DNA from: an uncultured Pseudomonadota bacterium
Lineage (GTDB): Bacteria > Myxococcota_A > UBA796 > SXON01
Direction: 5' to 3'
NCBI GenBank assembly: GCA_903844155.1
Contig: CAIMSU010000064.1
Span: 1-53,528, forward strand
Length of the DNA: 53,528 nucleotides
Shown: positions 1 to 53,528 of the stretch, piece after piece
How positions within the stretch are numbered: the first letter of the stretch is position 1
Layout of the letters: each line of letters begins with the position of its first letter
Position numbers and translations under genes: made by a program
Notes under the pieces: model-generated
What the model saw: the letters and a program-made list of their open reading frames with translations, nothing else
The model's database searches: none
What the model was told of the DNA's origin: nothing

Positions 1-129
1 CCGCACGAAGCGTGCCTTCGACGCGGTCAGCAACGGTCGCGCTCGCCCGAACCTGCGCAGGTGTGGACGGGTCAAGAGAGGTCACGAACATGCGTGACGG
101 CTCGAAAGCCAAGGCGCGACGAGAATAAA
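1..129. other. Left-edge stretch without a confident gene
   Basis: No recognisable protein is encoded here. Plus-strand frames 2 and 3 are both open from the window edge to stops at about 94-96 and 127-129, so the 3' end of an upstream plus-strand gene could lie here. Neither translation resembles a family I know. The strong hairpin just after this stretch (130-165) fits the end of such a gene. Confidence 0.3.
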
Positions 130-165
130 CAGCCAGCACCGGACCGAAAGGGCCGGTGTTGGCTG
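130..165 (+). terminator. Strong hairpin, possible terminator
   Basis: CAGCCAGCACCGG (130-142) pairs with CCGGTGTTGGCTG (153-165) over 13 bp with one G-T wobble, around a 10-nt loop. No clear T tract follows, so as an intrinsic terminator it would be atypical. It probably ends whatever gene lies left of the window. Confidence 0.45.
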
Positions 166-210
166 GCCAGAAGCGGAATTTATTATGGCGCCCCTCTTGC
201 CGACGGAAAA

Positions 211-250
211 CTGACGGACGTCCGTCACCCCCCCCTGACGGACGTCCGTC
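211..250. promoter_or_regulatory. Two identical 14-bp palindromes upstream of ssb
   Basis: The perfect palindrome GACGGACGTCCGTC occurs at 213-226 and 237-250, inside a 16-bp direct repeat (211-226, 235-250). The centre-to-centre distance is 24 bp. The centres lie about 96 and 120 bp upstream of the start point predicted from the sigma-54-like element at 314-329. That is where enhancer-binding proteins usually bind. Related GACNTCCGTC boxes recur at 38998-39044 upstream of the transposase gene. The binding protein is unknown. Confidence 0.6.
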
Positions 251-313
251 GGTCATTTACTGAACATCGTGCCAAGTAGCTGACATTCCGATGGTGGCGG
301 GCGCCGGCCACGC

Positions 314-329
314 TGGCACACGCCGTGCA
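314..329 (+). promoter_or_regulatory. Sigma-54-like -24/-12 promoter of ssb
   Basis: TGGCACACGCCGTGCA matches the RpoN consensus (TGGCACG, four bases, TTGCW) except at the seventh base and the first T of the -12 block. The GG-to-GC spacing is correct. The predicted start is near 340, about 70 nt before the ssb start at 411. The paired palindromes at 213-250 sit at the usual activator distance. Confidence 0.5.
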
Positions 330-410
330 AACGACCTGCTCGCCCGGCATCCGGCTGGGAAGGGCTCCTGCCCGAACTCAACAACCGTCAGTCTCGTGAG
401 TGAATCTTCC

Positions 411-851
411 ATGAACGGCATGAATCGCGTCATCCTCATCGGCCACATTGGCCAGGACCCCGAAGTCCGCGCAACCACCTCCGGCAAGCGGATCGCCAAG
501 GTCTCCATCGCCACCTCCAACGGCCGCAAGGTCGACGGCAACTGGGTCGAGTCCACGGACTGGCACCGGGCCACCGCCTTCGACGGCACGGCGGACTTCC
601 TCGCCCGCTTCGCGCGAAAGGGGGACCTCATCGCCGTCGACTGTGCGCTCCGCCCGCACAAGTGGGACGACAGCGCCGGGAAGACCCATCACGAGGTCAG
701 CATCGTCATCGACCGGGTCGCGGCGCTGCACTCCCGCACCCGGCGCGACGTCGGCGCCGGGCTGGGCGATCCCACGGAACCGCGTACGCAGGTGCTGCCG
801 ATTGAGGTGGACGCGTCGCCGGACGGCCATGGCGAAGCGCTCCCGTTCTGA
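411..851 (+). CDS. ssb: Single-stranded DNA-binding protein (SSB)
   Basis: This is an SSB-type OB-fold protein of 146 residues (143 if the second in-frame ATG at 420 is used). It starts with the typical MNRVILIGHIGQDPE strand and continues through the W-V-E-S-T-D-W-H strand common in SSB. The tail ends in EALPF, a weak version of the acidic SSB tip (usually DDDIPF) that recruits repair proteins. The body is shorter than the 160-180 residues of many bacterial SSBs and lacks a long Gly/Pro/Gln linker. It may therefore be an accessory paralogue rather than the main replication SSB. The frame is open upstream to 291, but those residues do not look like SSB. No other gene is coupled to it. A sigma-54-like promoter and tandem palindromes precede it, which is unusual for ssb. 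Confidence 0.9.
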   Translation: MNGMNRVILIGHIGQDPEVRATTSGKRIAKVSIATSNGRKVDGNWVESTDWHRATAFDGTADFLARFARKGDLIAVDCALRPHKWDDSAGKTHHEVSIVIDRVAALHSRTRRDVGAGLGDPTEPRTQVLPIEVDASPDGHGEALPF

Positions 852-855
852 ACGC

Positions 856-875
856 GGTCGGGCGCTGGCCCGATC
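856..875. terminator. Hairpin between convergent ssb and glycosyltransferase genes
   Basis: GGTCGGGC (856-863) pairs with GCCCGATC (868-875) around the tetraloop GCTG, with one wobble pair. It lies in the 45-bp gap between the converging ssb and the minus-strand glycosyltransferase, so it could act in both directions. There is no T tract. Confidence 0.4.
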
Positions 876-896
876 GTCCATTCGGGCGGTCGGGCC

Positions 897-1982
897 TCAC
901 CCCATGAACAACCGGTCGTAGGCATCCGCCATCCGGGCAACGTCGAACCGTTCGTCCGCGACCGCGGCCGCCGCGCGACCCATCTGCCGCGCGTCTTCCC
1001 TCGTGATCGCAGCCATCTCCCGCGCCAGCCCAGCGACATCCCCGTCTCGGACCAACCGGCCGGTCCCCGGCGTCACCAGCTCCGCCACACAGCCAACGTC
1101 CGTCGCCAGTACCGGCAGGCCTGCCGCCATCGCCTCCATCACCACCAGCGGGTTCCCCTCCCAGCGGGAAGGCAGCACGAACACGTCCGCAGCCGCCATG
1201 AGCCGACAAACGTCAGGGCGGACCCCCAGGAATCCAACGGGCAGCCCCTCTGCGCGCTCCTCGAGTGCCCCGCGCAGCTCCCCCTCGCCAGCCACCAGCG
1301 CGAGCCTGTCCACGCCGTCGCGGGGGAGGGCCCGCATGGCGTCCACCAAGAGGTCATGGTTCTTCTGCGCATTCAGCCGTCCTGCACTGAAAAACACGAG
1401 GGTGTCCGCTGGGATCCCCAACTCCGCCCGAACGGCCGCGCGCGTGCCTGGCGGTGCGCGATACGCCGAGACCGGGATGCCGTTCGGGATGCAGGCCACG
1501 GGCGCGAGGTGGTATACGCGGCGGATGCTCTCGGCGACGGCGTCGCCGATCGCTACCGGGCGGACACCGGCCCGAAACGCCATCTGATGAAAGCGCTGAC
1601 CGGCGGCCTCGATCTCGTGTTCTGCGAGGTTGTGGAGCGTGTGGTAGCACCGTGCACCGACGATCCGGGACGCCGGAAAGCTGTATTTGACCGTGTGCAG
1701 ATGCGTGTGGACCACCTCGGGCGAGAGACGGCGAAGCAACCGGCCGAGGCGTGGGGGGATGCTAAGGTCGAGGCCGGCTCCTTTCCCGAGAAAATGCAGG
1801 TGTAGTCGGGACTCTCGTGCGGCGAGCGTCGTAAGGCCGTCCTCGATCCAGCTCCCGGTTCGGGCGCCCAGCGCGACGACGTCCAGGGTGTGCCCACGCG
1901 CCACCAGCGCCTCGGAGAGGAGCGCCGCCATCCGTTGCGCCCCGCCGACCTCGAGCGTCGGCACGATCTCCACGATCCGCAC
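897..1982 (-). CDS. GT4-family glycosyltransferase (last gene of the polysaccharide operon)
   Basis: This 361-residue retaining GT-B enzyme has the order typical of GT4. An N-terminal acceptor domain begins MRIVEIVPTLEVGGAQR. A His-rich strand (VVHTHLHT) follows, then the hinge VACIPNGIP. The C-terminal donor domain holds FFSAGRLNAQKNH and the E-x7-E motif in SRWEGNPLVVMEAM. It probably transfers a nucleotide-sugar residue to the growing lipid-linked repeat unit on the inner face of the inner membrane; donor and acceptor cannot be read from sequence. The start is one base after the flippase stop (1984), so the two genes are surely co-transcribed. The hairpin at 856-875 may end the transcript. 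Confidence 0.9.
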   Translation of the reverse strand: MRIVEIVPTLEVGGAQRMAALLSEALVARGHTLDVVALGARTGSWIEDGLTTLAARESRLHLHFLGKGAGLDLSIPPRLGRLLRRLSPEVVHTHLHTVKYSFPASRIVGARCYHTLHNLAEHEIEAAGQRFHQMAFRAGVRPVAIGDAVAESIRRVYHLAPVACIPNGIPVSAYRAPPGTRAAVRAELGIPADTLVFFSAGRLNAQKNHDLLVDAMRALPRDGVDRLALVAGEGELRGALEERAEGLPVGFLGVRPDVCRLMAAADVFVLPSRWEGNPLVVMEAMAAGLPVLATDVGCVAELVTPGTGRLVRDGDVAGLAREMAAITREDARQMGRAAAAVADERFDVARMADAYDRLFMG

Positions 1983-1983
1983 C

Positions 1984-3417
1984 TCAAACCCCCCGAAGCC
2001 GCGGAATGTCCGCGCGCGACACAGCCCCGCTAAGGAGCCCGACCGCGCCGTAGACGCCGACGCCGATCCCGATCTTCAGGACCACCTGCATCGGCGGTAA
2101 TGCGAGGATCACCCCGGCCATCACCGCCACCGGGATGCCGACGCGCAGGAGGCTCTGCCCGAGTGCTAGCCCGGTCACGAGCGGCAACACCCGCCAGTGC
2201 ATCCACAGGTACAGCACCGTCTCGGTCAGCAGCGTCGTGCCGGCCGCCCCCATCGCACCGTACCGCGGCACGGCCCAGAGGTTCACGGCAATGTTCAGGA
2301 ACGCAGCCACGAAAGCGCCCCGGGTGCGATCCTCCTGGTGGTCGAGCGCGGTCAGCGTCATCCCAAAGCCGTTGCTCAAGAAGCGCATCGGCATGAGGGG
2401 AATCATGAGCGCGAAAGGGGCGGCGCTGGCGGCATACGCGGCCCCGCCGATCAGCACAAGCAGCGGCTTGGCGGTGAGGAACCCGCCGACCGCCACCGGG
2501 ACGCTGAAGGCGAGCAGGATCCGGGTGGCGAACGACAATTCCCGGCCTGCTTCGCCCGGGTCTCCGAGGTGGCGCGCCATGCGCGGGTATACGCCGGTGG
2601 AGTAGGTCTCCGCGACGACGGTGATCATCGTCAGCAGCATCACCGCGCCCCGGTAGATGCCCACCTCGGTGTCATTGGTGGTGGAGAGCCAGTCGCTCGT
2701 GGGCGCGTAGTGGGCCACGAGCATGACGTCCGCCGAGAGGTAGATGCTGACGAAGAGCGAGTTGAATCCGAAGGGGATGGAGGTGCGGATGAGCCCGATC
2801 ACCTCGTCCCAGCTCGTCTGCAGCGGCGGGGTGTCGAGGCCCCGGTAGATGCGCCAGAGGATGACGAAGGTGACGGTCCCGTCGAGGAGCTGGGCCCCGA
2901 ACATGGCGGGCACGCCCCAGCCGAGCGCGAGGCCCGCGCCGGTCGCCAGCACCAGCATCAGCCGCCCCGCGCCGTTGCCGCTCACGCCGAGCTTCATGCG
3001 CCGGATGGCGTGAAAGTACGCGACGGGGATCACGTCGAGCGCCGTCATCGTCATCGACAGCGCCGCGAGCGCGCACGCGCCAATGACCAGGGGGCGCCCG
3101 TCGACAGCCGCCGCCCACGCGACGATCCCGATGCTGGTGACGCCCGAGAGCAGCGCCGTCGCCCCGAGCGCCGTTGCGACATAGCGCCCTGCCAACGCTG
3201 GGTCCCGCGCGATCTCCCGCTTGAGGAGCCGGTCCATCCCCATGGACGACGCGAACGAGGCCAGCCCGACCAGCGTGGTGACGTACCCATACACGCCGAA
3301 GCCGTCGAGGCCGAGCCCGCGCATCACCATGACGTTCACGGCCATCCCCGACGCGATGCGGAACACCTGGATTGCCCCGAGCGAGACAAGGTTCCCGCCC
3401 GGGTGCCCGTCAGCCAT
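1984..3417 (-). CDS. Wzx-like polysaccharide flippase (MOP superfamily)
   Basis: This is a polytopic membrane protein of about 477 residues with the layout of the MATE/MOP polysaccharide-export family. It has roughly 12-14 hydrophobic helices from residue ~15 to the end. The first helix contains the usual FRIASGMAVNVMVMRGLG stretch, followed by the loop GLDGFGVYGYV. It should flip undecaprenyl-linked oligosaccharide across the inner membrane before polymerisation. I chose the ATG at 3417 because it overlaps the ligase stop by 8 bp (ATGGCTGA); an upstream start at 3462 would add a basic, unrelated extension. It lies between the ligase and a glycosyltransferase, as in many Wzx/Wzy-dependent clusters. 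Confidence 0.85.
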   Translation of the reverse strand: MADGHPGGNLVSLGAIQVFRIASGMAVNVMVMRGLGLDGFGVYGYVTTLVGLASFASSMGMDRLLKREIARDPALAGRYVATALGATALLSGVTSIGIVAWAAAVDGRPLVIGACALAALSMTMTALDVIPVAYFHAIRRMKLGVSGNGAGRLMLVLATGAGLALGWGVPAMFGAQLLDGTVTFVILWRIYRGLDTPPLQTSWDEVIGLIRTSIPFGFNSLFVSIYLSADVMLVAHYAPTSDWLSTTNDTEVGIYRGAVMLLTMITVVAETYSTGVYPRMARHLGDPGEAGRELSFATRILLAFSVPVAVGGFLTAKPLLVLIGGAAYAASAAPFALMIPLMPMRFLSNGFGMTLTALDHQEDRTRGAFVAAFLNIAVNLWAVPRYGAMGAAGTTLLTETVLYLWMHWRVLPLVTGLALGQSLLRVGIPVAVMAGVILALPPMQVVLKIGIGVGVYGAVGLLSGAVSRADIPRLRGV

Positions 3418-4774
3418 TCGCGTTGAGCCTGGCCTGGTGCAGGATCGCGAGCGAGAAGCCAACCACCAGGTAGGCCATCGAGAACGTGAGCAAGCCCAGC
3501 GTCGCAGCCATCAATCCGAGCGCGGTCAGGCCAAGCGCGGCGCCCGCGATCCGGTTTCGGTCGTCCTCGGTCGTCGCGCTGCCAAAGCCGCGCCGCAGCG
3601 CCCAGCCAATGCTGCCGAGGAAGATGAAGAAGGGGATGAGGCCGACGATGCCCTGCTCACTCGCGACCTCCAGGTAGGTGTCGTGCGCGGGCCGGAAGAA
3701 GCCCTCCGTGGAGATGAAGCCGGTTGCATGCGAGAAGTTTCCCGGCCCGGCGCCGAGGAACCAGTGGTCCAGGAAGAGCTGCTTCCCCTGGCGTGCCAGC
3801 TCACTCCGCTCCTCGAGGCTGTCGTCCTGCACAACGGCGTGGCCGTTGAAGGTCTGGACCAGCGAGACGAGGCGACTCCACGCTGTGTTCAGGTCCACGG
3901 CGAAGGGCGCGGCGAGGACCGCCGTTCCCATGCACGCCATGATCTCGCCCTTGCGATGACGGAACAGCCACAAACAACCAGGAGAAATCAGGGCACCCAT
4001 CACCAGCGCCGCGCGGGAGGCGCTCACGAGCACGGCCAACGGGGCGAGCATCACGAGGCCCATCCGGATCGGCCGACCTGTCCACTCCTCGTCGGAGGCG
4101 AGCCCGCCCAAAAACAGGGGTGTGAGAAGGATCACCATCGTCGCCCACTCGTTCGGGTCGCCCATCGTGCCGGCCGAGCGCCCGTACTCCGTGGAGCCGC
4201 CGCCATGGCGGATCGAGGCGAGGAGCGCGATCAGGAACATCCCCCCGAGGAAGCGAAAGAGCGGCTTCAACTCCGCCTCTGCGAGCGCCGAGTAGACCAG
4301 CGACATCATGACCGTCATCATGGCGAGGCCGAAGATGTCGAACTTCCCGACCGTCATGCAGTTGGACCACGCGGTGGTCACGCCGGTCGCGACGATGAAG
4401 CCGAGCATCGCCGTAAAGACCGGGTGCCAGCGGAACAACGGCGACCGGGTGAGCACCGCGTGCAGGATCCACAGCCCGATGCTGCCCAGGACCGAGAGCT
4501 TGGAAGCGGTGATCGGGAACCCACCCATGTTCATGCCCGTGATGCCGAGGCGGTCGAAAAGCATCCCGAGCCACATGCCCGCCACGAGCGTGACGGGCCA
4601 CGTCACCCCGATCAACGCCACGATCAGCCCGCCAACCGCCGCCGCAGTGAGCTTGACCTGCTGGGTGACCGCGAGACCCACGATGAGCCCCACCGAGATT
4701 GGCGAGGTCTGGATGGCCAGCTCCAGCACTCGGCGCGCGGCGCTGTCGTCCTGCGCGGGCCCGGGCTCGCTCAT
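3410..4774 (-). CDS. O-antigen ligase/polymerase family membrane protein (Wzy/WaaL-like)
   Basis: This 454-residue protein has about 11-12 membrane helices and a large periplasmic loop at roughly residues 285-380, the usual plan for Wzy_C proteins. The loop holds features common in the family: the PNEWA segment, the SRAALVM helix, the GPGNF loop and the HDTYLEVASEQGIVGL motif. In this context it most likely polymerises the flipped repeat units (a Wzy role); a ligase role cannot be excluded. Its ATG overlaps the stop of the upstream BY-kinase gene (ATGA, 4771-4774). Its own end overlaps the flippase start by 8 bp, so translation is probably coupled throughout. Confidence 0.88.
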   Translation of the reverse strand: MSEPGPAQDDSAARRVLELAIQTSPISVGLIVGLAVTQQVKLTAAAVGGLIVALIGVTWPVTLVAGMWLGMLFDRLGITGMNMGGFPITASKLSVLGSIGLWILHAVLTRSPLFRWHPVFTAMLGFIVATGVTTAWSNCMTVGKFDIFGLAMMTVMMSLVYSALAEAELKPLFRFLGGMFLIALLASIRHGGGSTEYGRSAGTMGDPNEWATMVILLTPLFLGGLASDEEWTGRPIRMGLVMLAPLAVLVSASRAALVMGALISPGCLWLFRHRKGEIMACMGTAVLAAPFAVDLNTAWSRLVSLVQTFNGHAVVQDDSLEERSELARQGKQLFLDHWFLGAGPGNFSHATGFISTEGFFRPAHDTYLEVASEQGIVGLIPFFIFLGSIGWALRRGFGSATTEDDRNRIAGAALGLTALGLMAATLGLLTFSMAYLVVGFSLAILHQARLNANG

Positions 4775-6861
4775 GGGGTCGCGCGCTGGTCCGTGCGGGC
4801 TTGCTCGTCATAGTAGTACGAGGAGGACTGCTTGGTTCGCGGGACGTCGTTGAGCGCGACACCGAACACCCGCGCTCCCATCTGCCGAAGCTGGGCCAGC
4901 GTCTTGACCACGAGGCTTCGGGCGACGCGACCGCGACGAACGACCAGCACGACCCCGTCCACCAGCAGCGCCAGCGACAGTGCGTCGGCGACGATCGCGG
5001 CGGGCGGCGTGTCGATGATGACGACGTCGAAGGTCTCGGCCATGCGGTTCAGCAGGCGCTCCAGCTCGGATGAGCAGAGGAGCTCGTTCGGGTAGTCGAC
5101 GGCCTGGCCGCGGGGGAGGAGGAAGAGGCGCGGGACGGCGGTGCGGAGCACGAAGGGCTGCGCGTCCGTGATGTCGACGAGCGCGTCCGAGAGCCCCGGC
5201 GACTCCTTGACGTTCAGCAACTTGTGGAGCTGGGGGACGCGGAGGTCGGCGTCGATGAGGAGCACGGATTGGCCGAGCTGCGCGAAGGAGACGGCGATGC
5301 CGAGCGCGGTGTGCGTCTTGCCTTCGCCCTCCACGCAGCTTGTGACCAGGATCCGCCTCGTCTTTCCTGTTGCCGGGAACGTCTGGAGCACGCCGCGGAT
5401 GCCGCGGAGCGCCTCCGAGGACTGCGAGCGCGGGTGGTTGAAGGAATGGAGCGCCCGGTCGACGATCTTGCGCTCCTTCGGCAGGCTCAACACCACGCCG
5501 AGGAGCGGCGTTTCGAGGTAGCGCTCGATGTCCGAGGTCGACATCACCGTCTCGTTCAGCCGGTGGCGGAGCAAGGCCAGCGCGAAACCGCCCGCAAGTC
5601 CAACGGCCAGCGCCATCGCGACGTTGAGGGGAATGTTGGGCGTGGCCGCCTTGGTCGGAGCGATGGCGGGGTCGATGATGCGAACGTCGTTGAGCTGGGA
5701 GTTGGCTTGCAGGGCCACGTCCGCGCCGCGCGAGCCGAGCGCGTCGTAGACCCGGCGCGCGTTGTCTTCGGCGAGCTTCAACTCGTCGTACTCGCTCTGG
5801 AGCTTCCCACGGTCGAGCAGCTCGTTCTTCACCGTGGTCAGCTCGTCGCCAAGCGCTGCCTCCTGGCTCTTCAGGGTCTCGACCTGTGAGGCCTCGCCGT
5901 CCACGTTGCGTTGGACCTCCTGCGCGATGAGCGCCTCCACGTTCTTGATGCGCTCGACGGCCTTCTGGTGCTCGGGGTGCTGGTCGCCGTACTGCGCGAG
6001 CACGTCGGCCGTCTGCGACATGACGTTGGCGCGCTGCTGCGCCATTGCCTGGAGCGCGGGGTCCTGGAACATCGCGGAGAGCTGGTCGTAATCGCCCTTG
6101 GCCAGGAGGCGCCGGTGCCCGTAGAGCTTGCTCTCCAGCAACACGCGCTGGCTGGTCGCCTCGCCAAGCGCGGCCTGGAGCGCGGTGAGTCGGCTGGTGA
6201 CGTCGTCGCCCTTCTGGTCGGCGTCCTGCAGTGCGTGGGTCTGCTTGAACTCCAGCACCTTCTGGGTCGCGTCGTCGAGCGCGGCCTTGGCCGAGGTCTT
6301 CTGCGTTCCGAGCCAGCCCTCGGTGGAGCGCGCGGCGTCGTTGCGGGCGTTGAGGTTCACCTCCTCGTAGACCTCCGCCAGGATGTTCGCCAGCTTTGCG
6401 GCGTGGTCCGGGTTCGGGTTCAACACGCCGATCTCAACGAGCTGGGTGTCTTCCTGGGGCGAAGCCGAGATCGCCTTGGCGAGCGCGTCGATGCCGTCCT
6501 GCGTGTTCGGGACGTCCGTGTAGCCCTCCGCGTTGTACCGCTTGACCACCTCCGCCCGGACGCTGCGCGAGAGGATGATCTGGATCTGCGTGCGCGCCCG
6601 GTCGCGGCCTTCCAGGTACCCGGCGGCGTCGTTGTTCACGACCTCGTTCGAGGCCATCTCCTGCCCGGCCTTCGGCATGAGCTGGATGACGGCGACCGCC
6701 TCGTACTGCTTCTTCGCCGCGAGGCTGGCGACGAGCGTACCGAAGACGACCGCGGTGACGAACCCGAGAAAAGTGCGGCGATGCTCGCTCAGCGCCTGTC
6801 CGACGACCTCCAGATCGAAGGCGCGGCGTGCGGGGGCGGGAGTAGCGGTCACTGTCCCCAT
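4771..6861 (-). CDS. Polysaccharide co-polymerase with fused BY-kinase (Wzz plus tyrosine autokinase)
   Basis: This 696-residue inner-membrane protein sets polysaccharide chain length and export. A Wzz domain occupies about residues 15-110 after the first helix. A long periplasmic coiled-coil (about 170-390) and a second helix (about 410-435) follow. The cytoplasmic bacterial tyrosine-kinase domain starts near residue 500. Visible kinase parts are Walker A (CVEGEGKTHTA), Walker A' (VLLIDADLRVP), Walker B (FDVVIIDTPP) and a short C-terminal Tyr cluster (SSYYYDEQ) for autophosphorylation. Fusion in one chain is the proteobacterial Wzc layout. No outer-membrane Wza-type export protein is encoded nearby, so the exit pore must lie elsewhere. 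It begins 22 bp after the sugar transferase gene. Confidence 0.93.
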   Translation of the reverse strand: MGTVTATPAPARRAFDLEVVGQALSEHRRTFLGFVTAVVFGTLVASLAAKKQYEAVAVIQLMPKAGQEMASNEVVNNDAAGYLEGRDRARTQIQIILSRSVRAEVVKRYNAEGYTDVPNTQDGIDALAKAISASPQEDTQLVEIGVLNPNPDHAAKLANILAEVYEEVNLNARNDAARSTEGWLGTQKTSAKAALDDATQKVLEFKQTHALQDADQKGDDVTSRLTALQAALGEATSQRVLLESKLYGHRRLLAKGDYDQLSAMFQDPALQAMAQQRANVMSQTADVLAQYGDQHPEHQKAVERIKNVEALIAQEVQRNVDGEASQVETLKSQEAALGDELTTVKNELLDRGKLQSEYDELKLAEDNARRVYDALGSRGADVALQANSQLNDVRIIDPAIAPTKAATPNIPLNVAMALAVGLAGGFALALLRHRLNETVMSTSDIERYLETPLLGVVLSLPKERKIVDRALHSFNHPRSQSSEALRGIRGVLQTFPATGKTRRILVTSCVEGEGKTHTALGIAVSFAQLGQSVLLIDADLRVPQLHKLLNVKESPGLSDALVDITDAQPFVLRTAVPRLFLLPRGQAVDYPNELLCSSELERLLNRMAETFDVVIIDTPPAAIVADALSLALLVDGVVLVVRRGRVARSLVVKTLAQLRQMGARVFGVALNDVPRTKQSSSYYYDEQARTDQRATP

Positions 6862-6883
6862 GTCGTAACCGATCCGGACAGGC

Positions 6884-8323
6884 TCACGATCCCGGCCTCA
6901 GCAGCACCGTCTGGACGGTCTTCAGCAGGATGAGGGCGTAGAGCATCGGGCTCATCTCCTGGATTGCGTAGAGCTCGTAGCAGAGCTTCTCGACAGCGTC
7001 CTCGTCGGTCGCTCCGTACCGGTAGCGGACCTGCGCCCAGCCCGTCAGCCCGGGCTTCACTGAAAAACGGAGGCCGTAGAACGGGATCTTCTCCTTGAGC
7101 TGGTTGACGAAATGCGCACGCTCAGGCCGGGGCCCGACCAGCGCCATGTCGCCGCGCAGCACGTTGATGAACTGCGGCAGCTCGTCGATGCGGCTTCGTC
7201 GCAGCCACTTTCCGACCCGGGTCACGCGCGGGTCGCCGGAGCCCTGCGACCACTGGGGCCCGCCGGCCTCGGCGTCGTTGCGCATCGTCCTCAGCTTCAT
7301 GATCTGAAAGGGGCGCTCGTTCCGGCCGAGGCGCTCCTGCGTGTAGAACACCGGCCCCGGCGACTCCAGCTTGATGAGGATCGCTGCGGGGACGATGAAC
7401 ACGAGGCTGGCGACGCCGCCGACCACGCCGATGCCGATGTCCACGAGGCGCTGCAAGGAGTTCCCGAACCGGCTGGATCCCGAAAAGACCGGGCCGAAGA
7501 TCAGCCAGTCGTCCGAGACGTGGAGCACGGGGACCTTGCCCGTCAGGCGCTTGTAGACGGTCGGCATGTCCTCGATCTGGACACCCCGCGCCTTGCACTC
7601 GAGGAGCTGCTGGGTGAGCGTGAGGCTGAGCGCCCCCCGCAGCGCGACGACGATCAGCTCGGGGTCGTGCTGCTTGACCAGGGCGACGAGGTCGGTGGCG
7701 ATGCCGAGCACGGGGGCGGGGGAGGCGCGCGGCGGGATGAGCTCGTCGTCGGCGTAGTCGCTCCGCCGGCGATTGCCGGGCTTCGGCTGGTCGACCATGC
7801 CGATCAGGTCGTAGATGCCGTGGTCCTCGTGGGTGCGGATCACCCGTGCGAGCAGGTGCCCGGCTTGCCCGGCGCCGACGATGAGGGTCCGCTGCCGGAA
7901 CGCGGGTCTGGGCGAGAGGCCGCAGAGCACCGCTCGTGTTCCCGTGAGCAGCGCGGCCAGTGAAATGCTGATGAGAACAGCAATATTTCGTCCCCACCAG
8001 CCGTGTGGGAACAAGGAATACACCAGCAGTTGGACCGGGAGCGCCGCGCCGATGGCCCACCAGAGCCGAAGCATCTCGTAGCGCTTTCGGAAGTCCAACG
8101 CCGGGTTGTAGGCGTCCGCCAGGTACAGCGTGATGAGCGAGGAGCAGATCAGGAAGAGCGATGCGCCCGTGCTGTGGGTCACCACCCCGACGATCCCGGT
8201 TCCCGGCGCGGTCCACCCGAGCGCGACGCCGTGCCCGAGCCGGATGGCGAACAGCATCATCGCAAGGTCGAGGATCAGGTACCAGATCTGGCGGCGCTGA
8301 TAGGGGATGCCGAAGATCTTCAT
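6884..8323 (-). CDS. Polyprenyl-phosphate sugar-phosphate transferase (WbaP/WcaJ-like)
   Basis: This 479-residue enzyme probably starts repeat-unit synthesis by moving a sugar-1-phosphate from a UDP-sugar to undecaprenyl phosphate. The N-terminal half has four or five hydrophobic helices followed by a Rossmann-like CoA-binding-type domain (LIVGAGQAGHLLARVI, about residue 150). The C-terminal ~190 residues are the PglC-like catalytic domain. There, SPGPVFYTQERLGRNE, the DELPQ segment with the catalytic Asp-Glu pair, and ALVGPRPE are easy to see. The domain ends in the usual GLTGWAQVRYRYG motif. The start overlaps the stop of the upstream glycosyltransferase (ATGA, 8320-8323). Glucose or galactose phosphate would be a guess. 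Confidence 0.93.
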   Translation of the reverse strand: MKIFGIPYQRRQIWYLILDLAMMLFAIRLGHGVALGWTAPGTGIVGVVTHSTGASLFLICSSLITLYLADAYNPALDFRKRYEMLRLWWAIGAALPVQLLVYSLFPHGWWGRNIAVLISISLAALLTGTRAVLCGLSPRPAFRQRTLIVGAGQAGHLLARVIRTHEDHGIYDLIGMVDQPKPGNRRRSDYADDELIPPRASPAPVLGIATDLVALVKQHDPELIVVALRGALSLTLTQQLLECKARGVQIEDMPTVYKRLTGKVPVLHVSDDWLIFGPVFSGSSRFGNSLQRLVDIGIGVVGGVASLVFIVPAAILIKLESPGPVFYTQERLGRNERPFQIMKLRTMRNDAEAGGPQWSQGSGDPRVTRVGKWLRRSRIDELPQFINVLRGDMALVGPRPERAHFVNQLKEKIPFYGLRFSVKPGLTGWAQVRYRYGATDEDAVEKLCYELYAIQEMSPMLYALILLKTVQTVLLRPGS

Positions 8324-9429
8324 CGCGCCACCGCTCCGACGGCTTTGGCGTACACGTCGAGGGTCCGGGTGATCATCGCGGCAGCGGTGAACCGCTCCTC
8401 GTACCGGCGCCTGCCGGCGTCTCCGAGCGACCGTCTGAGGGCGGGTGTGGAGAGTACGCGCCTCAGCGCGTCCCTGAGCCCGGCTTCGTCGTCACGCGCG
8501 ACCAGCAGGCCGGTCTCCGCCGTGACCGCTTCTCGCGCACCGCCAACGTCGGACGCAATGACCGGTAACCCCGCACGCATCGCCTCCAGGACCGCCAGCG
8601 GAAAGCCCTCCTGGCGTGAGATCAGCGCGCCGACGTGAGCACGTGCCAGCACCGCCGGCACGTCCCGCCGCAGGCCGAGGAGGTCGACGCGGTCGGCGAT
8701 CCCGAGGCGTGCGACCGTCGCCTCGATCGTCGCCCGACCAGGACCGTCGCCGACCAGGGCGACCCGCCACGGCAGGTCCTTCAAGCCGCCGAGCGCGTGC
8801 AGAAGCAGGGCGTGGTCCTTCGGTGGCGCCAGTCGGGCCACCATCGCGAGCGTTGGCGGGCCGGCAGCGTCAGGCTCAGCGCGCTCCGGCACATCCGCGA
8901 CGCCGTTGTGGACGACCGTGACGCGCTCGCCCCGCGCGACGTGCCAGCGCTCGGCGACCTCCCGGTCCGCGTCCGAGACGGCGATGATGCGGCGGGTGAG
9001 CCGTGCGGTGACGGCCTCGACCGGCACGGCGAGCGCGCGGCGGGACGACGAGACGCCGTCCGAGAACGACCAGGAATGCGCGGTGTGCACGGCGGGGACG
9101 CCGGCGAGCGCGGCCGCCCATCGACCAAGCAGCCCGGCCTTGGTGCTGTGCGTGTGCACGAGGTCCGGCTTGACGCGCCGCACCAGGTCCCGCAGCCCGA
9201 GCAGCGTCCGCAGATCGGTCATCGGCGAGATGCTCCGGTGCAGTCCAGCGACGATGCTCACGGGAACGCCGATGGCGCCAAGGCCGCGGGCGAGGAATTC
9301 GTCGTCGCCCGCCGTGTCGCCGATGCCGACGTGGAAGTCGACGCGGTCGCGGAGGCCGCGCACCAGATCAAGGACATGCACCTGTGCGCCGCCAGGTTCT
9401 CCGCGCGTAATCAGCACGAGCACCTTCAC
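8320..9429 (-). CDS. GT4-family glycosyltransferase (first gene of the polysaccharide operon)
   Basis: This GT-B fold enzyme of 369 residues opens with VKVLVLITRGEPGGAQVHV, a very common start for capsule and O-antigen GT4 enzymes. It has VHTHSTKAGLLGRWAA in the N-terminal domain, VVHNGV before the linker, and the E-x7-E motif in QEGFPLAVLEAM. I placed the start at the GTG at 9429 because the family similarity begins exactly there. The frame stays open for another 2.1 kb antisense to the fusion gene, but that part has no protein-like character. It leads the minus-strand operon and shares a 189-bp divergent region with the sulfotransferase-GT4 gene. Confidence 0.9.
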   Translation of the reverse strand: MKVLVLITRGEPGGAQVHVLDLVRGLRDRVDFHVGIGDTAGDDEFLARGLGAIGVPVSIVAGLHRSISPMTDLRTLLGLRDLVRRVKPDLVHTHSTKAGLLGRWAAALAGVPAVHTAHSWSFSDGVSSSRRALAVPVEAVTARLTRRIIAVSDADREVAERWHVARGERVTVVHNGVADVPERAEPDAAGPPTLAMVARLAPPKDHALLLHALGGLKDLPWRVALVGDGPGRATIEATVARLGIADRVDLLGLRRDVPAVLARAHVGALISRQEGFPLAVLEAMRAGLPVIASDVGGAREAVTAETGLLVARDDEAGLRDALRRVLSTPALRRSLGDAGRRRYEERFTAAAMITRTLDVYAKAVGAVAR

Positions 9430-9618
9430 GCTTGCGCCCGGCCCGGGTGGGCAAGGAGCGAGGCGCGGGCGGGATCGGACGTGACCGGCATGGTGCGGCG
9501 AGAAGTATGCCACACGTCGGGCACCGCCCGGGCCGTTCCTACCGGTTTCGACAGCTTCCGTGACGCCGACAGTGGGGCCCATCCCGGTGGGATCCGGCCG
9601 CGATATGCTCGCCGCCCG
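9430..9618. promoter_or_regulatory. Divergent intergenic region of the polysaccharide genes
   Basis: This 189-bp gap separates two divergent start codons (9429 minus, 9619 plus), so it should hold the promoters of both the polysaccharide operon and the fusion gene. I see no convincing -35/-10 or -24/-12 pair and no palindrome of note. Confidence 0.5.
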
Positions 9619-11610
9619 ATGGCGCCGCTCTCGAACCTCGCTGATCAGGTGCGCGCCTGGCGCGCCGCCGCCCCAGGGTTCGTGGAGCGTCAGGCGAAGA
9701 ACTTGGGACACCTCCGGTACGGCTGGGGGCACGAAAAGCAAGTTTCGTTCGTCTTCGGTTGCCAGCGCTCGGGCACCAAGATGCTGATGCGCATCCTCGA
9801 CGAGAGCCCGGCGGTCCGGATCTACCACGAGAACCACGCGACCGCGTTTCACGATTTCCAGCTTCGTTCGGACCGAACGGTGCGGCTGCTGGCGCGGACC
9901 AGCCCGGCGCCGAGCCCGATCTTCAAGCCCATCTGCGACAGCCAGCGGGCCGATCAGATCCTCGCCAGCTTTCCGGAGGCGCACGGGCTGTGGACCTACC
10001 GGCACTACGACGACGTGGCGAATTCGGCGTGCCAGAAATGGGGCGCGCACCAACGGGAGATCGTGTCGGACGTGATCGCCGGCGACGCCGCGAAGTGGGG
10101 CTGGCGGACCGAGCGCCTGCCGGAAGACGTCGTCGCGGCGATCCGCCGGGTCGCCCGGCCGGACCTCTCGGACTTCGAGGGCGCGCTGCTGTTCTGGTAC
10201 ATGCGCAACGCCTTCTTCTTCGCGCTGGGCCTCGACGCGCACCCGCGCATGCTGCTCACCCGCTACGAGGATCTCGTCACCGAGCCAGAAGCGGCGTTTG
10301 AGCGGGTGTACCGCCACGTTGGCGCACCGCTCGACCACCGGTTCCTGGGGCGGGTGCACAGCGAGGGGGTTCGTCGACGAGAGCCACCTCCAGCGAGCCC
10401 CGAGATCCGGGCGTTGTGTGCCGATCTGCTCGCCCGGCTGGACGCGTGCAACGATCGTGCGAGGGCCACGGAGCACGGGCGCACCCCCGTCGCCGAGCCG
10501 GCGCTCGTCTCCCCGGTGCTCATCCTCATCAACACGCTCGGGGTCGGCGGCGCGGAACGCTATGTCGTGACGGTGGCGAACTGGCTGGCGGCGCGCGGGG
10601 TGAAGGTGGTGGTCGCCTCGGAGGCCGGCTCGCTGGTCCCGGATCTCGCCGCCAACGTCACCTTTGTCGACGCGCCCCTCTACCGGGTCCGCGCGGATCT
10701 CCTCAGCGTCGCCGATACGGTCGGCGCCCTCATCGACGCGCACCAGCCCGCCGCCATCGTCGCGAATTCGCTCGCGGTCACGTGGGTTGCGCGCGCGGCC
10801 CTGCTCCGTCGCCCGGCGATCCCCATCATCGCCATCGGCCACGGCTGGCCCGACGACCGGTACCGCCTCGTCGGACCGCTGATGCGCGCTGCGGACACCG
10901 TCGTTGCCGTTTCGCCAGAGGTCCGGGCCAAGCTCGTCGCTGGCGGCCTCGCCCCGGCGCGGTGCGTCGTGATCTACAACGGCGTCGACTGTCGCGGGCT
11001 CGGCGTTCGCCCAGGGCCTGTGCGTGCGGCCACGCGGGCGGCGCTCGGCGTCGGTCCGGACGACGTCCTCGTGATCACGCTCGGGCGCCTGACCCCCCAG
11101 AAGGCCCACCAGCACGTGATCACCATCGCCGAGCAGCTCAAGGCCGGCCACCCCAACCTCAAGTACGCGATCGTCGGCGAGGGCGGGCGGGCTGAGGAGC
11201 TTGCTGGGCTCGTCGCAAGCCACGGCGTCGGCGACTGCGTGCTGTTGCCCGGCGTGCGCTCGGACGTCGGCGATCTGCTCGGCTCCGCCGACATCTACCT
11301 CTCGTGCTCGGACTGGGAGGGCATGCCGCTCTCGACGATCGAGGCGATGGCGTCGGAATTGCCGACGGTGGCGACGCGAACGGAGGGCTCCGGCCAGCTC
11401 CTCACCGATGCGTGCGGGATCGTCGTGCCCGTCGGCGACGCGGCGGCGATGGCAGCGGCGATCGCGAGGTTGGCGGCCGATGCGCCGCTGCGAGTGCTTA
11501 TGGGACAGGCGGCTCGGGAGCGCGCGTTGGCGTCGTTCAGCCACGATCGCATGGTCGGGGAGCTGGCGACGGTGATGGCGGGCGTGGTCGACAGCCTCGG
11601 CAACACCTAG
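9619..11610 (+). CDS. Sulfotransferase-glycosyltransferase (GT4) fusion protein
   Basis: The 663-residue protein joins two enzymes. Residues ~40-260 are a PAPS-dependent sulfotransferase. The 5'-phosphosulfate loop is FGCQRSGTKMLMRIL (45-60), and LLTRYEDLVTEPEAAFERVY further on resembles the region after the 3'-phosphate site. Residues ~297-655 are a GT4 glycosyltransferase starting LILINTLGVGGAERYV, with VVIYNGVD, TLGRLTPQKAH and the E-x7-E motif in WEGMPLSTIEAM. One chain could add a sugar and sulfate the same glycan. The divergent polysaccharide operon is the obvious partner. The start is the ATG at 9619; the frame is open far upstream but loses protein character there. Its stop shares CTAG with the convergent GH2 gene. 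Confidence 0.87.
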   Translation: MAPLSNLADQVRAWRAAAPGFVERQAKNLGHLRYGWGHEKQVSFVFGCQRSGTKMLMRILDESPAVRIYHENHATAFHDFQLRSDRTVRLLARTSPAPSPIFKPICDSQRADQILASFPEAHGLWTYRHYDDVANSACQKWGAHQREIVSDVIAGDAAKWGWRTERLPEDVVAAIRRVARPDLSDFEGALLFWYMRNAFFFALGLDAHPRMLLTRYEDLVTEPEAAFERVYRHVGAPLDHRFLGRVHSEGVRRREPPPASPEIRALCADLLARLDACNDRARATEHGRTPVAEPALVSPVLILINTLGVGGAERYVVTVANWLAARGVKVVVASEAGSLVPDLAANVTFVDAPLYRVRADLLSVADTVGALIDAHQPAAIVANSLAVTWVARAALLRRPAIPIIAIGHGWPDDRYRLVGPLMRAADTVVAVSPEVRAKLVAGGLAPARCVVIYNGVDCRGLGVRPGPVRAATRAALGVGPDDVLVITLGRLTPQKAHQHVITIAEQLKAGHPNLKYAIVGEGGRAEELAGLVASHGVGDCVLLPGVRSDVGDLLGSADIYLSCSDWEGMPLSTIEAMASELPTVATRTEGSGQLLTDACGIVVPVGDAAAMAAAIARLAADAPLRVLMGQAARERALASFSHDRMVGELATVMAGVVDSLGNT

Positions 11611-13832
11611 CCGCGTACCGCCACGCCTCCCTGCAGGTTCAACGCCGTGATCCAGCCACGCAAGGGCTTGACCGGTAGCCCAGGGATCGGCCGCAGCGTG
11701 AGCGTCCGGGGCCGGTCGGGCGTGAGGTGGACGTAGTTGTCATCGGGCTCGTAGCCGGGGCAGACGACGGCGACGGACTGGAGGAACGCGGTGCCGCGCA
11801 AGGTCAGGGTGTGGCCGGTGGGCGAGGGCGACAGCTCCGCTGACAGGCAGGTCGCGGGGACCGTGGCGAGGCTGTGGGTGACGGGAAAAAGCGCGTCGCC
11901 GTGGATGAGCTCGTCGTGGACGCAAAGACGGGCGACGACGACGTCGTGGCGCGGCGGGCCGAACCGGTAGGCCCAGGCGAGGTCCGAAAAGCTCCCGATC
12001 ATCGCCTCGCCCGAGAGCGTGAGCGCGCTTCGCGGAGGGACGACGACCGCCTGTCGCCAGATCCGGGGCCCGTGTCCGGCGCCGCCGCCGCAAAGCTCAA
12101 GTTCGACCGTGCCCTCGAGCGGCCCCGTGCCGTCGTTGATCACGTGGATGTCGACGCCGTTGAGCCCTTCGTCCGTCAGCAGGACAGCGCGCGGTGCCCA
12201 GGCGCGCTTGAGGTACCAGTAGCAGGGTTTTGGCCGGTTCTCGCTGTCGAGTACGCCCCAGCCAGCGCCCGGTCGGAGGTCCTTCCAGAACCAGACCAGC
12301 GCACCGCCGCAGCCGCTCCCTGGGCGCCGCCACTCGGCGTAGGTGCGGAGCATCAATTCACCGGTTACGATGCGGGAGATCGCGTGGTAGCGCTCCAGGT
12401 CCGAATAGCGCAGGGCGACGGGGTCGAGCCCGAACAGGACGCGCAGGTAGTGGTCGCGGACATCCTCGAAGTCCCAGCCAGCGCCATTGTCGCGGGGAAC
12501 CCCGGCTTTCCACGCGGGAAGGTGGGTGGCTGGGCTTGCGCTCCCGAAATGGCGCTCGACGTGGTCGGGCTCGGGGACGTTGGAGAAGCCAAGGCACTCC
12601 GGCGTGAATGCGACGTTTGCGGCGCGCGCGTCTGCGAGGGGGCGCTGGTAGGCGCCGACGCCGTAGTAGTGCGTGAACCCGGTGGAGGTGTGGAAGGGCA
12701 GCGCGCCGCCGGTCGGCGTGTTCGGGACGTACACGGCGCCGGGGTGATGCTCGGCGATCAACGCCGGGAGCGTGTCAGTGTAGAACGCGGAGGCCCAACC
12801 CACATCGCCCGGCAGGCGTGGCTGACCCATCATCGCCGCCTGCTGCTCGACCTCGCTGCCGCCGCAGTAGACCACCACGCACCGGTGACGACGAAGTCGG
12901 GCGATCTGCCCCGCGATCTCGGCGGTGACGTCGCTGCGGAACTCCGCGTCGTCGAACGGGTAGTCCATGTTGGCGAACATCAGGTCCTGCCAGACGAGGA
13001 TGTCGAATTCATCGCACGCGTCCAGCAATTCCTCGCTCGCCCACGTCATCGTGCCGCCAACGCGCAGCATGTTCAGGCCGGCGTCGCGTGCGAGACGCAT
13101 GCTCTCGCGCGTCACGCCGGGCGGCGGGTCGTCGAACGTGCACACGTCGGCGACCGTCCAGCAGGCCCCGCGCGCGAAGATCCGCTGGCCATCGACGTGA
13201 AACGCTGGTCTGGCGGCGTCCGGCATGGCCACCGCCCGCGTCACACCCCCGGAGTGCACAGAAACGCCCTCTGCGATTTCGAGCATCGCCGGCGATGCCG
13301 GGGTCCTTACCGACACCCCGCGCCACGGCCCGACGGCCGGGATCGGCGGCGTCCAACCCGGAATCCGGCCGACCAGCGAGGTGCGGAGCCAGCGCAGGTT
13401 CTGGTTGGCGACGAGCGCGGTCCGCCAGCGGGGACGCGGCTTTTTCGTCGCCAGGGCCGCTGTCACCGACCGGAAGCAGAGCACCAGCGCTCCGCCGCCG
13501 TCGACAGCCACCTCGTGGATCCGGTGCATGTTGCGGGACTGAAGGATCAACTGCCCGTTCAGCCACACGTCGGCGATCGTCGCCAGCCCGTCGAACCGCA
13601 GCGTCGACCTCCCCTCAGCCGCGAGATTACCCCGGTACCACCAGTCCATCGCGTCGATATCGACGCCCGCCGCCTCCGCGGTGAGCCCCAGCGCCTGCGC
13701 CACCGTCCCCGGCACCATCGCCGGTCGCCACCCGTCCGCAGGAAGGTCGCCCGGGCTACGGACCGCGCCCGCCGCCGTCCCCAGCAGCGTCCAGCCCTCG
13801 CTGATCCGCACCGTTGCTACGTCCGTGGGCAT
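11607..13832 (-). CDS. Glycoside hydrolase family 2-like protein (beta-mannosidase-like)
   Basis: This protein of about 741 residues has GH2 architecture. An N-terminal jelly-roll sugar-binding domain includes RFDGLATIADVWLNGQLIL (about 78-97). An Ig-like sandwich precedes a TIM barrel beginning near residue 200. NMLRVGGTMTWASEELLDACDEF is the usual GH2 strand; the acid/base Glu is probably in CGGSEVEQQ and the nucleophile in FTPECLGF. There is no signal peptide, so a cytoplasmic role is likely. It is translationally coupled to the DUF1839 gene (ATG at 13832 or GTG at 13835, TGATG overlap). I recall this association with amino acid:[carrier protein] ligases from other bacteria. The real substrate may be a glycosylated product of the pathway. 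Confidence 0.85.
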   Translation of the reverse strand: MPTDVATVRISEGWTLLGTAAGAVRSPGDLPADGWRPAMVPGTVAQALGLTAEAAGVDIDAMDWWYRGNLAAEGRSTLRFDGLATIADVWLNGQLILQSRNMHRIHEVAVDGGGALVLCFRSVTAALATKKPRPRWRTALVANQNLRWLRTSLVGRIPGWTPPIPAVGPWRGVSVRTPASPAMLEIAEGVSVHSGGVTRAVAMPDAARPAFHVDGQRIFARGACWTVADVCTFDDPPPGVTRESMRLARDAGLNMLRVGGTMTWASEELLDACDEFDILVWQDLMFANMDYPFDDAEFRSDVTAEIAGQIARLRRHRCVVVYCGGSEVEQQAAMMGQPRLPGDVGWASAFYTDTLPALIAEHHPGAVYVPNTPTGGALPFHTSTGFTHYYGVGAYQRPLADARAANVAFTPECLGFSNVPEPDHVERHFGSASPATHLPAWKAGVPRDNGAGWDFEDVRDHYLRVLFGLDPVALRYSDLERYHAISRIVTGELMLRTYAEWRRPGSGCGGALVWFWKDLRPGAGWGVLDSENRPKPCYWYLKRAWAPRAVLLTDEGLNGVDIHVINDGTGPLEGTVELELCGGGAGHGPRIWRQAVVVPPRSALTLSGEAMIGSFSDLAWAYRFGPPRHDVVVARLCVHDELIHGDALFPVTHSLATVPATCLSAELSPSPTGHTLTLRGTAFLQSVAVVCPGYEPDDNYVHLTPDRPRTLTLRPIPGLPVKPLRGWITALNLQGGVAVRG

Positions 13833-14842
13833 CACCCGAACCGGGCGACGAGGTCGCCCATCGCGTCGTCCCAGAGGCCCGCCATGGTTCGCAGGGCCGT
13901 GACGTCGAGGCCGCGCCGCCGGACCATCGCCCGGGCGAGCTGGAATTGGAGCTGCTTGGTCGCGCTGGAGATCGCGCCGAACGCCGAGGATGCCCGTTCC
14001 GGCACGTCGACGCCCGACTCCCGCAGCCAGCCGAGGTACGTGTCGGCGAGCTCAAAGCACGCGCCGTACTGCCGCAGCGTCGCGAACGAGTAGGCGTGGA
14101 AGACGGCGATGTCGCTGGCGAGGAGCGCGGGCAGGTCCGCTTGAAAGCGGGCGTCAAAGGCCACGAACGGGTTGGCGACGGGGACGCGGGCGAGGTGGTG
14201 GCGCAGGAGGGCCAGCGAGCCGTCGACGAGGGTGGGGCCGCGCAGCGCGGACTGGCGAGGGACGGGCTTCACGAACTCGATGTAGGGCGGCAACATCCGA
14301 GGATGAACGAGACCAGTCGTCTGGTAGACGTCGACGAAGTCCTCGCCGGCGAGGGCGTGGTAGCCCTGGTTGTGGAAGTACTCCATGGTGCCGTGGACGC
14401 CGTCGGCGTCAAGGTCGATCGCGTTGACGGCCACGGTCGACTTCACGTGCGCCGTTCGGTAGGCGGTGCCGACGGTGTCGGGCAGAAAGCAGGAATCGAG
14501 CTCCACAAGCACCGGGCGGCCGGCGGCGACCTGCTCCTGCACATGCGTCGCCAGGCCGCGCCAGGGCGCCAGCTCGTGGATCCCCAGCGCGTACAGCCGC
14601 TCCACGTCCGCGTGAGGAAACTTGAAGAACGTCCATTGATCCACGTCAAGGTCGATCGTCAGCGTGAACGGCAGCGCGGCCATCGGCTCAAAGCCCATGC
14701 CGTGTAGAAGCTCGATGACAACGTCGGTGTAGCAGTTCGTCTCGGCCCAGATCCGCTCAGGCGCGGCCTCACCGACTCGGGCGCCGCCGTGGATCCGATG
14801 CCGGACGTAGGTCGCGGGGTCGAGATCGAGGATGCGGGCCAC
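13832..14842 (-). CDS. DUF1839 family protein
   Basis: This 336-residue soluble protein looks like DUF1839, a family known mainly from gene clusters with amino acid:[carrier protein] ligases. Recognisable stretches are ILDLDPATYVRHRIH near the start, ETNCYTDVVIELLHGMG (about 34-50), the acidic TIDLDVDQWTFFKFP (about 62-76) and VLVELDSCFLPDTVGTAYR (about 110-128). ETNCYTD and ELDSCFLPDT each hold a conserved-looking Cys that could take part in acyl transfer, but this is a guess. The biochemical role is unknown; moving the aminoacyl group from the carrier to an acceptor is a reasonable hypothesis. The start is GTG at 14842, overlapping the ligase TAG by one base. Confidence 0.8.
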   Translation of the reverse strand: MARILDLDPATYVRHRIHGGARVGEAAPERIWAETNCYTDVVIELLHGMGFEPMAALPFTLTIDLDVDQWTFFKFPHADVERLYALGIHELAPWRGLATHVQEQVAAGRPVLVELDSCFLPDTVGTAYRTAHVKSTVAVNAIDLDADGVHGTMEYFHNQGYHALAGEDFVDVYQTTGLVHPRMLPPYIEFVKPVPRQSALRGPTLVDGSLALLRHHLARVPVANPFVAFDARFQADLPALLASDIAVFHAYSFATLRQYGACFELADTYLGWLRESGVDVPERASSAFGAISSATKQLQFQLARAMVRRRGLDVTALRTMAGLWDDAMGDLVARFG

Positions 14843-15807
14843 TAATCCTCGTCGGAGCGGTCGAGGCGGAGGAGCGCGCGGACCTCGGCCGGCCAGTCGG
14901 CGATCGCGAGGCCGTGGTGGCGGAAGAGCGCGAGGGTGATGCGCTCCAGCCCGAAGCCGATGCAGGCGGTGTGCGCATCGTGGCCGTCCGGCGTGTGGAT
15001 GCCGAAGGCGTGGCCGAAGTAGTCGAGGTGCAGGTTCGAGGAGCTGACGGCCGTGGGGTTCTCGGTCGAGCAGATCGGCACCACCAGCTCATACTTGAGC
15101 ACCTGCTCGCGCTGCGTGGCCTTGGCGAGCCGACCGCCGCGGCCAAAGAACGGGTCGTTCGCGACGACCGCCTCGACCGGCAGCAGGCAGGCCTCCAACA
15201 TGCGTTTTCCGCGTGCCAGCCAGGCGTCGCGGTGGGCGAGGGCCTCGTCAGCCGTGCCGAGGCGGACAAGCTCGCGCTGGCGAAAGATCTGCATGCGCGC
15301 GGGATCGTCGGAGGGCTCGTGGCGAAACACGAAGGTCTTCAGGTCGACGACGCGCCCGTGCGTGGGCAGCGTCCCCGTCGCGGTCGGGTAGAGCGGGTAG
15401 CAGGCCGCGGGCACCAGCATCACATCGCTGGCGGACAGGTCGCGCGACCAGTCCTCGCCCTTGCTGAACTTGCGCGTGAGCTCGCGATGCTCGGCGTCCT
15501 TCCCCATGAACGCGTGCACCGAGCCCATCAGATCGGGGAAGTTGTGGATGTGGTTGAGCTTTGAGTAGTCCGCGCGCGTCATCAACGGCGGGAACCGCAT
15601 GACCTCCGCTGGCGGCCCGCCTGCCGCGGCCCTCGCCTCGCGGCCGATGTAGCGCTCAAAATGGTCGACCACCCGTTCAAATTCCCCGCCGCGACCGTAC
15701 AGTCCCCGCACGCCCGAGGGGATGAGCAGCCCGGCCCGGGTCAGCTCGCCCAGGAACTCGGTGTAGGCGTTGGCGCTCGGGACTTCGTCCGCTTCAGTCA
15801 GGCACAT
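14842..15807 (-). CDS. Amino acid--[acyl-carrier-protein] ligase (atypical SerRS homologue)
   Basis: This 321-residue protein is a stand-alone class II aminoacyl-tRNA-synthetase core of the atypical seryl-tRNA synthetase type, without a tRNA-binding domain. These enzymes activate a small amino acid such as glycine or alanine with ATP and load it on the phosphopantetheine of a carrier protein. Motif 2 is KTFVFRHEPSDDPARMQIFR (about 157-176) and motif 3 is GFGLERITLALFRHHG (about 284-299). The zinc triad is present as Cys136, Glu179 and Cys282. Its presumed carrier is the small protein at 19222-19470. It starts 4 bp after the acyl-CoA dehydrogenase stop, and its stop overlaps the DUF1839 start. 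The residues deciding Gly versus Ala cannot be assigned here. Confidence 0.92.
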   Translation of the reverse strand: MCLTEADEVPSANAYTEFLGELTRAGLLIPSGVRGLYGRGGEFERVVDHFERYIGREARAAAGGPPAEVMRFPPLMTRADYSKLNHIHNFPDLMGSVHAFMGKDAEHRELTRKFSKGEDWSRDLSASDVMLVPAACYPLYPTATGTLPTHGRVVDLKTFVFRHEPSDDPARMQIFRQRELVRLGTADEALAHRDAWLARGKRMLEACLLPVEAVVANDPFFGRGGRLAKATQREQVLKYELVVPICSTENPTAVSSSNLHLDYFGHAFGIHTPDGHDAHTACIGFGLERITLALFRHHGLAIADWPAEVRALLRLDRSDED

Positions 15808-15811
15808 CCGC

Positions 15812-17056
15812 TCACCCCTTCCGCTGCATGACCTGCATCATGGCGCTCTGCCCGAGGATGCGGTCGTTGTTCACCATGAGCGCGGCCCCGTACGCGTCGC
15901 GCAGGTGGCGACACAGCGAGTGCGGCGAGTCGTTGCGGTAGCCGGAGATGCCGCAGATCACCATGGCTTTTCCGACGATGTCGACCAGGAGCTGCGATGC
16001 GGTCACCTTCAGGTTGTTGACCCGCAGGCCGAACGCGAAGTTGGAAGCGAACACCACGCCCGCGTCCGGCCCGGAGGCGTCGAGCACCAGCAGATCCTCG
16101 TACTCCCGCATCGTCTGCCGGACGGTGGCCCGGAACGTCGCGAGGATGGCGTCCACCTCCGCGAGCCGCAGGGCGCTCGGCGGGAGCGTGCCCGGGGTTT
16201 TTCTGGCCTCGGCCCTCACAAAGTTCCGGGCTTTCTGAACGGCGTCGCTCGCGATCCCGAGCCAGAGCGAGGCCCAGACACCATGCGAGAACGCGTGCAT
16301 CGTTTTTGCGTGGATCTCGGCGTACGGGGCGGGCAGGATCTGCGCGACGCTCCCGGTGGCCCGCAGCGCAAAGCCGGAGCTGCACGTCCCGCGAAAACCA
16401 AGGGTGTCCCAGCCGGAGAGCGGGGTGAGTGTGACGGCGTCGCCGGAGGCTGCGCCGGGCGTCTTGCGGACGAAGACGTGAACCTGCTCGGAGGCGCCGG
16501 CATCCGGAGCGCGGCGCGCGGTGACGAGGATCGCGTCTGCCGCGACGCCGTAGGAGATGACGGGGGCCTGCTTTTCGAGGGTGAACGTCTCCCCGTCGGC
16601 CGAGCGCTGGACCGCGCAGATGCTGGACCGGACGTCTCCTCCGACGCCAAGCTCCGTCGTCGCCGAAGCGAGGAGGAGCTGCTTTTCGACGATCTCGCGA
16701 ACCACCGCCTCGAAGTAGGCAGATCCGCCGCCGCCTGTGCCCGGCAGCGCGTGGTGGACGATGCAGCCGACCTGGATCTGGTGCATCGCGAACACCATCG
16801 CCGTCGACCCACAGTAGGTCCCAAGCGCCTCGCAGACCTCCGAAAGTTGGGTGATCGTGAGGCCCATTCCGCCGTAAGCCGCTGGGATGTAGGAGCTCAG
16901 CAACTTCGCCGATTTCAGGGCGGCAAAAGCCTCATCCGGGAATCGCGCGTCGCGGTCGACCGCGGCGGCGTTCGGCGCCACCACCTCCCGGCCAATCGCA
17001 TGGACCTGGGCGAGCAACGCCGCGAACGGGGATGCGGCGACGGACGTGGGGTGCAT
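15812..17056 (-). CDS. Acyl-CoA dehydrogenase family protein, probably acting on a carrier-bound substrate
   Basis: The 414-residue protein follows the acyl-CoA dehydrogenase fold. There is a helical N domain (AAYGGMGLTITQLSEV at about 59-74, an FAD-domain signature) and a beta domain with SATTELGVGGDV and GWDTLGFRGTCSSGF. A C-terminal helical bundle ends in GISGYRNDSPHSLCRHLRDA. The last segment, which in many family members carries the catalytic Glu of the GYxxE type, has Asn/Asp here, so the base may be elsewhere or the reaction may differ. Next to an amino acid:[carrier protein] ligase, it may desaturate or oxidise an aminoacyl-S-carrier. It begins after a hairpin that may separate it from the upstream lipoprotein gene. 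Confidence 0.85.
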   Translation of the reverse strand: MHPTSVAASPFAALLAQVHAIGREVVAPNAAAVDRDARFPDEAFAALKSAKLLSSYIPAAYGGMGLTITQLSEVCEALGTYCGSTAMVFAMHQIQVGCIVHHALPGTGGGGSAYFEAVVREIVEKQLLLASATTELGVGGDVRSSICAVQRSADGETFTLEKQAPVISYGVAADAILVTARRAPDAGASEQVHVFVRKTPGAASGDAVTLTPLSGWDTLGFRGTCSSGFALRATGSVAQILPAPYAEIHAKTMHAFSHGVWASLWLGIASDAVQKARNFVRAEARKTPGTLPPSALRLAEVDAILATFRATVRQTMREYEDLLVLDASGPDAGVVFASNFAFGLRVNNLKVTASQLLVDIVGKAMVICGISGYRNDSPHSLCRHLRDAYGAALMVNNDRILGQSAMMQVMQRKG

Positions 17057-17091
17057 GCGGCGAGATTCCGGGGGCGGAAGGTATCAAGGAA

Positions 17092-17123
17092 CCGGGGCGC
17101 AGGAGGGGTCCTTCGGCCCCCGG
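17092..17123 (-). terminator. Hairpin directly after the FG-GAP lipoprotein gene
   Basis: On the minus strand the bases right after the lipoprotein stop form CCGGGG (17123-17118) pairing with CCCCGG (17097-17092). A smaller inner stem of four G-C pairs closes a GAAG-containing loop. No T run follows. It could terminate or attenuate transcription between the lipoprotein and the acyl-CoA dehydrogenase, splitting the long operon in two. Confidence 0.4.
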
Positions 17124-19178
17124 TCAGGTTCCGTCGCCGAGGATCAGATAGGCCGCGCCCTCCTCGTCGTACTCGCCCGACGCGCCGGGAGCGCCGATGA
17201 GGAGGTCCGCGTAGCCGTCGTCGTTGACGTCGCCAGCACCCGCGACGCTGCTGCCGGCCACATCCGCGCTGTGGGTGTCGCTCTCGCCGTAGAAGCAGCG
17301 GTGGGCGGACGCGAGGTCCTCGGACGCTGGGGCCGGGCTGCCGACGACAACGTAGGCCTTGCCCGCGTTGGACCCGTCGGCCGCCCTGTTCCCCACGAGC
17401 AGGTCGTCGAACCCGTCCCCGTCCACATCGCCCGCCCCGGCCACCGTGCACCCGGGCTGCAGGCACCCACTGCCGGTGTATTGCGCGGACGCCAGGCTCA
17501 ACCCGGACGACGTCGGCGTTGGACCGCCGAGGACGAGGAAGGCCTGTGGCCCCGGGCCGTCGTAGTAGGAGCCGGAACCGGAGATGACGAGGTCCGCATG
17601 ACCGTCCCCGTCCACGTCGCCCGCGCCCGCCACCGCTCCAGCGGTCTGGGCGACGCCCGTACCGTCGTAGACCGCATCGGCCGCGCTCAAGGCGGACGAG
17701 GCGGAGAGCACCCGGCCAAGCTCCAGATACGCGGCACCAGCGTTTCGGCTCCCATCGGTCCCGTTGGCGTAGGGAGCGCCGATCAGCACGTCATCGAGCC
17801 CATCGCCGTCGACATCGCCCACGCCCGCCACGCTCCGGGGCTGATTGTCGAGGTCGACTGCTCCCCACCAGCTCCGGCTCGCCAGCGTGAGCGACTCGCT
17901 TTGCGGCTCGCCCGATCCGGGCACGACATAGACCGCGCCAGTCCCTCCGGCCCTCGCTGCGACGATGGCGACGTCATCGAGCCCATCGCCATCGACGTCG
18001 CCCGCGCCGTCGACCGCGTACCCGGCCCAGTCGTCCGCCGTCTCGCCGGTCCAGGCCACGTGGTCACGAACGGACCCGGATTCCGGGCTGGCACTTCCCA
18101 GCACGAGCCAGCCGGCGCTTGACCCGTATGCGCCGATGATCACGTCGTCCAGCCCATCCCCATCGACGTCGCCCGCGGCAGAGACCGACAGCTCCGAGGT
18201 CCCGTATGCATCGGAGGCGCTGCCGTCGGCCCTGTACACCACCTCGTCTTCCAGGGCGGCGGACCTCGGCCTCGCCGACCCTAGCACGAGGTAGGCGTAG
18301 GAGGAATCCCCGGCCGTCGAGCACGCGTCGTCGGAGATGCAGGCTTCGGTGAGCACGTCGTCGTAGCCGTCCCCGTTGACGTCGCCCGCGGCCGACACGA
18401 CCGCCCCGGCGTAGTCGAACGTGTCGGGACCGGTGTACTCGATCTGGCCGGCGAGGGGGCAGTGACTGCCGTCGACGCCGTCGCAGTCCTGATCGATCCC
18501 GTCGGGGCAGTCGTCGGCAGCCGGGTGGATGGTGGGGTCGATGTCGTCGCAGTCCCCGTCGACGGGCGCGCCGGGCCCGCTGGCGCAGTCCAGGCTCGAT
18601 CCGGTGATGACGGTGTCGGTCCCGTAGTTGTCGCCGTCCTCGTCGACATAGCAGGCGTCGACGCCGTCGCAGTCCTGGTCGACGCCGTCGCCGGCCACTT
18701 CGGCGGCGCCAGGATGGATCGTCGGGTCGACGTCGTCACAATCGTCCCCGCCAAGCGCGACGGTGTCGTAGCCGTCGCCGTCGTGGTCCCAGTTGTTCTG
18801 CACCCACACCTCGACCACGTCGGAGTCGGTGTTTCCTGCCGCGTCAGTCGCGGTTGCGGTGAGCGAATGCGGCCCCTCGATGACCTGGCGCGTGTCCCAG
18901 GATGTCGACCACGGAGCCGCGAGATCGTCGGTCGACGCGACCCCGGCCGCCGCGCTGCCAGGGCCGTCAAGGCCGTCGACGGAGAAGCTGACGGTGACCA
19001 CGCCGACATCGTCGGTCGCGACCGCGCCGACTGGCACGACCCCGTACACCGTCGCCGCACCGGGAGTGGTCACTGTGACCGTCGGACGCCGATAGTCCAG
19101 CTCCAGGGCTGTGTCCCGCGATTCCGGAGCCGTCGGCCCCGCGCAGCCGGCGAGCAGCAGGAGCAGCGAGGTCGTCAT
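17124..19178 (-). CDS. FG-GAP repeat lipoprotein with MopE-like metal-binding repeats
   Basis: The 684-residue protein starts MTTSLLLLLAGC, a lipoprotein signal with the lipobox Cys at residue 12; the start at 19178 is chosen for this. Order of parts: an Ig-like domain (about 35-110), two Asp/Cys-rich repeats (DHDGDGYDT, DCDDVDPTIHPGA, DGVDQDCDGVDACYVDEDGD, about 115-200), then six to seven FG-GAP blades (AAGDVNGDGYDDVL and similar) to the C-terminus. FG-GAP blades fold as an integrin-like propeller, with Ca2+ bound at DxDxDG loops. It should sit on the cell surface or outer membrane. Such proteins are plentiful in Myxococcota. It interrupts the carrier-protein cluster between the carrier gene and the dehydrogenase and is flanked by hairpins, so it may not belong to the pathway. 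Confidence 0.85.
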   Translation of the reverse strand: MTTSLLLLLAGCAGPTAPESRDTALELDYRRPTVTVTTPGAATVYGVVPVGAVATDDVGVVTVSFSVDGLDGPGSAAAGVASTDDLAAPWSTSWDTRQVIEGPHSLTATATDAAGNTDSDVVEVWVQNNWDHDGDGYDTVALGGDDCDDVDPTIHPGAAEVAGDGVDQDCDGVDACYVDEDGDNYGTDTVITGSSLDCASGPGAPVDGDCDDIDPTIHPAADDCPDGIDQDCDGVDGSHCPLAGQIEYTGPDTFDYAGAVVSAAGDVNGDGYDDVLTEACISDDACSTAGDSSYAYLVLGSARPRSAALEDEVVYRADGSASDAYGTSELSVSAAGDVDGDGLDDVIIGAYGSSAGWLVLGSASPESGSVRDHVAWTGETADDWAGYAVDGAGDVDGDGLDDVAIVAARAGGTGAVYVVPGSGEPQSESLTLASRSWWGAVDLDNQPRSVAGVGDVDGDGLDDVLIGAPYANGTDGSRNAGAAYLELGRVLSASSALSAADAVYDGTGVAQTAGAVAGAGDVDGDGHADLVISGSGSYYDGPGPQAFLVLGGPTPTSSGLSLASAQYTGSGCLQPGCTVAGAGDVDGDGFDDLLVGNRAADGSNAGKAYVVVGSPAPASEDLASAHRCFYGESDTHSADVAGSSVAGAGDVNDDGYADLLIGAPGASGEYDEEGAAYLILGDGT

Positions 19179-19193
19179 GCAGCCATCGTACCA

Positions 19194-19211
19194 CCCGGCC
19201 GAAACGCCGGG
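19194..19211 (-). terminator. Small hairpin between carrier protein and lipoprotein genes
   Basis: CCCGGC (19194-19199) pairs with GCCGGG (19206-19211) over 6 bp around a six-base loop in the 43-bp gap. No T tract follows. It could be an attenuator or simply GC-rich chance. Confidence 0.3.
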
Positions 19212-19221
19212 AACCGTTCGA

Positions 19222-19470
19222 TCACCCCCCCTGCAATTCCTCCACCGCGTCCGCCATCGCCTGGATGCTCTGGAAGGTCTTCCGCCCGAGCATCCGGTCG
19301 GGAAACTCAACCTCAAACTGGTCTTCCAGGGCGACCATCAGGTGTACCGTCGTCATCGACGAGAGCCCGAGGGTGTAGAGGTCCGCGGTGGGGGTGAGCG
19401 CCGCGGCGTCGGCGGCGATGCGAGCGTGCTTGAGCACGATGTCGCGGATGAGCGCGATGCGGTCTGACAT
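19222..19470 (-). CDS. Acyl carrier protein-like small carrier protein
   Basis: This 82-residue four-helix carrier protein has the phosphopantetheine site at Ser38 in LYTLGLSSMTTVHLM. The usual Asp-Ser-Leu is Ser-Ser-Met here. The third-helix segment VALEDQFEVEFPDRML is standard for the family. The atypical DSL motif and the neighbours point to a dedicated carrier that takes an amino acid from the ligase at 14842-15807 instead of a fatty-acid ACP. It starts 9 bp after the double hydrolase stop. A 4'-phosphopantetheinyl transferase is not encoded in the window and must act from elsewhere. Confidence 0.9.
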   Translation of the reverse strand: MSDRIALIRDIVLKHARIAADAAALTPTADLYTLGLSSMTTVHLMVALEDQFEVEFPDRMLGRKTFQSIQAMADAVEELQGG

Positions 19471-19479
19471 CCGCGCAGT

Positions 19480-21261
19480 CTAACGTGCTCCCGGGTTCAT
19501 CCCGGTCACGAGCGAGACGACGTGCCCGTGCGCCCAGATCGGTCGGATCGTGTGGTCGACGCCGGGGAGGATCGTGAGCTTTGGCCGGGTCTTCAGCGTC
19601 GTGTGGGCCTGCAGGTAGGCGATGCTCGGGTCGCCGTCGGAGGAGACGAGGTGGAGGTGGGTGCCGCGGCCGGTCACGGTCCGGATCAGCTCGGCGACGT
19701 CGTCGGGCGGGGGATGGCCACGCAGTCGGGCGAGAGTGGCGGACCCGCGGACGCGGCCCTTCAGGGCAAGGGAGCGCGCGAGCTCGACGGCGTCGATCCG
19801 TCCCGTGAGCAGCCGTCGCCACCGCCTTCCGTCAAAAAGGGAGCGTCCGACCTCGCTCGTCATGTCCGACGCGCGGGCTTCGTCGTTCCACACGAAGGCG
19901 AGGCCGTTGAACAAGAGGGCGCTGCGGACGGCGCGGCGCGAAGCCACCTGCATGCCGAGGAACGCGCCGGAGCACAGGCCGACAACGTCGACGTTGCCAG
20001 CGTTCTGGGCGTGGACCCAGTCCCAGGCGAGCAGCGCATCGCCGATGGAGGCCTCGCTGTACATGCCGTCGAGATCGCGGTGGGCGACGTCGGAGCCGTC
20101 GCTGTCGCCAACGTCGCGCACATCGAACCGGAGCGACGGCGAACCCTGTGCAGCGAGGGCGCGTGCAGCGGTCGTCCAGAGGCGGTTGGGCCCGGAACGC
20201 CGCATGCCGCCCGCGTTGTAGAAGGTCGTCCAGGCGGCGCCGGGTCGAGCCCCGCCCGCCGGCTCGCACACGATGCCCGACAGCTCCCCGACCTCGCCCC
20301 GCGCCACCCACGGGTGCTCGGTGACGCCGTTGGGGAGGGCGAGGCGGAGCTCAGCCGTAGGTCCCGGGTGAATCCGCGGATGCTCGCCCGGGACCCGGCC
20401 CGCAGCGAACCAGTCGAGGATGGCGCCACGGACGGCATCGTTGAGCGCGGCCTTGTAGGGGCGTTCGAGGAGGTCGCCGAGGCCCGCAGCGGGGCCGACC
20501 GTCACCCGTGCGCCGGCGGTGCCGAGGGCGTCCAACAGCGCGGGAGCGGGGACCGCGTCGTCGCGCTCGATGAGGAGGACGCGCTCCAGGCCGGACCGCG
20601 CCGAGGCGAGTGACGTCCCATCCAGCGCCTCCAACGCCGCGATCGTCGGCGCGCGGTACACGAAACCGGCCGCCTCGACCGTCCCCGGCTCGGGCCCGGG
20701 GCCCGCATAGGGCTTCCCGGCCACCGGCGCCGACATGCGCTCGAACACGCGCTCCTCGCGCAAGAACGCCCTCCCGTTGGTGGGCATGGCCCAGAGCACG
20801 AGCTGGTCGAACCCCGGGGCCGCGAGCGCGAGGAGTGCTCCCACCCGTACGCCAACCCCGGCCACCCGCGTGTGCCCACGCGCTCGCAAGGCGCCACATG
20901 CCGCCTGGATCGCCGCGAACCAGCGTTCGCCCAGATCCGGCGAGGCGTCGTCGCCGACGCTGTCGCCAAGGCCCGGCCATTCAAGCTGCAGCACCACGAA
21001 CCCTTCGGCGGCAAGCGCATCCGCGAGCACGCGCAACGGGCGGTGCGCGCACGTGTCCTCGTAGCCCATGGGCGGCAGCAGGACGACCGCGGTGTCCGCA
21101 CACACCCCGTCGCCCGGCCGGTGCTCGACCGTGAACGCCCCGGCCACGTAGTACCGGAGGCGCTCGACCGGGCGGCGGGGCTGGGGTGCGGCGGGCGGCA
21201 TGCCGGGCGTCGTATCCGGAACGCGTCGCCGGGGCGCCAGCGCCGGCGAAACCCGTGACAA
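19480..21261 (-). CDS. Tandem alpha/beta-hydrolase protein with Cys nucleophile in domain 2
   Basis: The protein (593 residues from TTG at 21261, 573 from ATG at 21201) holds two alpha/beta-hydrolase folds. In domain 1 (about 35-275) the nucleophile elbow reads GVGVRVGALL, with Arg where Ser should be, so it is probably inactive. Domain 2 (about 310-590) has the elbow VGLCSGAFLG with Cys as nucleophile, as in dienelactone hydrolases and PHA synthases. Plausible partners are the Asp in HLVSSDGDPS and the His in PGVDHTI. Acting next to a carrier protein, it could release or transfer the carrier-bound product as a thioesterase or acyltransferase. It follows the PbgA-like gene directly (its stop at 21262, start at 21261) and lies 9 bp before the carrier gene. 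Confidence 0.82.
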   Translation of the reverse strand: MSRVSPALAPRRRVPDTTPGMPPAAPQPRRPVERLRYYVAGAFTVEHRPGDGVCADTAVVLLPPMGYEDTCAHRPLRVLADALAAEGFVVLQLEWPGLGDSVGDDASPDLGERWFAAIQAACGALRARGHTRVAGVGVRVGALLALAAPGFDQLVLWAMPTNGRAFLREERVFERMSAPVAGKPYAGPGPEPGTVEAAGFVYRAPTIAALEALDGTSLASARSGLERVLLIERDDAVPAPALLDALGTAGARVTVGPAAGLGDLLERPYKAALNDAVRGAILDWFAAGRVPGEHPRIHPGPTAELRLALPNGVTEHPWVARGEVGELSGIVCEPAGGARPGAAWTTFYNAGGMRRSGPNRLWTTAARALAAQGSPSLRFDVRDVGDSDGSDVAHRDLDGMYSEASIGDALLAWDWVHAQNAGNVDVVGLCSGAFLGMQVASRRAVRSALLFNGLAFVWNDEARASDMTSEVGRSLFDGRRWRRLLTGRIDAVELARSLALKGRVRGSATLARLRGHPPPDDVAELIRTVTGRGTHLHLVSSDGDPSIAYLQAHTTLKTRPKLTILPGVDHTIRPIWAHGHVVSLVTGMNPGAR

Positions 21262-23151
21262 TCACTGATAGAACGCCTCCATCTCCGCCACGCCCGCGGC
21301 AAACCCCTCGCGGTCGTCGATGCCGGTCTTCGGGCTCAGGTCGCGGTCGGTGATGTGCACGGACCCCGCCATCGACGACACGATCTCGGATCGGGTGACG
21401 ATGCCGTAGCCAACGTAACCGGCGACGACCCGGTCTTTTCGGACGGCGTCGTCGAAGAGATCGAGGCCGCTGGTGTAGTCGCGGAGCGGGTTCTCGCAGC
21501 CGAGCGCGTCACGCAGCAGCGTCCCGGCAACGTCGAGATGCGTGGTGACGTGGTCCACGGTGCCGGCCGCTTTGCCGGGCCAGTGCACGACGAGCGGAAC
21601 GTGGGTTTGCACCTCGCCAAAGTCCAGACCATGCCCCCAGTCATCGGCGCGGCGCTCGTTGAAGGACTCGCCGTGGTCGCCGGTCAGGACCACGATGGTG
21701 TCGTCCAGGCGCCCCGACGACGCAAGATCGGCGAGCAGGCGTCCGATCTGCTCGTCCACAAAGCCGGCGGCGTTGAGGTACTGGTTTTTGTACGGTGTCG
21801 GGTCGGTGTCGGCGGAGAAGGCGGTGATCTCGGCGGGCGCGGTCGGCAGGAAGCGGGGGACGTAGGCCGACGGGAAGGAATAGCGGTGATGGGTGGAGTC
21901 GAAGAAGACAAGGCCGAAGGCGGGGGTAGCGGCGTCCGCGGCGAGGAAGTCGCGGAGGTGGTCGACGTTGGCGACGTCGCTGTCGTTCGGTCGGCCGTCG
22001 TTCTCGGCGAGGTCGACGCGGTCGCGGGCGAGCGCGCCGAAGAAGTACCGGTCGAACCGTAGACGTTGCAGGGTGTCGCGGCTGGAGAAGGCGCCGAAGC
22101 GGTAGCCGAGGTGGTCGAGGGCCTGGACGAGGGCGGGACCGCCGGCGCCGTCGGCGTTCGCGATGCTGTCCCAGTAGGTGGCGTCGATGCCGTAAAGCAG
22201 GCCGCCGAGGCCCGGTTGCGTCGAGTTCCCGCTGCTGTAGTGCTCCGTGAAGTTCAGGTTCTCGGCGGCGAAGGCGGTTGTCGCCGGCATGACGTCGGCG
22301 CGCATCGCATCGGCGCGCAGGCTCTCGACGACGATGAGCAGGATGTCCGGTCGGGTGGTGCCGTCCGGAAGCGGCGCGCCCGGACAACGCAAGGGTGAAC
22401 GCGGGTAGTGCAGGCCGGCGCTGGTCGGAAGCGTCAGTTCGGGGACGACGGCGTCGTCAGCCGGCGCCCACCCGTGCGCGCGCAGGAAGGTGTTGGCGGT
22501 CAAGCCGTGGAAGCCGGGCAGGAGCTCGTCCTCGCCGGTCAGGTCCCGTCGGCCAACCGCGGACGCCCACGCGTGCAAGCCGTTTGTGACGAGGACGACA
22601 CCGAGGAGGGCGATGGCGACGGCCCAACCGGCGCGTCGAAGCCGCTGCCGTCGCTCGATCCTTTCCGCGAGCCGCAGGAGTCCGACCTCCGCGCCCGCCA
22701 GTGCGATGAGGCACGCAGCGATCGTCGCGCAGGAGCGCGCCGAAAGGTCAAAAAAGCCCTCGCCACCTCCATTTCCGAGCATCACCAGGAAGAAGGGGTC
22801 GATGTGGAAGTGGTAGATCGCGTAGACGATGGTGTCTGCGACGAGGAGGGTGAGACCTGCGGGAAGCAGGACGACCGCGGCTTGGATCCAGGATCGACGC
22901 GGAACAATCAGGAGAAGGGCAAGGATCGGCAGCCCCGCGACGGCGGCGAGCACGGTCCACTCGGTCGTCGCCGAGAGGGCGAGGAACGCGGCGTCGAGGG
23001 CGTTCGGGGGCTTGGCGGTGCCCCAGTACCGGGTCGAGATCGCGAGCGCCAACAGCACGTTCAACGCCAGCATCCAGAGCCAGGTCCGCACGAGCACGGC
23101 CCGCGTTGGTGCACCGAGCGGGCGCGGAGCGGGGGTTTTGAGCGGCGACAC
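21262..23151 (-). CDS. PbgA/YejM-like membrane-anchored sulfatase-fold protein
   Basis: The 629-residue protein has five hydrophobic helices in the first ~215 residues, then a large periplasmic domain of the alkaline phosphatase/sulfatase fold, the layout of PbgA (YejM, DUF3413) and LTA-synthase-like proteins. The active-site region starts DILLIVVESLRADAM. The Thr position in SSGNSTQPGLGGLLYGI resembles the nucleophile loop of LTA synthases. Metal-type residues occur in FDSTHH, LTGDHGESF and DDWGHG. Enterobacterial YejM regulates LPS synthesis and has lost catalysis. Here the His/Asp set looks more complete, so phosphoglycerol or phosphoethanolamine transfer is possible. It starts 9 bp after the small sigma-partner gene. 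Confidence 0.85.
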   Translation of the reverse strand: MSPLKTPAPRPLGAPTRAVLVRTWLWMLALNVLLALAISTRYWGTAKPPNALDAAFLALSATTEWTVLAAVAGLPILALLLIVPRRSWIQAAVVLLPAGLTLLVADTIVYAIYHFHIDPFFLVMLGNGGGEGFFDLSARSCATIAACLIALAGAEVGLLRLAERIERRQRLRRAGWAVAIALLGVVLVTNGLHAWASAVGRRDLTGEDELLPGFHGLTANTFLRAHGWAPADDAVVPELTLPTSAGLHYPRSPLRCPGAPLPDGTTRPDILLIVVESLRADAMRADVMPATTAFAAENLNFTEHYSSGNSTQPGLGGLLYGIDATYWDSIANADGAGGPALVQALDHLGYRFGAFSSRDTLQRLRFDRYFFGALARDRVDLAENDGRPNDSDVANVDHLRDFLAADAATPAFGLVFFDSTHHRYSFPSAYVPRFLPTAPAEITAFSADTDPTPYKNQYLNAAGFVDEQIGRLLADLASSGRLDDTIVVLTGDHGESFNERRADDWGHGLDFGEVQTHVPLVVHWPGKAAGTVDHVTTHLDVAGTLLRDALGCENPLRDYTSGLDLFDDAVRKDRVVAGYVGYGIVTRSEIVSSMAGSVHITDRDLSPKTGIDDREGFAAGVAEMEAFYQ

Positions 23152-23160
23152 GCCCGGAGC

Positions 23161-23361
23161 TTACCTCCCCACGACCATCAACAGGGTCCACGCCACTGCG
23201 GCCAGCGCGAAGCCCCCGTGGAGCGCGCCGTCGAGCAGCGCGATGCGCCGTCGGTCCACCTCAACCGCGATCCGGGGCCGGATGCGCCGGCTGGCGGCGT
23301 CGGAGAGCGGAATCGGAGAAAACGCCCCGCGGATCGCCGCGTCCTGCTCGTCGTCCGTCAT
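23161..23361 (-). CDS. Small one-helix membrane protein, possible anti-sigma partner
   Basis: The 66-residue protein has an acidic and basic cytoplasmic part (MTDDEQDAAIRGAFSPI, then RRIRPRIAVEVDRRR) and a single hydrophobic helix at about residues 44-64 (GALHGGFALAAVAWTLLMVV). Its ATG overlaps the stop of the sigma-factor gene (ATGA, 23358-23361). A short membrane protein coupled to an ECF sigma factor is often its negative regulator, and that is my best guess. It has no zinc-binding HxxxCxxC motif. Confidence 0.65.
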   Translation of the reverse strand: MTDDEQDAAIRGAFSPIPLSDAASRRIRPRIAVEVDRRRIALLDGALHGGFALAAVAWTLLMVVGR

Positions 23362-23948
23362 GCCAGCACCTCTTTCAGGTTCTTTCGCGCCCGCGCCAGC
23401 CGCTGACGAGCGGCTTCGGGGGCAATACCAAGGATCTCAGCAGCTTCCTGGGGTTCCAGCCCCTCCATCGCCACCAGCAGCAGCACCTCGCGCTGGGGCT
23501 CGGGCAGCGCGGCCATCGCGGCGTGGATCCGGCGTTCCATCTCGGTCCCGGCGTTCGCTTCGGCCGGGCTCGGCGTCCGCGCCATGAACGCGCCCTCCGC
23601 CAGCTCCAGCACGCGGGTGCCGTCCAGCCAGCTCCAGCGCCGGTGCGAGATCCACAGGTTGCGGGTCACGCTGTAGAGCCAGGCGCCCACGCGCGTGTCG
23701 TCGCGCAACGTCGGCGCGTGCTTGGCGAGGCGCAGGAACGCCTCCTGGACGAGCTCCTCGGCGACCGAGCGCGAGGCGCCCATTCGGACCAGCCAGCCGT
23801 TCAGCCGGGGCGAGAGGACAAGGAAGGCGTCGTCAAAAGCACGAGGATCGAGGCGACGAAGGCCGTCAAGAGAGAGGGCGTCCTCGGCGACGAGGAGGGG
23901 CGAGCGGCTCAACGGAGCGGACGCGGGTGGGGGGCGAGAATCATTCAC
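23358..23948 (-). CDS. ECF-type RNA polymerase sigma factor
   Basis: The 196-residue protein contains sigma region 2 (FDDAFLVLSPRLNGWLVRMG, AEELVQEAFLRLAKHAP, then VGAWLYSVTRNLWISHRR, about residues 35-105). Region 4 follows (ALPEPQREVLLLVAMEGL, then EAAEILGIAPEAARQRLARA, about 140-190). I put the start at the GTG at 23948; the frame runs further up but overlaps the next gene's end. It leads a co-directional series with the small membrane protein, the PbgA-like enzyme and the carrier-protein genes, and may switch them on in response to an envelope signal. The upstream gap contains GGAAAAACTT about 10 bp before GTCACGC on the minus strand, a weak ECF-like promoter that would allow autoregulation. 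Confidence 0.88.
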   Translation of the reverse strand: MNDSRPPPASAPLSRSPLLVAEDALSLDGLRRLDPRAFDDAFLVLSPRLNGWLVRMGASRSVAEELVQEAFLRLAKHAPTLRDDTRVGAWLYSVTRNLWISHRRWSWLDGTRVLELAEGAFMARTPSPAEANAGTEMERRIHAAMAALPEPQREVLLLVAMEGLEPQEAAEILGIAPEAARQRLARARKNLKEVLA

Positions 23949-24033
23949 TGGGAGGGTACAACGTGCGAGAGGGCGGGGCGTGACGGGGCCGGTGAAGTTT
24001 TTCCGACGCCGCCCCCTCACAACGCGCGGGCGC

Positions 24034-25116
24034 TCAATTCCCCTGCGACTTCGTCTTGGCGATGGCCGTGTTGTCGAACCAGGCGTCGGCAGGGGCGGGC
24101 GCGGCCGCAGCGGGCGCCGGGGCGCTGGGCTTGGCCCGAGCGGGCGTGCGCGACGACGCGCGGCCGGATTCCATGCTGGCCTTGACGTCCGCGGGGGCGG
24201 CTTCGGCGTAGGCGGGCTCGTCCATCTCGACGTTCGTGCCGAGCTGGGCGTCGGGCCCGATCTGCAAGCCGGCGGCGTCGTCGGCGTCCTTGCGGGAGCC
24301 GCCCATGCCGTCGCGCTCACCGGAGTAGACGGGTGCCGCGAGCGCGATGGGCGGGGCGACGGGCTGCCAGCTCTCGACCTTCAAGCTGACGAACTGGGCG
24401 AGGGGGACGGAGACCTCGCTCGGGCCCATCGGCAGGGCGACGGTGACCTTGTCGTCCGCGAGCTTGCCGAGGAGCACGGTGCCGGTCTGGAGCTGCACGC
24501 GCCAGGGGCCCTCGGGGTCGCCGACGGGGGCGACGGACTGGCACTCGGAGAGCAGCGGCTGGAAGGTGCCGAGGTCATTCACGATGACGAGGTGGGTCTT
24601 GGACGGGTCGACGAGAAAATCGTCGCCAAAGCGAGTCCGCATGCGGTAGATCGGGCCGCCGGGCCAGCGCGCGGCGCCCTGGAGCTGGAAGCGCGAGAGG
24701 TCGTTCATTGGGAGGTCGACGGGCACGTCGTTGCCGCCGACGCGGATGCTCATGGCGAGCTTGGGCTCGGCCCAGGTGCCGCGGAGCTCGCTGCCGTTCT
24801 TGAGCCAGACGTCCACGCGCCCATCGGCCTCGCCGAGCTTGCCGCCGGTGGAGGGCACGACCTCGCCGACGTCTGCGAGGGGGACGTCCAGGTCGCCGGA
24901 GCCGGACTTGAGCTGCAGCGTCTTGGTGGAGATGGCGCCCATGAGCACCTGGCCGTCGCCGAGGGTGGCGCGGACGGGGGTCTCGGGGACCTTCTTGTGG
25001 CCGGCGGCGTAGGACGGCGACGCCACGGGCATCAGGGCGAGGGCGGAGAGCGCGGTCAGAGTCGAGAGACGGGCGGGACGGGAGAGTACGGAGAAAGTCG
25101 GGATTCGGGAGATCAC
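24034..25116 (-). CDS. Secreted protein of unknown function with beta-rich repeats
   Basis: The 360-residue protein starts at GTG 25116, with AGAGG seven bases upstream, and has a signal peptide (RPARLSTLTALSALALMPVASPSYA) cut near residue 35. The mature part is beta-rich. Segments such as LGDGQVLMGAISTKTLQLKS and LQTGTVLLGKLADDKVTVAL look like two copies of a similar strand pattern (x-G-x-x-L-x-G-x-hydrophobic), often ending in a short 'VPLA' loop. The last ~70 residues are Ala/Pro-rich and probably disordered. I do not recognise the family. It is divergent from the propeller-lipoprotein operon, so the two may be co-regulated at the envelope. Confidence 0.7.
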   Translation of the reverse strand: MISRIPTFSVLSRPARLSTLTALSALALMPVASPSYAAGHKKVPETPVRATLGDGQVLMGAISTKTLQLKSGSGDLDVPLADVGEVVPSTGGKLGEADGRVDVWLKNGSELRGTWAEPKLAMSIRVGGNDVPVDLPMNDLSRFQLQGAARWPGGPIYRMRTRFGDDFLVDPSKTHLVIVNDLGTFQPLLSECQSVAPVGDPEGPWRVQLQTGTVLLGKLADDKVTVALPMGPSEVSVPLAQFVSLKVESWQPVAPPIALAAPVYSGERDGMGGSRKDADDAAGLQIGPDAQLGTNVEMDEPAYAEAAPADVKASMESGRASSRTPARAKPSAPAPAAAAPAPADAWFDNTAIAKTKSQGN

Positions 25117-25288
25117 GTTGGCCTCTGGGGTTCGCGCAGACAACGCCGGCCGGTGGGCTCGGCTTACAGGTCGCTCGCGGATGGCGCGACATGGGCGTCA
25201 CGCCGTCAACGCTGCGCGCCGCCGGCACCGTGCGCGCGTCCCGCGAAAACCCGCCCTCCGTCGTCTTTCCGTCGCGTTCTGTCACGGC

Positions 25289-25304
25289 TGGCACGGAACG
25301 TGCG
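25289..25304 (+). promoter_or_regulatory. Sigma-54-like -24/-12 promoter of the propeller-lipoprotein operon
   Basis: TGGCACGGAACGTGCG carries the complete TGGCACG -24 block and TGC of the -12 block at the correct spacing. The mismatches are the first T of TTGC and the last base. Transcription should start near 25315, 30 nt before the ATG at 25345. A palindrome GGCGTCACGCC (25194-25204) lies about 115 bp upstream of that start and could bind an activator. Confidence 0.6.
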
Positions 25305-25344
25305 TACTCTCATCGCGTCCGAACATCGCCGCAATGGAGCCTGC

Positions 25345-26970
25345 ATGACCCGCCAATCCCCGCGCCCTTCCCGTCCCCCGACCACCCCCGGCTTCGCCTG
25401 GCCGCTCGCCCTGACGCCCGGCCTGCTGTCGCTGGCGCTCCTCCCCGTCGCCCTCCTCGCGCCGGGTTGCAGCGAGAACAGCCTCGCATACAAGGGCAGC
25501 GCCGACGCCTACGACACAGGCGGCCACGCCAATACGCCCGTGGACACCGGCGGCACGTCCACCGACACCGGCGGCTCCGAGACCGAGGATCCCTACTTCA
25601 AGCTCCCGCCCGCCGGCACCGACGCCTACGTGTTCGTCGCCAACCCGGACCGCAACACCGTCACCCGCATCCAGGTCCCGCAGCTCACGGTCGACACCGC
25701 CACGGTCGGGACGAACCCGACGCAGGTCCAGACGACCGCGGACTACAAGCGCGCCGTGACCCTGAACGAGGGCAGCGACGACATCAGCATCATCGACGCC
25801 GTGAGCTTCACCGTCGACACCGTCGCCATCCGCGACAACTTCAACGCCATGTCGCTCTCAGGCGACGGCAAATGGGCCGCGGCCTGGTACGATCCCAACG
25901 CGCCGAGCGCCGCGTCGAGCGGCGGGATCCAGACGTTCAACGAGGTCAGCTTCGTGAACCTGGACGCCAAGGTGCACACGCCGATGGTCGTCGGCTTCAA
26001 CCCCCGCGGCATCCGCTGGTCAGCAGACGGCACGCTCGCCGTCGTCGTCTCCGACGCGTCCCTCGCCGTCATCGACCTCACCGCCACGACCCTGTCGCCC
26101 CAGCTCGTCTCTCTCTCGGACGACCCCGTCAACGCGCCCGCGGCTGAGGAGGTCGAGCTCTCGCCCGACTCCAACTGGGCTTTTGTCCGGCAGTTTGGGA
26201 CGAACAGCATCGTCCTCGTCGACCTCCACAACCTCACCGCCGAGCTCCTGCCCGTCGGCGAGAACCCGACCGACGAGGACCTCTCGCCGGACGGCTCCGA
26301 GATGGCCGTCATGGCCCGCGGATCGCACGAGCTGTGGATCTTCGACCCCGTCGACCCACTGGCCAGCCCGCGCGTCGTGTCCACGCCGGCCGACAACACC
26401 TACGGCTCCGTCGTCTACGCCGGCGACGGCTCGCAGGCGCTGCTCTACACCAACGCCAGCGCCGTCTCCGAGTTCGCGACCTGGAACACGTCGACGGACG
26501 TCATCACCGAGCGCGCCCTGGAAAAGCCAGTCGAGACCATCGCCATCTCGCCGACCGGCGGCTCGGCGCTCATCTTCCACACGCAGACGGACGCGGCGGA
26601 CGCCGACCCAAGTTCGCCGTTCTACGGAAACTGGGCGCTCACCCTCGTCGACCTCACCGACTTCCGCCAGAACCCCATCCTCCTCCCCGCCGAGCCCACC
26701 GGCTATTCCACGACGACGGACGGAAAGTACGGCTTCTACCTGCTCGACGGCTACAACTTCCTCGAAGTCCTGGACTTCGGGACGATGCTGCCCGAGGAGA
26801 TCACGCTCAAGTCCCCGCCCGTCTTCGTCGGCAACCTGCCCGACACGGACATCGCGTTTGCGAGCCAGGAGAACAACCTCGGCCGCATCAGCTTCTACAC
26901 CGCCGACAGCGGCACGCTCGACACGATCACCGGGTTTGAGCTCAACAGCCAGATCGACCACGAGGAGTAG
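25345..26970 (+). CDS. Beta-propeller lipoprotein with DTGG linker
   Basis: The 541-residue protein has a lipoprotein signal (LALLPVALLAPGCSEN, lipobox Cys at about residue 43), a DTGG-rich linker, then about 450 residues of YVTN/NHL-like blades. Recurring units look like AYVFVANPDRNTVTRIQVPQ, SDDISIIDAVSFTVDT and NSIVLVDLHNLTAELLPV. Such propellers usually bind proteins or glycans at the cell surface. The start is the ATG at 25345, preceded by GGAG; a four-codon ORF (ATG GAG CCT GCA TGA, 25334-25348) ends across this start. It is the first gene after the sigma-54-like promoter and is followed after 3 bp by a second propeller lipoprotein. Confidence 0.82.
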   Translation: MTRQSPRPSRPPTTPGFAWPLALTPGLLSLALLPVALLAPGCSENSLAYKGSADAYDTGGHANTPVDTGGTSTDTGGSETEDPYFKLPPAGTDAYVFVANPDRNTVTRIQVPQLTVDTATVGTNPTQVQTTADYKRAVTLNEGSDDISIIDAVSFTVDTVAIRDNFNAMSLSGDGKWAAAWYDPNAPSAASSGGIQTFNEVSFVNLDAKVHTPMVVGFNPRGIRWSADGTLAVVVSDASLAVIDLTATTLSPQLVSLSDDPVNAPAAEEVELSPDSNWAFVRQFGTNSIVLVDLHNLTAELLPVGENPTDEDLSPDGSEMAVMARGSHELWIFDPVDPLASPRVVSTPADNTYGSVVYAGDGSQALLYTNASAVSEFATWNTSTDVITERALEKPVETIAISPTGGSALIFHTQTDAADADPSSPFYGNWALTLVDLTDFRQNPILLPAEPTGYSTTTDGKYGFYLLDGYNFLEVLDFGTMLPEEITLKSPPVFVGNLPDTDIAFASQENNLGRISFYTADSGTLDTITGFELNSQIDHEE

Positions 26971-26973
26971 GCC

Positions 26974-28533
26974 ATGCCACGCAATTCTCTCAGACTCCTG
27001 GCGATAGCCGCGCCATTCTGCCTCCCACTCGCCACGTTGGTTGGCTGCAACAGCGGCTTCTACACAAGCAGCGATCTCGCCTGGGACCCCGCCGTGCTCG
27101 CCGCAAAAGACGGCGTCTACGTTCGACTTCCTGCGGCCGGCAAGCTCGCCCGGGTGACGTCGGACGGCGCCTACGCCGAGGTCGATCTCAACGGCGCCTC
27201 GCCCGACTCGATGACGCTGGTGCCGGGCGGCGACGAGGTCATCGTGCACGCAAGCTGGCCGATCTGCGACACCGCGCGCAAGGTCAAGTGGGTCAGCGAC
27301 TGCGCCGACAAGGACCTGAGCTACGGCCACGAGCTCGACATCGTGAGCAACGGCGCGGTGATCGGGACGTCGACGGACGTGCCCTACCAGTTCAACGCGA
27401 TGGGGTTCAACGCCGACGCCTCGCTCGCGGTCGCGTACCTGGACTTCGCCAACGCCGGCAGCATCGACGTGACCGGGGTGCTCAACCTGACGGAGGCGGT
27501 GTTCATGGACCTCGGCACGTCCGAGGTCCACCGCGTGCCCGTCGGCTTCGCGCCAGAGAACGTGCTGTTCACGGCGGACAACCAGAAGGCCGTCGTGCTC
27601 TCGCGCTCGCAGGTCGCCGTCGTCGACCTGGCAACGTGGACGGTCAGCGTGAACTTCCCGCTTACACTCTCGGCAAATGACGTCGTCGAGCCGACCAGCG
27701 TGGTCCTCACGCCAGACGGGAAGGACGCGCTCGTCACTATCGCCGGCAGTCCCAACCTCTACGTCCTCGACCTCGTCGCCGAGAGCATCGACATCGTCGA
27801 ATTGAACGCGGTCCCGGCCGCCTTGCAGGTAGACGCCGCGAACGACCGCACCGTGATCGTCTACGCCAACACGCCCGAGGTCGACGTGCTGGAGCACACG
27901 TACTTCTCGACCAAGGCGTACACGCTCACCGAGCCGGCCTCTGCGATCAGCGAGGCGGGAACGTCCCAATTGCTCTACAATCCCGGCAGCTCCTACCACG
28001 ACGTCTACGCATTTGACGTCGCGTCCGGGACCCTGAACGAGTTCCGCGCCGAGAACCCGGTCGAGGCGATGTACGTCAGCGACGATGGGACGGTCGCCAT
28101 GGCGACGACGACGCCCGAGGGTGGCGGATCAAGCGGCGATGTCTCCAGCTTCTACGACAGCTATTACGGCCTCTCCATCTTCGACCTCGCCTCAAACCAC
28201 ACCCCCGCAGCCCTTGCGCTCCAGGCCGCGCCAGTCGGCGTCCAGCTCGTCTCCGAAGGCGGCGTGAACACGGCGTTTGTGCTGCTGGATGGCGTGGAGG
28301 AGCTGCAGCAGGTCGATCTGGCGACGGGGTCGGCGACCACGCTCAAGCTCCCCGCGCCGCCGGTCGGCATCACCGCCATGCCGGGCGGCCCGTTTGTCGT
28401 CAGCCACGCCTCGGCCCTCGGCCTGTTGAGCTTCTACGACGTTGCCAGCAACACGTTTGTGAGCGCCGCCAACTTCGGCACGCTCGGTCTGTACGATCAG
28501 GCGGTCCTGCCCCGACTGGAGGTGTCCAAGTGA
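26974..28533 (+). CDS. Second beta-propeller lipoprotein of the same operon
   Basis: The 519-residue protein has a signal with lipobox ATLVGCNSGF (Cys at about residue 25) and then some seven blades of the same style as its upstream neighbour. Examples are SQVAVVDLATWTVSVNF, SPNLYVLDLVAESIDIVEL and YGLSIFDLASN. It is a clear paralogue in structure, if not in close sequence. GAGGAG before the ATG at 26974 is a good ribosome site. Its last codons overlap the start of the barrel gene (GTGA at 28530-28533), so the three proteins are made together. They may form one outer-membrane complex: two lipoprotein propellers plus a barrel. Confidence 0.82.
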   Translation: MPRNSLRLLAIAAPFCLPLATLVGCNSGFYTSSDLAWDPAVLAAKDGVYVRLPAAGKLARVTSDGAYAEVDLNGASPDSMTLVPGGDEVIVHASWPICDTARKVKWVSDCADKDLSYGHELDIVSNGAVIGTSTDVPYQFNAMGFNADASLAVAYLDFANAGSIDVTGVLNLTEAVFMDLGTSEVHRVPVGFAPENVLFTADNQKAVVLSRSQVAVVDLATWTVSVNFPLTLSANDVVEPTSVVLTPDGKDALVTIAGSPNLYVLDLVAESIDIVELNAVPAALQVDAANDRTVIVYANTPEVDVLEHTYFSTKAYTLTEPASAISEAGTSQLLYNPGSSYHDVYAFDVASGTLNEFRAENPVEAMYVSDDGTVAMATTTPEGGGSSGDVSSFYDSYYGLSIFDLASNHTPAALALQAAPVGVQLVSEGGVNTAFVLLDGVEELQQVDLATGSATTLKLPAPPVGITAMPGGPFVVSHASALGLLSFYDVASNTFVSAANFGTLGLYDQAVLPRLEVSK

Positions 28534-29288
28534 TTCTCGCCCTCGCCCTCCACGCCGCCCTCGCCGATGATCCCGCGCCCGTCGCCGCACCCGCGCCCGT
28601 CGCCGCACCCGCGCCCGTCACCGCACCCTCACCCGTCACCGCGCCCGTCACCCCGCAGCAGGCCGCGCCCATCGCCCCGGAGGAGGCCGCGCCTGTCCCG
28701 CTCGACCGGCCGACGGAGGCCCGTTTTCGCGTCCGCGTCGTCCTCGGCGCACAGGGCGACCCGAACAACAGGTTCATGGACACCTCGGCGCCCCTCTCGA
28801 CCGTCGGCATCGGCGCCGGGATGCAGCTCCAGAAGCACCTGGCGCTGGACGTCGATCTCACCCACGCCTACCAGTCCGGAACGCACTCCTTCAACGACGC
28901 TACCGGGATGGATCAGGCCGCGTCTGCCTCGGCGACGACCACGCTCTGGACCGAGCGCCTCGACCTGAGCCTCCTCGCCGAGTCCCATCTCGGCAGCTCC
29001 TTCCAGCCCTACGCGCGGCTCTCGGCCGTCGGCGACCTCGGCATCGCGCGGCTGGACGAGGACACGAGCGACCCGCAGAACCTGACCCAGCTCACCTCCG
29101 TCGGGTTCACGGGCGGCGGCTATGCGGGCGGCGGGCTCGCGTTCCCGTTCCGCGTCGACCAGCGGGTGCGGGTCGTGCCGGCGCTGGAGCTCGGGTACAC
29201 GGTCCTGGCGCCGCTTCAAGTGGGCGACCTTGGCGCGCTGCGGGAGTCGGGGTTCACGTTCCGGTTTTCGTCGGAGGTCCGGTTCTGA
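28530..29288 (+). CDS. Probable outer-membrane beta-barrel protein with proline-rich N-terminus
   Basis: The 252-residue protein has a short signal-like start (MILALALHAALADD), a Pro/Ala/Val-rich stretch of about 35 residues formed by four 18-bp DNA repeats, then about 185 residues with alternating polar and hydrophobic strands. It ends in FRFSSEVRF, the terminal Phe typical of barrels handled by BAM. Eight strands look likely, for example RFRVRVVLGAQ, LALDVDLTHAYQ and PFRVDQRVRVVPALELGY. The start is GTG at 28530, inside the previous gene's stop. It would span the outer membrane, and the two preceding lipoproteins are natural partners. No family is recognised. Confidence 0.72.
   Translation: MILALALHAALADDPAPVAAPAPVAAPAPVTAPSPVTAPVTPQQAAPIAPEEAAPVPLDRPTEARFRVRVVLGAQGDPNNRFMDTSAPLSTVGIGAGMQLQKHLALDVDLTHAYQSGTHSFNDATGMDQAASASATTTLWTERLDLSLLAESHLGSSFQPYARLSAVGDLGIARLDEDTSDPQNLTQLTSVGFTGGGYAGGGLAFPFRVDQRVRVVPALELGYTVLAPLQVGDLGALRESGFTFRFSSEVRF
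28573..28644 (+). repeat. Four tandem 18-bp repeats coding for APVAAP
   Basis: Units start at 28573, 28591, 28609 and 28627; the first two are identical (CCGCGCCCGTCGCCGCAC) and the others differ by a few bases. They encode a Pro/Ala/Val-rich spacer between the signal and barrel of the 28530-29288 protein, a likely hotspot for copy-number change. Confidence 0.85.
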
Positions 29289-29324
29289 ACGGGGTCGAGG
29301 GCGCGGGCCGGGTTAGACAACCTT

Positions 29325-30170
29325 GTGACTCCCGAAGCGACCGCGCGTAGCCTGTGCGAGCAGCTTGGGGAGCCGGCGGCGAGGCCACGGCGCGCACGGG
29401 ACGGGCGGGAGCACCACCTGTTCGTCATCCAGCTCCGGGGCGAAGAGCGCCTGCTCAAGTTCCCGAAAGACGACGGGCTCCGCGACCCGTACGACCCCTC
29501 GCGATCCCCCGAGGATCGCCTGCGCGCCGAGGCGAGCGCCATCCAGCTCGCCCGGGACGTCGAGGTGCCGCCCGACTACCGCTTTCATGCGACGACGCCG
29601 GTGTGCAGCACGATGGCCATCATCCCGGGGACGACCGCGGAGATCGCCTACGAGGACGGGAAGTTGGACGAGGACGGGCTGCTCGCGGTCTCGCTGCAGA
29701 TGGGGCGGACGCTCGCTGCGCTGCACAGCCGTCGTCGGCCGAGCGATCCGGAGGCCGCCGCGGCATTGCCGGACCTCCCGGGCGTCGACCCGCTCAACGC
29801 GCGCCTGTTGCACCTCGACTACCACCTTGGGAACGTCATGATCCGGCCCTCGCTGGGGTCGCGCTGGGCGGTGGCGGGGGTGGTGGACTGGACCTGTGCG
29901 AGGTGGGGTCAGCCCGAGGCCGATCTCGTGGAGATGCAGGTGAGCGCGTTCGTGATGAACCCGCGCGCGCGGGATGCGTTCGTGGCCGGCTACCGGAAGG
30001 CGTGCGGACGGGCGATCGACATCGCGCTGGTCGAGCGGCTGGCGAGGGCGGAGATCCGCAGGCGGCTCGTCGAGGATCCGCCGGAGAACCCGGTGCAGGT
30101 GGCGCGGTGGAAGGACTGGGTCGACCAGCGCGCGAGCGGGCGTTCGTTGCCGCCGCCGCGGACGAAATGA
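29325..30170 (+). CDS. APH/choline-kinase family phosphotransferase
   Basis: The 281-residue protein has a small-molecule kinase fold. The catalytic loop is LLHLDYHLGNVMI (about 164-176, H-x-D-x4-N) and the metal Asp is in VVDWTCA. An N-terminal lobe includes LLKFPKDDGLRDPYDP. It phosphorylates a hydroxyl group on an unknown small substrate; the family contains antibiotic, choline and homoserine kinases, and nothing here selects one. The start is GTG at 29325, 36 bp after the barrel gene. Its stop overlaps the next ATG (30167-30170). Confidence 0.8.
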   Translation: MTPEATARSLCEQLGEPAARPRRARDGREHHLFVIQLRGEERLLKFPKDDGLRDPYDPSRSPEDRLRAEASAIQLARDVEVPPDYRFHATTPVCSTMAIIPGTTAEIAYEDGKLDEDGLLAVSLQMGRTLAALHSRRRPSDPEAAAALPDLPGVDPLNARLLHLDYHLGNVMIRPSLGSRWAVAGVVDWTCARWGQPEADLVEMQVSAFVMNPRARDAFVAGYRKACGRAIDIALVERLARAEIRRRLVEDPPENPVQVARWKDWVDQRASGRSLPPPRTK

Positions 30171-31273
30171 TCGCGTTCTACGCCCTGCTCGGGTGTGTCC
30201 ACACGGGCGCTTCCGAAGCGCCGAGGCCCGCCCTCGTGGAGCTGCGTCCCGAGCCCGCCGCCGGCCTCGCGGACGGCCTCCACCTGGACGCCGGCCTGCG
30301 CGCCGCGGCCGAGGAGCTCGTCGGTGACGTGACCCGCGTGGACGCCCGCCTCGACCCCGCGTCCGTCCGCCTCGCCCTCGCGCGCGCCGGCTACCCGCGC
30401 GACGCCCACTTCATCCACGCGCACAGCGACGACGGCACCCTCCCGCGCACGCTGCTCGACAGCATCCCGCGCACAGCGCCCGTCGACATCGCCTGGGCCT
30501 CCCGCCCAACGCCCGGCGGCATCGGCCAGACCTTCATCCTCGGCTGGGCGACGCAGGCCGGCACGATGGACGCCCTCCCCCGCGACATTCCCCTGGATCG
30601 CGGCCTGCCCTTGCGCATCGACGACCTCGCGTCGCCCCGGCTCTACATCGGCGCCCCGGACGGCCGCGCGCAGGAGCTTGGCATCACCCCCGGCGTGGAT
30701 CGCTGGCTCGACGTCTTCCACATCCCCGGCGAGTACCGCATCGAGATCGTCGACAAGGACAGGGTTGCCTTCCTCTTCTCGCTGTTCGTCGACGTCGCGC
30801 TGCCCGCCCCTTCCGCGCTCCCCGGGCCCGCCGAGCGGCCAGACCCGCTCGCCGCCTCGGCCGAGATCGCTGCGAACGTCAACGCGCTGCGCGCCCGGAC
30901 CGGGCTACGGCCGCTCAGGGCCTTCCCCCTGTTCGAGCCCGAGACGCGCGCACAAGCCGCTTGTCTGGCTTCGCTTGGCATCGTCGCGCACAAGACCGCG
31001 GGCTGTCCGGGCGTGCCCGACCTGACCGCCCACGATGATTTTCCGCACGCGCGCCACCACGAGGATGTCGTCGCCGCCGACACCGCCGCGGAGGCCTGGG
31101 ATCGGCTCTACGACAGCCCCGGGCACCGTCTGAACCTGCTCTGCGACACGTGCACGCACCTCACGGTCGGGTCCGCGATCGAGAACACCAACCCGGCGCG
31201 CGTCTACGCCGTCGTCGAGGCGCTCGAGTTTCCGGACGGGGAGCCGGCGCCGATCGTGCGGGGGCGGGAGTGA
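30167..31273 (+). CDS. CAP-domain (SCP/PR1-like) lipoprotein
   Basis: The 368-residue protein begins MIAFYALLGCVHTG, a very short lipoprotein signal with Cys10. The first ~210 residues are not recognised. The C-terminal part is a CAP domain: VNALRARTGLRPLRAFPLFE (about 241-260) corresponds to the usual N-xx-R-xx-x-G-L-x-P-L helix, and SPGHRLNLLCDTCTHLTVGS (about 319-338) to the conserved HRxNLL region. One of the usual metal-type His residues can be seen in HARHHED. Such domains bind lipids or act in cell-surface interactions. The ATG overlaps the kinase stop, so it is part of the long plus-strand run. Confidence 0.78.
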   Translation: MIAFYALLGCVHTGASEAPRPALVELRPEPAAGLADGLHLDAGLRAAAEELVGDVTRVDARLDPASVRLALARAGYPRDAHFIHAHSDDGTLPRTLLDSIPRTAPVDIAWASRPTPGGIGQTFILGWATQAGTMDALPRDIPLDRGLPLRIDDLASPRLYIGAPDGRAQELGITPGVDRWLDVFHIPGEYRIEIVDKDRVAFLFSLFVDVALPAPSALPGPAERPDPLAASAEIAANVNALRARTGLRPLRAFPLFEPETRAQAACLASLGIVAHKTAGCPGVPDLTAHDDFPHARHHEDVVAADTAAEAWDRLYDSPGHRLNLLCDTCTHLTVGSAIENTNPARVYAVVEALEFPDGEPAPIVRGRE

Positions 31274-31776
31274 CCCTCCTTCGGCGCGTTGGGCTGCACG
31301 TCTGGATCGTCGCCTTGCTGCTCGGTTTGTTGTCGTCCAACCTCGAGGACGACCCGCTCGACCACATCCTCGAGCCCTGGTTCGGTCGCCCCTTCGCGGC
31401 CATCGGTCTGCGTCAATACTGGGCGATGTTCGCGCCGGATCCGGTGCACAACGCCCGCTTCGTGCGGATGACGCTCACAGCGCCCGACGGTAGCCAGACC
31501 GAGCTCTGGGACACGGAGGAGCCGCCTTTCCCGCCGGGAAGTCGCGCCTGGATGGGGGTCGGCTACCAGCGGCTGACCAAATGGGAGAAGCAGGTCGCGC
31601 TCAAGCCGGACCGCTGGGGAAAACCCACGGCAGAGGCGCTTTGTCGGCTGGGGAACCTGCACGGCAGCATCTCGGCGACAATCGTGGCGTACACGACGCC
31701 GCCACCCCTCCGGCGACAGGCGGGAACGCAGATCGCGCGCAGTGAGAGCGTGGCCGGGCCGTGGGTGTGCCCGTGA
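31270..31776 (+). CDS. Small membrane protein paired with an HTTM protein (copy 1)
   Basis: The 168-residue protein has one N-terminal membrane helix (LHVWIVALLLGLLSSN) and a soluble part with GLRQYWAMFAPDPVHNARFVR. That motif is shared in style with the protein at 40140-40532 (GPFRAWDMFSGFG). Both precede a multi-helix HTTM gene with a 4-bp overlap. I do not know its function; a dedicated partner of the HTTM enzyme is likely. The start is GTG at 31270, overlapping the CAP gene stop (GTGA). Longer frames upstream run inside the CAP gene and are not supported. Confidence 0.7.
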   Translation: MTLLRRVGLHVWIVALLLGLLSSNLEDDPLDHILEPWFGRPFAAIGLRQYWAMFAPDPVHNARFVRMTLTAPDGSQTELWDTEEPPFPPGSRAWMGVGYQRLTKWEKQVALKPDRWGKPTAEALCRLGNLHGSISATIVAYTTPPPLRRQAGTQIARSESVAGPWVCP

Positions 31777-32633
31777 ACGGGCGCGGGATCGTGCGGGCGC
31801 TCTGTCAAGGCTGGCTGGCCTACTGGGAGGGGCGCGTGCCCGTCGCCCGCTACGTGCCCCTGCGCGTCGGCTTGGGCATCGTGTTCCTGGCGCAGTACCT
31901 GACGATGTTGCCGATCGCGCACCTGCAGTTCGACACGCGGGGGCTCGCTCCGGCAGACGTGGGCTCGTCCTGGGGGCACGTCCGGTACACGCTGTTCGAT
32001 GGGCTGACGGGCGGGCAGGTCGACGCCGTCATCGGGATCGGCGCGCTCGCTTCGGTGGGGTTGGCGGCAGGGGTGTTTCCGCGGGTGTGCGGCGCGGTGG
32101 CGTTCGTCCTCGAAGTTCTCCTGCTCCATCGCTCCAATTTCTGGCAGGACGGGAGCGATTGCCTCGTGCGCTGCCTCGTGTTCTTCGTGTGCTTCGCGCG
32201 GCTCTCCGGGACGGGCGGGACCGGAATCTGGCCGCTGCGGTTCGCGCGCCTGCAGGTCGCGATCGTGTACCTGGCGACGGCGATCTGGAAGCTTCAAGGC
32301 CGCGACTGGCAGAACGGCAGCGCGCTGTACTGGGTGCTGCAGGACCCGAAGTACCAACGTATTTCCATCGACGGGCTGTTGGCGACGACGGCGGGGCAGG
32401 ATCTGGTCGCGCTCGGCGCCTGGGCGACGGTGGCGGTGGAGCTGGCGCTGGCGGTCCTGCTGATGGTCCCGCGGACGCGGAAGGCCGGGCTCGGGCTCGG
32501 GACGCTGCTGCACCTTGGCATCTGGGCGACGATGCGGATCGGGCTTTTTTCGCCGTTGATGCTGGTGAGCTACCTCGCGTTCGTGGAGCGGGACGCGACC
32601 GCGCGGTGGGGGTGGCGGGTGTCGGGGGACTAG
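31773..32633 (+). CDS. HTTM-domain membrane protein (vitamin K-dependent gamma-carboxylase-like), intact copy
   Basis: The 286-residue polytopic protein has seven to eight helices and the look of the HTTM family, the bacterial relatives of gamma-glutamyl carboxylase membrane domains. Typical stretches are LRVGLGIVFLAQYL, LHRSNFWQDGSDCLVR, AIVYLATAIWKLQGRDWQNG and LLHLGIWATMRIGLFSPLM. Its reaction is unknown; family members are suspected to use a quinone-type cofactor. The start is GTG at 31773, giving a GTGA overlap with the partner gene; a GTG at 31761 is also possible. Its paralogue at 39349-40143 carries an in-frame stop, so this copy may be the only working one. Confidence 0.82.
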   Translation: MNGRGIVRALCQGWLAYWEGRVPVARYVPLRVGLGIVFLAQYLTMLPIAHLQFDTRGLAPADVGSSWGHVRYTLFDGLTGGQVDAVIGIGALASVGLAAGVFPRVCGAVAFVLEVLLLHRSNFWQDGSDCLVRCLVFFVCFARLSGTGGTGIWPLRFARLQVAIVYLATAIWKLQGRDWQNGSALYWVLQDPKYQRISIDGLLATTAGQDLVALGAWATVAVELALAVLLMVPRTRKAGLGLGTLLHLGIWATMRIGLFSPLMLVSYLAFVERDATARWGWRVSGD

Positions 32634-32652
32634 CGCCTTGATATCCGCCTGC

Positions 32653-33456
32653 ATGTCCTTCGCGCGCCTCTCGGCCGCCATCGCTGCCGTCGGCACCCCC
32701 CTCTGCATCGGCATCGACCCGCATCCGGGCGCAATCGGCACCGATGCTGCGGGTGTGCTGACGTTCGGGCGCGCGGTCATCGCCGCTGCGAAAGGCAGGG
32801 TCCCGGCCGTCAAGCCCCAGTTCGCCTTTTTCGAGGCGCTCGGCTGGGAGGGAATGCGCGTCCTCGCCGCTGTGTGTGCTGAGGCCCGCGCCGCCGATCT
32901 CATCGTCGTCGCAGACGCCAAACGTGGCGACATCGGCACCACCGCCGCCGCCTATGCTGCCGCTGTCCTCGGCCCGAACGCGCCGTTCCCGGCCGATATC
33001 CTGACCGTCTCCCCGTTCCTCGGCCTCGACACCCTCCAGCCCTTCGTGGACGTCGCCCGAGCCACCGATCGGGCCGTGTACGTACTTCTACGTACCTCCA
33101 ACCCCGGGTCCGCGACCTTCCAGGACCCCGCCGAAGCCGCCCTGTGCGCGTGGCTGCGCGTCAACGAGGACGTCGCCGGTGCCGTCGTCGGCGCGACGCA
33201 CGCGGAGGCGCTGAAACGGTTGCGGACCGCCTTGCCGAACACGGCGTTCCTGCTCCCGGGCTACGGCGCGCAGGGTGGAACTGCCGAGGATCTACGGCCC
33301 GCCTTCTCGGGCCCTGCGCTGGTCGTCAGCGCGCGCGGGGCGACCCTGCCGGAGCCGGCCGAGCGCGCCGCCTGGGATCGGGACCCCGCGACCTGGATCG
33401 CCGACCGCATCGACCGCATCCGCGCCGACCTGACGCGCGCCGGGATTGGGGCATGA
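32653..33456 (+). CDS. pyrF: Orotidine 5'-phosphate decarboxylase (group 2)
   Basis: The 267-residue TIM-barrel enzyme converts OMP to UMP, the last step of de novo pyrimidine synthesis. LCIGIDPHPG near the start, VKPQFAFFEALGWEG, and the catalytic DAKRGDIGTTA (Lys and Asp tetrad, about 89-99) are diagnostic of the group-2 (longer, mycobacterial/myxococcal) type. NPGSATFQDP and LLPGYGAQGGTAED form the phosphate-binding end. The start is ATG 32653, 19 bp after the HTTM stop. Its stop overlaps the next lipoprotein start (ATGA). No other pyr genes are nearby. Confidence 0.96.
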   Translation: MSFARLSAAIAAVGTPLCIGIDPHPGAIGTDAAGVLTFGRAVIAAAKGRVPAVKPQFAFFEALGWEGMRVLAAVCAEARAADLIVVADAKRGDIGTTAAAYAAAVLGPNAPFPADILTVSPFLGLDTLQPFVDVARATDRAVYVLLRTSNPGSATFQDPAEAALCAWLRVNEDVAGAVVGATHAEALKRLRTALPNTAFLLPGYGAQGGTAEDLRPAFSGPALVVSARGATLPEPAERAAWDRDPATWIADRIDRIRADLTRAGIGA

Positions 33457-34235
33457 ACCACCGCTTCCGTCTCCCGCTCCTCGCCCTCGCCGCCTGCCAC
33501 TCGACCTCCGCCCTCACCGGCACCGCGCGCGACGAGCTGCGCCTCGTCGGCCTGCCCGACGTGGTCGTCGTCCCCGGCACGCCAGGCGAGCGCTGCCCGC
33601 CGATCCATCTTGTCCCGGATTCCAGCGGGGCGTTTTCCACGACCGTCTGCACAGACCAGACCTACACCGTCTCCTACGCGGACGGCGTCTCCGGCATCCA
33701 CTGGCGCGGCGACCCGGTCACCGCCAAAGCCGGCGACTCTGTCAGCATCTCGGCCTTTCCCGCCGCGAGTGAGCCCGGCGTCTACGTCCTCGGCGCAACG
33801 CTCAAGCGCCTGCCGCCCTCCGTCCGCATCGACAGCGCGCCTGTCCTGCCGAGTGGCACGGTCGTCCGGTTTCCCGTCGAGATGCCCGACAACGTCGCCC
33901 GAGTCCTCCCCGGGGAATTCCTCCTGCTTCAAGGCTCCGAAGCCGACGACACGCTCACCCCGCTGGGCCGGTCCACAACCGCCCTCTCGCTGGACCGACC
34001 GTCCCCGCCAACGACCATGGGCCCCTGGTCGTTCCTCGGCGTCTCCATCGCGGAGGACGGCGCCGTCGCCGCCCTTCCCGCCCTCGACGCCCACCCCATG
34101 CAGACCACGGCCGCGAACGTCAAGCTGACGTACTTCCCAACGGAGCTTGTCCCACCCGGGGTTTACGTTGTCGGAAAGCCGAATGCCGCCCGGGCCTGGC
34201 TCGTCGCGTTCGGCCCCGCATCCACGCCGGGATAG
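33453..34235 (+). CDS. Lipoprotein of unknown function
   Basis: The 260-residue protein begins MNHRFRLPLLALAACHSTS, a lipoprotein signal with Cys at about residue 15. The rest is beta-rich with a Pro/Ser/Thr bias and no repeat or motif I recognise. It may hold two Ig-like sandwiches (around VVVVPGTPGERCPPIHLVPD and VRFPVEMPDNVARVLPG). It overlaps pyrF by ATGA and lies 9 bp before the acyltransferase gene. A longer reading frame enters pyrF and is rejected because the signal peptide fixes this start. Confidence 0.68.
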   Translation: MNHRFRLPLLALAACHSTSALTGTARDELRLVGLPDVVVVPGTPGERCPPIHLVPDSSGAFSTTVCTDQTYTVSYADGVSGIHWRGDPVTAKAGDSVSISAFPAASEPGVYVLGATLKRLPPSVRIDSAPVLPSGTVVRFPVEMPDNVARVLPGEFLLLQGSEADDTLTPLGRSTTALSLDRPSPPTTMGPWSFLGVSIAEDGAVAALPALDAHPMQTTAANVKLTYFPTELVPPGVYVVGKPNAARAWLVAFGPASTPG

Positions 34236-34244
34236 CCGCGCTCG

Positions 34245-35078
34245 ATGCTCCCGGCCGTCGCCCGCTTTCTGTCCAGCACCCTTCCTGCCGAGGAGCGCGA
34301 GCGCCTGAAGCACCTCCAGTTTGCGGACGCCGGCCATGGCTACGACCCCTTCGGCCTCCACCCCGACTTCGTGGCGTTGGGCGAGGCGATCACGGCGCCG
34401 CTCTACGAAAAGTACTTCCGCGTCGAGTCCTCCGGCCACGAGCACATCCCCGCCACGGGCGCTGCCGTCCTTGCCGCCAACCACTCGGGCGCCATCCCGT
34501 TTGACTCCGCCATGATCTGGGCCGACGTCGTCCGGCACACCAACCCGCCCCGGGTCCCGCGCCCGGTCGCCGACCACTTTGTGCCGATGATCCCGGTGAT
34601 CGGCATCCTTTTTGCGCGCGGCGGGATGGTGGGCGGCAGCCGCGGCAACGCGCGCACGCTGCTGGAGCGCGGGGAGATGCTGCTGATCCACCCGGAGGGC
34701 GTGCCCGGCATCGCCAAGTCGTTCAAGCTCCGGTACAAGCTCCAGGATTGGCGGGTCGGGCACGTCGAGCTGGCGATCCGGCACGCGGCACCCGTGATCC
34801 CCGTCGCGGTCGTCGGCGCGGAGGAGCAGATGCCGCAGATCGGGCGCATCCCCATTTCCGTAGCTGGAATGCCGTTCATCCCGATCACGCTCACGCCCCT
34901 GCCGATGCCCGTCCGCTACCACATCCGCTACGGCGCGCCCATCCCCGTGCAGGAGCTGTATACGCCGGATCAAGCGGACGATCCGGCGGTCGTGAAGGAG
35001 GCTGCGGCGCTGGTGAAGCGCACCGTCCAGGCCATGCTGGACGAGGGCGTCAAGCAGCGCCAGGGCGTGTTCACGTGA
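34245..35078 (+). CDS. Lysophospholipid acyltransferase-like protein (PlsC/LPLAT superfamily)
   Basis: The 277-residue protein is an LPLAT-type acyltransferase. The catalytic His region is AANHSGAIPFDSAM (about 78-91), closer to the NHSxxxPxD variant seen in diacylglycerol or wax acyltransferase relatives than to the classical NHxxxxD of PlsC. The second conserved block is LLIHPEGVPGIAKSF (about 146-160), and HAAPVIPVAVVG follows. It probably transfers an acyl group to a glycerol- or other hydroxyl-containing lipid at the inner membrane. It has no clear long membrane helix, so peripheral attachment is likely. It is coupled to the SDR gene by a GTGA overlap. Confidence 0.86.
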   Translation: MLPAVARFLSSTLPAEERERLKHLQFADAGHGYDPFGLHPDFVALGEAITAPLYEKYFRVESSGHEHIPATGAAVLAANHSGAIPFDSAMIWADVVRHTNPPRVPRPVADHFVPMIPVIGILFARGGMVGGSRGNARTLLERGEMLLIHPEGVPGIAKSFKLRYKLQDWRVGHVELAIRHAAPVIPVAVVGAEEQMPQIGRIPISVAGMPFIPITLTPLPMPVRYHIRYGAPIPVQELYTPDQADDPAVVKEAAALVKRTVQAMLDEGVKQRQGVFT

Positions 35079-36052
35079 CCGACCACGTCCCCGGCTCGCG
35101 CCCGCACGTGCGCGGTGTGCTCGTCACCGGCGTGGACGCGCCCGTCGGCGAGTGGCTTGCCCGCTCGCTCCTCGCGGATCCGGACATCGGCCACATCATC
35201 GCCGTGGCCCCGCACGCCGAGCGCATCGCCCTGCCGCAGTCGAGCCGCCTCACTTTTCTGCCCGTCGAGCTGAACAAGGAACGCCGGGTCCACGATCTGC
35301 TGTTCGGCCCCGTCCGCGAGCTTGGCGTCGAGGTCGTCATCCACGCCGCGACCGCCGGCACCGCAATCCACGACTCGCGCACCGCGCACGCGCTGAACGT
35401 CGAGGCCACGCGCAGCCTCCTGGCCCTTTGCGAGCGCCACCCGACAATCCGCCGCTTCGTCCTCCGATCTTTCGCAGAGGTCTACCAGATCGAGGCCGAC
35501 CTCCCCGTCCTCATCGCCGAAGACCACCCCCTCAACCTTCTGCCGGGAGCGCCCCAGTTCGTGCGCGACCGCGTCGAGGCCGACCTGCAGGCCTGCGTGC
35601 GCATGGGCCTCTCCCAGCTCCAGATCCAGGTCCTGCGCACGGCGGAGGTGCTGGCGCCCGGCACCGGGTCCCAGCTCTTTGATTATCTCGCTTCACCCGT
35701 CTGTTTTCGGCCCATGGGCTACGACCCGATGCTCAACCTGCTCTCGCTCTCGGACATCACGCGCGCGCTGCACGCCTCCGTCCGCGCCACCGAGCAGGGC
35801 GTGTTCAACATCCCCGGTTTTGACACCCTCCCGCTCTCGCTCGCCATCCGCAAGTGGGGAAGAGCCGGGATCGCCGTGCCGAATGCGCTGATGGCCCCGC
35901 TCTACCGTTGGCGCACAAAACTCTGGGGCAACGACTTTCGGTACGGCATGAACCGCCGCCGCTTTCACTACTCGGGCGTGCTGGACGGGCGACGAGCCCG
36001 CGCCGTGTTCGGGTACGCGCCGGAGAACGGGGTGGAGTGGCCGGCGGGTTGA
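35075..36052 (+). CDS. NAD(P)-dependent epimerase/SDR-family protein
   Basis: The 325-residue protein is an extended SDR. The nucleotide site is GVLVTGVDAPVGEWLARSL (about 14-32), IHAATAG follows, and the catalytic pair seems degraded: the usual YxxxK segment is not evident (RSFAEVYQIEA is the nearest match). It could therefore be a non-canonical reductase or a regulatory relative. The C-terminal half ends near NRRRFHYSGVLDGRRARAVFGYAPE, a common tail of SDRs acting with acyltransferases in lipid pathways. The start is GTG 35075. It is the last gene of the plus-strand run that begins at 25345. Confidence 0.78.
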   Translation: MTDHVPGSRPHVRGVLVTGVDAPVGEWLARSLLADPDIGHIIAVAPHAERIALPQSSRLTFLPVELNKERRVHDLLFGPVRELGVEVVIHAATAGTAIHDSRTAHALNVEATRSLLALCERHPTIRRFVLRSFAEVYQIEADLPVLIAEDHPLNLLPGAPQFVRDRVEADLQACVRMGLSQLQIQVLRTAEVLAPGTGSQLFDYLASPVCFRPMGYDPMLNLLSLSDITRALHASVRATEQGVFNIPGFDTLPLSLAIRKWGRAGIAVPNALMAPLYRWRTKLWGNDFRYGMNRRRFHYSGVLDGRRARAVFGYAPENGVEWPAG

Positions 36053-36101
36053 ATTCGCGGCGGTCGTCGGCCGGTTTGGGCGGCTCGCCCGGCGTGGGGG
36101 C

Positions 36102-36125
36102 CGTTCCAGGGGGTGCTTTGGAACG
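36102..36125. terminator. Hairpin between convergent genes
   Basis: CGTTCCA (36102-36108) pairs with TGGAACG (36119-36125), 7 bp, loop 10 nt, in the gap between the converging SDR and SecY-like genes. There is no T tract. It may act as a weak bidirectional terminator. Confidence 0.35.
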
Positions 36126-36160
36126 CCGCGTTGAACCGGCGCGGGTCCCCGGGCGCGGGG

Positions 36161-37411
36161 TCAGCAGACCGGCGCCCGGACCCCGCGCAGCGCCTCGCGA
36201 GCAACGTCCGCCTGCGCCTGGGGGACGACGATCTCGATAGGGACGCTCAGATCGAGCGGTCCCGCCCGCCGATAGGCGAGCCCGCGCGCGTGCGCCGTCA
36301 CCTCGCGCGCCGACAGGAATTCCAGGGCGGCGTGGGCCTCGTACGGCCGCTGCACCACCCACACCCGCGTCAGGGCGCCGTCGCCCAGCCGTTTGCGCTC
36401 GCGAACGGCCTCCGCCACCAGGCCGCCCGTGATGCCGAGCCATGTGACGAGACCCAGGAGCCCGGCGGGGATCGGCGCGCGGGCGCCGAACTCTTCCGTC
36501 AGGCCCATCGCCACCGTCAGCGCCATCGTGAGGCCGAGCGCGGGGTTGATGGCCGCCCGAAGCTCCCCGGCGACCGCCTCCGGGTCGCGCCCGTAGCGCC
36601 CGTAGACCGCTCCCACGAGCGCGGGCTGGTTGAGCGCCGCGCCCCACAAGGCCGTCATCAGCACACCCGCGGCCAGGGCGACCAGCCACCCCGCTGGCGC
36701 GACAGGGACCCCTGCGAGGAGCTGGCCTGTGGCGCCGAAGAGCGCCGACAGCGCGGAGACCGTGCCCCATTGCCCCCACCCCGCCAACACGGCCCCCGGC
36801 GCGCGGGGGGAGGGCGCCTCGCCGCCCAGGAGCTTCGCCCCCAGCCAGGGCGCGGCGATCACGAACAGCAGGCTTGGAAGGGCGGTTTCGGGGTGGCCGA
36901 CCCACGGTGCGGCCGCGAGGAGCCTCATGACCGGCCGCCAGCCTGTGCCGCACACGAGCAGGATCCCCACGCCCGACCCCACGCCCCACCGCTGGATGAC
37001 CTCGGCGAGCAACCGGCAGGCGACGGTGCCGGCGACTACGCTGACGGTCATCACCAGCCGGGGCTGCCAGGCGTGCTCGACGATGACCGAGCGGCCGTCG
37101 GGGCCGCGGAACGACTCGATCGTCGTCACCAGCAGCAAGCCCTGGATCGCCGCCACGACGACGCTCGCGCGCGTGACTGCGACGAGGGCGCCATCCTCCG
37201 CGCCCGCATCGCGAACCCACCCCCACCGCCGAAAGAACCAGCTTGCCGCAGCGACAAACCACGCGCCCGTCACGAAGGGCACGACGCCCAGAGCCCCCAC
37301 GCCAAGGGCCGAGTCCGGCCCCAATGCTGCCCGTGCGACCGGGTCCAGCTCCGGCAGAGGCACCGCCCGCAGCGCCAGGAACGCGCCCACGGCCGCGATG
37401 GTCACCACCAC
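36161..37411 (-). CDS. Divergent SecY-like membrane protein with C-terminal DUF2007-like domain
   Basis: The 416-residue protein resembles SecY in order and content of its helices. VPLPELDPVARAAL ends helix 1, GVGALGVVPFVTGAWFV matches the SecY helix-2 'GIMPYISASII' region, LLAEVIQRWGVGSGVGILLVCG matches 'GEQITERGIGNGISLIIFAG', and ALWGAALNQP matches the 'FYTAIQFNP' turn. The last ~65 residues (RVWVVQRPYEAHAALEFL, then IEIVVPQAQADVAREAL) look like a DUF2007 signal-transducing domain. It is much diverged from housekeeping SecY and sits far from ribosomal genes. It may be an accessory translocon or a dead scaffold. The start is GTG at 37411 because an in-frame TGA lies 48 bp upstream. Confidence 0.7.
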   Translation of the reverse strand: MVVTIAAVGAFLALRAVPLPELDPVARAALGPDSALGVGALGVVPFVTGAWFVAAASWFFRRWGWVRDAGAEDGALVAVTRASVVVAAIQGLLLVTTIESFRGPDGRSVIVEHAWQPRLVMTVSVVAGTVACRLLAEVIQRWGVGSGVGILLVCGTGWRPVMRLLAAAPWVGHPETALPSLLFVIAAPWLGAKLLGGEAPSPRAPGAVLAGWGQWGTVSALSALFGATGQLLAGVPVAPAGWLVALAAGVLMTALWGAALNQPALVGAVYGRYGRDPEAVAGELRAAINPALGLTMALTVAMGLTEEFGARAPIPAGLLGLVTWLGITGGLVAEAVRERKRLGDGALTRVWVVQRPYEAHAALEFLSAREVTAHARGLAYRRAGPLDLSVPIEIVVPQAQADVAREALRGVRAPVC

Positions 37412-37434
37412 GCGCTGGACCGGGGGCGACCGGG

Positions 37435-37623
37435 TCAGGGGGATGGTGGCCGCCCGTTGTCACCCGTGAGCAACGCGAACGCGTCGATCGCCATCGCGCG
37501 GGCGCCGGCGAGCGTCGCCTGCCACGCGATCTGCCCCACCGCAGCCGCGGGATCGAGGCGAACCAAGCGGTCTACGCGCGGCAACGAGGCTCCAGGCGGG
37601 ACGCCACGCCGTATCACACCCAC
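37435..37623 (-). CDS. Possible small protein upstream of the SecY-like gene
   Basis: A 62-codon frame on the minus strand ends 24 bp before the SecY-like start. The translation (GTG start, RLVRLDPAAAVGQIAWQATL, then MAIDAFALLTGDNG) has a plausible soluble composition but matches nothing I know. It could be a leader peptide-like small protein, the end of a decayed gene cut by the repeat element beginning at 37633, or chance in GC-rich DNA. Confidence 0.25.
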   Translation of the reverse strand: MGVIRRGVPPGASLPRVDRLVRLDPAAAVGQIAWQATLAGARAMAIDAFALLTGDNGRPPSP

Positions 37624-37632
37624 GGGGAGCGG

Positions 37633-37888
37633 TCAGACATGGCCCAAATGTCGCACCCGGCCGTCAGACCGGGGTCAAAAGTCGCCGGGCTTGGCGTCCG
37701 CGGGCCCCCGGCCCGTCGCGGGGCCGCGGGGTTCGGGGGGCGAGGCAAACTATCGGCGTTCGTCTGTCCGACCCCGTAGGCTGACCTGCTCGCGAACGGG
37801 GATGGTTTCCAGCAACCGCCGCTTCGACGGCCCGTCGCGACTTTTGACCCCGGTTACGAACCGAACCGCGACTTTTGAGGCGTGTCTG
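37633..37888. mobile_element. Element E1: 256-bp inverted-repeat element with paired 31-bp-phased units
   Basis: Two forward units (37633-37654 and 37664-37686) and two reverse units (37837-37854 and 37868-37888) frame about 150 bp of non-coding DNA. The shared unit starts CAGACC and ends TCAAAAGTCGCC; the two units of each pair are exactly 31 bp apart. The interior has no long ORF. It closely parallels E2 (39079-39325) and E3 (44110-44345), and with E2 it brackets the transposase gene at 37965-38861. It is probably a non-autonomous (MITE-like) element. No target duplication is obvious. Confidence 0.75.
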
Positions 37889-37964
37889 GGCGGGCGGGAC
37901 GACGTCCGCGGGCTCTGGCGAGCCGTCCTGGGCGGCCCTGACCGTCTGGCACCGCCGCCCGCGT

Positions 37965-38861
37965 TCAGGGAACCGCGAGGCGGCCCCACGGGAGCGGACT
38001 GGAGCCCGCGGCCCGACCGCGCCTCGCCGCCTGGCCCCGGCGATATTCCTGCCACACGGGCGTGCGCGTGAGATCCCCTGGCTGCAGCCCTTCCATCCGG
38101 TCGTCCCCGACCGCGCGTATGCACGCGTTGAGCACGTCGTCGTCCGTCAGGGACCATCGGGTCCCCGCGCCCCGGATGAGCCGCTCAACCTGCCGAACCC
38201 CGCAGTCGGCCCACTCGGCGAGCCGGCCAGAGTGGGTGTGCCCGAACGTTGCCGCGACCCGCAGCGCGGTCTGGCGCGGCCGGCCGTGGACGACCTCGGG
38301 CGCGGACGTGCGGAAGACCGCGCCGACCGCTTGGCTCACGGACGCGAGATCCCAGGTGCCGCCTTGCACCCGCGGGAGCGAGGAACCACCGTTCTCGACC
38401 GTGGGATCGCCGGCGACGTAGGCGTGGAAGCGCTCACAATCGGCGACACGCAGCCAGGGCGTGGCGGCGAACCCCGTCGCGTCGCGGTGCGTGCTCCAGG
38501 ACCAGGCGAGCGGGTCGGTGATGAGTCGGGCGCGACACGGATTCAGTTCGATGTACCGGACACATCGCCGGAGGTGGCCCGGGTCTGCGGCGAGCGGCGC
38601 AGGCGCGGGGACGGCGCCCCAGCGGAACGGCTGGGACCAGCGCGGCTGGGAGCCGAGCCACCGGCTGTACCCGGCGCGAACGCGGGTGAACCGGCCATCC
38701 GCGTCCGCGTGCGGCAGCAGTAGGTGGACGTGGTCCGGCATCAGGCAGCACGCGTGCGCCTCGGGAAAGCTGCGCGCGAGCGACCGCCAGAGGTGAAGCG
38801 CCTCGCGGTCGCGGGTGTAGAGCCAGTCCCGAGCGTGGGCGACGAGGTGAAAGTCAGGCAT
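37965..38861 (-). CDS. HUH/Y1 transposase, REP-associated (RAYT-like)
   Basis: The 298-residue protein is a Y1-type single-strand DNA transposase. The metal-binding HUH motif is CLMPDHVHLLLPH (His44, His46), and the catalytic Tyr is Tyr103 in RYIELNPCRARLI. The fold continues through WSWSTHRDATGF. Typical members have 150-230 residues. Here a ~100-residue C-terminal part follows (RQTALRVAATFGHTHSGRLA, DCGVRQVERLIRG), which looks like a helix-turn-helix DNA-binding unit. Such domesticated transposases act on palindromic repeats scattered in their host genome. It is flanked by the repeat elements E1 and E2. A near-perfect sigma-54-like promoter ends just before its ATG. Confidence 0.88.
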   Translation of the reverse strand: MPDFHLVAHARDWLYTRDREALHLWRSLARSFPEAHACCLMPDHVHLLLPHADADGRFTRVRAGYSRWLGSQPRWSQPFRWGAVPAPAPLAADPGHLRRCVRYIELNPCRARLITDPLAWSWSTHRDATGFAATPWLRVADCERFHAYVAGDPTVENGGSSLPRVQGGTWDLASVSQAVGAVFRTSAPEVVHGRPRQTALRVAATFGHTHSGRLAEWADCGVRQVERLIRGAGTRWSLTDDDVLNACIRAVGDDRMEGLQPGDLTRTPVWQEYRRGQAARRGRAAGSSPLPWGRLAVP

Positions 38862-38873
38862 GGCGCGCGCTCA

Positions 38874-38889
38874 AGCAAGGGGCGTGCCG
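38874..38889 (-). promoter_or_regulatory. Sigma-54-like -24/-12 promoter of the transposase gene
   Basis: On the minus strand CGGCACGCCCCTTGCT differs from the RpoN consensus TGGCACG-N4-TTGCW only at the first base. The predicted start (about 38863) is almost at the ATG (38861), so the transcript would be leaderless or nearly so. Repeated GACNTCCGTC boxes lie 135-181 bp upstream at 38998-39044. Confidence 0.5.
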
Positions 38890-38997
38890 CGCCGCCGCTT
38901 CGGCGCAGGGATTATTCCAACTATATGAGATCGTTGGATATGGTGCGCGCCTGTCGCGCGTCTCAGCGGGGCGGACGCGGAGACCGGACCGGGATCC

Positions 38998-39044
38998 GAC
39001 GGAAGTCTGCAAGACATCCGTCGGACTTCCGTCAGACGTCCGTC
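38998..39044. promoter_or_regulatory. Cluster of GACNTCCGTC boxes upstream of the transposase
   Basis: Three direct copies, GACATCCGTC (39013-39022), GACTTCCGTC (39024-39033) and GACGTCCGTC (39035-39044), recur every 11 bp, one helical turn. An inverted copy, GACGGAAGTC (38998-39007), forms a 10-bp palindrome with the middle one. The third box and its next five bases (CACCC) match the ssb upstream palindrome region (217-231). Probably a binding site for the same regulator. Confidence 0.55.
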
Positions 39045-39078
39045 ACCCCGGTGGGCAGCCTCAGCGTATCGGCGGGCA

Positions 39079-39325
39079 GCAGACCGGGGTCAAAAGTCGC
39101 GACTGGCGTTGAGAGTGGGGTCAAAAGACGCCGGGACCTGGATCCTGGACCAAACCGGGGGGTTTTGGCCCGGAGGGGTCGCGCCGCCCGACGCGTTGTG
39201 GGCCTTGCACCGTGGCGGGGACCGGCACCCCGCGTGAGCACCCGGTCCTGGATGCGGTCCAGAGCGTGCGCGGCGACATTTGAACCCGGTCAGGTCGCGC
39301 CCGGCGACGTTGAGGGGCGGTCTGC
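39079..39325. mobile_element. Element E2: 247-bp inverted-repeat element
   Basis: Forward units at 39079-39100 and 39110-39132 and reverse units at 39272-39293 and 39303-39325 are paired with the same 31-bp phase as in E1 and E3. The interior (about 140 bp, very GC-rich) has no coding character. The right end overlaps a perfect hairpin GGCGGT-CTGC-ACCGCC (39316-39331), which may also terminate the broken HTTM gene. E2 lies 217 bp upstream of the transposase start. Confidence 0.75.
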
Positions 39326-39348
39326 ACCGCCGATTGCCCTGGGCCCCG

Positions 39349-40143
39349 TCACCCGGGCAACACCCGCCGGATCAGGGTGTCCATCTCCTCGGCTGGAAAA
39401 AATGCAAGATACATCAGGATGATTGTGAGCGAGAACGGCCCCACGGGCAGGGTGAGGTAGAGGATGGCGTGGAAGGCGGCGCCGAGCAGGGCGACCTACG
39501 GGCGGCTGCGGCGGAACCAGAGCCCGACTGCGAGCGTGGCCTCGATGGCGGTGGCGCTGCAGGCCATGACCATGCAGAGCGTCGGGAACGCGGGAACGCC
39601 GATGGGGTCGGAGTTTCCGTACTGGGCGACGAGGATCTCCTGCATGCGCGCGCCGCCGAGGAACGCGGGGGTGAGCTTTTCATAGGTCGCCCAGGCGTAC
39701 GCCGCGAAGACCTGCAGGGAGATCAGGCGTAATGCCCATAGCTGGCCGGTTTCGAATGCCGCGGTTCCGCGGCGCAGCGCAAGCCAGCGATCGACCGAGA
39801 GCGAGCGTCCGCAGGGCGAGAACGCCAGCCAGGTCGCGAGGAAGGCGAACAGCGCGATGTGGTGGTGCTGGTAGGGCTCCACCCCGCCGTAGACGCCCAT
39901 GCCGTAGAGGATCCAGAGGCAGACGCCGGCGGTGAGCGGGGCTGCGATCGGGGTCGCCAGGCCGACGAGCATCGCGGTCGTCGACGCGAAGAAGAGCAGG
40001 GAGAACGCTGCCGAAGCGAGGTCGTGGCAGGTGAACAGGGCGAACTCGCCGGCAAAGCGGTCCCAGAGCAAGAGGACCAGCCCGATGCGGATGAGCGCGA
40101 GCGAGCGGGTGGAGCCCTCGACCGCGAACCAGCGAGCGATCAT
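39349..40143 (-). pseudogene. HTTM-domain membrane protein (copy 2) with in-frame TAG
   Basis: A 264-codon HTTM gene starts at ATG 40143 (ATGA overlap with its partner gene) and reads through typical helices (LIRIGLVLLLWDRFAGEF, LLFFASTTAMLVGLATPI, HHHIALFAFLATWLAFSP) to a TAG at 39496-39498. The same frame continues for 48 clearly family-like residues (VALLGAAFHAILYLTLPVG, then IILMYLAFF) up to TGA at 39349-39351. Aligned without gaps to the intact paralogue (31773-32633), the TAG falls on an Ala in RTRKAGLGLGTLLH. It is therefore a nonsense mutation, or a read-through site, not a gene end. Loss of the last helices should inactivate the protein. Confidence 0.82.
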
Positions 40144-40532
40144 CGACATTGGTTGTCCGTTTCCCGAAGGACGCGGTGCCAACCGGCGCGCGTGGCAACG
40201 TCCAGGCGGACGCGGACGTCGGCGGTCGGGCCAAGGTGGCGACAGAGGCGGCGGGCGATGGCCAGGGCGGCGTCCTTGTCCTTCACGTGCGCGAGGGCGG
40301 CGCGCTCATGCTCGTTCGTGGCGAGCAGATCGTAGCGATCGATGGGCTCTTTGGTGCCGTCGGGCAGCGCCTGGACGAACGCGACTTGCGTGGCCGCGAG
40401 GCCAAAGCCGGAGAACATGTCCCAGGCGCGGAAAGGCCCAAGGTCGGTCCGGGTCCACTTGGCGACCCCGGGGGTGACCAGGATCCAGGCGCAGGCCAGC
40501 AGGAGCGCGGGCAGGCGGAGGCGTGCGATCAT
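40140..40532 (-). CDS. Small membrane protein paired with an HTTM protein (copy 2)
   Basis: The 130-residue protein has an N-terminal helix (LRLPALLLACAWILVTPG) and a soluble part with TRTDLGPFRAWDMFSGFGLA, then an Arg-rich C-terminal half. It parallels the protein at 31270-31776 in size, motif and position before an HTTM gene. I chose ATG 40532, which starts just before the helix. The stop overlaps the HTTM ATG (40140-40143). The reading frame itself is intact even though its partner is broken. Function unknown. Confidence 0.68.
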   Translation of the reverse strand: MIARLRLPALLLACAWILVTPGVAKWTRTDLGPFRAWDMFSGFGLAATQVAFVQALPDGTKEPIDRYDLLATNEHERAALAHVKDKDAALAIARRLCRHLGPTADVRVRLDVATRAGWHRVLRETDNQCR

Positions 40533-40619
40533 CGGGGCGTGGGGAGGGCGAAAGATGGGGCACTGTTGTCGACGATGATCCTCAACGCTCACCCCGTTGG
40601 GGCGCCAGCAGCCCGAACG

Positions 40620-43070
40620 TCATGCGCGACGCCGACGCAGGAGGCCAAACGCCGCGAAGACCCCGACCCAGCCGTCAACCGGCGCGTCCGTCGCACACCC
40701 GCCACACGCCTTTTTCGGCAGGCCGTCCTTGCCGTCGCAGTTGGCGTCGAGGCCGTCGCGGGGGATGTCGTGGGCGCCGGGGTGCACCGAGGCGTTGGCG
40801 TCGTCGCAGTCGCCGGGGACGGTGGTGTAGCCGTCGCCGACGAAGCAGACGATGGCGGTGTCCGTGCTGCCGTAGCCGTCCCCATCGGTGTCCACGTAGG
40901 CGGTGATGCCGTCGGTCATGGCGGGATCGGCGGCGTCGACGAGGCCGTTGCAGTCGTCGTCCAGGCCGTTGCAGACCTCGATGGCTGCGGGGTTCATGGC
41001 GGGGTTTGTGTCGTTGCAGTCGCCGGGATTCGCGGCGTAGCCGGTGCCGACGGGGCAGTCGGTGTGCATGCTGCCCTCCGCGCCGTACCCGTCGCCGTCC
41101 GCGTCGACGTAGGAGACGTCCCCTTCGTCGACCGCCCCGTCGCAGTCGTTGTCTCGGTTGTCGCAGACATCTTCGGCAGCCGGGTTGATCGCGGCGTTGT
41201 AGTCGTCACAGTCGCCGGGTAGGGGCGCACGCGTGCTGTCCACCGGGCAGGCGGTGCCGGCCGCGCCATACCCATCGCCATCCCAGTCGACATACGAGAC
41301 GCTGCCTTCGTCGATGCTGCCGTCGCAGTCGTTGTCGAGGCCGTCGCAGAGTTCGACGCCGCCGGGGTTGGTGCTTGCGTCGGTGTCGTCGCAGTCGGCT
41401 TCGGTGCTGGTGGTCATGTGGTCGCACCGCCACACGTTCAGGGTGGATCCCGCGTAGCCGTCCGCGTCGTCGTCCGGGAAGCCCCCGGTGGCCGCGCCGA
41501 CGTCCGGGTCGACATCGTCGCAGTCGCTGTCGGCGGGGATGCCGTCCCCGTCGGCATCCGTGGGGTCCGGGACGTAGCCCGCGTACACGGCGACGAGGTC
41601 GTACCGCGTGCCGTCCGGCTTTTCGCAGAGCGCCAGGTCGGCGTAGCCATCGCCGTTGAGGTCGCCAACCCCGGCGGACAGGTGCCTCACGGTGCTTTCC
41701 GGGGGGAAGACCACGCTCGGCGTGGAGACCAGCCCGGTCGCGCTCCCCTCGTAGACCGCAGGAGTCACGGTGCTGCCGTCGGTGGCCGCAGACGACTCCA
41801 GGACCACGTCCGCGTAGCCGTCTCCGTCCGTGTCGCCAAGCATTCCGAGTCCCTCGCCGAGGTGGGTGCCGGGTGCGCCACTCAGGGGGTCAGATGGGGC
41901 ATCCGCGAGCCCGAGCGCCCCGCCGGCGTACGTGTAGACCCGCCCCTCCCCCGAGGACGATCCCGGTGCGCCGACCACTACGTCGTCGTAGCCGTCCCCG
42001 TCGATGTCCCCACCCGCGGCACTCGCCGCGCCGAAGCGGTCGGCGGCGTTGGCGCCGGTCAGCTCGTTTGCCGGCGAAGATGAAACGTTTCCGGCGGACC
42101 CCAGGTAGATGTAGACGGTGCCATCCCCATCGCCGTAGACCAGGTCATCGATGCCGTCACCATCAATGTCGCCGCCGGATGCCGCGTTCGCGCTACCCGC
42201 TGGCAGGGTCAGCACCGCCACCGATCCGAGCCCATCGCCGCTACCCTCATAGAGGTAGGCCTGAGTCCGGGATCCGAGGACCGCATCCGCGTAGCCATCG
42301 CCGTTCATGTCACCCACGGCGGCGATGGTGGTGCCGGAGCCGTCGCTCGCAGCCGTGATGACTGGCCGCGTGGCCACTGTGAGACCGGCGGGACCGCCAA
42401 GGTACGCCCGCCCGCACCAATCCCCGCCCGCCATATTCGCGACGACGAGATCGTCGTAGCCGTCGCCGTTCACGTCACCGACACCAGATGCGTAGCTCCA
42501 TTCGTAATCCGCCGTACACTCGCCCGTGGACGCGGGGATGGTCGTCTCCCCGGCTGCCCCGAACGGGGATCCGGTGACCACGACGGGCGGCACGGCGAAA
42601 CTGGACACGACCATGTCGTCGTACCCGTCCGCGTTGACGTCTCCGGCGGCGGCGGCCGCCCACCAGCCGTCGATCTCGACGGCCGGCGTCCCAAACACCG
42701 GATCCACCGTGATCGGGTAGCTCGCGCCTGCATCGTCGACCGCGAGGATCACCTCGCCCGGGCCCACCCGCATCGTCACCCCCAGCGCCCGCCCCCGCGC
42801 ATCCCACGCCCGCAACCCACCGACCGTCCAGCCGGTCGCGCCGTCGACCGCCAGCGCGATCGTCAACAGCCCCGTGCCCATCGGCCTCGTCGGCAGCGTC
42901 CACCCCTCCTCCATCCCGTCCGCCCGCCTGGCCCACCACTCGGTCACGCCCGCGGCGCTCACGTCTCCCCGCCCGACAAACGCCGTCCGCACACCCATCT
43001 TCGCGCCACCGGCGACGATCTCCACGCGCTCGCCGGGTGTGAGCAGGGTGGCGAGGTCCAGGAGCGGCAT
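40620..43070 (-). CDS. FG-GAP/MopE-like repeat protein with MYXO-CTERM-type tail
   Basis: The 816-residue protein has an unassigned N domain (about 1-125), seven FG-GAP blades (about 130-505; AAAGDVNADGYDDMV and similar), and four to five Asp/Cys metal-binding repeats (DADGDGIPADSDCDDVDPD, LDNDCDGSIDEG and so on, about 510-780). It ends with ACGGCATDAPVDGW, a short hydrophobic helix and RRRRA. That tail is a MYXO-CTERM sorting signal, in which a Cys is processed and anchored at the cell surface. Oddly, the chain starts MPLLDLATLLTPGERVEIV with no signal peptide. It lies 12 bp after the LPG-synthase-like gene, so the start cannot be moved far upstream without overlap. Confidence 0.85.
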   Translation of the reverse strand: MPLLDLATLLTPGERVEIVAGGAKMGVRTAFVGRGDVSAAGVTEWWARRADGMEEGWTLPTRPMGTGLLTIALAVDGATGWTVGGLRAWDARGRALGVTMRVGPGEVILAVDDAGASYPITVDPVFGTPAVEIDGWWAAAAAGDVNADGYDDMVVSSFAVPPVVVTGSPFGAAGETTIPASTGECTADYEWSYASGVGDVNGDGYDDLVVANMAGGDWCGRAYLGGPAGLTVATRPVITAASDGSGTTIAAVGDMNGDGYADAVLGSRTQAYLYEGSGDGLGSVAVLTLPAGSANAASGGDIDGDGIDDLVYGDGDGTVYIYLGSAGNVSSSPANELTGANAADRFGAASAAGGDIDGDGYDDVVVGAPGSSSGEGRVYTYAGGALGLADAPSDPLSGAPGTHLGEGLGMLGDTDGDGYADVVLESSAATDGSTVTPAVYEGSATGLVSTPSVVFPPESTVRHLSAGVGDLNGDGYADLALCEKPDGTRYDLVAVYAGYVPDPTDADGDGIPADSDCDDVDPDVGAATGGFPDDDADGYAGSTLNVWRCDHMTTSTEADCDDTDASTNPGGVELCDGLDNDCDGSIDEGSVSYVDWDGDGYGAAGTACPVDSTRAPLPGDCDDYNAAINPAAEDVCDNRDNDCDGAVDEGDVSYVDADGDGYGAEGSMHTDCPVGTGYAANPGDCNDTNPAMNPAAIEVCNGLDDDCNGLVDAADPAMTDGITAYVDTDGDGYGSTDTAIVCFVGDGYTTVPGDCDDANASVHPGAHDIPRDGLDANCDGKDGLPKKACGGCATDAPVDGWVGVFAAFGLLRRRRA

Positions 43071-43082
43071 GGTCGCAGGATA

Positions 43083-44060
43083 CTACGGCCCGGCCGATCC
43101 GCGCGTCATCCGGCGCCCAAGCCAGAAGCCCGGCAGCAGCGGCAACCAGAACGACAGGCCGCGAAAGAGGAGAACTGCGGCCAGCCCGGGCTCCACGGAG
43201 ACGCCGAAGAGCGCCAGTCCCCCCAGCGTGCCGGCCTCAAAGGTGCCGAGTCCGCCGGGCACAAAGCCGAGCGTGCGTGCCAGGACGCCGATGAGGAAGG
43301 CCGAGGAGGCCTGGCCGACCGTTGGCGTCTGGCCGACGGCGCGCAGGCAGGTCCACAAGGTGAGGGCGTCGAAGGCGAAGTTTCCGAGGCGGAGGAGGCT
43401 GGCGAGGGCGATGAGGCGGAAGTTTCGGACGAGGGAGGGGTCAGCCGAGGCCAGCGCTGCCAGGGAGGGGGAGGCGCGAACGCGGGGCGGCAGGACGCGA
43501 CCCGGCGTTGAAAGCCAGAAGATGCCGCCCGAGATGCCGAGCCCGACCAGCCACATCCCGCCTGCGAGCGCGAGGACCCAGCCTGGAAGCTCACGCTGCA
43601 CGCCGAGATACACGATCGTTGACGCCAAAGCCACGCCGAACGCCACGTAGTACCCGATGAGGTCCACCAACATCGCGCTCATGGACGTTGGCGGCGAAAC
43701 CCCGCGCCGCTCCAGGATCCGCACCACGACGAGCATGCCGGCGATCCCCGCCGTCGGCATCGCCTGGTTGGTGAACAGCTCCACGAGCGAGAGCGCGTAG
43801 AGGAACCGGTGCGACTGCGGCACGCCAGCGGCCGAGAGTACGAAGCCCCACGCGCCAGCCTCGGCGGTGTACGTCGCGGCCTGCAGCCCGACCGCAACGA
43901 GCAGCCACGCCGGCTGGGCCTCGGCCGCGACCCGTACAAATTCCTCGGCTTCCCCGAACCGAAGCACCGCGCCAACGACCGCACACAGCGCGACGATGCC
44001 GAACAGGATCCCGGGCGTGAGCCGGAAGCGCGGCGGGGTCTCCGGCGGGGTGGCGGGCAT
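43083..44060 (-). CDS. LPG-synthase-type integral membrane protein (UPF0104/AglD-like)
   Basis: The 325-residue protein has eight or nine helices and belongs to the family of the flippase half of lysylphosphatidylglycerol synthase. Visible signatures are NQAMPTAGIAGMLVVVRIL (about 100-118), SMSAMLVDLIGYYVAFG, and the strongly conserved GFVPGGLGTFEAGTLGGLALFG (about 264-285). There is no aminoacyl-transferase domain, so it may translocate a lipid or polyprenyl-linked sugar. It is the first gene of the minus-strand series ending in the broken HTTM gene, and element E3 lies just upstream of its ATG. Confidence 0.86.
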   Translation of the reverse strand: MPATPPETPPRFRLTPGILFGIVALCAVVGAVLRFGEAEEFVRVAAEAQPAWLLVAVGLQAATYTAEAGAWGFVLSAAGVPQSHRFLYALSLVELFTNQAMPTAGIAGMLVVVRILERRGVSPPTSMSAMLVDLIGYYVAFGVALASTIVYLGVQRELPGWVLALAGGMWLVGLGISGGIFWLSTPGRVLPPRVRASPSLAALASADPSLVRNFRLIALASLLRLGNFAFDALTLWTCLRAVGQTPTVGQASSAFLIGVLARTLGFVPGGLGTFEAGTLGGLALFGVSVEPGLAAVLLFRGLSFWLPLLPGFWLGRRMTRGSAGP

Positions 44061-44109
44061 GCCGGGTCGATTATCGAGGCTGGAGTGCGTTCCGGGGTGC
44101 GCTGGCGCG

Positions 44110-44345
44110 GCAGACCGCCCTCAAAAGTCGCCGAGCGGGTTCAGACCGGAGTCAAAAGACGCCGACCGGGTGCCCGGCGGGCCAGGCTGGGCGAGCCCGG
44201 CATGGGCACGGCAGATTCTCCGCGTTCGTCCGTTCGCCGCGACACGGGCCTCGCGTCCAGAGAGCGAGGAAATAGAGCTGTACGCATCATGGGCGACTTT
44301 TGACCCGGGTCTGGAGCGCGGGGGCGACATTTGAGCCGGGTCTGC
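44110..44345. mobile_element. Element E3: 236-bp inverted-repeat element
   Basis: Forward units at 44110-44132 and 44141-44163 and reverse units at 44292-44313 and 44323-44345 are 31 bp apart in each pair. The ends begin GCAGACC and finish GGTCTGC, so the whole element is framed by a perfect 7-bp terminal inverted repeat. Part of the interior (about 44210-44235, TTCTCCGCGTTCGTCCGTTCG) resembles E1 (about 37752-37770). It fills most of the 311-bp gap between the divergently placed neighbours' ends and contains no gene. Confidence 0.78.
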
Positions 44346-44371
44346 TGGACGACGCGGGCGCTCGACCCCGA

Positions 44372-45574
44372 TTAGACCGCGAACCGCCGGCTCGGAAATG
44401 CGTCCGCGAAGTCCGAGCGCCCGTCCGTCACCAGCTCAGCCATCGCCTTGCCGGCGAGGAACGCGAACCCAAACCCGTGACCGGTGAATCCGACGGCGGC
44501 CATCACGCCGGGCGCGCCTGGCACGGGGCCACAGATCGGCAGCCCATCCCTGGAGAATCCCATGGTGCCTGACCAGCGGTGGGTGATCGGCACGTCGCGC
44601 AAGGGCGCGAAGCGGTGCAGGAATTCGACCATCCGGGTCTGGATTCCCTCGTGGAGCGTCTCGTCGGTGCCGACCTCGGCGGTCGGGTCGAGGTTGCGCC
44701 AGCCGCCGAGGACGATGCGGCCGTGCTCGTCCTGGCGCCAGTAGTCAAAGCCGTGGTCGGCGTAGACGGGGCAGTCGAACAGCGCGGGCGCGGGGGCGGT
44801 GGCGAGCATCTGGCCGCGGACCGGGTCGACTTTATCGGCGAAGAAGGGGAGGATGCCGCCGGCATAGGCGTTCGTGCAGACGACGACGAGGCTGGCGCGG
44901 ATGGTGCCAGCTCCGGCAGCGCTGGCGGTGTGGACGGTCACGTCGCCCGCGCCCTGCGCGTCGATGCGGTCGACGGCGGTGGCTTCGTGAAGGACGGCAC
45001 CGGCGGAGACGGCGGCACGGGCGAGGCCACGGACGAATTGGGCAGGGTGTAGCTCGCCATCGTCGGGGAGATGAACGCCGGTGTGGAAGCCGGCGTCCCG
45101 GTAGCAGGCGGGGAGGTCGGCGCCGACGAGCACGCGGGCGGGGAAGCCGTCTGCGGTGAGGAGAGCGGCGGATTCGAGCAATTCGCGCTCCTCGTCCTCG
45201 GAGCAGGCGAGCTGCAGGGATCCGCGCTTCTGGTAGGCGCAGTCGATGTCGTAGCGGGAAACGGCGCCGGCCATGGCGGCGTGGTTCTCGCGGGACCAGG
45301 CGTGGACGCGGCGGGCGCGCTCGTGCCCCATCACGGCGATCGCGCGGCTGTACCGCTCAGCCGTGCCTTGCAGCACAAAACCGGCGTTCCTCCCCGAAGC
45401 TCCGACGCTTACATACCCGCGCTCGACCCAGCGCGGCGCCAACCCCGCCTCCGCGAGCGCCAACGCGGCTGAAGCCCCGCACAACCCCGCGCCGATGACC
45501 ACCACGTCGGCGTCGACGGCGCCCGAAAGCGGTGCGGCCTCGGGCTTCAACCCCTCCAACCAGTACGGATTCAC
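44372..45574 (-). CDS. FAD-dependent oxidoreductase of the DAO (glycine oxidase/PuuB-like) family
   Basis: The 400-residue flavoenzyme has the dinucleotide fold DVVVIGAGLCGASAALALAEAG (about 23-44) and the FAD-family segment SGRNAGFVLQG. The substrate domain includes DHGFDYWRQDEHGRIVLGG (about 270-288). The C-terminal FAD contact AAVGFTGHGFGFAFLAGKAMAE (about 365-386) is typical. It is soluble and closest in style to gamma-glutamylputrescine or sarcosine-type amine oxidases, so it probably oxidises an amine or amino acid with release of hydrogen peroxide. It starts with GTG at 45574, overlapping the lipoprotein gene stop (GTGA). Arginase (50104-51009) is in the region, but no polyamine genes are close enough to prove a link. 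Confidence 0.88.
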   Translation of the reverse strand: MNPYWLEGLKPEAAPLSGAVDADVVVIGAGLCGASAALALAEAGLAPRWVERGYVSVGASGRNAGFVLQGTAERYSRAIAVMGHERARRVHAWSRENHAAMAGAVSRYDIDCAYQKRGSLQLACSEDEERELLESAALLTADGFPARVLVGADLPACYRDAGFHTGVHLPDDGELHPAQFVRGLARAAVSAGAVLHEATAVDRIDAQGAGDVTVHTASAAGAGTIRASLVVVCTNAYAGGILPFFADKVDPVRGQMLATAPAPALFDCPVYADHGFDYWRQDEHGRIVLGGWRNLDPTAEVGTDETLHEGIQTRMVEFLHRFAPLRDVPITHRWSGTMGFSRDGLPICGPVPGAPGVMAAVGFTGHGFGFAFLAGKAMAELVTDGRSDFADAFPSRRFAV

Positions 45575-47196
45575 GGCCTTGTTCCGCCCGCGCCCGGCTC
45601 CGCGACCGCCGGGGCCGCTCCAGCGCCCGCGACCGGAATGAGCGCCTTCGGCAGGCCGAGGAAGCTCCCGTGCCGCATCGCCAGATCCGCGGCCGAAGGC
45701 TGGTTCTTGTCGATCAACGCCTGCAAGGCGGCGAGCCGCACGTCGCGGGAGACGGTCTCGTTGTCCACGCAGGCGGCCAGCGCGGGCCAGAGCCCGGCGG
45801 TCGTCGCGGAGCGGACAGCGGCGATGCCGGTTTCGACGGTCTCGGGGTTCGAGAGGGTGGCGGTCAGCAATTTGGACGCCAGGGCCGCGTTGGACTTGAG
45901 CGCGCTGGCGACGATGATCTCGCGGGAGTTCGGGCAGTCCGCGTACATCGCCTCGGCGTCGGCGACGGGGTCACGGCCGGCACAAGCGGCGGAGGTGCTC
46001 GCGAATTTCGCGTCCCAGGCGCGCGCACGCACGGTCGGGTCGGGCGAGGCGAGAAAGCGGGCGAGGGCGGCGCTGTCGTCCGGAGCGGGGCGCCAGCCGA
46101 CGAGAGAAGCCGCGATCTCGGACGGCTTTGCGGCGGGGTCGGCGAGGACCTTCTTCCGGGCGTCCTCGTCCTGGCCGAGCGCCTGCGCGCGGAGGATGGG
46201 CGTCGTCGCGCCACCGGCGATGGCGAGCGCGCCGTCGGGATCGCGGGAGGTGAAGGCTTCAAGCAGGGCAATCTGGGCCCGCCCGGGGAACGCCTCGCGC
46301 ACGGCCCGGGCGAGCGATGCGTTGTCCGCGCCGGAGAGGTACTGAACGGCGTCGAGCACGCCCGGATCAAGGTCCGGCTGGGGTTTTGCGAGCCAGGCGA
46401 TCGCCAGATCCTGGAAGTGGGCCTCGTCGGAATCAGCGACGGAGCGACCTCCAAAGGTGATGGTGCCGACGGGCGAATTCGCCGTCAGCTCCATCCAGCC
46501 GCGCGCGTCGCACGCGCCGTAGCCTTCGACGACGACCGCCCACGTGTGCTTCGCCGTCAGCGCGCGCTCCCAGCCTACGCCGACCGAAACGCCCATCGTC
46601 AGGTCATCTTCGAGCGGCTGGAAGCACGAGCGCGCCCCCGCCGGCAGCGCATTCGGTAGCTCCGGGGCGGCGATCCGGGCGCCACCGGAGACCTCCTCGA
46701 CCACCGGCCCACCGTCCGGCCAGCGCCACGTGTGCGTGACCGTCCCGTACTGCTCGCTCCCCCTCCGGAACGACCCGTCCGGCAGCTTGTTCCGGTCCAA
46801 CGCCGGGGTCACGCGCGCGACCTCGGGCACCGCAGCCAGCCTGAGCGCCGTGTCCGGCCCCTGCCCGTCGACCCGGATCGTCTGCCCGTCGCCGTCGACC
46901 TGCGTGAACCCCCAGCCCTTCAGCGACGTGGCGAGCTGGTCCGCGGTCGCATGGTCAAAATCGACCTGGACATCCAGCCTGGTGGGCGGCTCATCGTCAA
47001 CAACCTGCTTTGCCCGGTACAGATCCGCCGGCGTCGCGACCTCGGCCACGCCTCGGGGCGGCGGCGGTGGCAACGCCGGGCCCGGGTTCACCGTCGGCGG
47101 CGGGTTGGGCGGCGTCGGCGTCGGGGTGCTCGCACCCGAACACGCGCTGAGCGTGAGGGCGAGCGCGATTCCCATTCCGACCGGAGGCTTGGACAT
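45571..47196 (-). CDS. HEAT-like repeat lipoprotein
   Basis: The 541-residue protein starts MSKPPVGMGIALALTLSAC, a lipoprotein signal with the lipobox Cys at residue 19 (start at 47196 for this reason). A Pro/Thr-rich linker follows. Residues ~60-250 form a mixed domain, and from about 260 onward short helical repeats of roughly 30-35 residues recur (DPTVRARAWDAKFAS, SREIIVASALKSNAALAS, SRDVRLAALQALIDK), as in HEAT arrays. Such arrays usually carry protein-protein contacts. It is co-directional and coupled to the DAO gene; nothing else indicates a joint role. Confidence 0.72.
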   Translation of the reverse strand: MSKPPVGMGIALALTLSACSGASTPTPTPPNPPPTVNPGPALPPPPPRGVAEVATPADLYRAKQVVDDEPPTRLDVQVDFDHATADQLATSLKGWGFTQVDGDGQTIRVDGQGPDTALRLAAVPEVARVTPALDRNKLPDGSFRRGSEQYGTVTHTWRWPDGGPVVEEVSGGARIAAPELPNALPAGARSCFQPLEDDLTMGVSVGVGWERALTAKHTWAVVVEGYGACDARGWMELTANSPVGTITFGGRSVADSDEAHFQDLAIAWLAKPQPDLDPGVLDAVQYLSGADNASLARAVREAFPGRAQIALLEAFTSRDPDGALAIAGGATTPILRAQALGQDEDARKKVLADPAAKPSEIAASLVGWRPAPDDSAALARFLASPDPTVRARAWDAKFASTSAACAGRDPVADAEAMYADCPNSREIIVASALKSNAALASKLLTATLSNPETVETGIAAVRSATTAGLWPALAACVDNETVSRDVRLAALQALIDKNQPSAADLAMRHGSFLGLPKALIPVAGAGAAPAVAEPGAGGTRP

Positions 47197-47267
47197 CCTG
47201 ATGAACCCGTGACCCGCGCAACGTAAGCGCGCCGGCACACGTCGGCCCGTCCCGATAGTCGGCGGCG

Positions 47268-47489
47268 ATGCGGTTTCCGTCTCCCTGCTTCCTCCCGGCG
47301 GTGCTGCCCGTCCTGCTCCTCGGCCTGACCGGGTGCGCGCCGCCCGACTGCCCCACCGACGTCGCCCTCGCGCAGGCCGACCTCTCCTGCAGCTGCGGTG
47401 GCCAGGTCCTCGACTCCCTCACCTGCGACACGACCATCTGCACGACGGACGGCGTGATCCTCGGCGACGGGACCTGCCAGTCGCTTTAG
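47268..47489 (+). CDS. Small cysteine-rich lipoprotein
   Basis: This 73-residue protein begins with a lipoprotein signal ([19 protein letters not shown]) with the lipobox Cys at residue 23. The ~50-residue mature part holds seven to eight Cys in [21 protein letters not shown] and GTCQSL. It may be a disulfide-knotted or metal-binding surface module. It shares a 71-bp divergent region with the HEAT-like lipoprotein gene, and its TAG overlaps the TAA of ung on the other strand. It is not recognised as any family. Confidence 0.65.
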
Positions 47490-48190
47490 ACCCGCCAGTC
47501 GATCGGCGCCTGCCCGCGCTCGGCGAGCCAGGCGTTCGTCCTGGAAAAATGCCGATTTCCGAAGAAGCCGCGGGCGGCGGACATCGGCGAGGGGTGGGCG
47601 GAGCGGAGGACGAGGTGGGCGCTGCCCGAGAGCGCCGGGATGCGGTCGAGCTTCTCGGCAGCCGGCCGGCCCCAGAGCAGGAAGACCACGGCGGGCTGCT
47701 GCTCAGCGACGATGGCGATGGCCCGGTCCGTGAACCGCTCCCAGCCGTGGCCGGCGTGCGAGAACGAGACGCCCTCGCGCACGGTCAGCACCGCGTTGAG
47801 CAGCAGGACCCCCTGGCGCGCCCACGCAGAGAGGTCGCCGTGACGGGGGATGGCGAGGCCGAGATCGTCGCGTAGCTCCTTGTAGATGTTCTGCAACGAG
47901 GGGGGCACGGGCGTGCCCGGACGGACCGAGAAGCAGAGGCCGTGCGCCTGACCGGGCCGGATGTAGGGGTCCTGGCCGAGGATCACGACGCGCACCTGGT
48001 CGAGCGGAGTGAGGTTGAACGCCGTGAAGATGTCCGGGCCGGCCGGGAGGATCGTCGCCATCTTTTTTTCTTCGACGAGAAAGGCGCGGAGATCCTGCAT
48101 GTAGGGCGCCTCAAACTCGGGGCGCAGGGGCGCGAGCCAGGACGGACCCAGCTGCGGCTCACGCAGCGGCACCAGCTGCGGCTCAGGCAT
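47486..48190 (-). CDS. ung: Uracil-DNA glycosylase (family 1)
   Basis: The 234-residue enzyme removes uracil from DNA at the start of base excision repair. The water-activating Asp is in [19 protein letters not shown] follows, and the second catalytic motif is SAHPSPMSA (about 200-208). The sequence after GQDPY is IRP, where the family norm is HGP; this is an uncommon change right at the active-site loop. Fold motifs LLLNAVLTV and VFLLWGRPA are standard. The start is ATG 48190, which overlaps rsmE's stop by 8 bp, so ung follows rsmE and prmA in one operon. Confidence 0.94.
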
Positions 48191-48902
48191 CGTCGCCCCA
48201 GAGGCGGCCGAGGCCGACGGCGACGGCGGTGGGTGTGCGAAGGAGGAACGGACCGAGCGACAACGCCGAGAATCCGTTGGCCACGAGGAGGGCCTGCTCC
48301 TCAGGCGCAAAACCGCCTTCGGGGCCGATCGCGAGGGCGACGGGGGCGGCGTGCTGACGAGGTCGGGGACCGGCCAGGTCGGCGTCGTGGGCGCCGGGGG
48401 TGGCGAGGTAGCGGGCAGCCGGGACGTCGCCGGCCAGCGCACGCTCCAGCGACGCCGTCCCCGCCGCTCCGCCAGCGTGCACGATTGTGGGCAGATCGGC
48501 CCTTCCACACTGGGTAACAGCGGCCCGCAGCACGCGCTCGATACGGTCGGGGCGTAGCTCTCCCGGCGGCGTCCGCAGCGTCCGGACGAGGATGAACGCC
48601 GTCGCCCCCGCCTCCGTCCCCAGCACCAGGCTCTCCTCCAGCGCCGTCGGCTTCGGCAGCCCGAGCACCACCACCCGCGTCGGCACCGCCCCGCCGACAA
48701 CCACCGATAGAACCAGCATCACCGCGCAACCGTCCTCGACGTCCACCAGCTCCGCGTCTGCCTGCCACCCTCGCCCGTCGGCGACCCGCACCACCCGCCC
48801 GCGCGCGACCCGCTGCACGTCCAGCAGGTGGTGACTCTCCGCCTGCTTCGCCCGGATTCGCTCGCCCACAACGCCGGGAGCAGGCACGAGCAGGCGGTTC
48901 AT
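48183..48902 (-). CDS. rsmE: 16S rRNA (uracil(1498)-N(3))-methyltransferase
   Basis: The 239-residue SPOUT-class methyltransferase modifies U1498 near the ribosomal decoding centre. An N-terminal PUA-like domain starts MNRLLVPAP and includes [12 protein letters not shown]. The SPOUT knot ends with [15 protein letters not shown] (about 194-208) and [17 protein letters not shown] (about 216-232), both diagnostic; the usual RILRxETA is slightly altered to FLLRTPTA. The ATG at 48902 overlaps the prmA stop (ATGA). Order prmA-rsmE is a common bacterial pair. Confidence 0.93.
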
Positions 48903-49753
48903 CCCGCCCCTCGCGGCGCGTCGAACACAAGGTGTGTCCAGTCGCCGTCCGTCTCGTCCACGAGGATCGGGCGTACACCCAGCGCAATTCGGACCAGGTC
49001 CGCGCGGTCGGCGAGGATCCCGGCGCACGCGATGGGGCCGGCGGCGGCCGCGAGGAGCAGGGGCGCGAGGTTCGCCAGGACCTCCGCGTACAAATTCGCG
49101 ACGACGAGATCGTAGGTAACGGGCCAGTCGGCGGGCAACGCGCCGAGCGGCGCCGTGCTGAATTCGGCGTCGAGCCCGTTCAGGCCTGCGGCGGCCTGTG
49201 CTGCATGGACGGCGTCGCCATCGAGATCGTTGCCATACGCTCGCATCCCCAGGCGGGCGCCGGCGAGGGCCAGGATGCCGGACCCGCAGCCGACGTCAAG
49301 GAGCGTGCCGCCGGGCTGCGCGTACCGGTCGACGGCGCGGAGGCAGGCGCGGGTGGTCACGTGGTCACCCGTCCCGAACGCGTTCCCGGGCTCGATCAGC
49401 ACGACGCCGTGCAGATCCTCGGGGAACGGCCCATGCCACGGAGCCGCAATGGTGAGCCGCTCGGAGATGACGACGGGCTGGAAGTGCTGCTTCCACCCCT
49501 CGTTCCAGTCCTCCTCCGGCTGGAAGCTCCAGGCTCCGGGGAGGTCCGCGCGGGTCTCGAACCAGGCCCGCAGGAGCACGCGGCGAGGCTGACGCAGCGG
49601 CGGACCGACATCCCACGGCTGCCGCAATACCGGCTTTGTCCCCGGTAATACGTCCTCCTGCAGCCCCGTGGCCCCGAGCGCCAGCAACCGGCGGCTCTGC
49701 TCGGGCACCTCGCGTCGGGCGAGCTCGATCTCGTAGACGTGCCAGCCGCGCAT
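48899..49753 (-). CDS. prmA: Ribosomal protein L11 methyltransferase
   Basis: The 284-residue protein trimethylates L11 with S-adenosylmethionine. The N-terminal substrate-recognition domain (about 1-60) is followed by the linker and the class-I methyltransferase fold. Visible motifs are EPGNAFGTGDHVTTRACL (about 115-132), LLDVGCGSGILALAGARLG (about 143-161), the acidic loop GNDLDGDAV, and DLVVANLYAEVL (about 205-216). I use ATG 49753; a TTG at 49768 would add five residues. It is the first gene of the prmA-rsmE-ung operon, divergent from the small gene at 49815. Confidence 0.93.
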   Translation of the reverse strand: MRGWHVYEIELARREVPEQSRRLLALGATGLQEDVLPGTKPVLRQPWDVGPPLRQPRRVLLRAWFETRADLPGAWSFQPEEDWNEGWKQHFQPVVISERLTIAAPWHGPFPEDLHGVVLIEPGNAFGTGDHVTTRACLRAVDRYAQPGGTLLDVGCGSGILALAGARLGMRAYGNDLDGDAVHAAQAAAGLNGLDAEFSTAPLGALPADWPVTYDLVVANLYAEVLANLAPLLLAAAAGPIACAGILADRADLVRIALGVRPILVDETDGDWTHLVFDAPRGAG

Positions 49754-49814
49754 CCGGGTTGGTATCAAGAAACCACCCTCGCCGGGTTACCTCCGGGGCA
49801 CGGAGTTGCCGCTG

Positions 49815-50093
49815 ATGATGTACCTGGTTGTCCTCGAGTTGAACGCGCGCCCGGAGTACCCGGAGATGGAGCGTGCGCTCAAAGCGCTCGGGAATTGGTC
49901 GAACCGAACGAAAGGCGCCTGGATCGTGGAGAGTCGCTTCAGCGCCTCGCAGATCCGGGACCTGCTCAAGCCGCACGTTGGCGCGGAGGACCGCATCTTC
50001 GTCGCGCGGTTCACGAAGAACTGGGCGGGGACCGGCATGGGGCCGGGGTTCCAGGAATGGATGAACCGGCGCAATTTCGACGCGCCGGGGTAG
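49815..50093 (+). CDS. Small ferredoxin-fold protein resembling Cas2/SinR-type proteins
   Basis: The 92-residue protein (MMYLVVLELNARPEYPEMER, then NWSNRTKGAWIVESRF, SASQIRDLLKPHV and AEDRIFVARFTKNWAGTGMG) has the strand-helix-strand order and 'WIV...DRIFV' pattern of the small Cas2-like proteins often called SinR-like, found outside CRISPR loci. An acidic catalytic residue typical of Cas2 (Asp near the end of strand 1) is replaced by Glu or Asn in LELNA. Function is unknown, perhaps RNA- or DNA-binding. The start is ATG 49815, with GGAG 13 bp upstream. It is followed by arginase after 10 bp. Confidence 0.6.
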   Translation: MMYLVVLELNARPEYPEMERALKALGNWSNRTKGAWIVESRFSASQIRDLLKPHVGAEDRIFVARFTKNWAGTGMGPGFQEWMNRRNFDAPG

Positions 50094-50103
50094 GGTAGCT
50101 GTC

Positions 50104-51009
50104 GTGAACATCGTCATCGGGAACATGCACCTCGACCTCGGCGCCGGTCGCCGGGGCGTCGACATGGGCCCCTCCGCCATCCATCTTGCGGGGTTGAAGC
50201 AGGAATTGGAAGCGCTCGGCCACCGCGTCGACCACACCTTTGCCATCACGGTCCCCTCGCAGGAGATGAGCTCGCACGGGGATCCGCACGCGCGCTACCT
50301 CGCGGAGATCGTGGCGGTCTGCACCCAGCTCGCGGACCAGGTAGAGGCCACGTTGGAGGCTGGTAACTTTCCGATCGTGCTCGGCGGCGACCACTCCGTC
50401 GCCATCGGCACGATCTCGGGCCTCGCGCGCTACTGGCGCAAGCGCGGGAAGCGCGTCGGCGTGCTGTGGGTAGACGCGCACACGGACATGAACACGCCCG
50501 AGACGTCGCCCTCCGGCAACATCCACGGCATGCCCCTGGCCGTCCTCCTCGGCCGCGGCTCGCCCGAATTGGTCGCCATCGCCGGTAGCCAGCCGGCTCT
50601 CGACCCGCGGGACGTCTGCGTGATCGGCGCCCGCGATGTAGACGCGACCGAGAAAGCGCTCGTGAAAGAGACGGGTGTACGGGTCTATTCGATGAGCGAG
50701 CTGGACGAGCGCGGCACAGCCGTTTGCGTGAACGAGGCGCTCTCCCGCGTCACCACCGGCACCGCAGGCGTCCACCTCTCGTTTGACCTCGATGGCGTCG
50801 ACCCCCAGCACGCCCCCGGCGTCGGCACGGCCGTCCCCGGCGGTCTCTCGTTCCGCGAGTCGCACCTGATCTGCGAAAAGACCGCTGCGACCGGGAAATT
50901 ACTCGGCGCCGAGATGGTCGAGCTGAACCCCGTCATCGACTCCCAGAACCGCACCGGCAAGCTGGCCGTGTGGCTCCTGACCTCTGCGCTCGGGAAGACG
51001 ATCCTGTAG
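50104..51009 (+). CDS. rocF: Arginase
   Basis: The 301-residue ureohydrolase cleaves arginine to ornithine and urea. Both manganese-binding motif groups are complete: VLGGDHSVAIGTISG (about 93-107), WVDAHTDMNTP (about 122-132) and HLSFDLDGVDPQHAPG (about 222-237). The usual specificity loop, SPSGNIHGMPLAVLLG (about 135-150), points to arginase rather than agmatinase. GLSFRESHLIC precedes the last conserved Glu (AEMVELNPV). It starts 10 bp after the small Cas2-like gene. It converges on the DTD lipoprotein with only 20 bp between the stops. Confidence 0.95.
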   Translation: MNIVIGNMHLDLGAGRRGVDMGPSAIHLAGLKQELEALGHRVDHTFAITVPSQEMSSHGDPHARYLAEIVAVCTQLADQVEATLEAGNFPIVLGGDHSVAIGTISGLARYWRKRGKRVGVLWVDAHTDMNTPETSPSGNIHGMPLAVLLGRGSPELVAIAGSQPALDPRDVCVIGARDVDATEKALVKETGVRVYSMSELDERGTAVCVNEALSRVTTGTAGVHLSFDLDGVDPQHAPGVGTAVPGGLSFRESHLICEKTAATGKLLGAEMVELNPVIDSQNRTGKLAVWLLTSALGKTIL

Positions 51010-51029
51010 CCCCGGGTCCCGCTCGGCTT

Positions 51030-51764
<735 letters not shown>

Positions 51765-51818
51765 GCGGCGCAGATACATGCTTTCGGCTCCGCTGGCCAG
51801 TAGTTTTGCATGGTCTCC

Positions 51819-52925
51819 CTACCCCCGGCCCTCGGCCCGGGCGCGTCGCGCGAGCAGCTCATGCGCCGGCGCGCCAAGCACGGACAGCGACGGCATGGTG
51901 TCGGCGCCTGCGAGGTACCGAAGCCGGAGGCCGTGCCAGCGCTTGACGGCGTCGATCGCGAGGTCTTCCTGTCGCTTGTCCTCCTCCTGCAGCCGGACGA
52001 GCGACTCAAAAGCCTCGATCTGCAGCCCGATCTCCTTGCAGGCCAGGAACACGTCCACGGTGGCCGACGAGGCGCGCGTAAGCTGCTCGTGCAGCGGCCA
52101 CCGGCCCCGAACCGCCTTCATCTCGAGATCGTCCGAGATCACGACGCCGTTGAAGCCCAGCTTCTTGCGCAGCAGCCCGTCGAGGATACGGCTGGACATC
52201 GTCGCCGGATATTCGGCGTCGTAACCCGGGTAGACGACGTGGGCAGTCATGATCGTCGCAACGCCGGCGGCGATCGTCGAGACGAAGGGCGGGAGCTCGA
52301 TCTGCTCGATGTCCGGCGGATCCTTCTCGACGGTCGGCAGTTCGAGGTGGCTGTCCGTCGCCGTGTCGCCGTGGCCGGGAAAGTGCTTGGCGCAGGCGAT
52401 GCAGCCGACCGCCTGCATCCCCCGGACGAACGCCGCGGAATGCTCGGCCGCACGCCGGGGATCCGCGGAGAACGCCCGGTCGCCGATGATCGGGTTCTTG
52501 GGGTTGGAGTCGACGTCCGCGTCCGGCGCAAAATCGAGGTCGAACCCCAGCGCCCGCACCTCCGTGCCCAGCGCCCTGCCGACGGCCTCCGTGTACACGA
52601 GGTCGCCGACGTTCCCGACCCACCGCATGGGCGGCCAGACCGTCGCCGGCGCCTTGACGCGCTGGACGCGCCCGCCCTCCTGGTCGACGCAACGAATCGG
52701 GGGAAGATCGGCTGGCAGCAGGCTCAAAAGCTCCCGGTTGAGCTCGCGCACCTGCGCGGGGTCCTCGACATTTCGGGCGAAAAGGATGAACCCGCCGGGC
52801 CGCACCTCGCGGATCAGTGAGCGCTCCTCCTCGGTCAAGGACGGGCCTGCGAGGCCGATGATGAGGCGCTGACCGGCCCGGCGCTTCCGGTCGGCGGTGG
52901 ACGTGGTGATGCCGACGATGTTCAT
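51819..52925 (-). CDS. nagZ: Beta-N-acetylhexosaminidase (GH3, NagZ-like)
   Basis: The 368-residue protein has the GH3 TIM barrel of NagZ, which removes N-acetylglucosamine from muropeptides during cell-wall recycling. Diagnostic pieces are PGGFILFARNVEDPAQV (about 43-59), CVDQEGGRVQRVKAP, the substrate and acid/base loop AKHFPGHGDTATDSHLELP (about 184-202), and the nucleophile region VVISDDLEMKAV (about 268-279). No signal peptide is seen, so it should act in the cytoplasm. Its ATG overlaps the epimerase stop (52922-52925). It is longer than E. coli NagZ by about 25 residues. Confidence 0.94.
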   Translation of the reverse strand: MNIVGITTSTADRKRRAGQRLIIGLAGPSLTEEERSLIREVRPGGFILFARNVEDPAQVRELNRELLSLLPADLPPIRCVDQEGGRVQRVKAPATVWPPMRWVGNVGDLVYTEAVGRALGTEVRALGFDLDFAPDADVDSNPKNPIIGDRAFSADPRRAAEHSAAFVRGMQAVGCIACAKHFPGHGDTATDSHLELPTVEKDPPDIEQIELPPFVSTIAAGVATIMTAHVVYPGYDAEYPATMSSRILDGLLRKKLGFNGVVISDDLEMKAVRGRWPLHEQLTRASSATVDVFLACKEIGLQIEAFESLVRLQEEDKRQEDLAIDAVKRWHGLRLRYLAGADTMPSLSVLGAPAHELLARRARAEGRG

Positions 52926-53353
52926 GCCGTCGCCCCTCCGGCGTGCGCTGCGGGGTATTCGGCGAGCTCGATGAGCACGCCGTCAAATCCGCGAGGATAT
53001 AGGAAGATGATCCGCGAGTGGTGGGCGCCGGGCGTCGGCGCCTCGCTCGTGAAGGCGTAGCCGAGGGCGCGGAGCCGGGCGACGTCCGCATCGATGTCGC
53101 TCGTCTCAAAGCAGAGGTGGTGCAGGCCGCCGCCGGGCTTTTTTTGGAGGAAGCGCTCGATGGGCCCGGCGTGATCGAGGGGGTGCACGAGCTCGATGCG
53201 CGTGCCGGGGATGGGGAGGAACGCGGTCGACGTCTGCGCCGCGGTGACGTCTTCGCGGCCGGCCAGCGTGAGGCCAAGATCGGCGCAGAAGCGGCGGATG
53301 CTGGCGTCCAGATCGGGGACGGCGATGGCGATGTGATCGAGCCGGGTGATCAT
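52922..53353 (-). CDS. mce: Methylmalonyl-CoA epimerase (VOC/glyoxalase fold)
   Basis: The 143-residue protein interconverts (R)- and (S)-methylmalonyl-CoA in propionate or mutase metabolism. It has two beta-alpha-beta-beta-beta modules. The first opens LDHIAIAVPDLDASI, and TRIELVHPLD lies between. The second begins GGGLHHLCFETSDID and ends DGVLIELAEYP; the His and Glu residues at these points match the metal set of the enzyme. I use ATG 53353; a longer reading frame to 53398 adds 15 residues with no family likeness. It may be expressed with nagZ, with which it shares ATGA. Confidence 0.88.
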   Translation of the reverse strand: MITRLDHIAIAVPDLDASIRRFCADLGLTLAGREDVTAAQTSTAFLPIPGTRIELVHPLDHAGPIERFLQKKPGGGLHHLCFETSDIDADVARLRALGYAFTSEAPTPGAHHSRIIFLYPRGFDGVLIELAEYPAAHAGGATA

Positions 53354-53528
53354 GGGGATCTGTAATCCGGGGGGCCAGTGCCGGCGTTGGGCAAACATTC
53401 ACCTCGTAAGTGGCTGAAAGCGCGCGATTGGCGGGAGCAATGGCCCCCCGGCGCGCGGTTCCGCGCACGAACCGTGCCGGCTGGCGTACTCGCCGGCTGG
53501 CGGGGTTCGTGGCCTTGGAACTGCGGGA
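53354..53528. other. Right-edge stretch without a recognised gene
   Basis: I see no protein or RNA gene here. An 11-base direct repeat GCCGGCTGGCG occurs at 53476-53486 and 53492-53502, and CGAACC/GGTTCG (53468-53473, 53504-53509) could pair. The stretch presumably holds the promoter of the mce-nagZ pair, but no motif stands out. Confidence 0.3.

Follow-up and report, generated by a model that had tools for sequence, protein, structure and literature searches.

A fused alpha/beta-hydrolase pair with Arg and Cys elbows is a regular member of the amino acid:[carrier protein] ligase module

The gene neighbourhood of the amino acid:[carrier protein] ligase was reportedly treated by Mocibob in 2010. 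As given in a note added in proof (PMC2922099), this neighbourhood comprises the ligase, a carrier protein, a dehydrogenase, a conserved uncharacterised ORF, a glycosidase, and surface-sugar genes. Transfer of an amino acid to a surface sugar was proposed there, with the conserved ORF beside the ligase put forward as the amide-forming enzyme. That note names no alpha/beta-hydrolase, whereas one is a regular member of the neighbourhood described here. The hydrolase in turn resembles two families associated with exosortase A, TIGR03101 (hydr2_PEP, exosortase A system-associated hydrolase 2) and TIGR03100 (hydr1_PEP, hydrolase 1). No biochemical data for any protein of either type were found in the open-licence papers searched, and the 2006 PEP-CTERM paper (PMC1569441) does not mention a hydrolase, acyl carrier, decarboxylase, ligase, or TIGR03100.

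The window, meaning the whole 53,528-nucleotide stretch analysed (contig CAIMSU010000064.1, assembly GCA_903844155.1, from an uncultured Pseudomonadota bacterium), encodes a tandem alpha/beta-hydrolase (Table 1) whose first domain matches TIGR03101 (E 7.6e-22, 78.1 bits) and whose second matches TIGR03100 (E 1.9e-16, 60.2 bits). Both scores fall far below the curated cut-offs of 202.75 and 168.45 bits, respectively, and Pfam returned weak alpha/beta-hydrolase matches only. The protein is a cis-fused "hydrolase 2 + hydrolase 1" pair, here in a surface-polysaccharide locus. A preliminary description of this DNA had reported the ORF together with a GVRVG elbow in domain 1 and a GLCSG elbow in domain 2. 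All three were recovered, the motifs as residues 137-141 (R139) and 428-432 (C430), and both elbows are conserved in homologues. The true start probably lies downstream of the TTG, near residue 21-30, since about residue 30 is where several orthologues start. The gene that ends directly upstream of the hydrolase (window positions 21262-23151) encodes a YejM/PbgA-like membrane protein of the sulfatase fold (DUF3413 and Sulfatase). In the window's own genome, a stop divides a second hydrolase copy (G000, contig C58, 16533-18257; L032, 10518-12239) into an Arg half of 250 aa and a Cys half of 315 aa, and the other module genes are absent from the stretches of that contig that were read. This genome, which is about 96% complete, yielded no match to exosortase (PF09721), ruling out membership of an exosortase-A system there; a match was absent from 29 of the 38 genomes examined (the 37 with hydrolase matches and G079, described below).

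Table 1. Features of the hydrolase gene and its operon, in window coordinates
Feature	Position	Strand	Basis or remark
Tandem alpha/beta-hydrolase	19480..21261	-	593-aa ORF, TTG first start at 21261, stop at 19480; TIGR03101-like then TIGR03100-like halves
Domain 1, Arg-elbow, hydr2_PEP-like	20386..21174	-	residues about 30-292
Arg139 codon, domain 1 elbow	20845..20847	-	
Domain 2, Cys-elbow, hydr1_PEP-like	19501..20328	-	residues about 312-587
Cys430 codon, candidate nucleophile	19972..19974	-	aligned with Ser of GLSMG in 9pjb
Asp544 codon, candidate acid	19630..19632	-	unchanged across the 12 fused proteins; not invariant in the wider set
His570 codon, candidate base	19552..19554	-	invariant in fused and unfused
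Carrier protein, PRK07081 type	19222..19470	-	NF005480, 98.4 bits, cut-off 72
Predicted secreted repeat protein, DHDGDGYD-type motifs, between carrier and dehydrogenase genes	17124..19178	-	
Acyl-CoA-dehydrogenase-fold flavoenzyme	15812..17056	-	ACAD models
Amino acid:[carrier protein] ligase	14842..15807	-	NF005479, 414.6 bits, cut-off 357
DUF1839	13832..14842	-	PF08893, 1.2e-106; predicted papain-like cysteine enzyme
GH2/beta-mannosidase-like protein	11607..13835	-	GH2 model

The order hydrolase-carrier-dehydrogenase-ligase-DUF1839-GH2 is common to the window and two further loci, L009 and L010, and the six genes are rearranged elsewhere. The secreted repeat protein gene is absent between carrier and dehydrogenase in L009 and L010 and is not part of the module; a second protein, with MopE and FG-GAP matches, is encoded at window positions 40620-43070. 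L009 (CAMAWH010000017.1) comes from a record titled as a Klebsiella pneumoniae MAG; its hydrolase match is the same as that of G005, a genome of the window's own family, and the species label looks wrong. Within the operon, Ser38 of the carrier protein is by its position likely the phosphopantetheine site, and the ligase is related to Bll0957, for which structures have been solved (4h2w, 3mey). Many ACAD models match the dehydrogenase-fold protein weakly, L-prolyl-carrier-protein dehydrogenase among them (E 1.4e-6); it may act by dehydrogenation or by hydroxylation. Around the operon, the window carries a polysaccharide locus encoding a flippase, glycosyltransferases, an O-antigen-ligase-like protein, a chain-length/tyrosine kinase protein, and a priming transferase.

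Beyond the window, the fused hydrolase is the sixth regular member of the ligase module, which consists of the carrier, acyl-CoA-dehydrogenase-fold enzyme, ligase, DUF1839, GH2 protein, and hydrolase. It was encountered in eight families of the phylum to which the window belongs, tentatively Myxococcota on gene content, and also on plasmids of Pseudomonadota. Among 377 genomes of the phylum, the ligase scores above cut-off in 21 and hydrolase alignment matches occur in 37, sorted from place tables into 22 with the fused form and 15 in which none was seen. Fused hydrolase and ligase occur together in 20 genomes, the ligase alone in one (G079), and the fused hydrolase alone in two (G051 and G362). 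The co-occurrence has a Fisher p of 6e-30 (377 genomes, kinship ignored), and each partner spans the same eight families. At 18 of the 21 cut-off-passing ligase places, the hydrolase lies on the same contig within 20 kb; for the remaining three, it is found on other contigs in two genomes and has no match in G079. Ligase-like places scoring below the cut-off had no hydrolase nearby (0/11). The exceptions bear on which partner the hydrolase accompanies. Since G079 lacks a match to DUF1839 as well as to the hydrolase, and G126 has DUF1839 and a first-type domain only (at a contig end) with no ligase match, the hydrolase seems to follow DUF1839. G362 and G051 (72% complete) run counter to this, as both carry fused hydrolases with no match to either the ligase or DUF1839. 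In G346 (C14, 14627-82208), at least three fused hydrolase genes lie in about 70 kb, only the first of them within about 12 kb of a ligase, at 27670.

Plasmid records give a comparable distribution: 59 contain DUF1839, 49 a hydrolase match (E 0.01 or better), and 33 both, in every case within 20 kb. No hydrolase was detected in 26 of the 59 DUF1839 records, many of them from Rhizobium, and of the 16 hydrolase records that lack DUF1839 several are short or weak matches. An annotated Azospirillum plasmid carries the six module genes in a row, with elbows GLRLG and GLCAG; those of Cupriavidus metallidurans CH34 read GLRLG and GVCSG, and Rhizobium sp. T136 has GRCSG as its second elbow, its first having escaped the pattern used. 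On a conjugative Rhizobium plasmid (NZ_CP071635.1; L117, 8962-9948), a lone DUF1839 gene sits beside a ParB-domain gene, with no annotated ligase or carrier in the stretch shown.

Alignment of 12 fused proteins, the other 11 being 28-61% identical to the window protein, revealed R139, G428, L429, C430, G432, D544, D569, and H570 to be invariant. When domain alignments were extended to unfused pairs, R139, C430, and H570 were still invariant, but D544 was not. In a wider non-redundant set (all loci collected at that point, near-copies removed, types split by reading the elbow table), the first-type elbow holds Arg in 42 of 45 cases, with Lys, Gly, and Leu once each, and Glu or Ser stands at the elbow of other hydrolases caught by the same two profiles. 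The preferences of the NCBI profiles, read by scoring fragments with the elbow letter changed, point the same way: TIGR03101 prefers Arg (62.5 bits) over Lys (60.5), Ser (59.3), Asp (59.0), and Cys (58.6), and TIGR03100 prefers Cys (47.1) over Ala (41.2), Ser (41.1), and Asp (40.2). With both elbows conserved in homologues and each preferred by its own profile, the Arg/Cys code is a property of the whole pair family. A search of IMG/VR for further relatives of the hydrolase or DUF1839 returned none.

Domain 1 lacks a catalytic triad in the sense of a nucleophilic elbow residue with a His, as Arg occupies the elbow and the 12 homologues share no invariant His or acid partner. The preliminary description had concluded that this domain must be dead or regulatory. 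The serine triad is indeed absent, but that wording is too strong: the Arg is conserved in the wider set and is the residue that TIGR03101 prefers, which argues for a maintained role. A decayed or chance Arg is ruled out by the same 42 of 45. Homologues with Ser in domain 2 and no carrier neighbour, which the same description had named as contrary evidence, did not arise, the second-type elbow being Cys in 46 of 46 and carrier genes adjoining most pairs, as they do the window's hydrolase.

An AlphaFold model of the hydrolase built from a three-row alignment (mean pLDDT 64.7, pTM 0.73, cores good) sets each elbow where a strand turns into a helix. Both halves adopt the alpha/beta-hydrolase fold, with model residues 33-295 superposing on PET46 (8b4u; Z 20.2, 228 aligned, rmsd 3.2) and residues 314-588 on 7xrh_B (Z 18.4, 200 aligned, rmsd 3.0). 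D544 follows directly after strand 535-541 and H570 comes after strand 561-565, in a loop (residues 568-578) below pLDDT 50. Profile alignment with 9pic sets R139 on the Ser position of GFSLG, and that with 9pjb sets H570 on the His of GGDHTFS. By position, the Asp and His suggested earlier for the Cys are supported as candidate partners: C430, D544, and H570 occupy canonical positions in sequence and model, the His loop being of low confidence.

The closest solved relatives of both halves are ordinary carboxylic-ester hydrolases. This kinship, along with glycan genes and a GH2 protein as neighbours, would suit an enzyme that trims an ester on a finished glycan or lipid-linked intermediate, the carrier neighbourhood reflecting shared envelope loci only. 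We consider such trimming improbable, given the strict Cys and the association of unfused pairs with NRPS/PKS genes. Cys-type alpha/beta-hydrolases that transfer acyl groups offer a different precedent; bile-acid-CoA:amino acid N-acyltransferase, PHA synthase, and Cys thioesterases each combine an elbow Cys with Asp and His. The window protein shares this arrangement but no family-level match. BAAT models (PF08840, BAAT_C) did not match it and gave a weak hit in one of 12 domain-2 homologues (E 0.016), and neither type II thioesterase (PF00975) nor any PHA-synthase family model matched at E up to 0.1. PHA-synthase chemistry, invoked in the preliminary description, is therefore unsupported at the family level. 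That domain 2 might still be a polymerising or chain-transferring enzyme of that kind is very improbable: the GxCxG elbow with its Asp and His is the only shared point, and no PHA-synthase match was obtained among the other window proteins scanned either.

Unfused pairs widen the context. Sixteen such loci were collected besides L089, and one neighbour protein was scanned for a carrier domain at each of 12 (all but L096, L097, L100, and L102). These pairs mostly adjoin NRPS/PKS genes, often beside glycan genes, and nine of the 12 scanned neighbours contain a carrier domain. At L090 and L091, an 86-aa upstream ORF was judged carrier-like by eye, with no Pfam match at 1e-5, and the L092 neighbour has an AMP-ligase only. 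Ten further neighbours, picked for a glycan-like look and set against no random regions, comprised four flippases, three glycosyltransferases, a weak polysaccharide deacetylase, a mannosyltransferase-like protein, and one protein with no match; the association with glycan genes is accordingly less secure than that with carriers. A midpoint-rooted tree of 49 second-type domains, whose bootstrap had not settled, gave the fused domains a supported group of their own (96/95), separate from those of the NRPS/PKS loci (99/96) and from four further domains (100/99). Five rows in the fused group bear an unfused label, owing to truncation, mislabelling, or a secondary split: L017 (the Gly elbow) and L116 each consist of one long ORF, L021 and L029 lie at contig ends, and L002 is the split C58 copy.

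Most strongly, we infer carrier-bound thioesters as the substrate of the pair, a good guess in view of the carrier neighbours of both the fused module and the unfused NRPS/PKS pairs. Type II thioesterases edit mis-loaded or stalled groups for NRPS/PKS, and the window's hydrolase could be an editing or unloading enzyme of this sort, its Cys domain hydrolysing mis-primed, mis-loaded, or stalled (amino)acyl groups while the Arg domain docks the carrier and DUF1839 alone performs transfer. The carrier neighbourhood would be the same in that case, a separate transferase candidate is present in the operon, and the unfused pairs adjoin assembly lines without PF00975 in the scanned neighbours (0/12). 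Nevertheless, a Cys that is never replaced by Ser would be uncommon in an enzyme that merely hydrolyses, the protein matches no type II thioesterase family, and the glycan neighbours go unexplained; we regard editing as unlikely, though it is the likeliest of the rival readings. By analogy with the Cys-type acyltransferases, the strict Cys argues for an acyl-enzyme that would be passed to an acceptor.

Which protein performs the main transfer is a separate matter. Published work places DUF1839 in the papain-like fold, gives it a C(T/S)H triad, and suggests that it processes glycans at the cell wall (PMC10318531). C37 and H157 are invariant in eight DUF1839 sequences, and a sequence search for a solved structure returned none at E up to 1. 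For a weak, partly helical model (pLDDT 45.6), the top fold match is CcbD (Z 9.6, 147 aligned, rmsd 3.0), but unrelated bundles lie within 1 Z, and AziU3 and CtaG are also among the top fold rows; the modelled resemblance to CcbD is a lead only. The conserved ORF of PMC2922099 is apparently DUF1839, and we infer that Atu2574 belongs to DUF1839 as well. As the enzyme of the main transfer to the surface sugar in this operon, DUF1839 is a better candidate than the hydrolase. The earlier proposal that the hydrolase moves a thioester-bound group off the carrier accordingly survives in its choice of substrate but is unsupported or too strong in casting the hydrolase as the transferase, since DUF1839 stands in the operon.

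With DUF1839 already present as a transferase candidate, the explanation that we favour overall, though at slightly less than an even chance, is that the hydrolase makes a second transfer or achieves a productive release or unloading of the carrier. Following the published proposal, a small amino acid would be loaded on the carrier protein by the ligase and then modified by the dehydrogenase-fold enzyme. DUF1839 would join the first group to an amino sugar through an amide bond, leaving the second transfer or the unloading to the hydrolase. In domain 2, Cys430 would accept the (amino)acyl group from the carrier, His570 serving as the base and Asp544 as the acid, and the acyl-enzyme would be resolved onto a surface-glycan acceptor, water being a minor or editing outcome. 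Domain 1 would form no acyl-enzyme; instead, Arg139 at the base of its pocket may bind an anionic group, either the phosphopantetheine phosphate or a carboxylate or phosphate of the acceptor, and the halves would act as one heterodimer-like unit. Of all this, the anatomy, the conservation, membership of the module, and the carrier and glycan neighbourhoods are observed; the substrate, the transfer to a glycan, the part played by the Arg, and the sharing of work with DUF1839 belong to the proposal. Counted against this explanation are DUF1839 itself as a transferase candidate, the variability of D544 outside the fused clade, the genomes G079 and G362, and the 26 of 59 plasmid DUF1839 records noted above.

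A broader reading, tentative and on balance unlikely, would make Arg/Cys pairs general carrier-protein-to-surface-glycan acyltransferases: the acyl-enzyme would form on the Cys half, while the Arg half would be a hydrolase repurposed for binding the carrier or the acceptor, the same machine operating in exosortase-A loci, in NRPS/PKS loci, and, fused, in the aminoacyl-carrier module. Independent of that reading, two families defined only by their association with exosortase A, with no described function found in the open-licence papers searched, gain a common partner in the carrier protein, and their residue code, Arg in one half and Cys in the other, is testable by single mutations. A sixth regular member is added to a module whose presumed task is the attachment of amino acids to sugars of the cell surface, and the module's presence on plasmids of culturable bacteria (Azospirillum, Cupriavidus) renders the question testable beyond uncultured organisms.

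Compared with known systems, the module is known in outline; the open-licence papers searched describe neither the hydrolase as its regular fused member, nor the kinship with the exosortase-A hydrolases, nor the Arg/Cys code. The window's domains each match one of TIGR03101 and TIGR03100 and share their preferred elbow residues, but are fused into one protein. For the operon as a whole, the works-like analogue is provided by the lincosamide condensing enzymes CcbD and LmbD, in which a Cys enzyme converts an aminoacyl-carrier protein and an amino sugar to an amide, CcbD joining carrier-bound proline to an amino sugar (PMC12945683). These enzymes are cysteine-protease-like, and are thus to be compared with DUF1839 and not with the hydrolase.

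Follow-up and report, generated by a model that had tools for sequence, protein, structure and literature searches.

A family of short elements of fixed geometry associated with an HUH/Y1 transposase gene in an uncultured bacterium

The DNA analysed here, hereafter the window, is a stretch of 53,528 nucleotides from an uncultured Pseudomonadota bacterium (GTDB lineage Myxococcota_A; UBA796; SXON01; assembly GCA_903844155.1, contig CAIMSU010000064.1). It contains a gene for an HUH/Y1 transposase of 298 amino acids (tnpA, 37965..38861, minus strand), recognised by ORF reading, family alignment, and profile and fold matches. This gene is bracketed by two copies of a repeated element, i.e., E1 (255 bp; 37634..37888, plus strand), 76 bp from the stop end of tnpA, and E2 (245 bp; 39080..39324, plus strand), 218 bp from its start end. 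A third family copy, E3 (234 bp; 44111..44344, plus strand), was located with a weight matrix 5.2 kb from tnpA; the three elements fall within 7 kb around the gene and form a strong local cluster. The doublet matrix recognises exactly six half-sites in the window, which make up these three elements with scores of 46-69 bits, and it never rose above -4 when the window was shuffled 30 times. The first-pass annotation had placed a Y1/RAYT-like gene between two copies of one family, which these scores bear out. The interval that it had delimited, 37633-39325, runs from the start of E1 to the end of E2 within 1 bp, and the distance of 76 bp was found again, the second one being 218 instead of 217 bp. 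Each of the two flanking "units", however, is a full inverted-pair element.

In all cases, the element consists of two direct copies of C[AT]GACCNGG[GC]TCAAA[AT]GTCGC, 31 bp apart, with the doublet inverted at the opposite end. The middle between the two doublets measures 126-179 bp, the whole element is 234-287 bp long, and an asymmetric motif, GAATTATCGGCGTTCGTCCGT, is located near the centre. In E1, the sites are at 37634-37654 and 37665-37685 (plus strand) and at 37837-37857 and 37868-37888 (minus strand); in E2, they are at 39080-39100 and 39111-39131 (plus strand) and at 39273-39293 and 39304-39324 (minus strand). The alignment of complete copies places the central motif of E1 (AAACTATCGGCGTTCGTCTGT) at 37747..37767 on the plus strand, that of E2, which is weak, at 39193-39213, and that of E3 at 44213-44233. 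The region between E2 and E3 also contains an ORF of 816 amino acids (40620-43070, minus strand) in which repeats of FG-GAP-like and of DCDD...C metal-binding-like type, as well as a MYXO-CTERM-type tail at the C terminus (GCGGCA...RRRRA), could be read by eye.

The HUH domain of TnpA covers about residues 1-130 and harbors the H44xH46 pattern and a catalytic-type tyrosine, Y103; the three residues are unchanged in all the 22 relatives aligned. The best profile match of this domain is TnpAREP (4er8, E 2e-9), which is also its best Foldseek fold match (E 5e-4). NCBIfam model NF047646 was matched with E 9e-8 and 32 bits, under the model cut-off of 80. The Pfam scan of the single sequence and the phmmer search against the PDB gave no match, and 4er8 came up once the alignment served as the query. 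The residues by which E. coli TnpAREP reads GTAG are W94, Q95, E100, H101, and R104 (PMC6006769); in the alignment with 4er8, only the tryptophan is retained in TnpA. Residues from about 172 to 230 are modelled by AF2 as a confident helical C-terminal domain (pLDDT 82-96). With Foldseek, the TnpA model matched 3pvp, the DNA-binding domain of Mycobacterium tuberculosis DnaA on a DnaA box, over 67 columns with an rmsd of 1.9 and a probability of 1.00, even though the match is weak by E-value (0.10). This match most plausibly derives from the helical, DnaA-DBD-like domain at 172-230, in agreement with the extension of Bac_DnaA_C/HTH type that has been reported in TnpA-Y1 proteins of subclass 2.1; weak Pfam HTH matches were also obtained in a few relatives.

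Upstream of tnpA, a sigma54-type promoter match (CGGCACGCCCCTTGC, 10/11 positions) is located at 38875..38889 on the minus strand, 28 nt ahead of the start codon, and the motif search disclosed four TGACGGACGTC-like motifs clustered between E2 and tnpA (38998..39045, minus strand), which are possible activator sites. The same kind of promoter was found upstream of 32 of the 43 homologs with at least 9/11 positions matched, compared with 1.8% of the control 70-mers. Upstream of L151-L190, its usual position is -27/-28 from the start codon, and copies of TGACGGACGTC precede the homolog promoters, often as two copies 21 bp apart. This fixed position predicts a nearly leaderless tnpA transcript, and sigma54 control of the gene is likewise a prediction. 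Immediately upstream of the promoter is a sequence similar to the elements' central motif. A paralog of TnpA with 57% identity is encoded elsewhere in the same genome (C228:48121-48960) and has upstream TGACGGACGTC motifs; neither the weight matrix nor the de novo detector recognised an element within about 4-5 kb of it.

Pattern searches of the 8.1 Mb genome retrieved 63 doublets at about 30 places, and the reversed control pattern retrieved none. These copies are intergenic, the codon-phase contrast dropping from about 0.35 to 0.10 exactly at the elements, and no target duplications were found at them. In 29 complete elements of the genome, the middles are unconserved save for the asymmetric central motif (consensus GAATTATCGGCGTTCGTCCGT), whose positions 1-7 are 63% A+T, compared with 23% in the surrounding DNA. 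The left arms, from the end to the centre, measure 102-103, 113-114, or 123-124 bp and the right arms 100, 110-111, 120-122, 132, or 142 bp, both distances being quantised at about 10.6 bp. At a period of 10.5 bp, the Rayleigh R of these 29 elements is 0.97 for the left arms and 0.96 for the right ones, values whose p is not exact since common descent of the copies may inflate it, the middles being otherwise unrelated. With the arms phased in this way and the sites spaced by 31 bp, i.e., three helical turns, the whole set of sites faces the same side of the helix. In a variant element (C84:35787-36011), CAAGG replaces CAGACC ahead of the same core; it is nearer to the type of G005, another genome of the order, and perhaps represents a second subfamily.

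The architecture was searched for at 40 loci of more distant TnpA homologs of the order with a detector based on geometry only (four 18-nt sites forming direct pairs at a given period, inverted with respect to each other). An element with a period of 31 or 32 and a score of at least 65 adjoins tnpA at 27 of the 40 loci, not all of them independent because some are close paralogs (L161/L162), and none was found near the other 13. All 91 controls were negative, with a maximum of 52 among 80 Markov stretches and of 46 among 11 stretches of real DNA. At scores of at least 70, the period was 31 in 24 loci, 32 in two, and 33 in one, no other tested period being represented. The median distance between element and gene is 185 bp, with upstream and downstream positions about equally frequent, and the gene is bracketed by elements in the window and at L153, L162, L176, L180, and L181. 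At loci with two or three copies (L176, L162, L181), the similarity begins and ends at the outer sites or within a few bases of them, which identifies the element itself as the copied unit. The core changes from one gene to the next, and does so even among five paralogs encoded by a single genome (G046). The central motif (AAAATCGGCGTTNGTCCGT), by contrast, is found again across diverged cores; the heptamer CGGCGTT is present in 10 of 29 middles, against 1.4 expected. A further Y1_Tnp gene of the window's own genome, used as a control, gave a borderline score of 62 at period 31 (L001:2296-2503) and is possibly weakly positive. Among distant loci from beyond the order (L212-L270), most are devoid of the architecture; L218, L231, and L236 are positive at period 31, and L235 and L250, at period 32, are weaker and partly simple sequence. 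Four G+C-rich TnpA loci (L191, L209, L237, and L238) are contained in MAG records titled Bifidobacterium breve or Klebsiella pneumoniae, titles that look like mislabels.

The distribution of the cores follows that of the transposases. Among 63 genomes of the order, the core doublet of the window type is confined to its own genome and G005, if two weak matches in G042 are left aside, and close TnpA proteins (57-60% identity) are encoded only in the same two genomes, the full-length homologs elsewhere having at most 46% identity. Independently, a second core (GTCGTGAGCGC) was found only in G012 and G014, which both carry a matching TnpA subclade (73-90% identity; the G014 copy is cut short by a contig end). 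A third one (L178 type) occurs at scattered positions in G041, with no copy in four other genomes. Core divergence correlates with TnpA divergence (Mantel r 0.5, p 5e-4), and the partial Mantel test did not single out the C-terminal domain as its driver. The coexistence of a constant architecture with a diverging sequence, as with REPtron-specific REPs, argues for co-evolution rather than for the absence of a link. The proposal of a RAYT-like transposase with its own repeat family is therefore upheld both by the lack of the core where a close TnpA is lacking and by the arrangement at the 27 loci. The refuting case named in the first-pass annotation, a transposase with different repeats, does occur, each paralog having its own core, with the geometry kept.

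On the whole, these data are best accounted for by an HUH transposase of RAYT/TIRYT type and a family of short elements belonging to it, which would be read as double-stranded, origin-like sites rather than as single-stranded hairpins, a reading to which we assign a probability of about 0.6. Recognition of double-stranded DNA is favoured by the helical spacing and by the DnaA-like domain. Several TnpA subunits might use their C-terminal domain to bind the four repeats, all exposed on the same side of the helix, and so wrap or loop the element of 234-287 bp. The asymmetric, A/T-rich centre (GAATTATC-GGCGTT) would thereby be brought into position, and perhaps opened, for nicking by the HUH domain, and copies of the element would then spread to intergenic sites. 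Of these steps, binding to the four sites is the best supported, followed by looping, opening of the centre, and the HUH nick; we infer binding, nicking at the centre, and mobility by TnpA from the arrangement described.

A different possibility is that the system has been domesticated, TnpA and the elements serving chromosome structure or gene regulation and the copies being kept as binding sites and not as mobile DNA. The intergenic position of the copies, the host-regulated look of the tnpA promoter, and the divergence between the conserved sites, which implies a long maintenance, would agree with it; however, the similar duplicated copies at several loci and the turnover of the cores from genome to genome imply copying, and the catalytic residues are invariant, so that this explanation appears unlikely. 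Even less probable is a REPIN-like behaviour, in which the inverted halves would form a single-stranded hairpin during replication, cleaved by TnpA as for REP elements. TnpA is indeed an HUH Y1 protein, those members of the family that have been studied act on single-stranded DNA, and whole elements fold better than shuffled ones (z from -1.4 to -7.5), as any inverted repeat would. Nevertheless, the halves by themselves show no folding (z about 0), the left/right identity within elements equals that of permuted pairs (1076 vs. 1072 +/- 13), in spite of the covariation of the arms expected if a hairpin were selected, the GTAG-reading residues are lost apart from the tryptophan, and a hairpin would have no use for helical spacing. 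The classic REP arrangement suggested in the first-pass annotation is thus not borne out, and its idea of a RAYT-like system recognising DNA of a new type, not a GTAG hairpin, largely is: the window core contains no GTAG, and only the expected REP hairpin has to be abandoned.

Inverted ends made up of tandem sites resemble those of IS21- and Tn7-type elements, and short DDE elements can depend on helical phase. In spite of this resemblance, it is very improbable that the copies are MITEs belonging to a DDE transposon with several sites at its ends (IS21, Tn7, or Mu type) and that tnpA is a mere neighbour, given the linkage to a Y1 gene at 27 of 40 loci, the gene-specific cores, the conserved asymmetric centre, the lack of target duplications, and the IS21 copies of the same genome, which are devoid of the core. 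IS21 as the owner of the ends was discarded in a comparison covering IS21-type partners, the core being absent at the IS21 loci.

Compared with the published descriptions, as far as the consulted parts of these sources go, the closest known kind is TIRYT/TIRtron (Di Nocera et al. 2013, PMC3733652), equated with TnpA-Y1 subclass 2.1 by Quentin et al. (2018, PMC6006769), and the literature search returned nothing closer. In the latter text, subclass 2.1 is described as widespread (14.9% of strains), with no REP-like sequence found. The published kind and the system described here have in common an HUH Y1 protein close to TnpAREP whose C-terminal domain is HTH/DnaA_C-like, inverted repeats on either side of the gene that bear no relation to GTAG REPs, and repeat families that are partly dispersed, in dimers, and different for different genes. 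The window core GGGGTCAA fits the TIRYT motif GGGGWSAS at 7/8 positions, and most other loci do not fit it. The repeats in those texts are TIRs, whereas the elements described here carry two doublets in inverted orientation, each of two sites 31 bp apart; this doublet geometry, helical phasing, a common central motif, and a sigma54 promoter are absent from the consulted text of both papers and may in part be shown in their figures or supplements.

The RAYT/REPtron/REPIN systems, reportedly described by Nunvar in 2010 and by Bertels and Rainey in 2011, are similar in that the transposase lies between copies of a dispersed, intergenic repeat which is specific to the gene and forms inverted pairs, but the elements described here are ten times longer than a REP, lack the GTAG-foot hairpin and the single-strand folding of the unit, and go with the loss of the GTAG-contact residues. 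With DnaA-type origins and iteron/Rep nick sites, the likeness (phased boxes for a DnaA-type domain, an A/T-rich asymmetric site, an HUH nickase) may be regarded as an analogy only.

A known enzyme family thus seems to have a target-marking DNA not described before. Tentatively, and with somewhat less than an even chance, a clade of HUH "single-strand" transposases might have switched to double-strand, origin-like recognition: a DnaA-type domain would read four fast-evolving boxes on one helical face and bring the HUH nuclease to a central site that is conserved and easily opened, in a short mobile element of constant architecture whose sequence turns over with each enzyme, under sigma54-controlled expression. 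With a conserved candidate substrate of fixed geometry, the HUH proteins of subclass 2.1 become accessible to biochemistry, and a transposase is linked to origin recognition of the DnaA kind; as it is the architecture and not the sequence that is kept, families like this one would escape searches based on sequence similarity.
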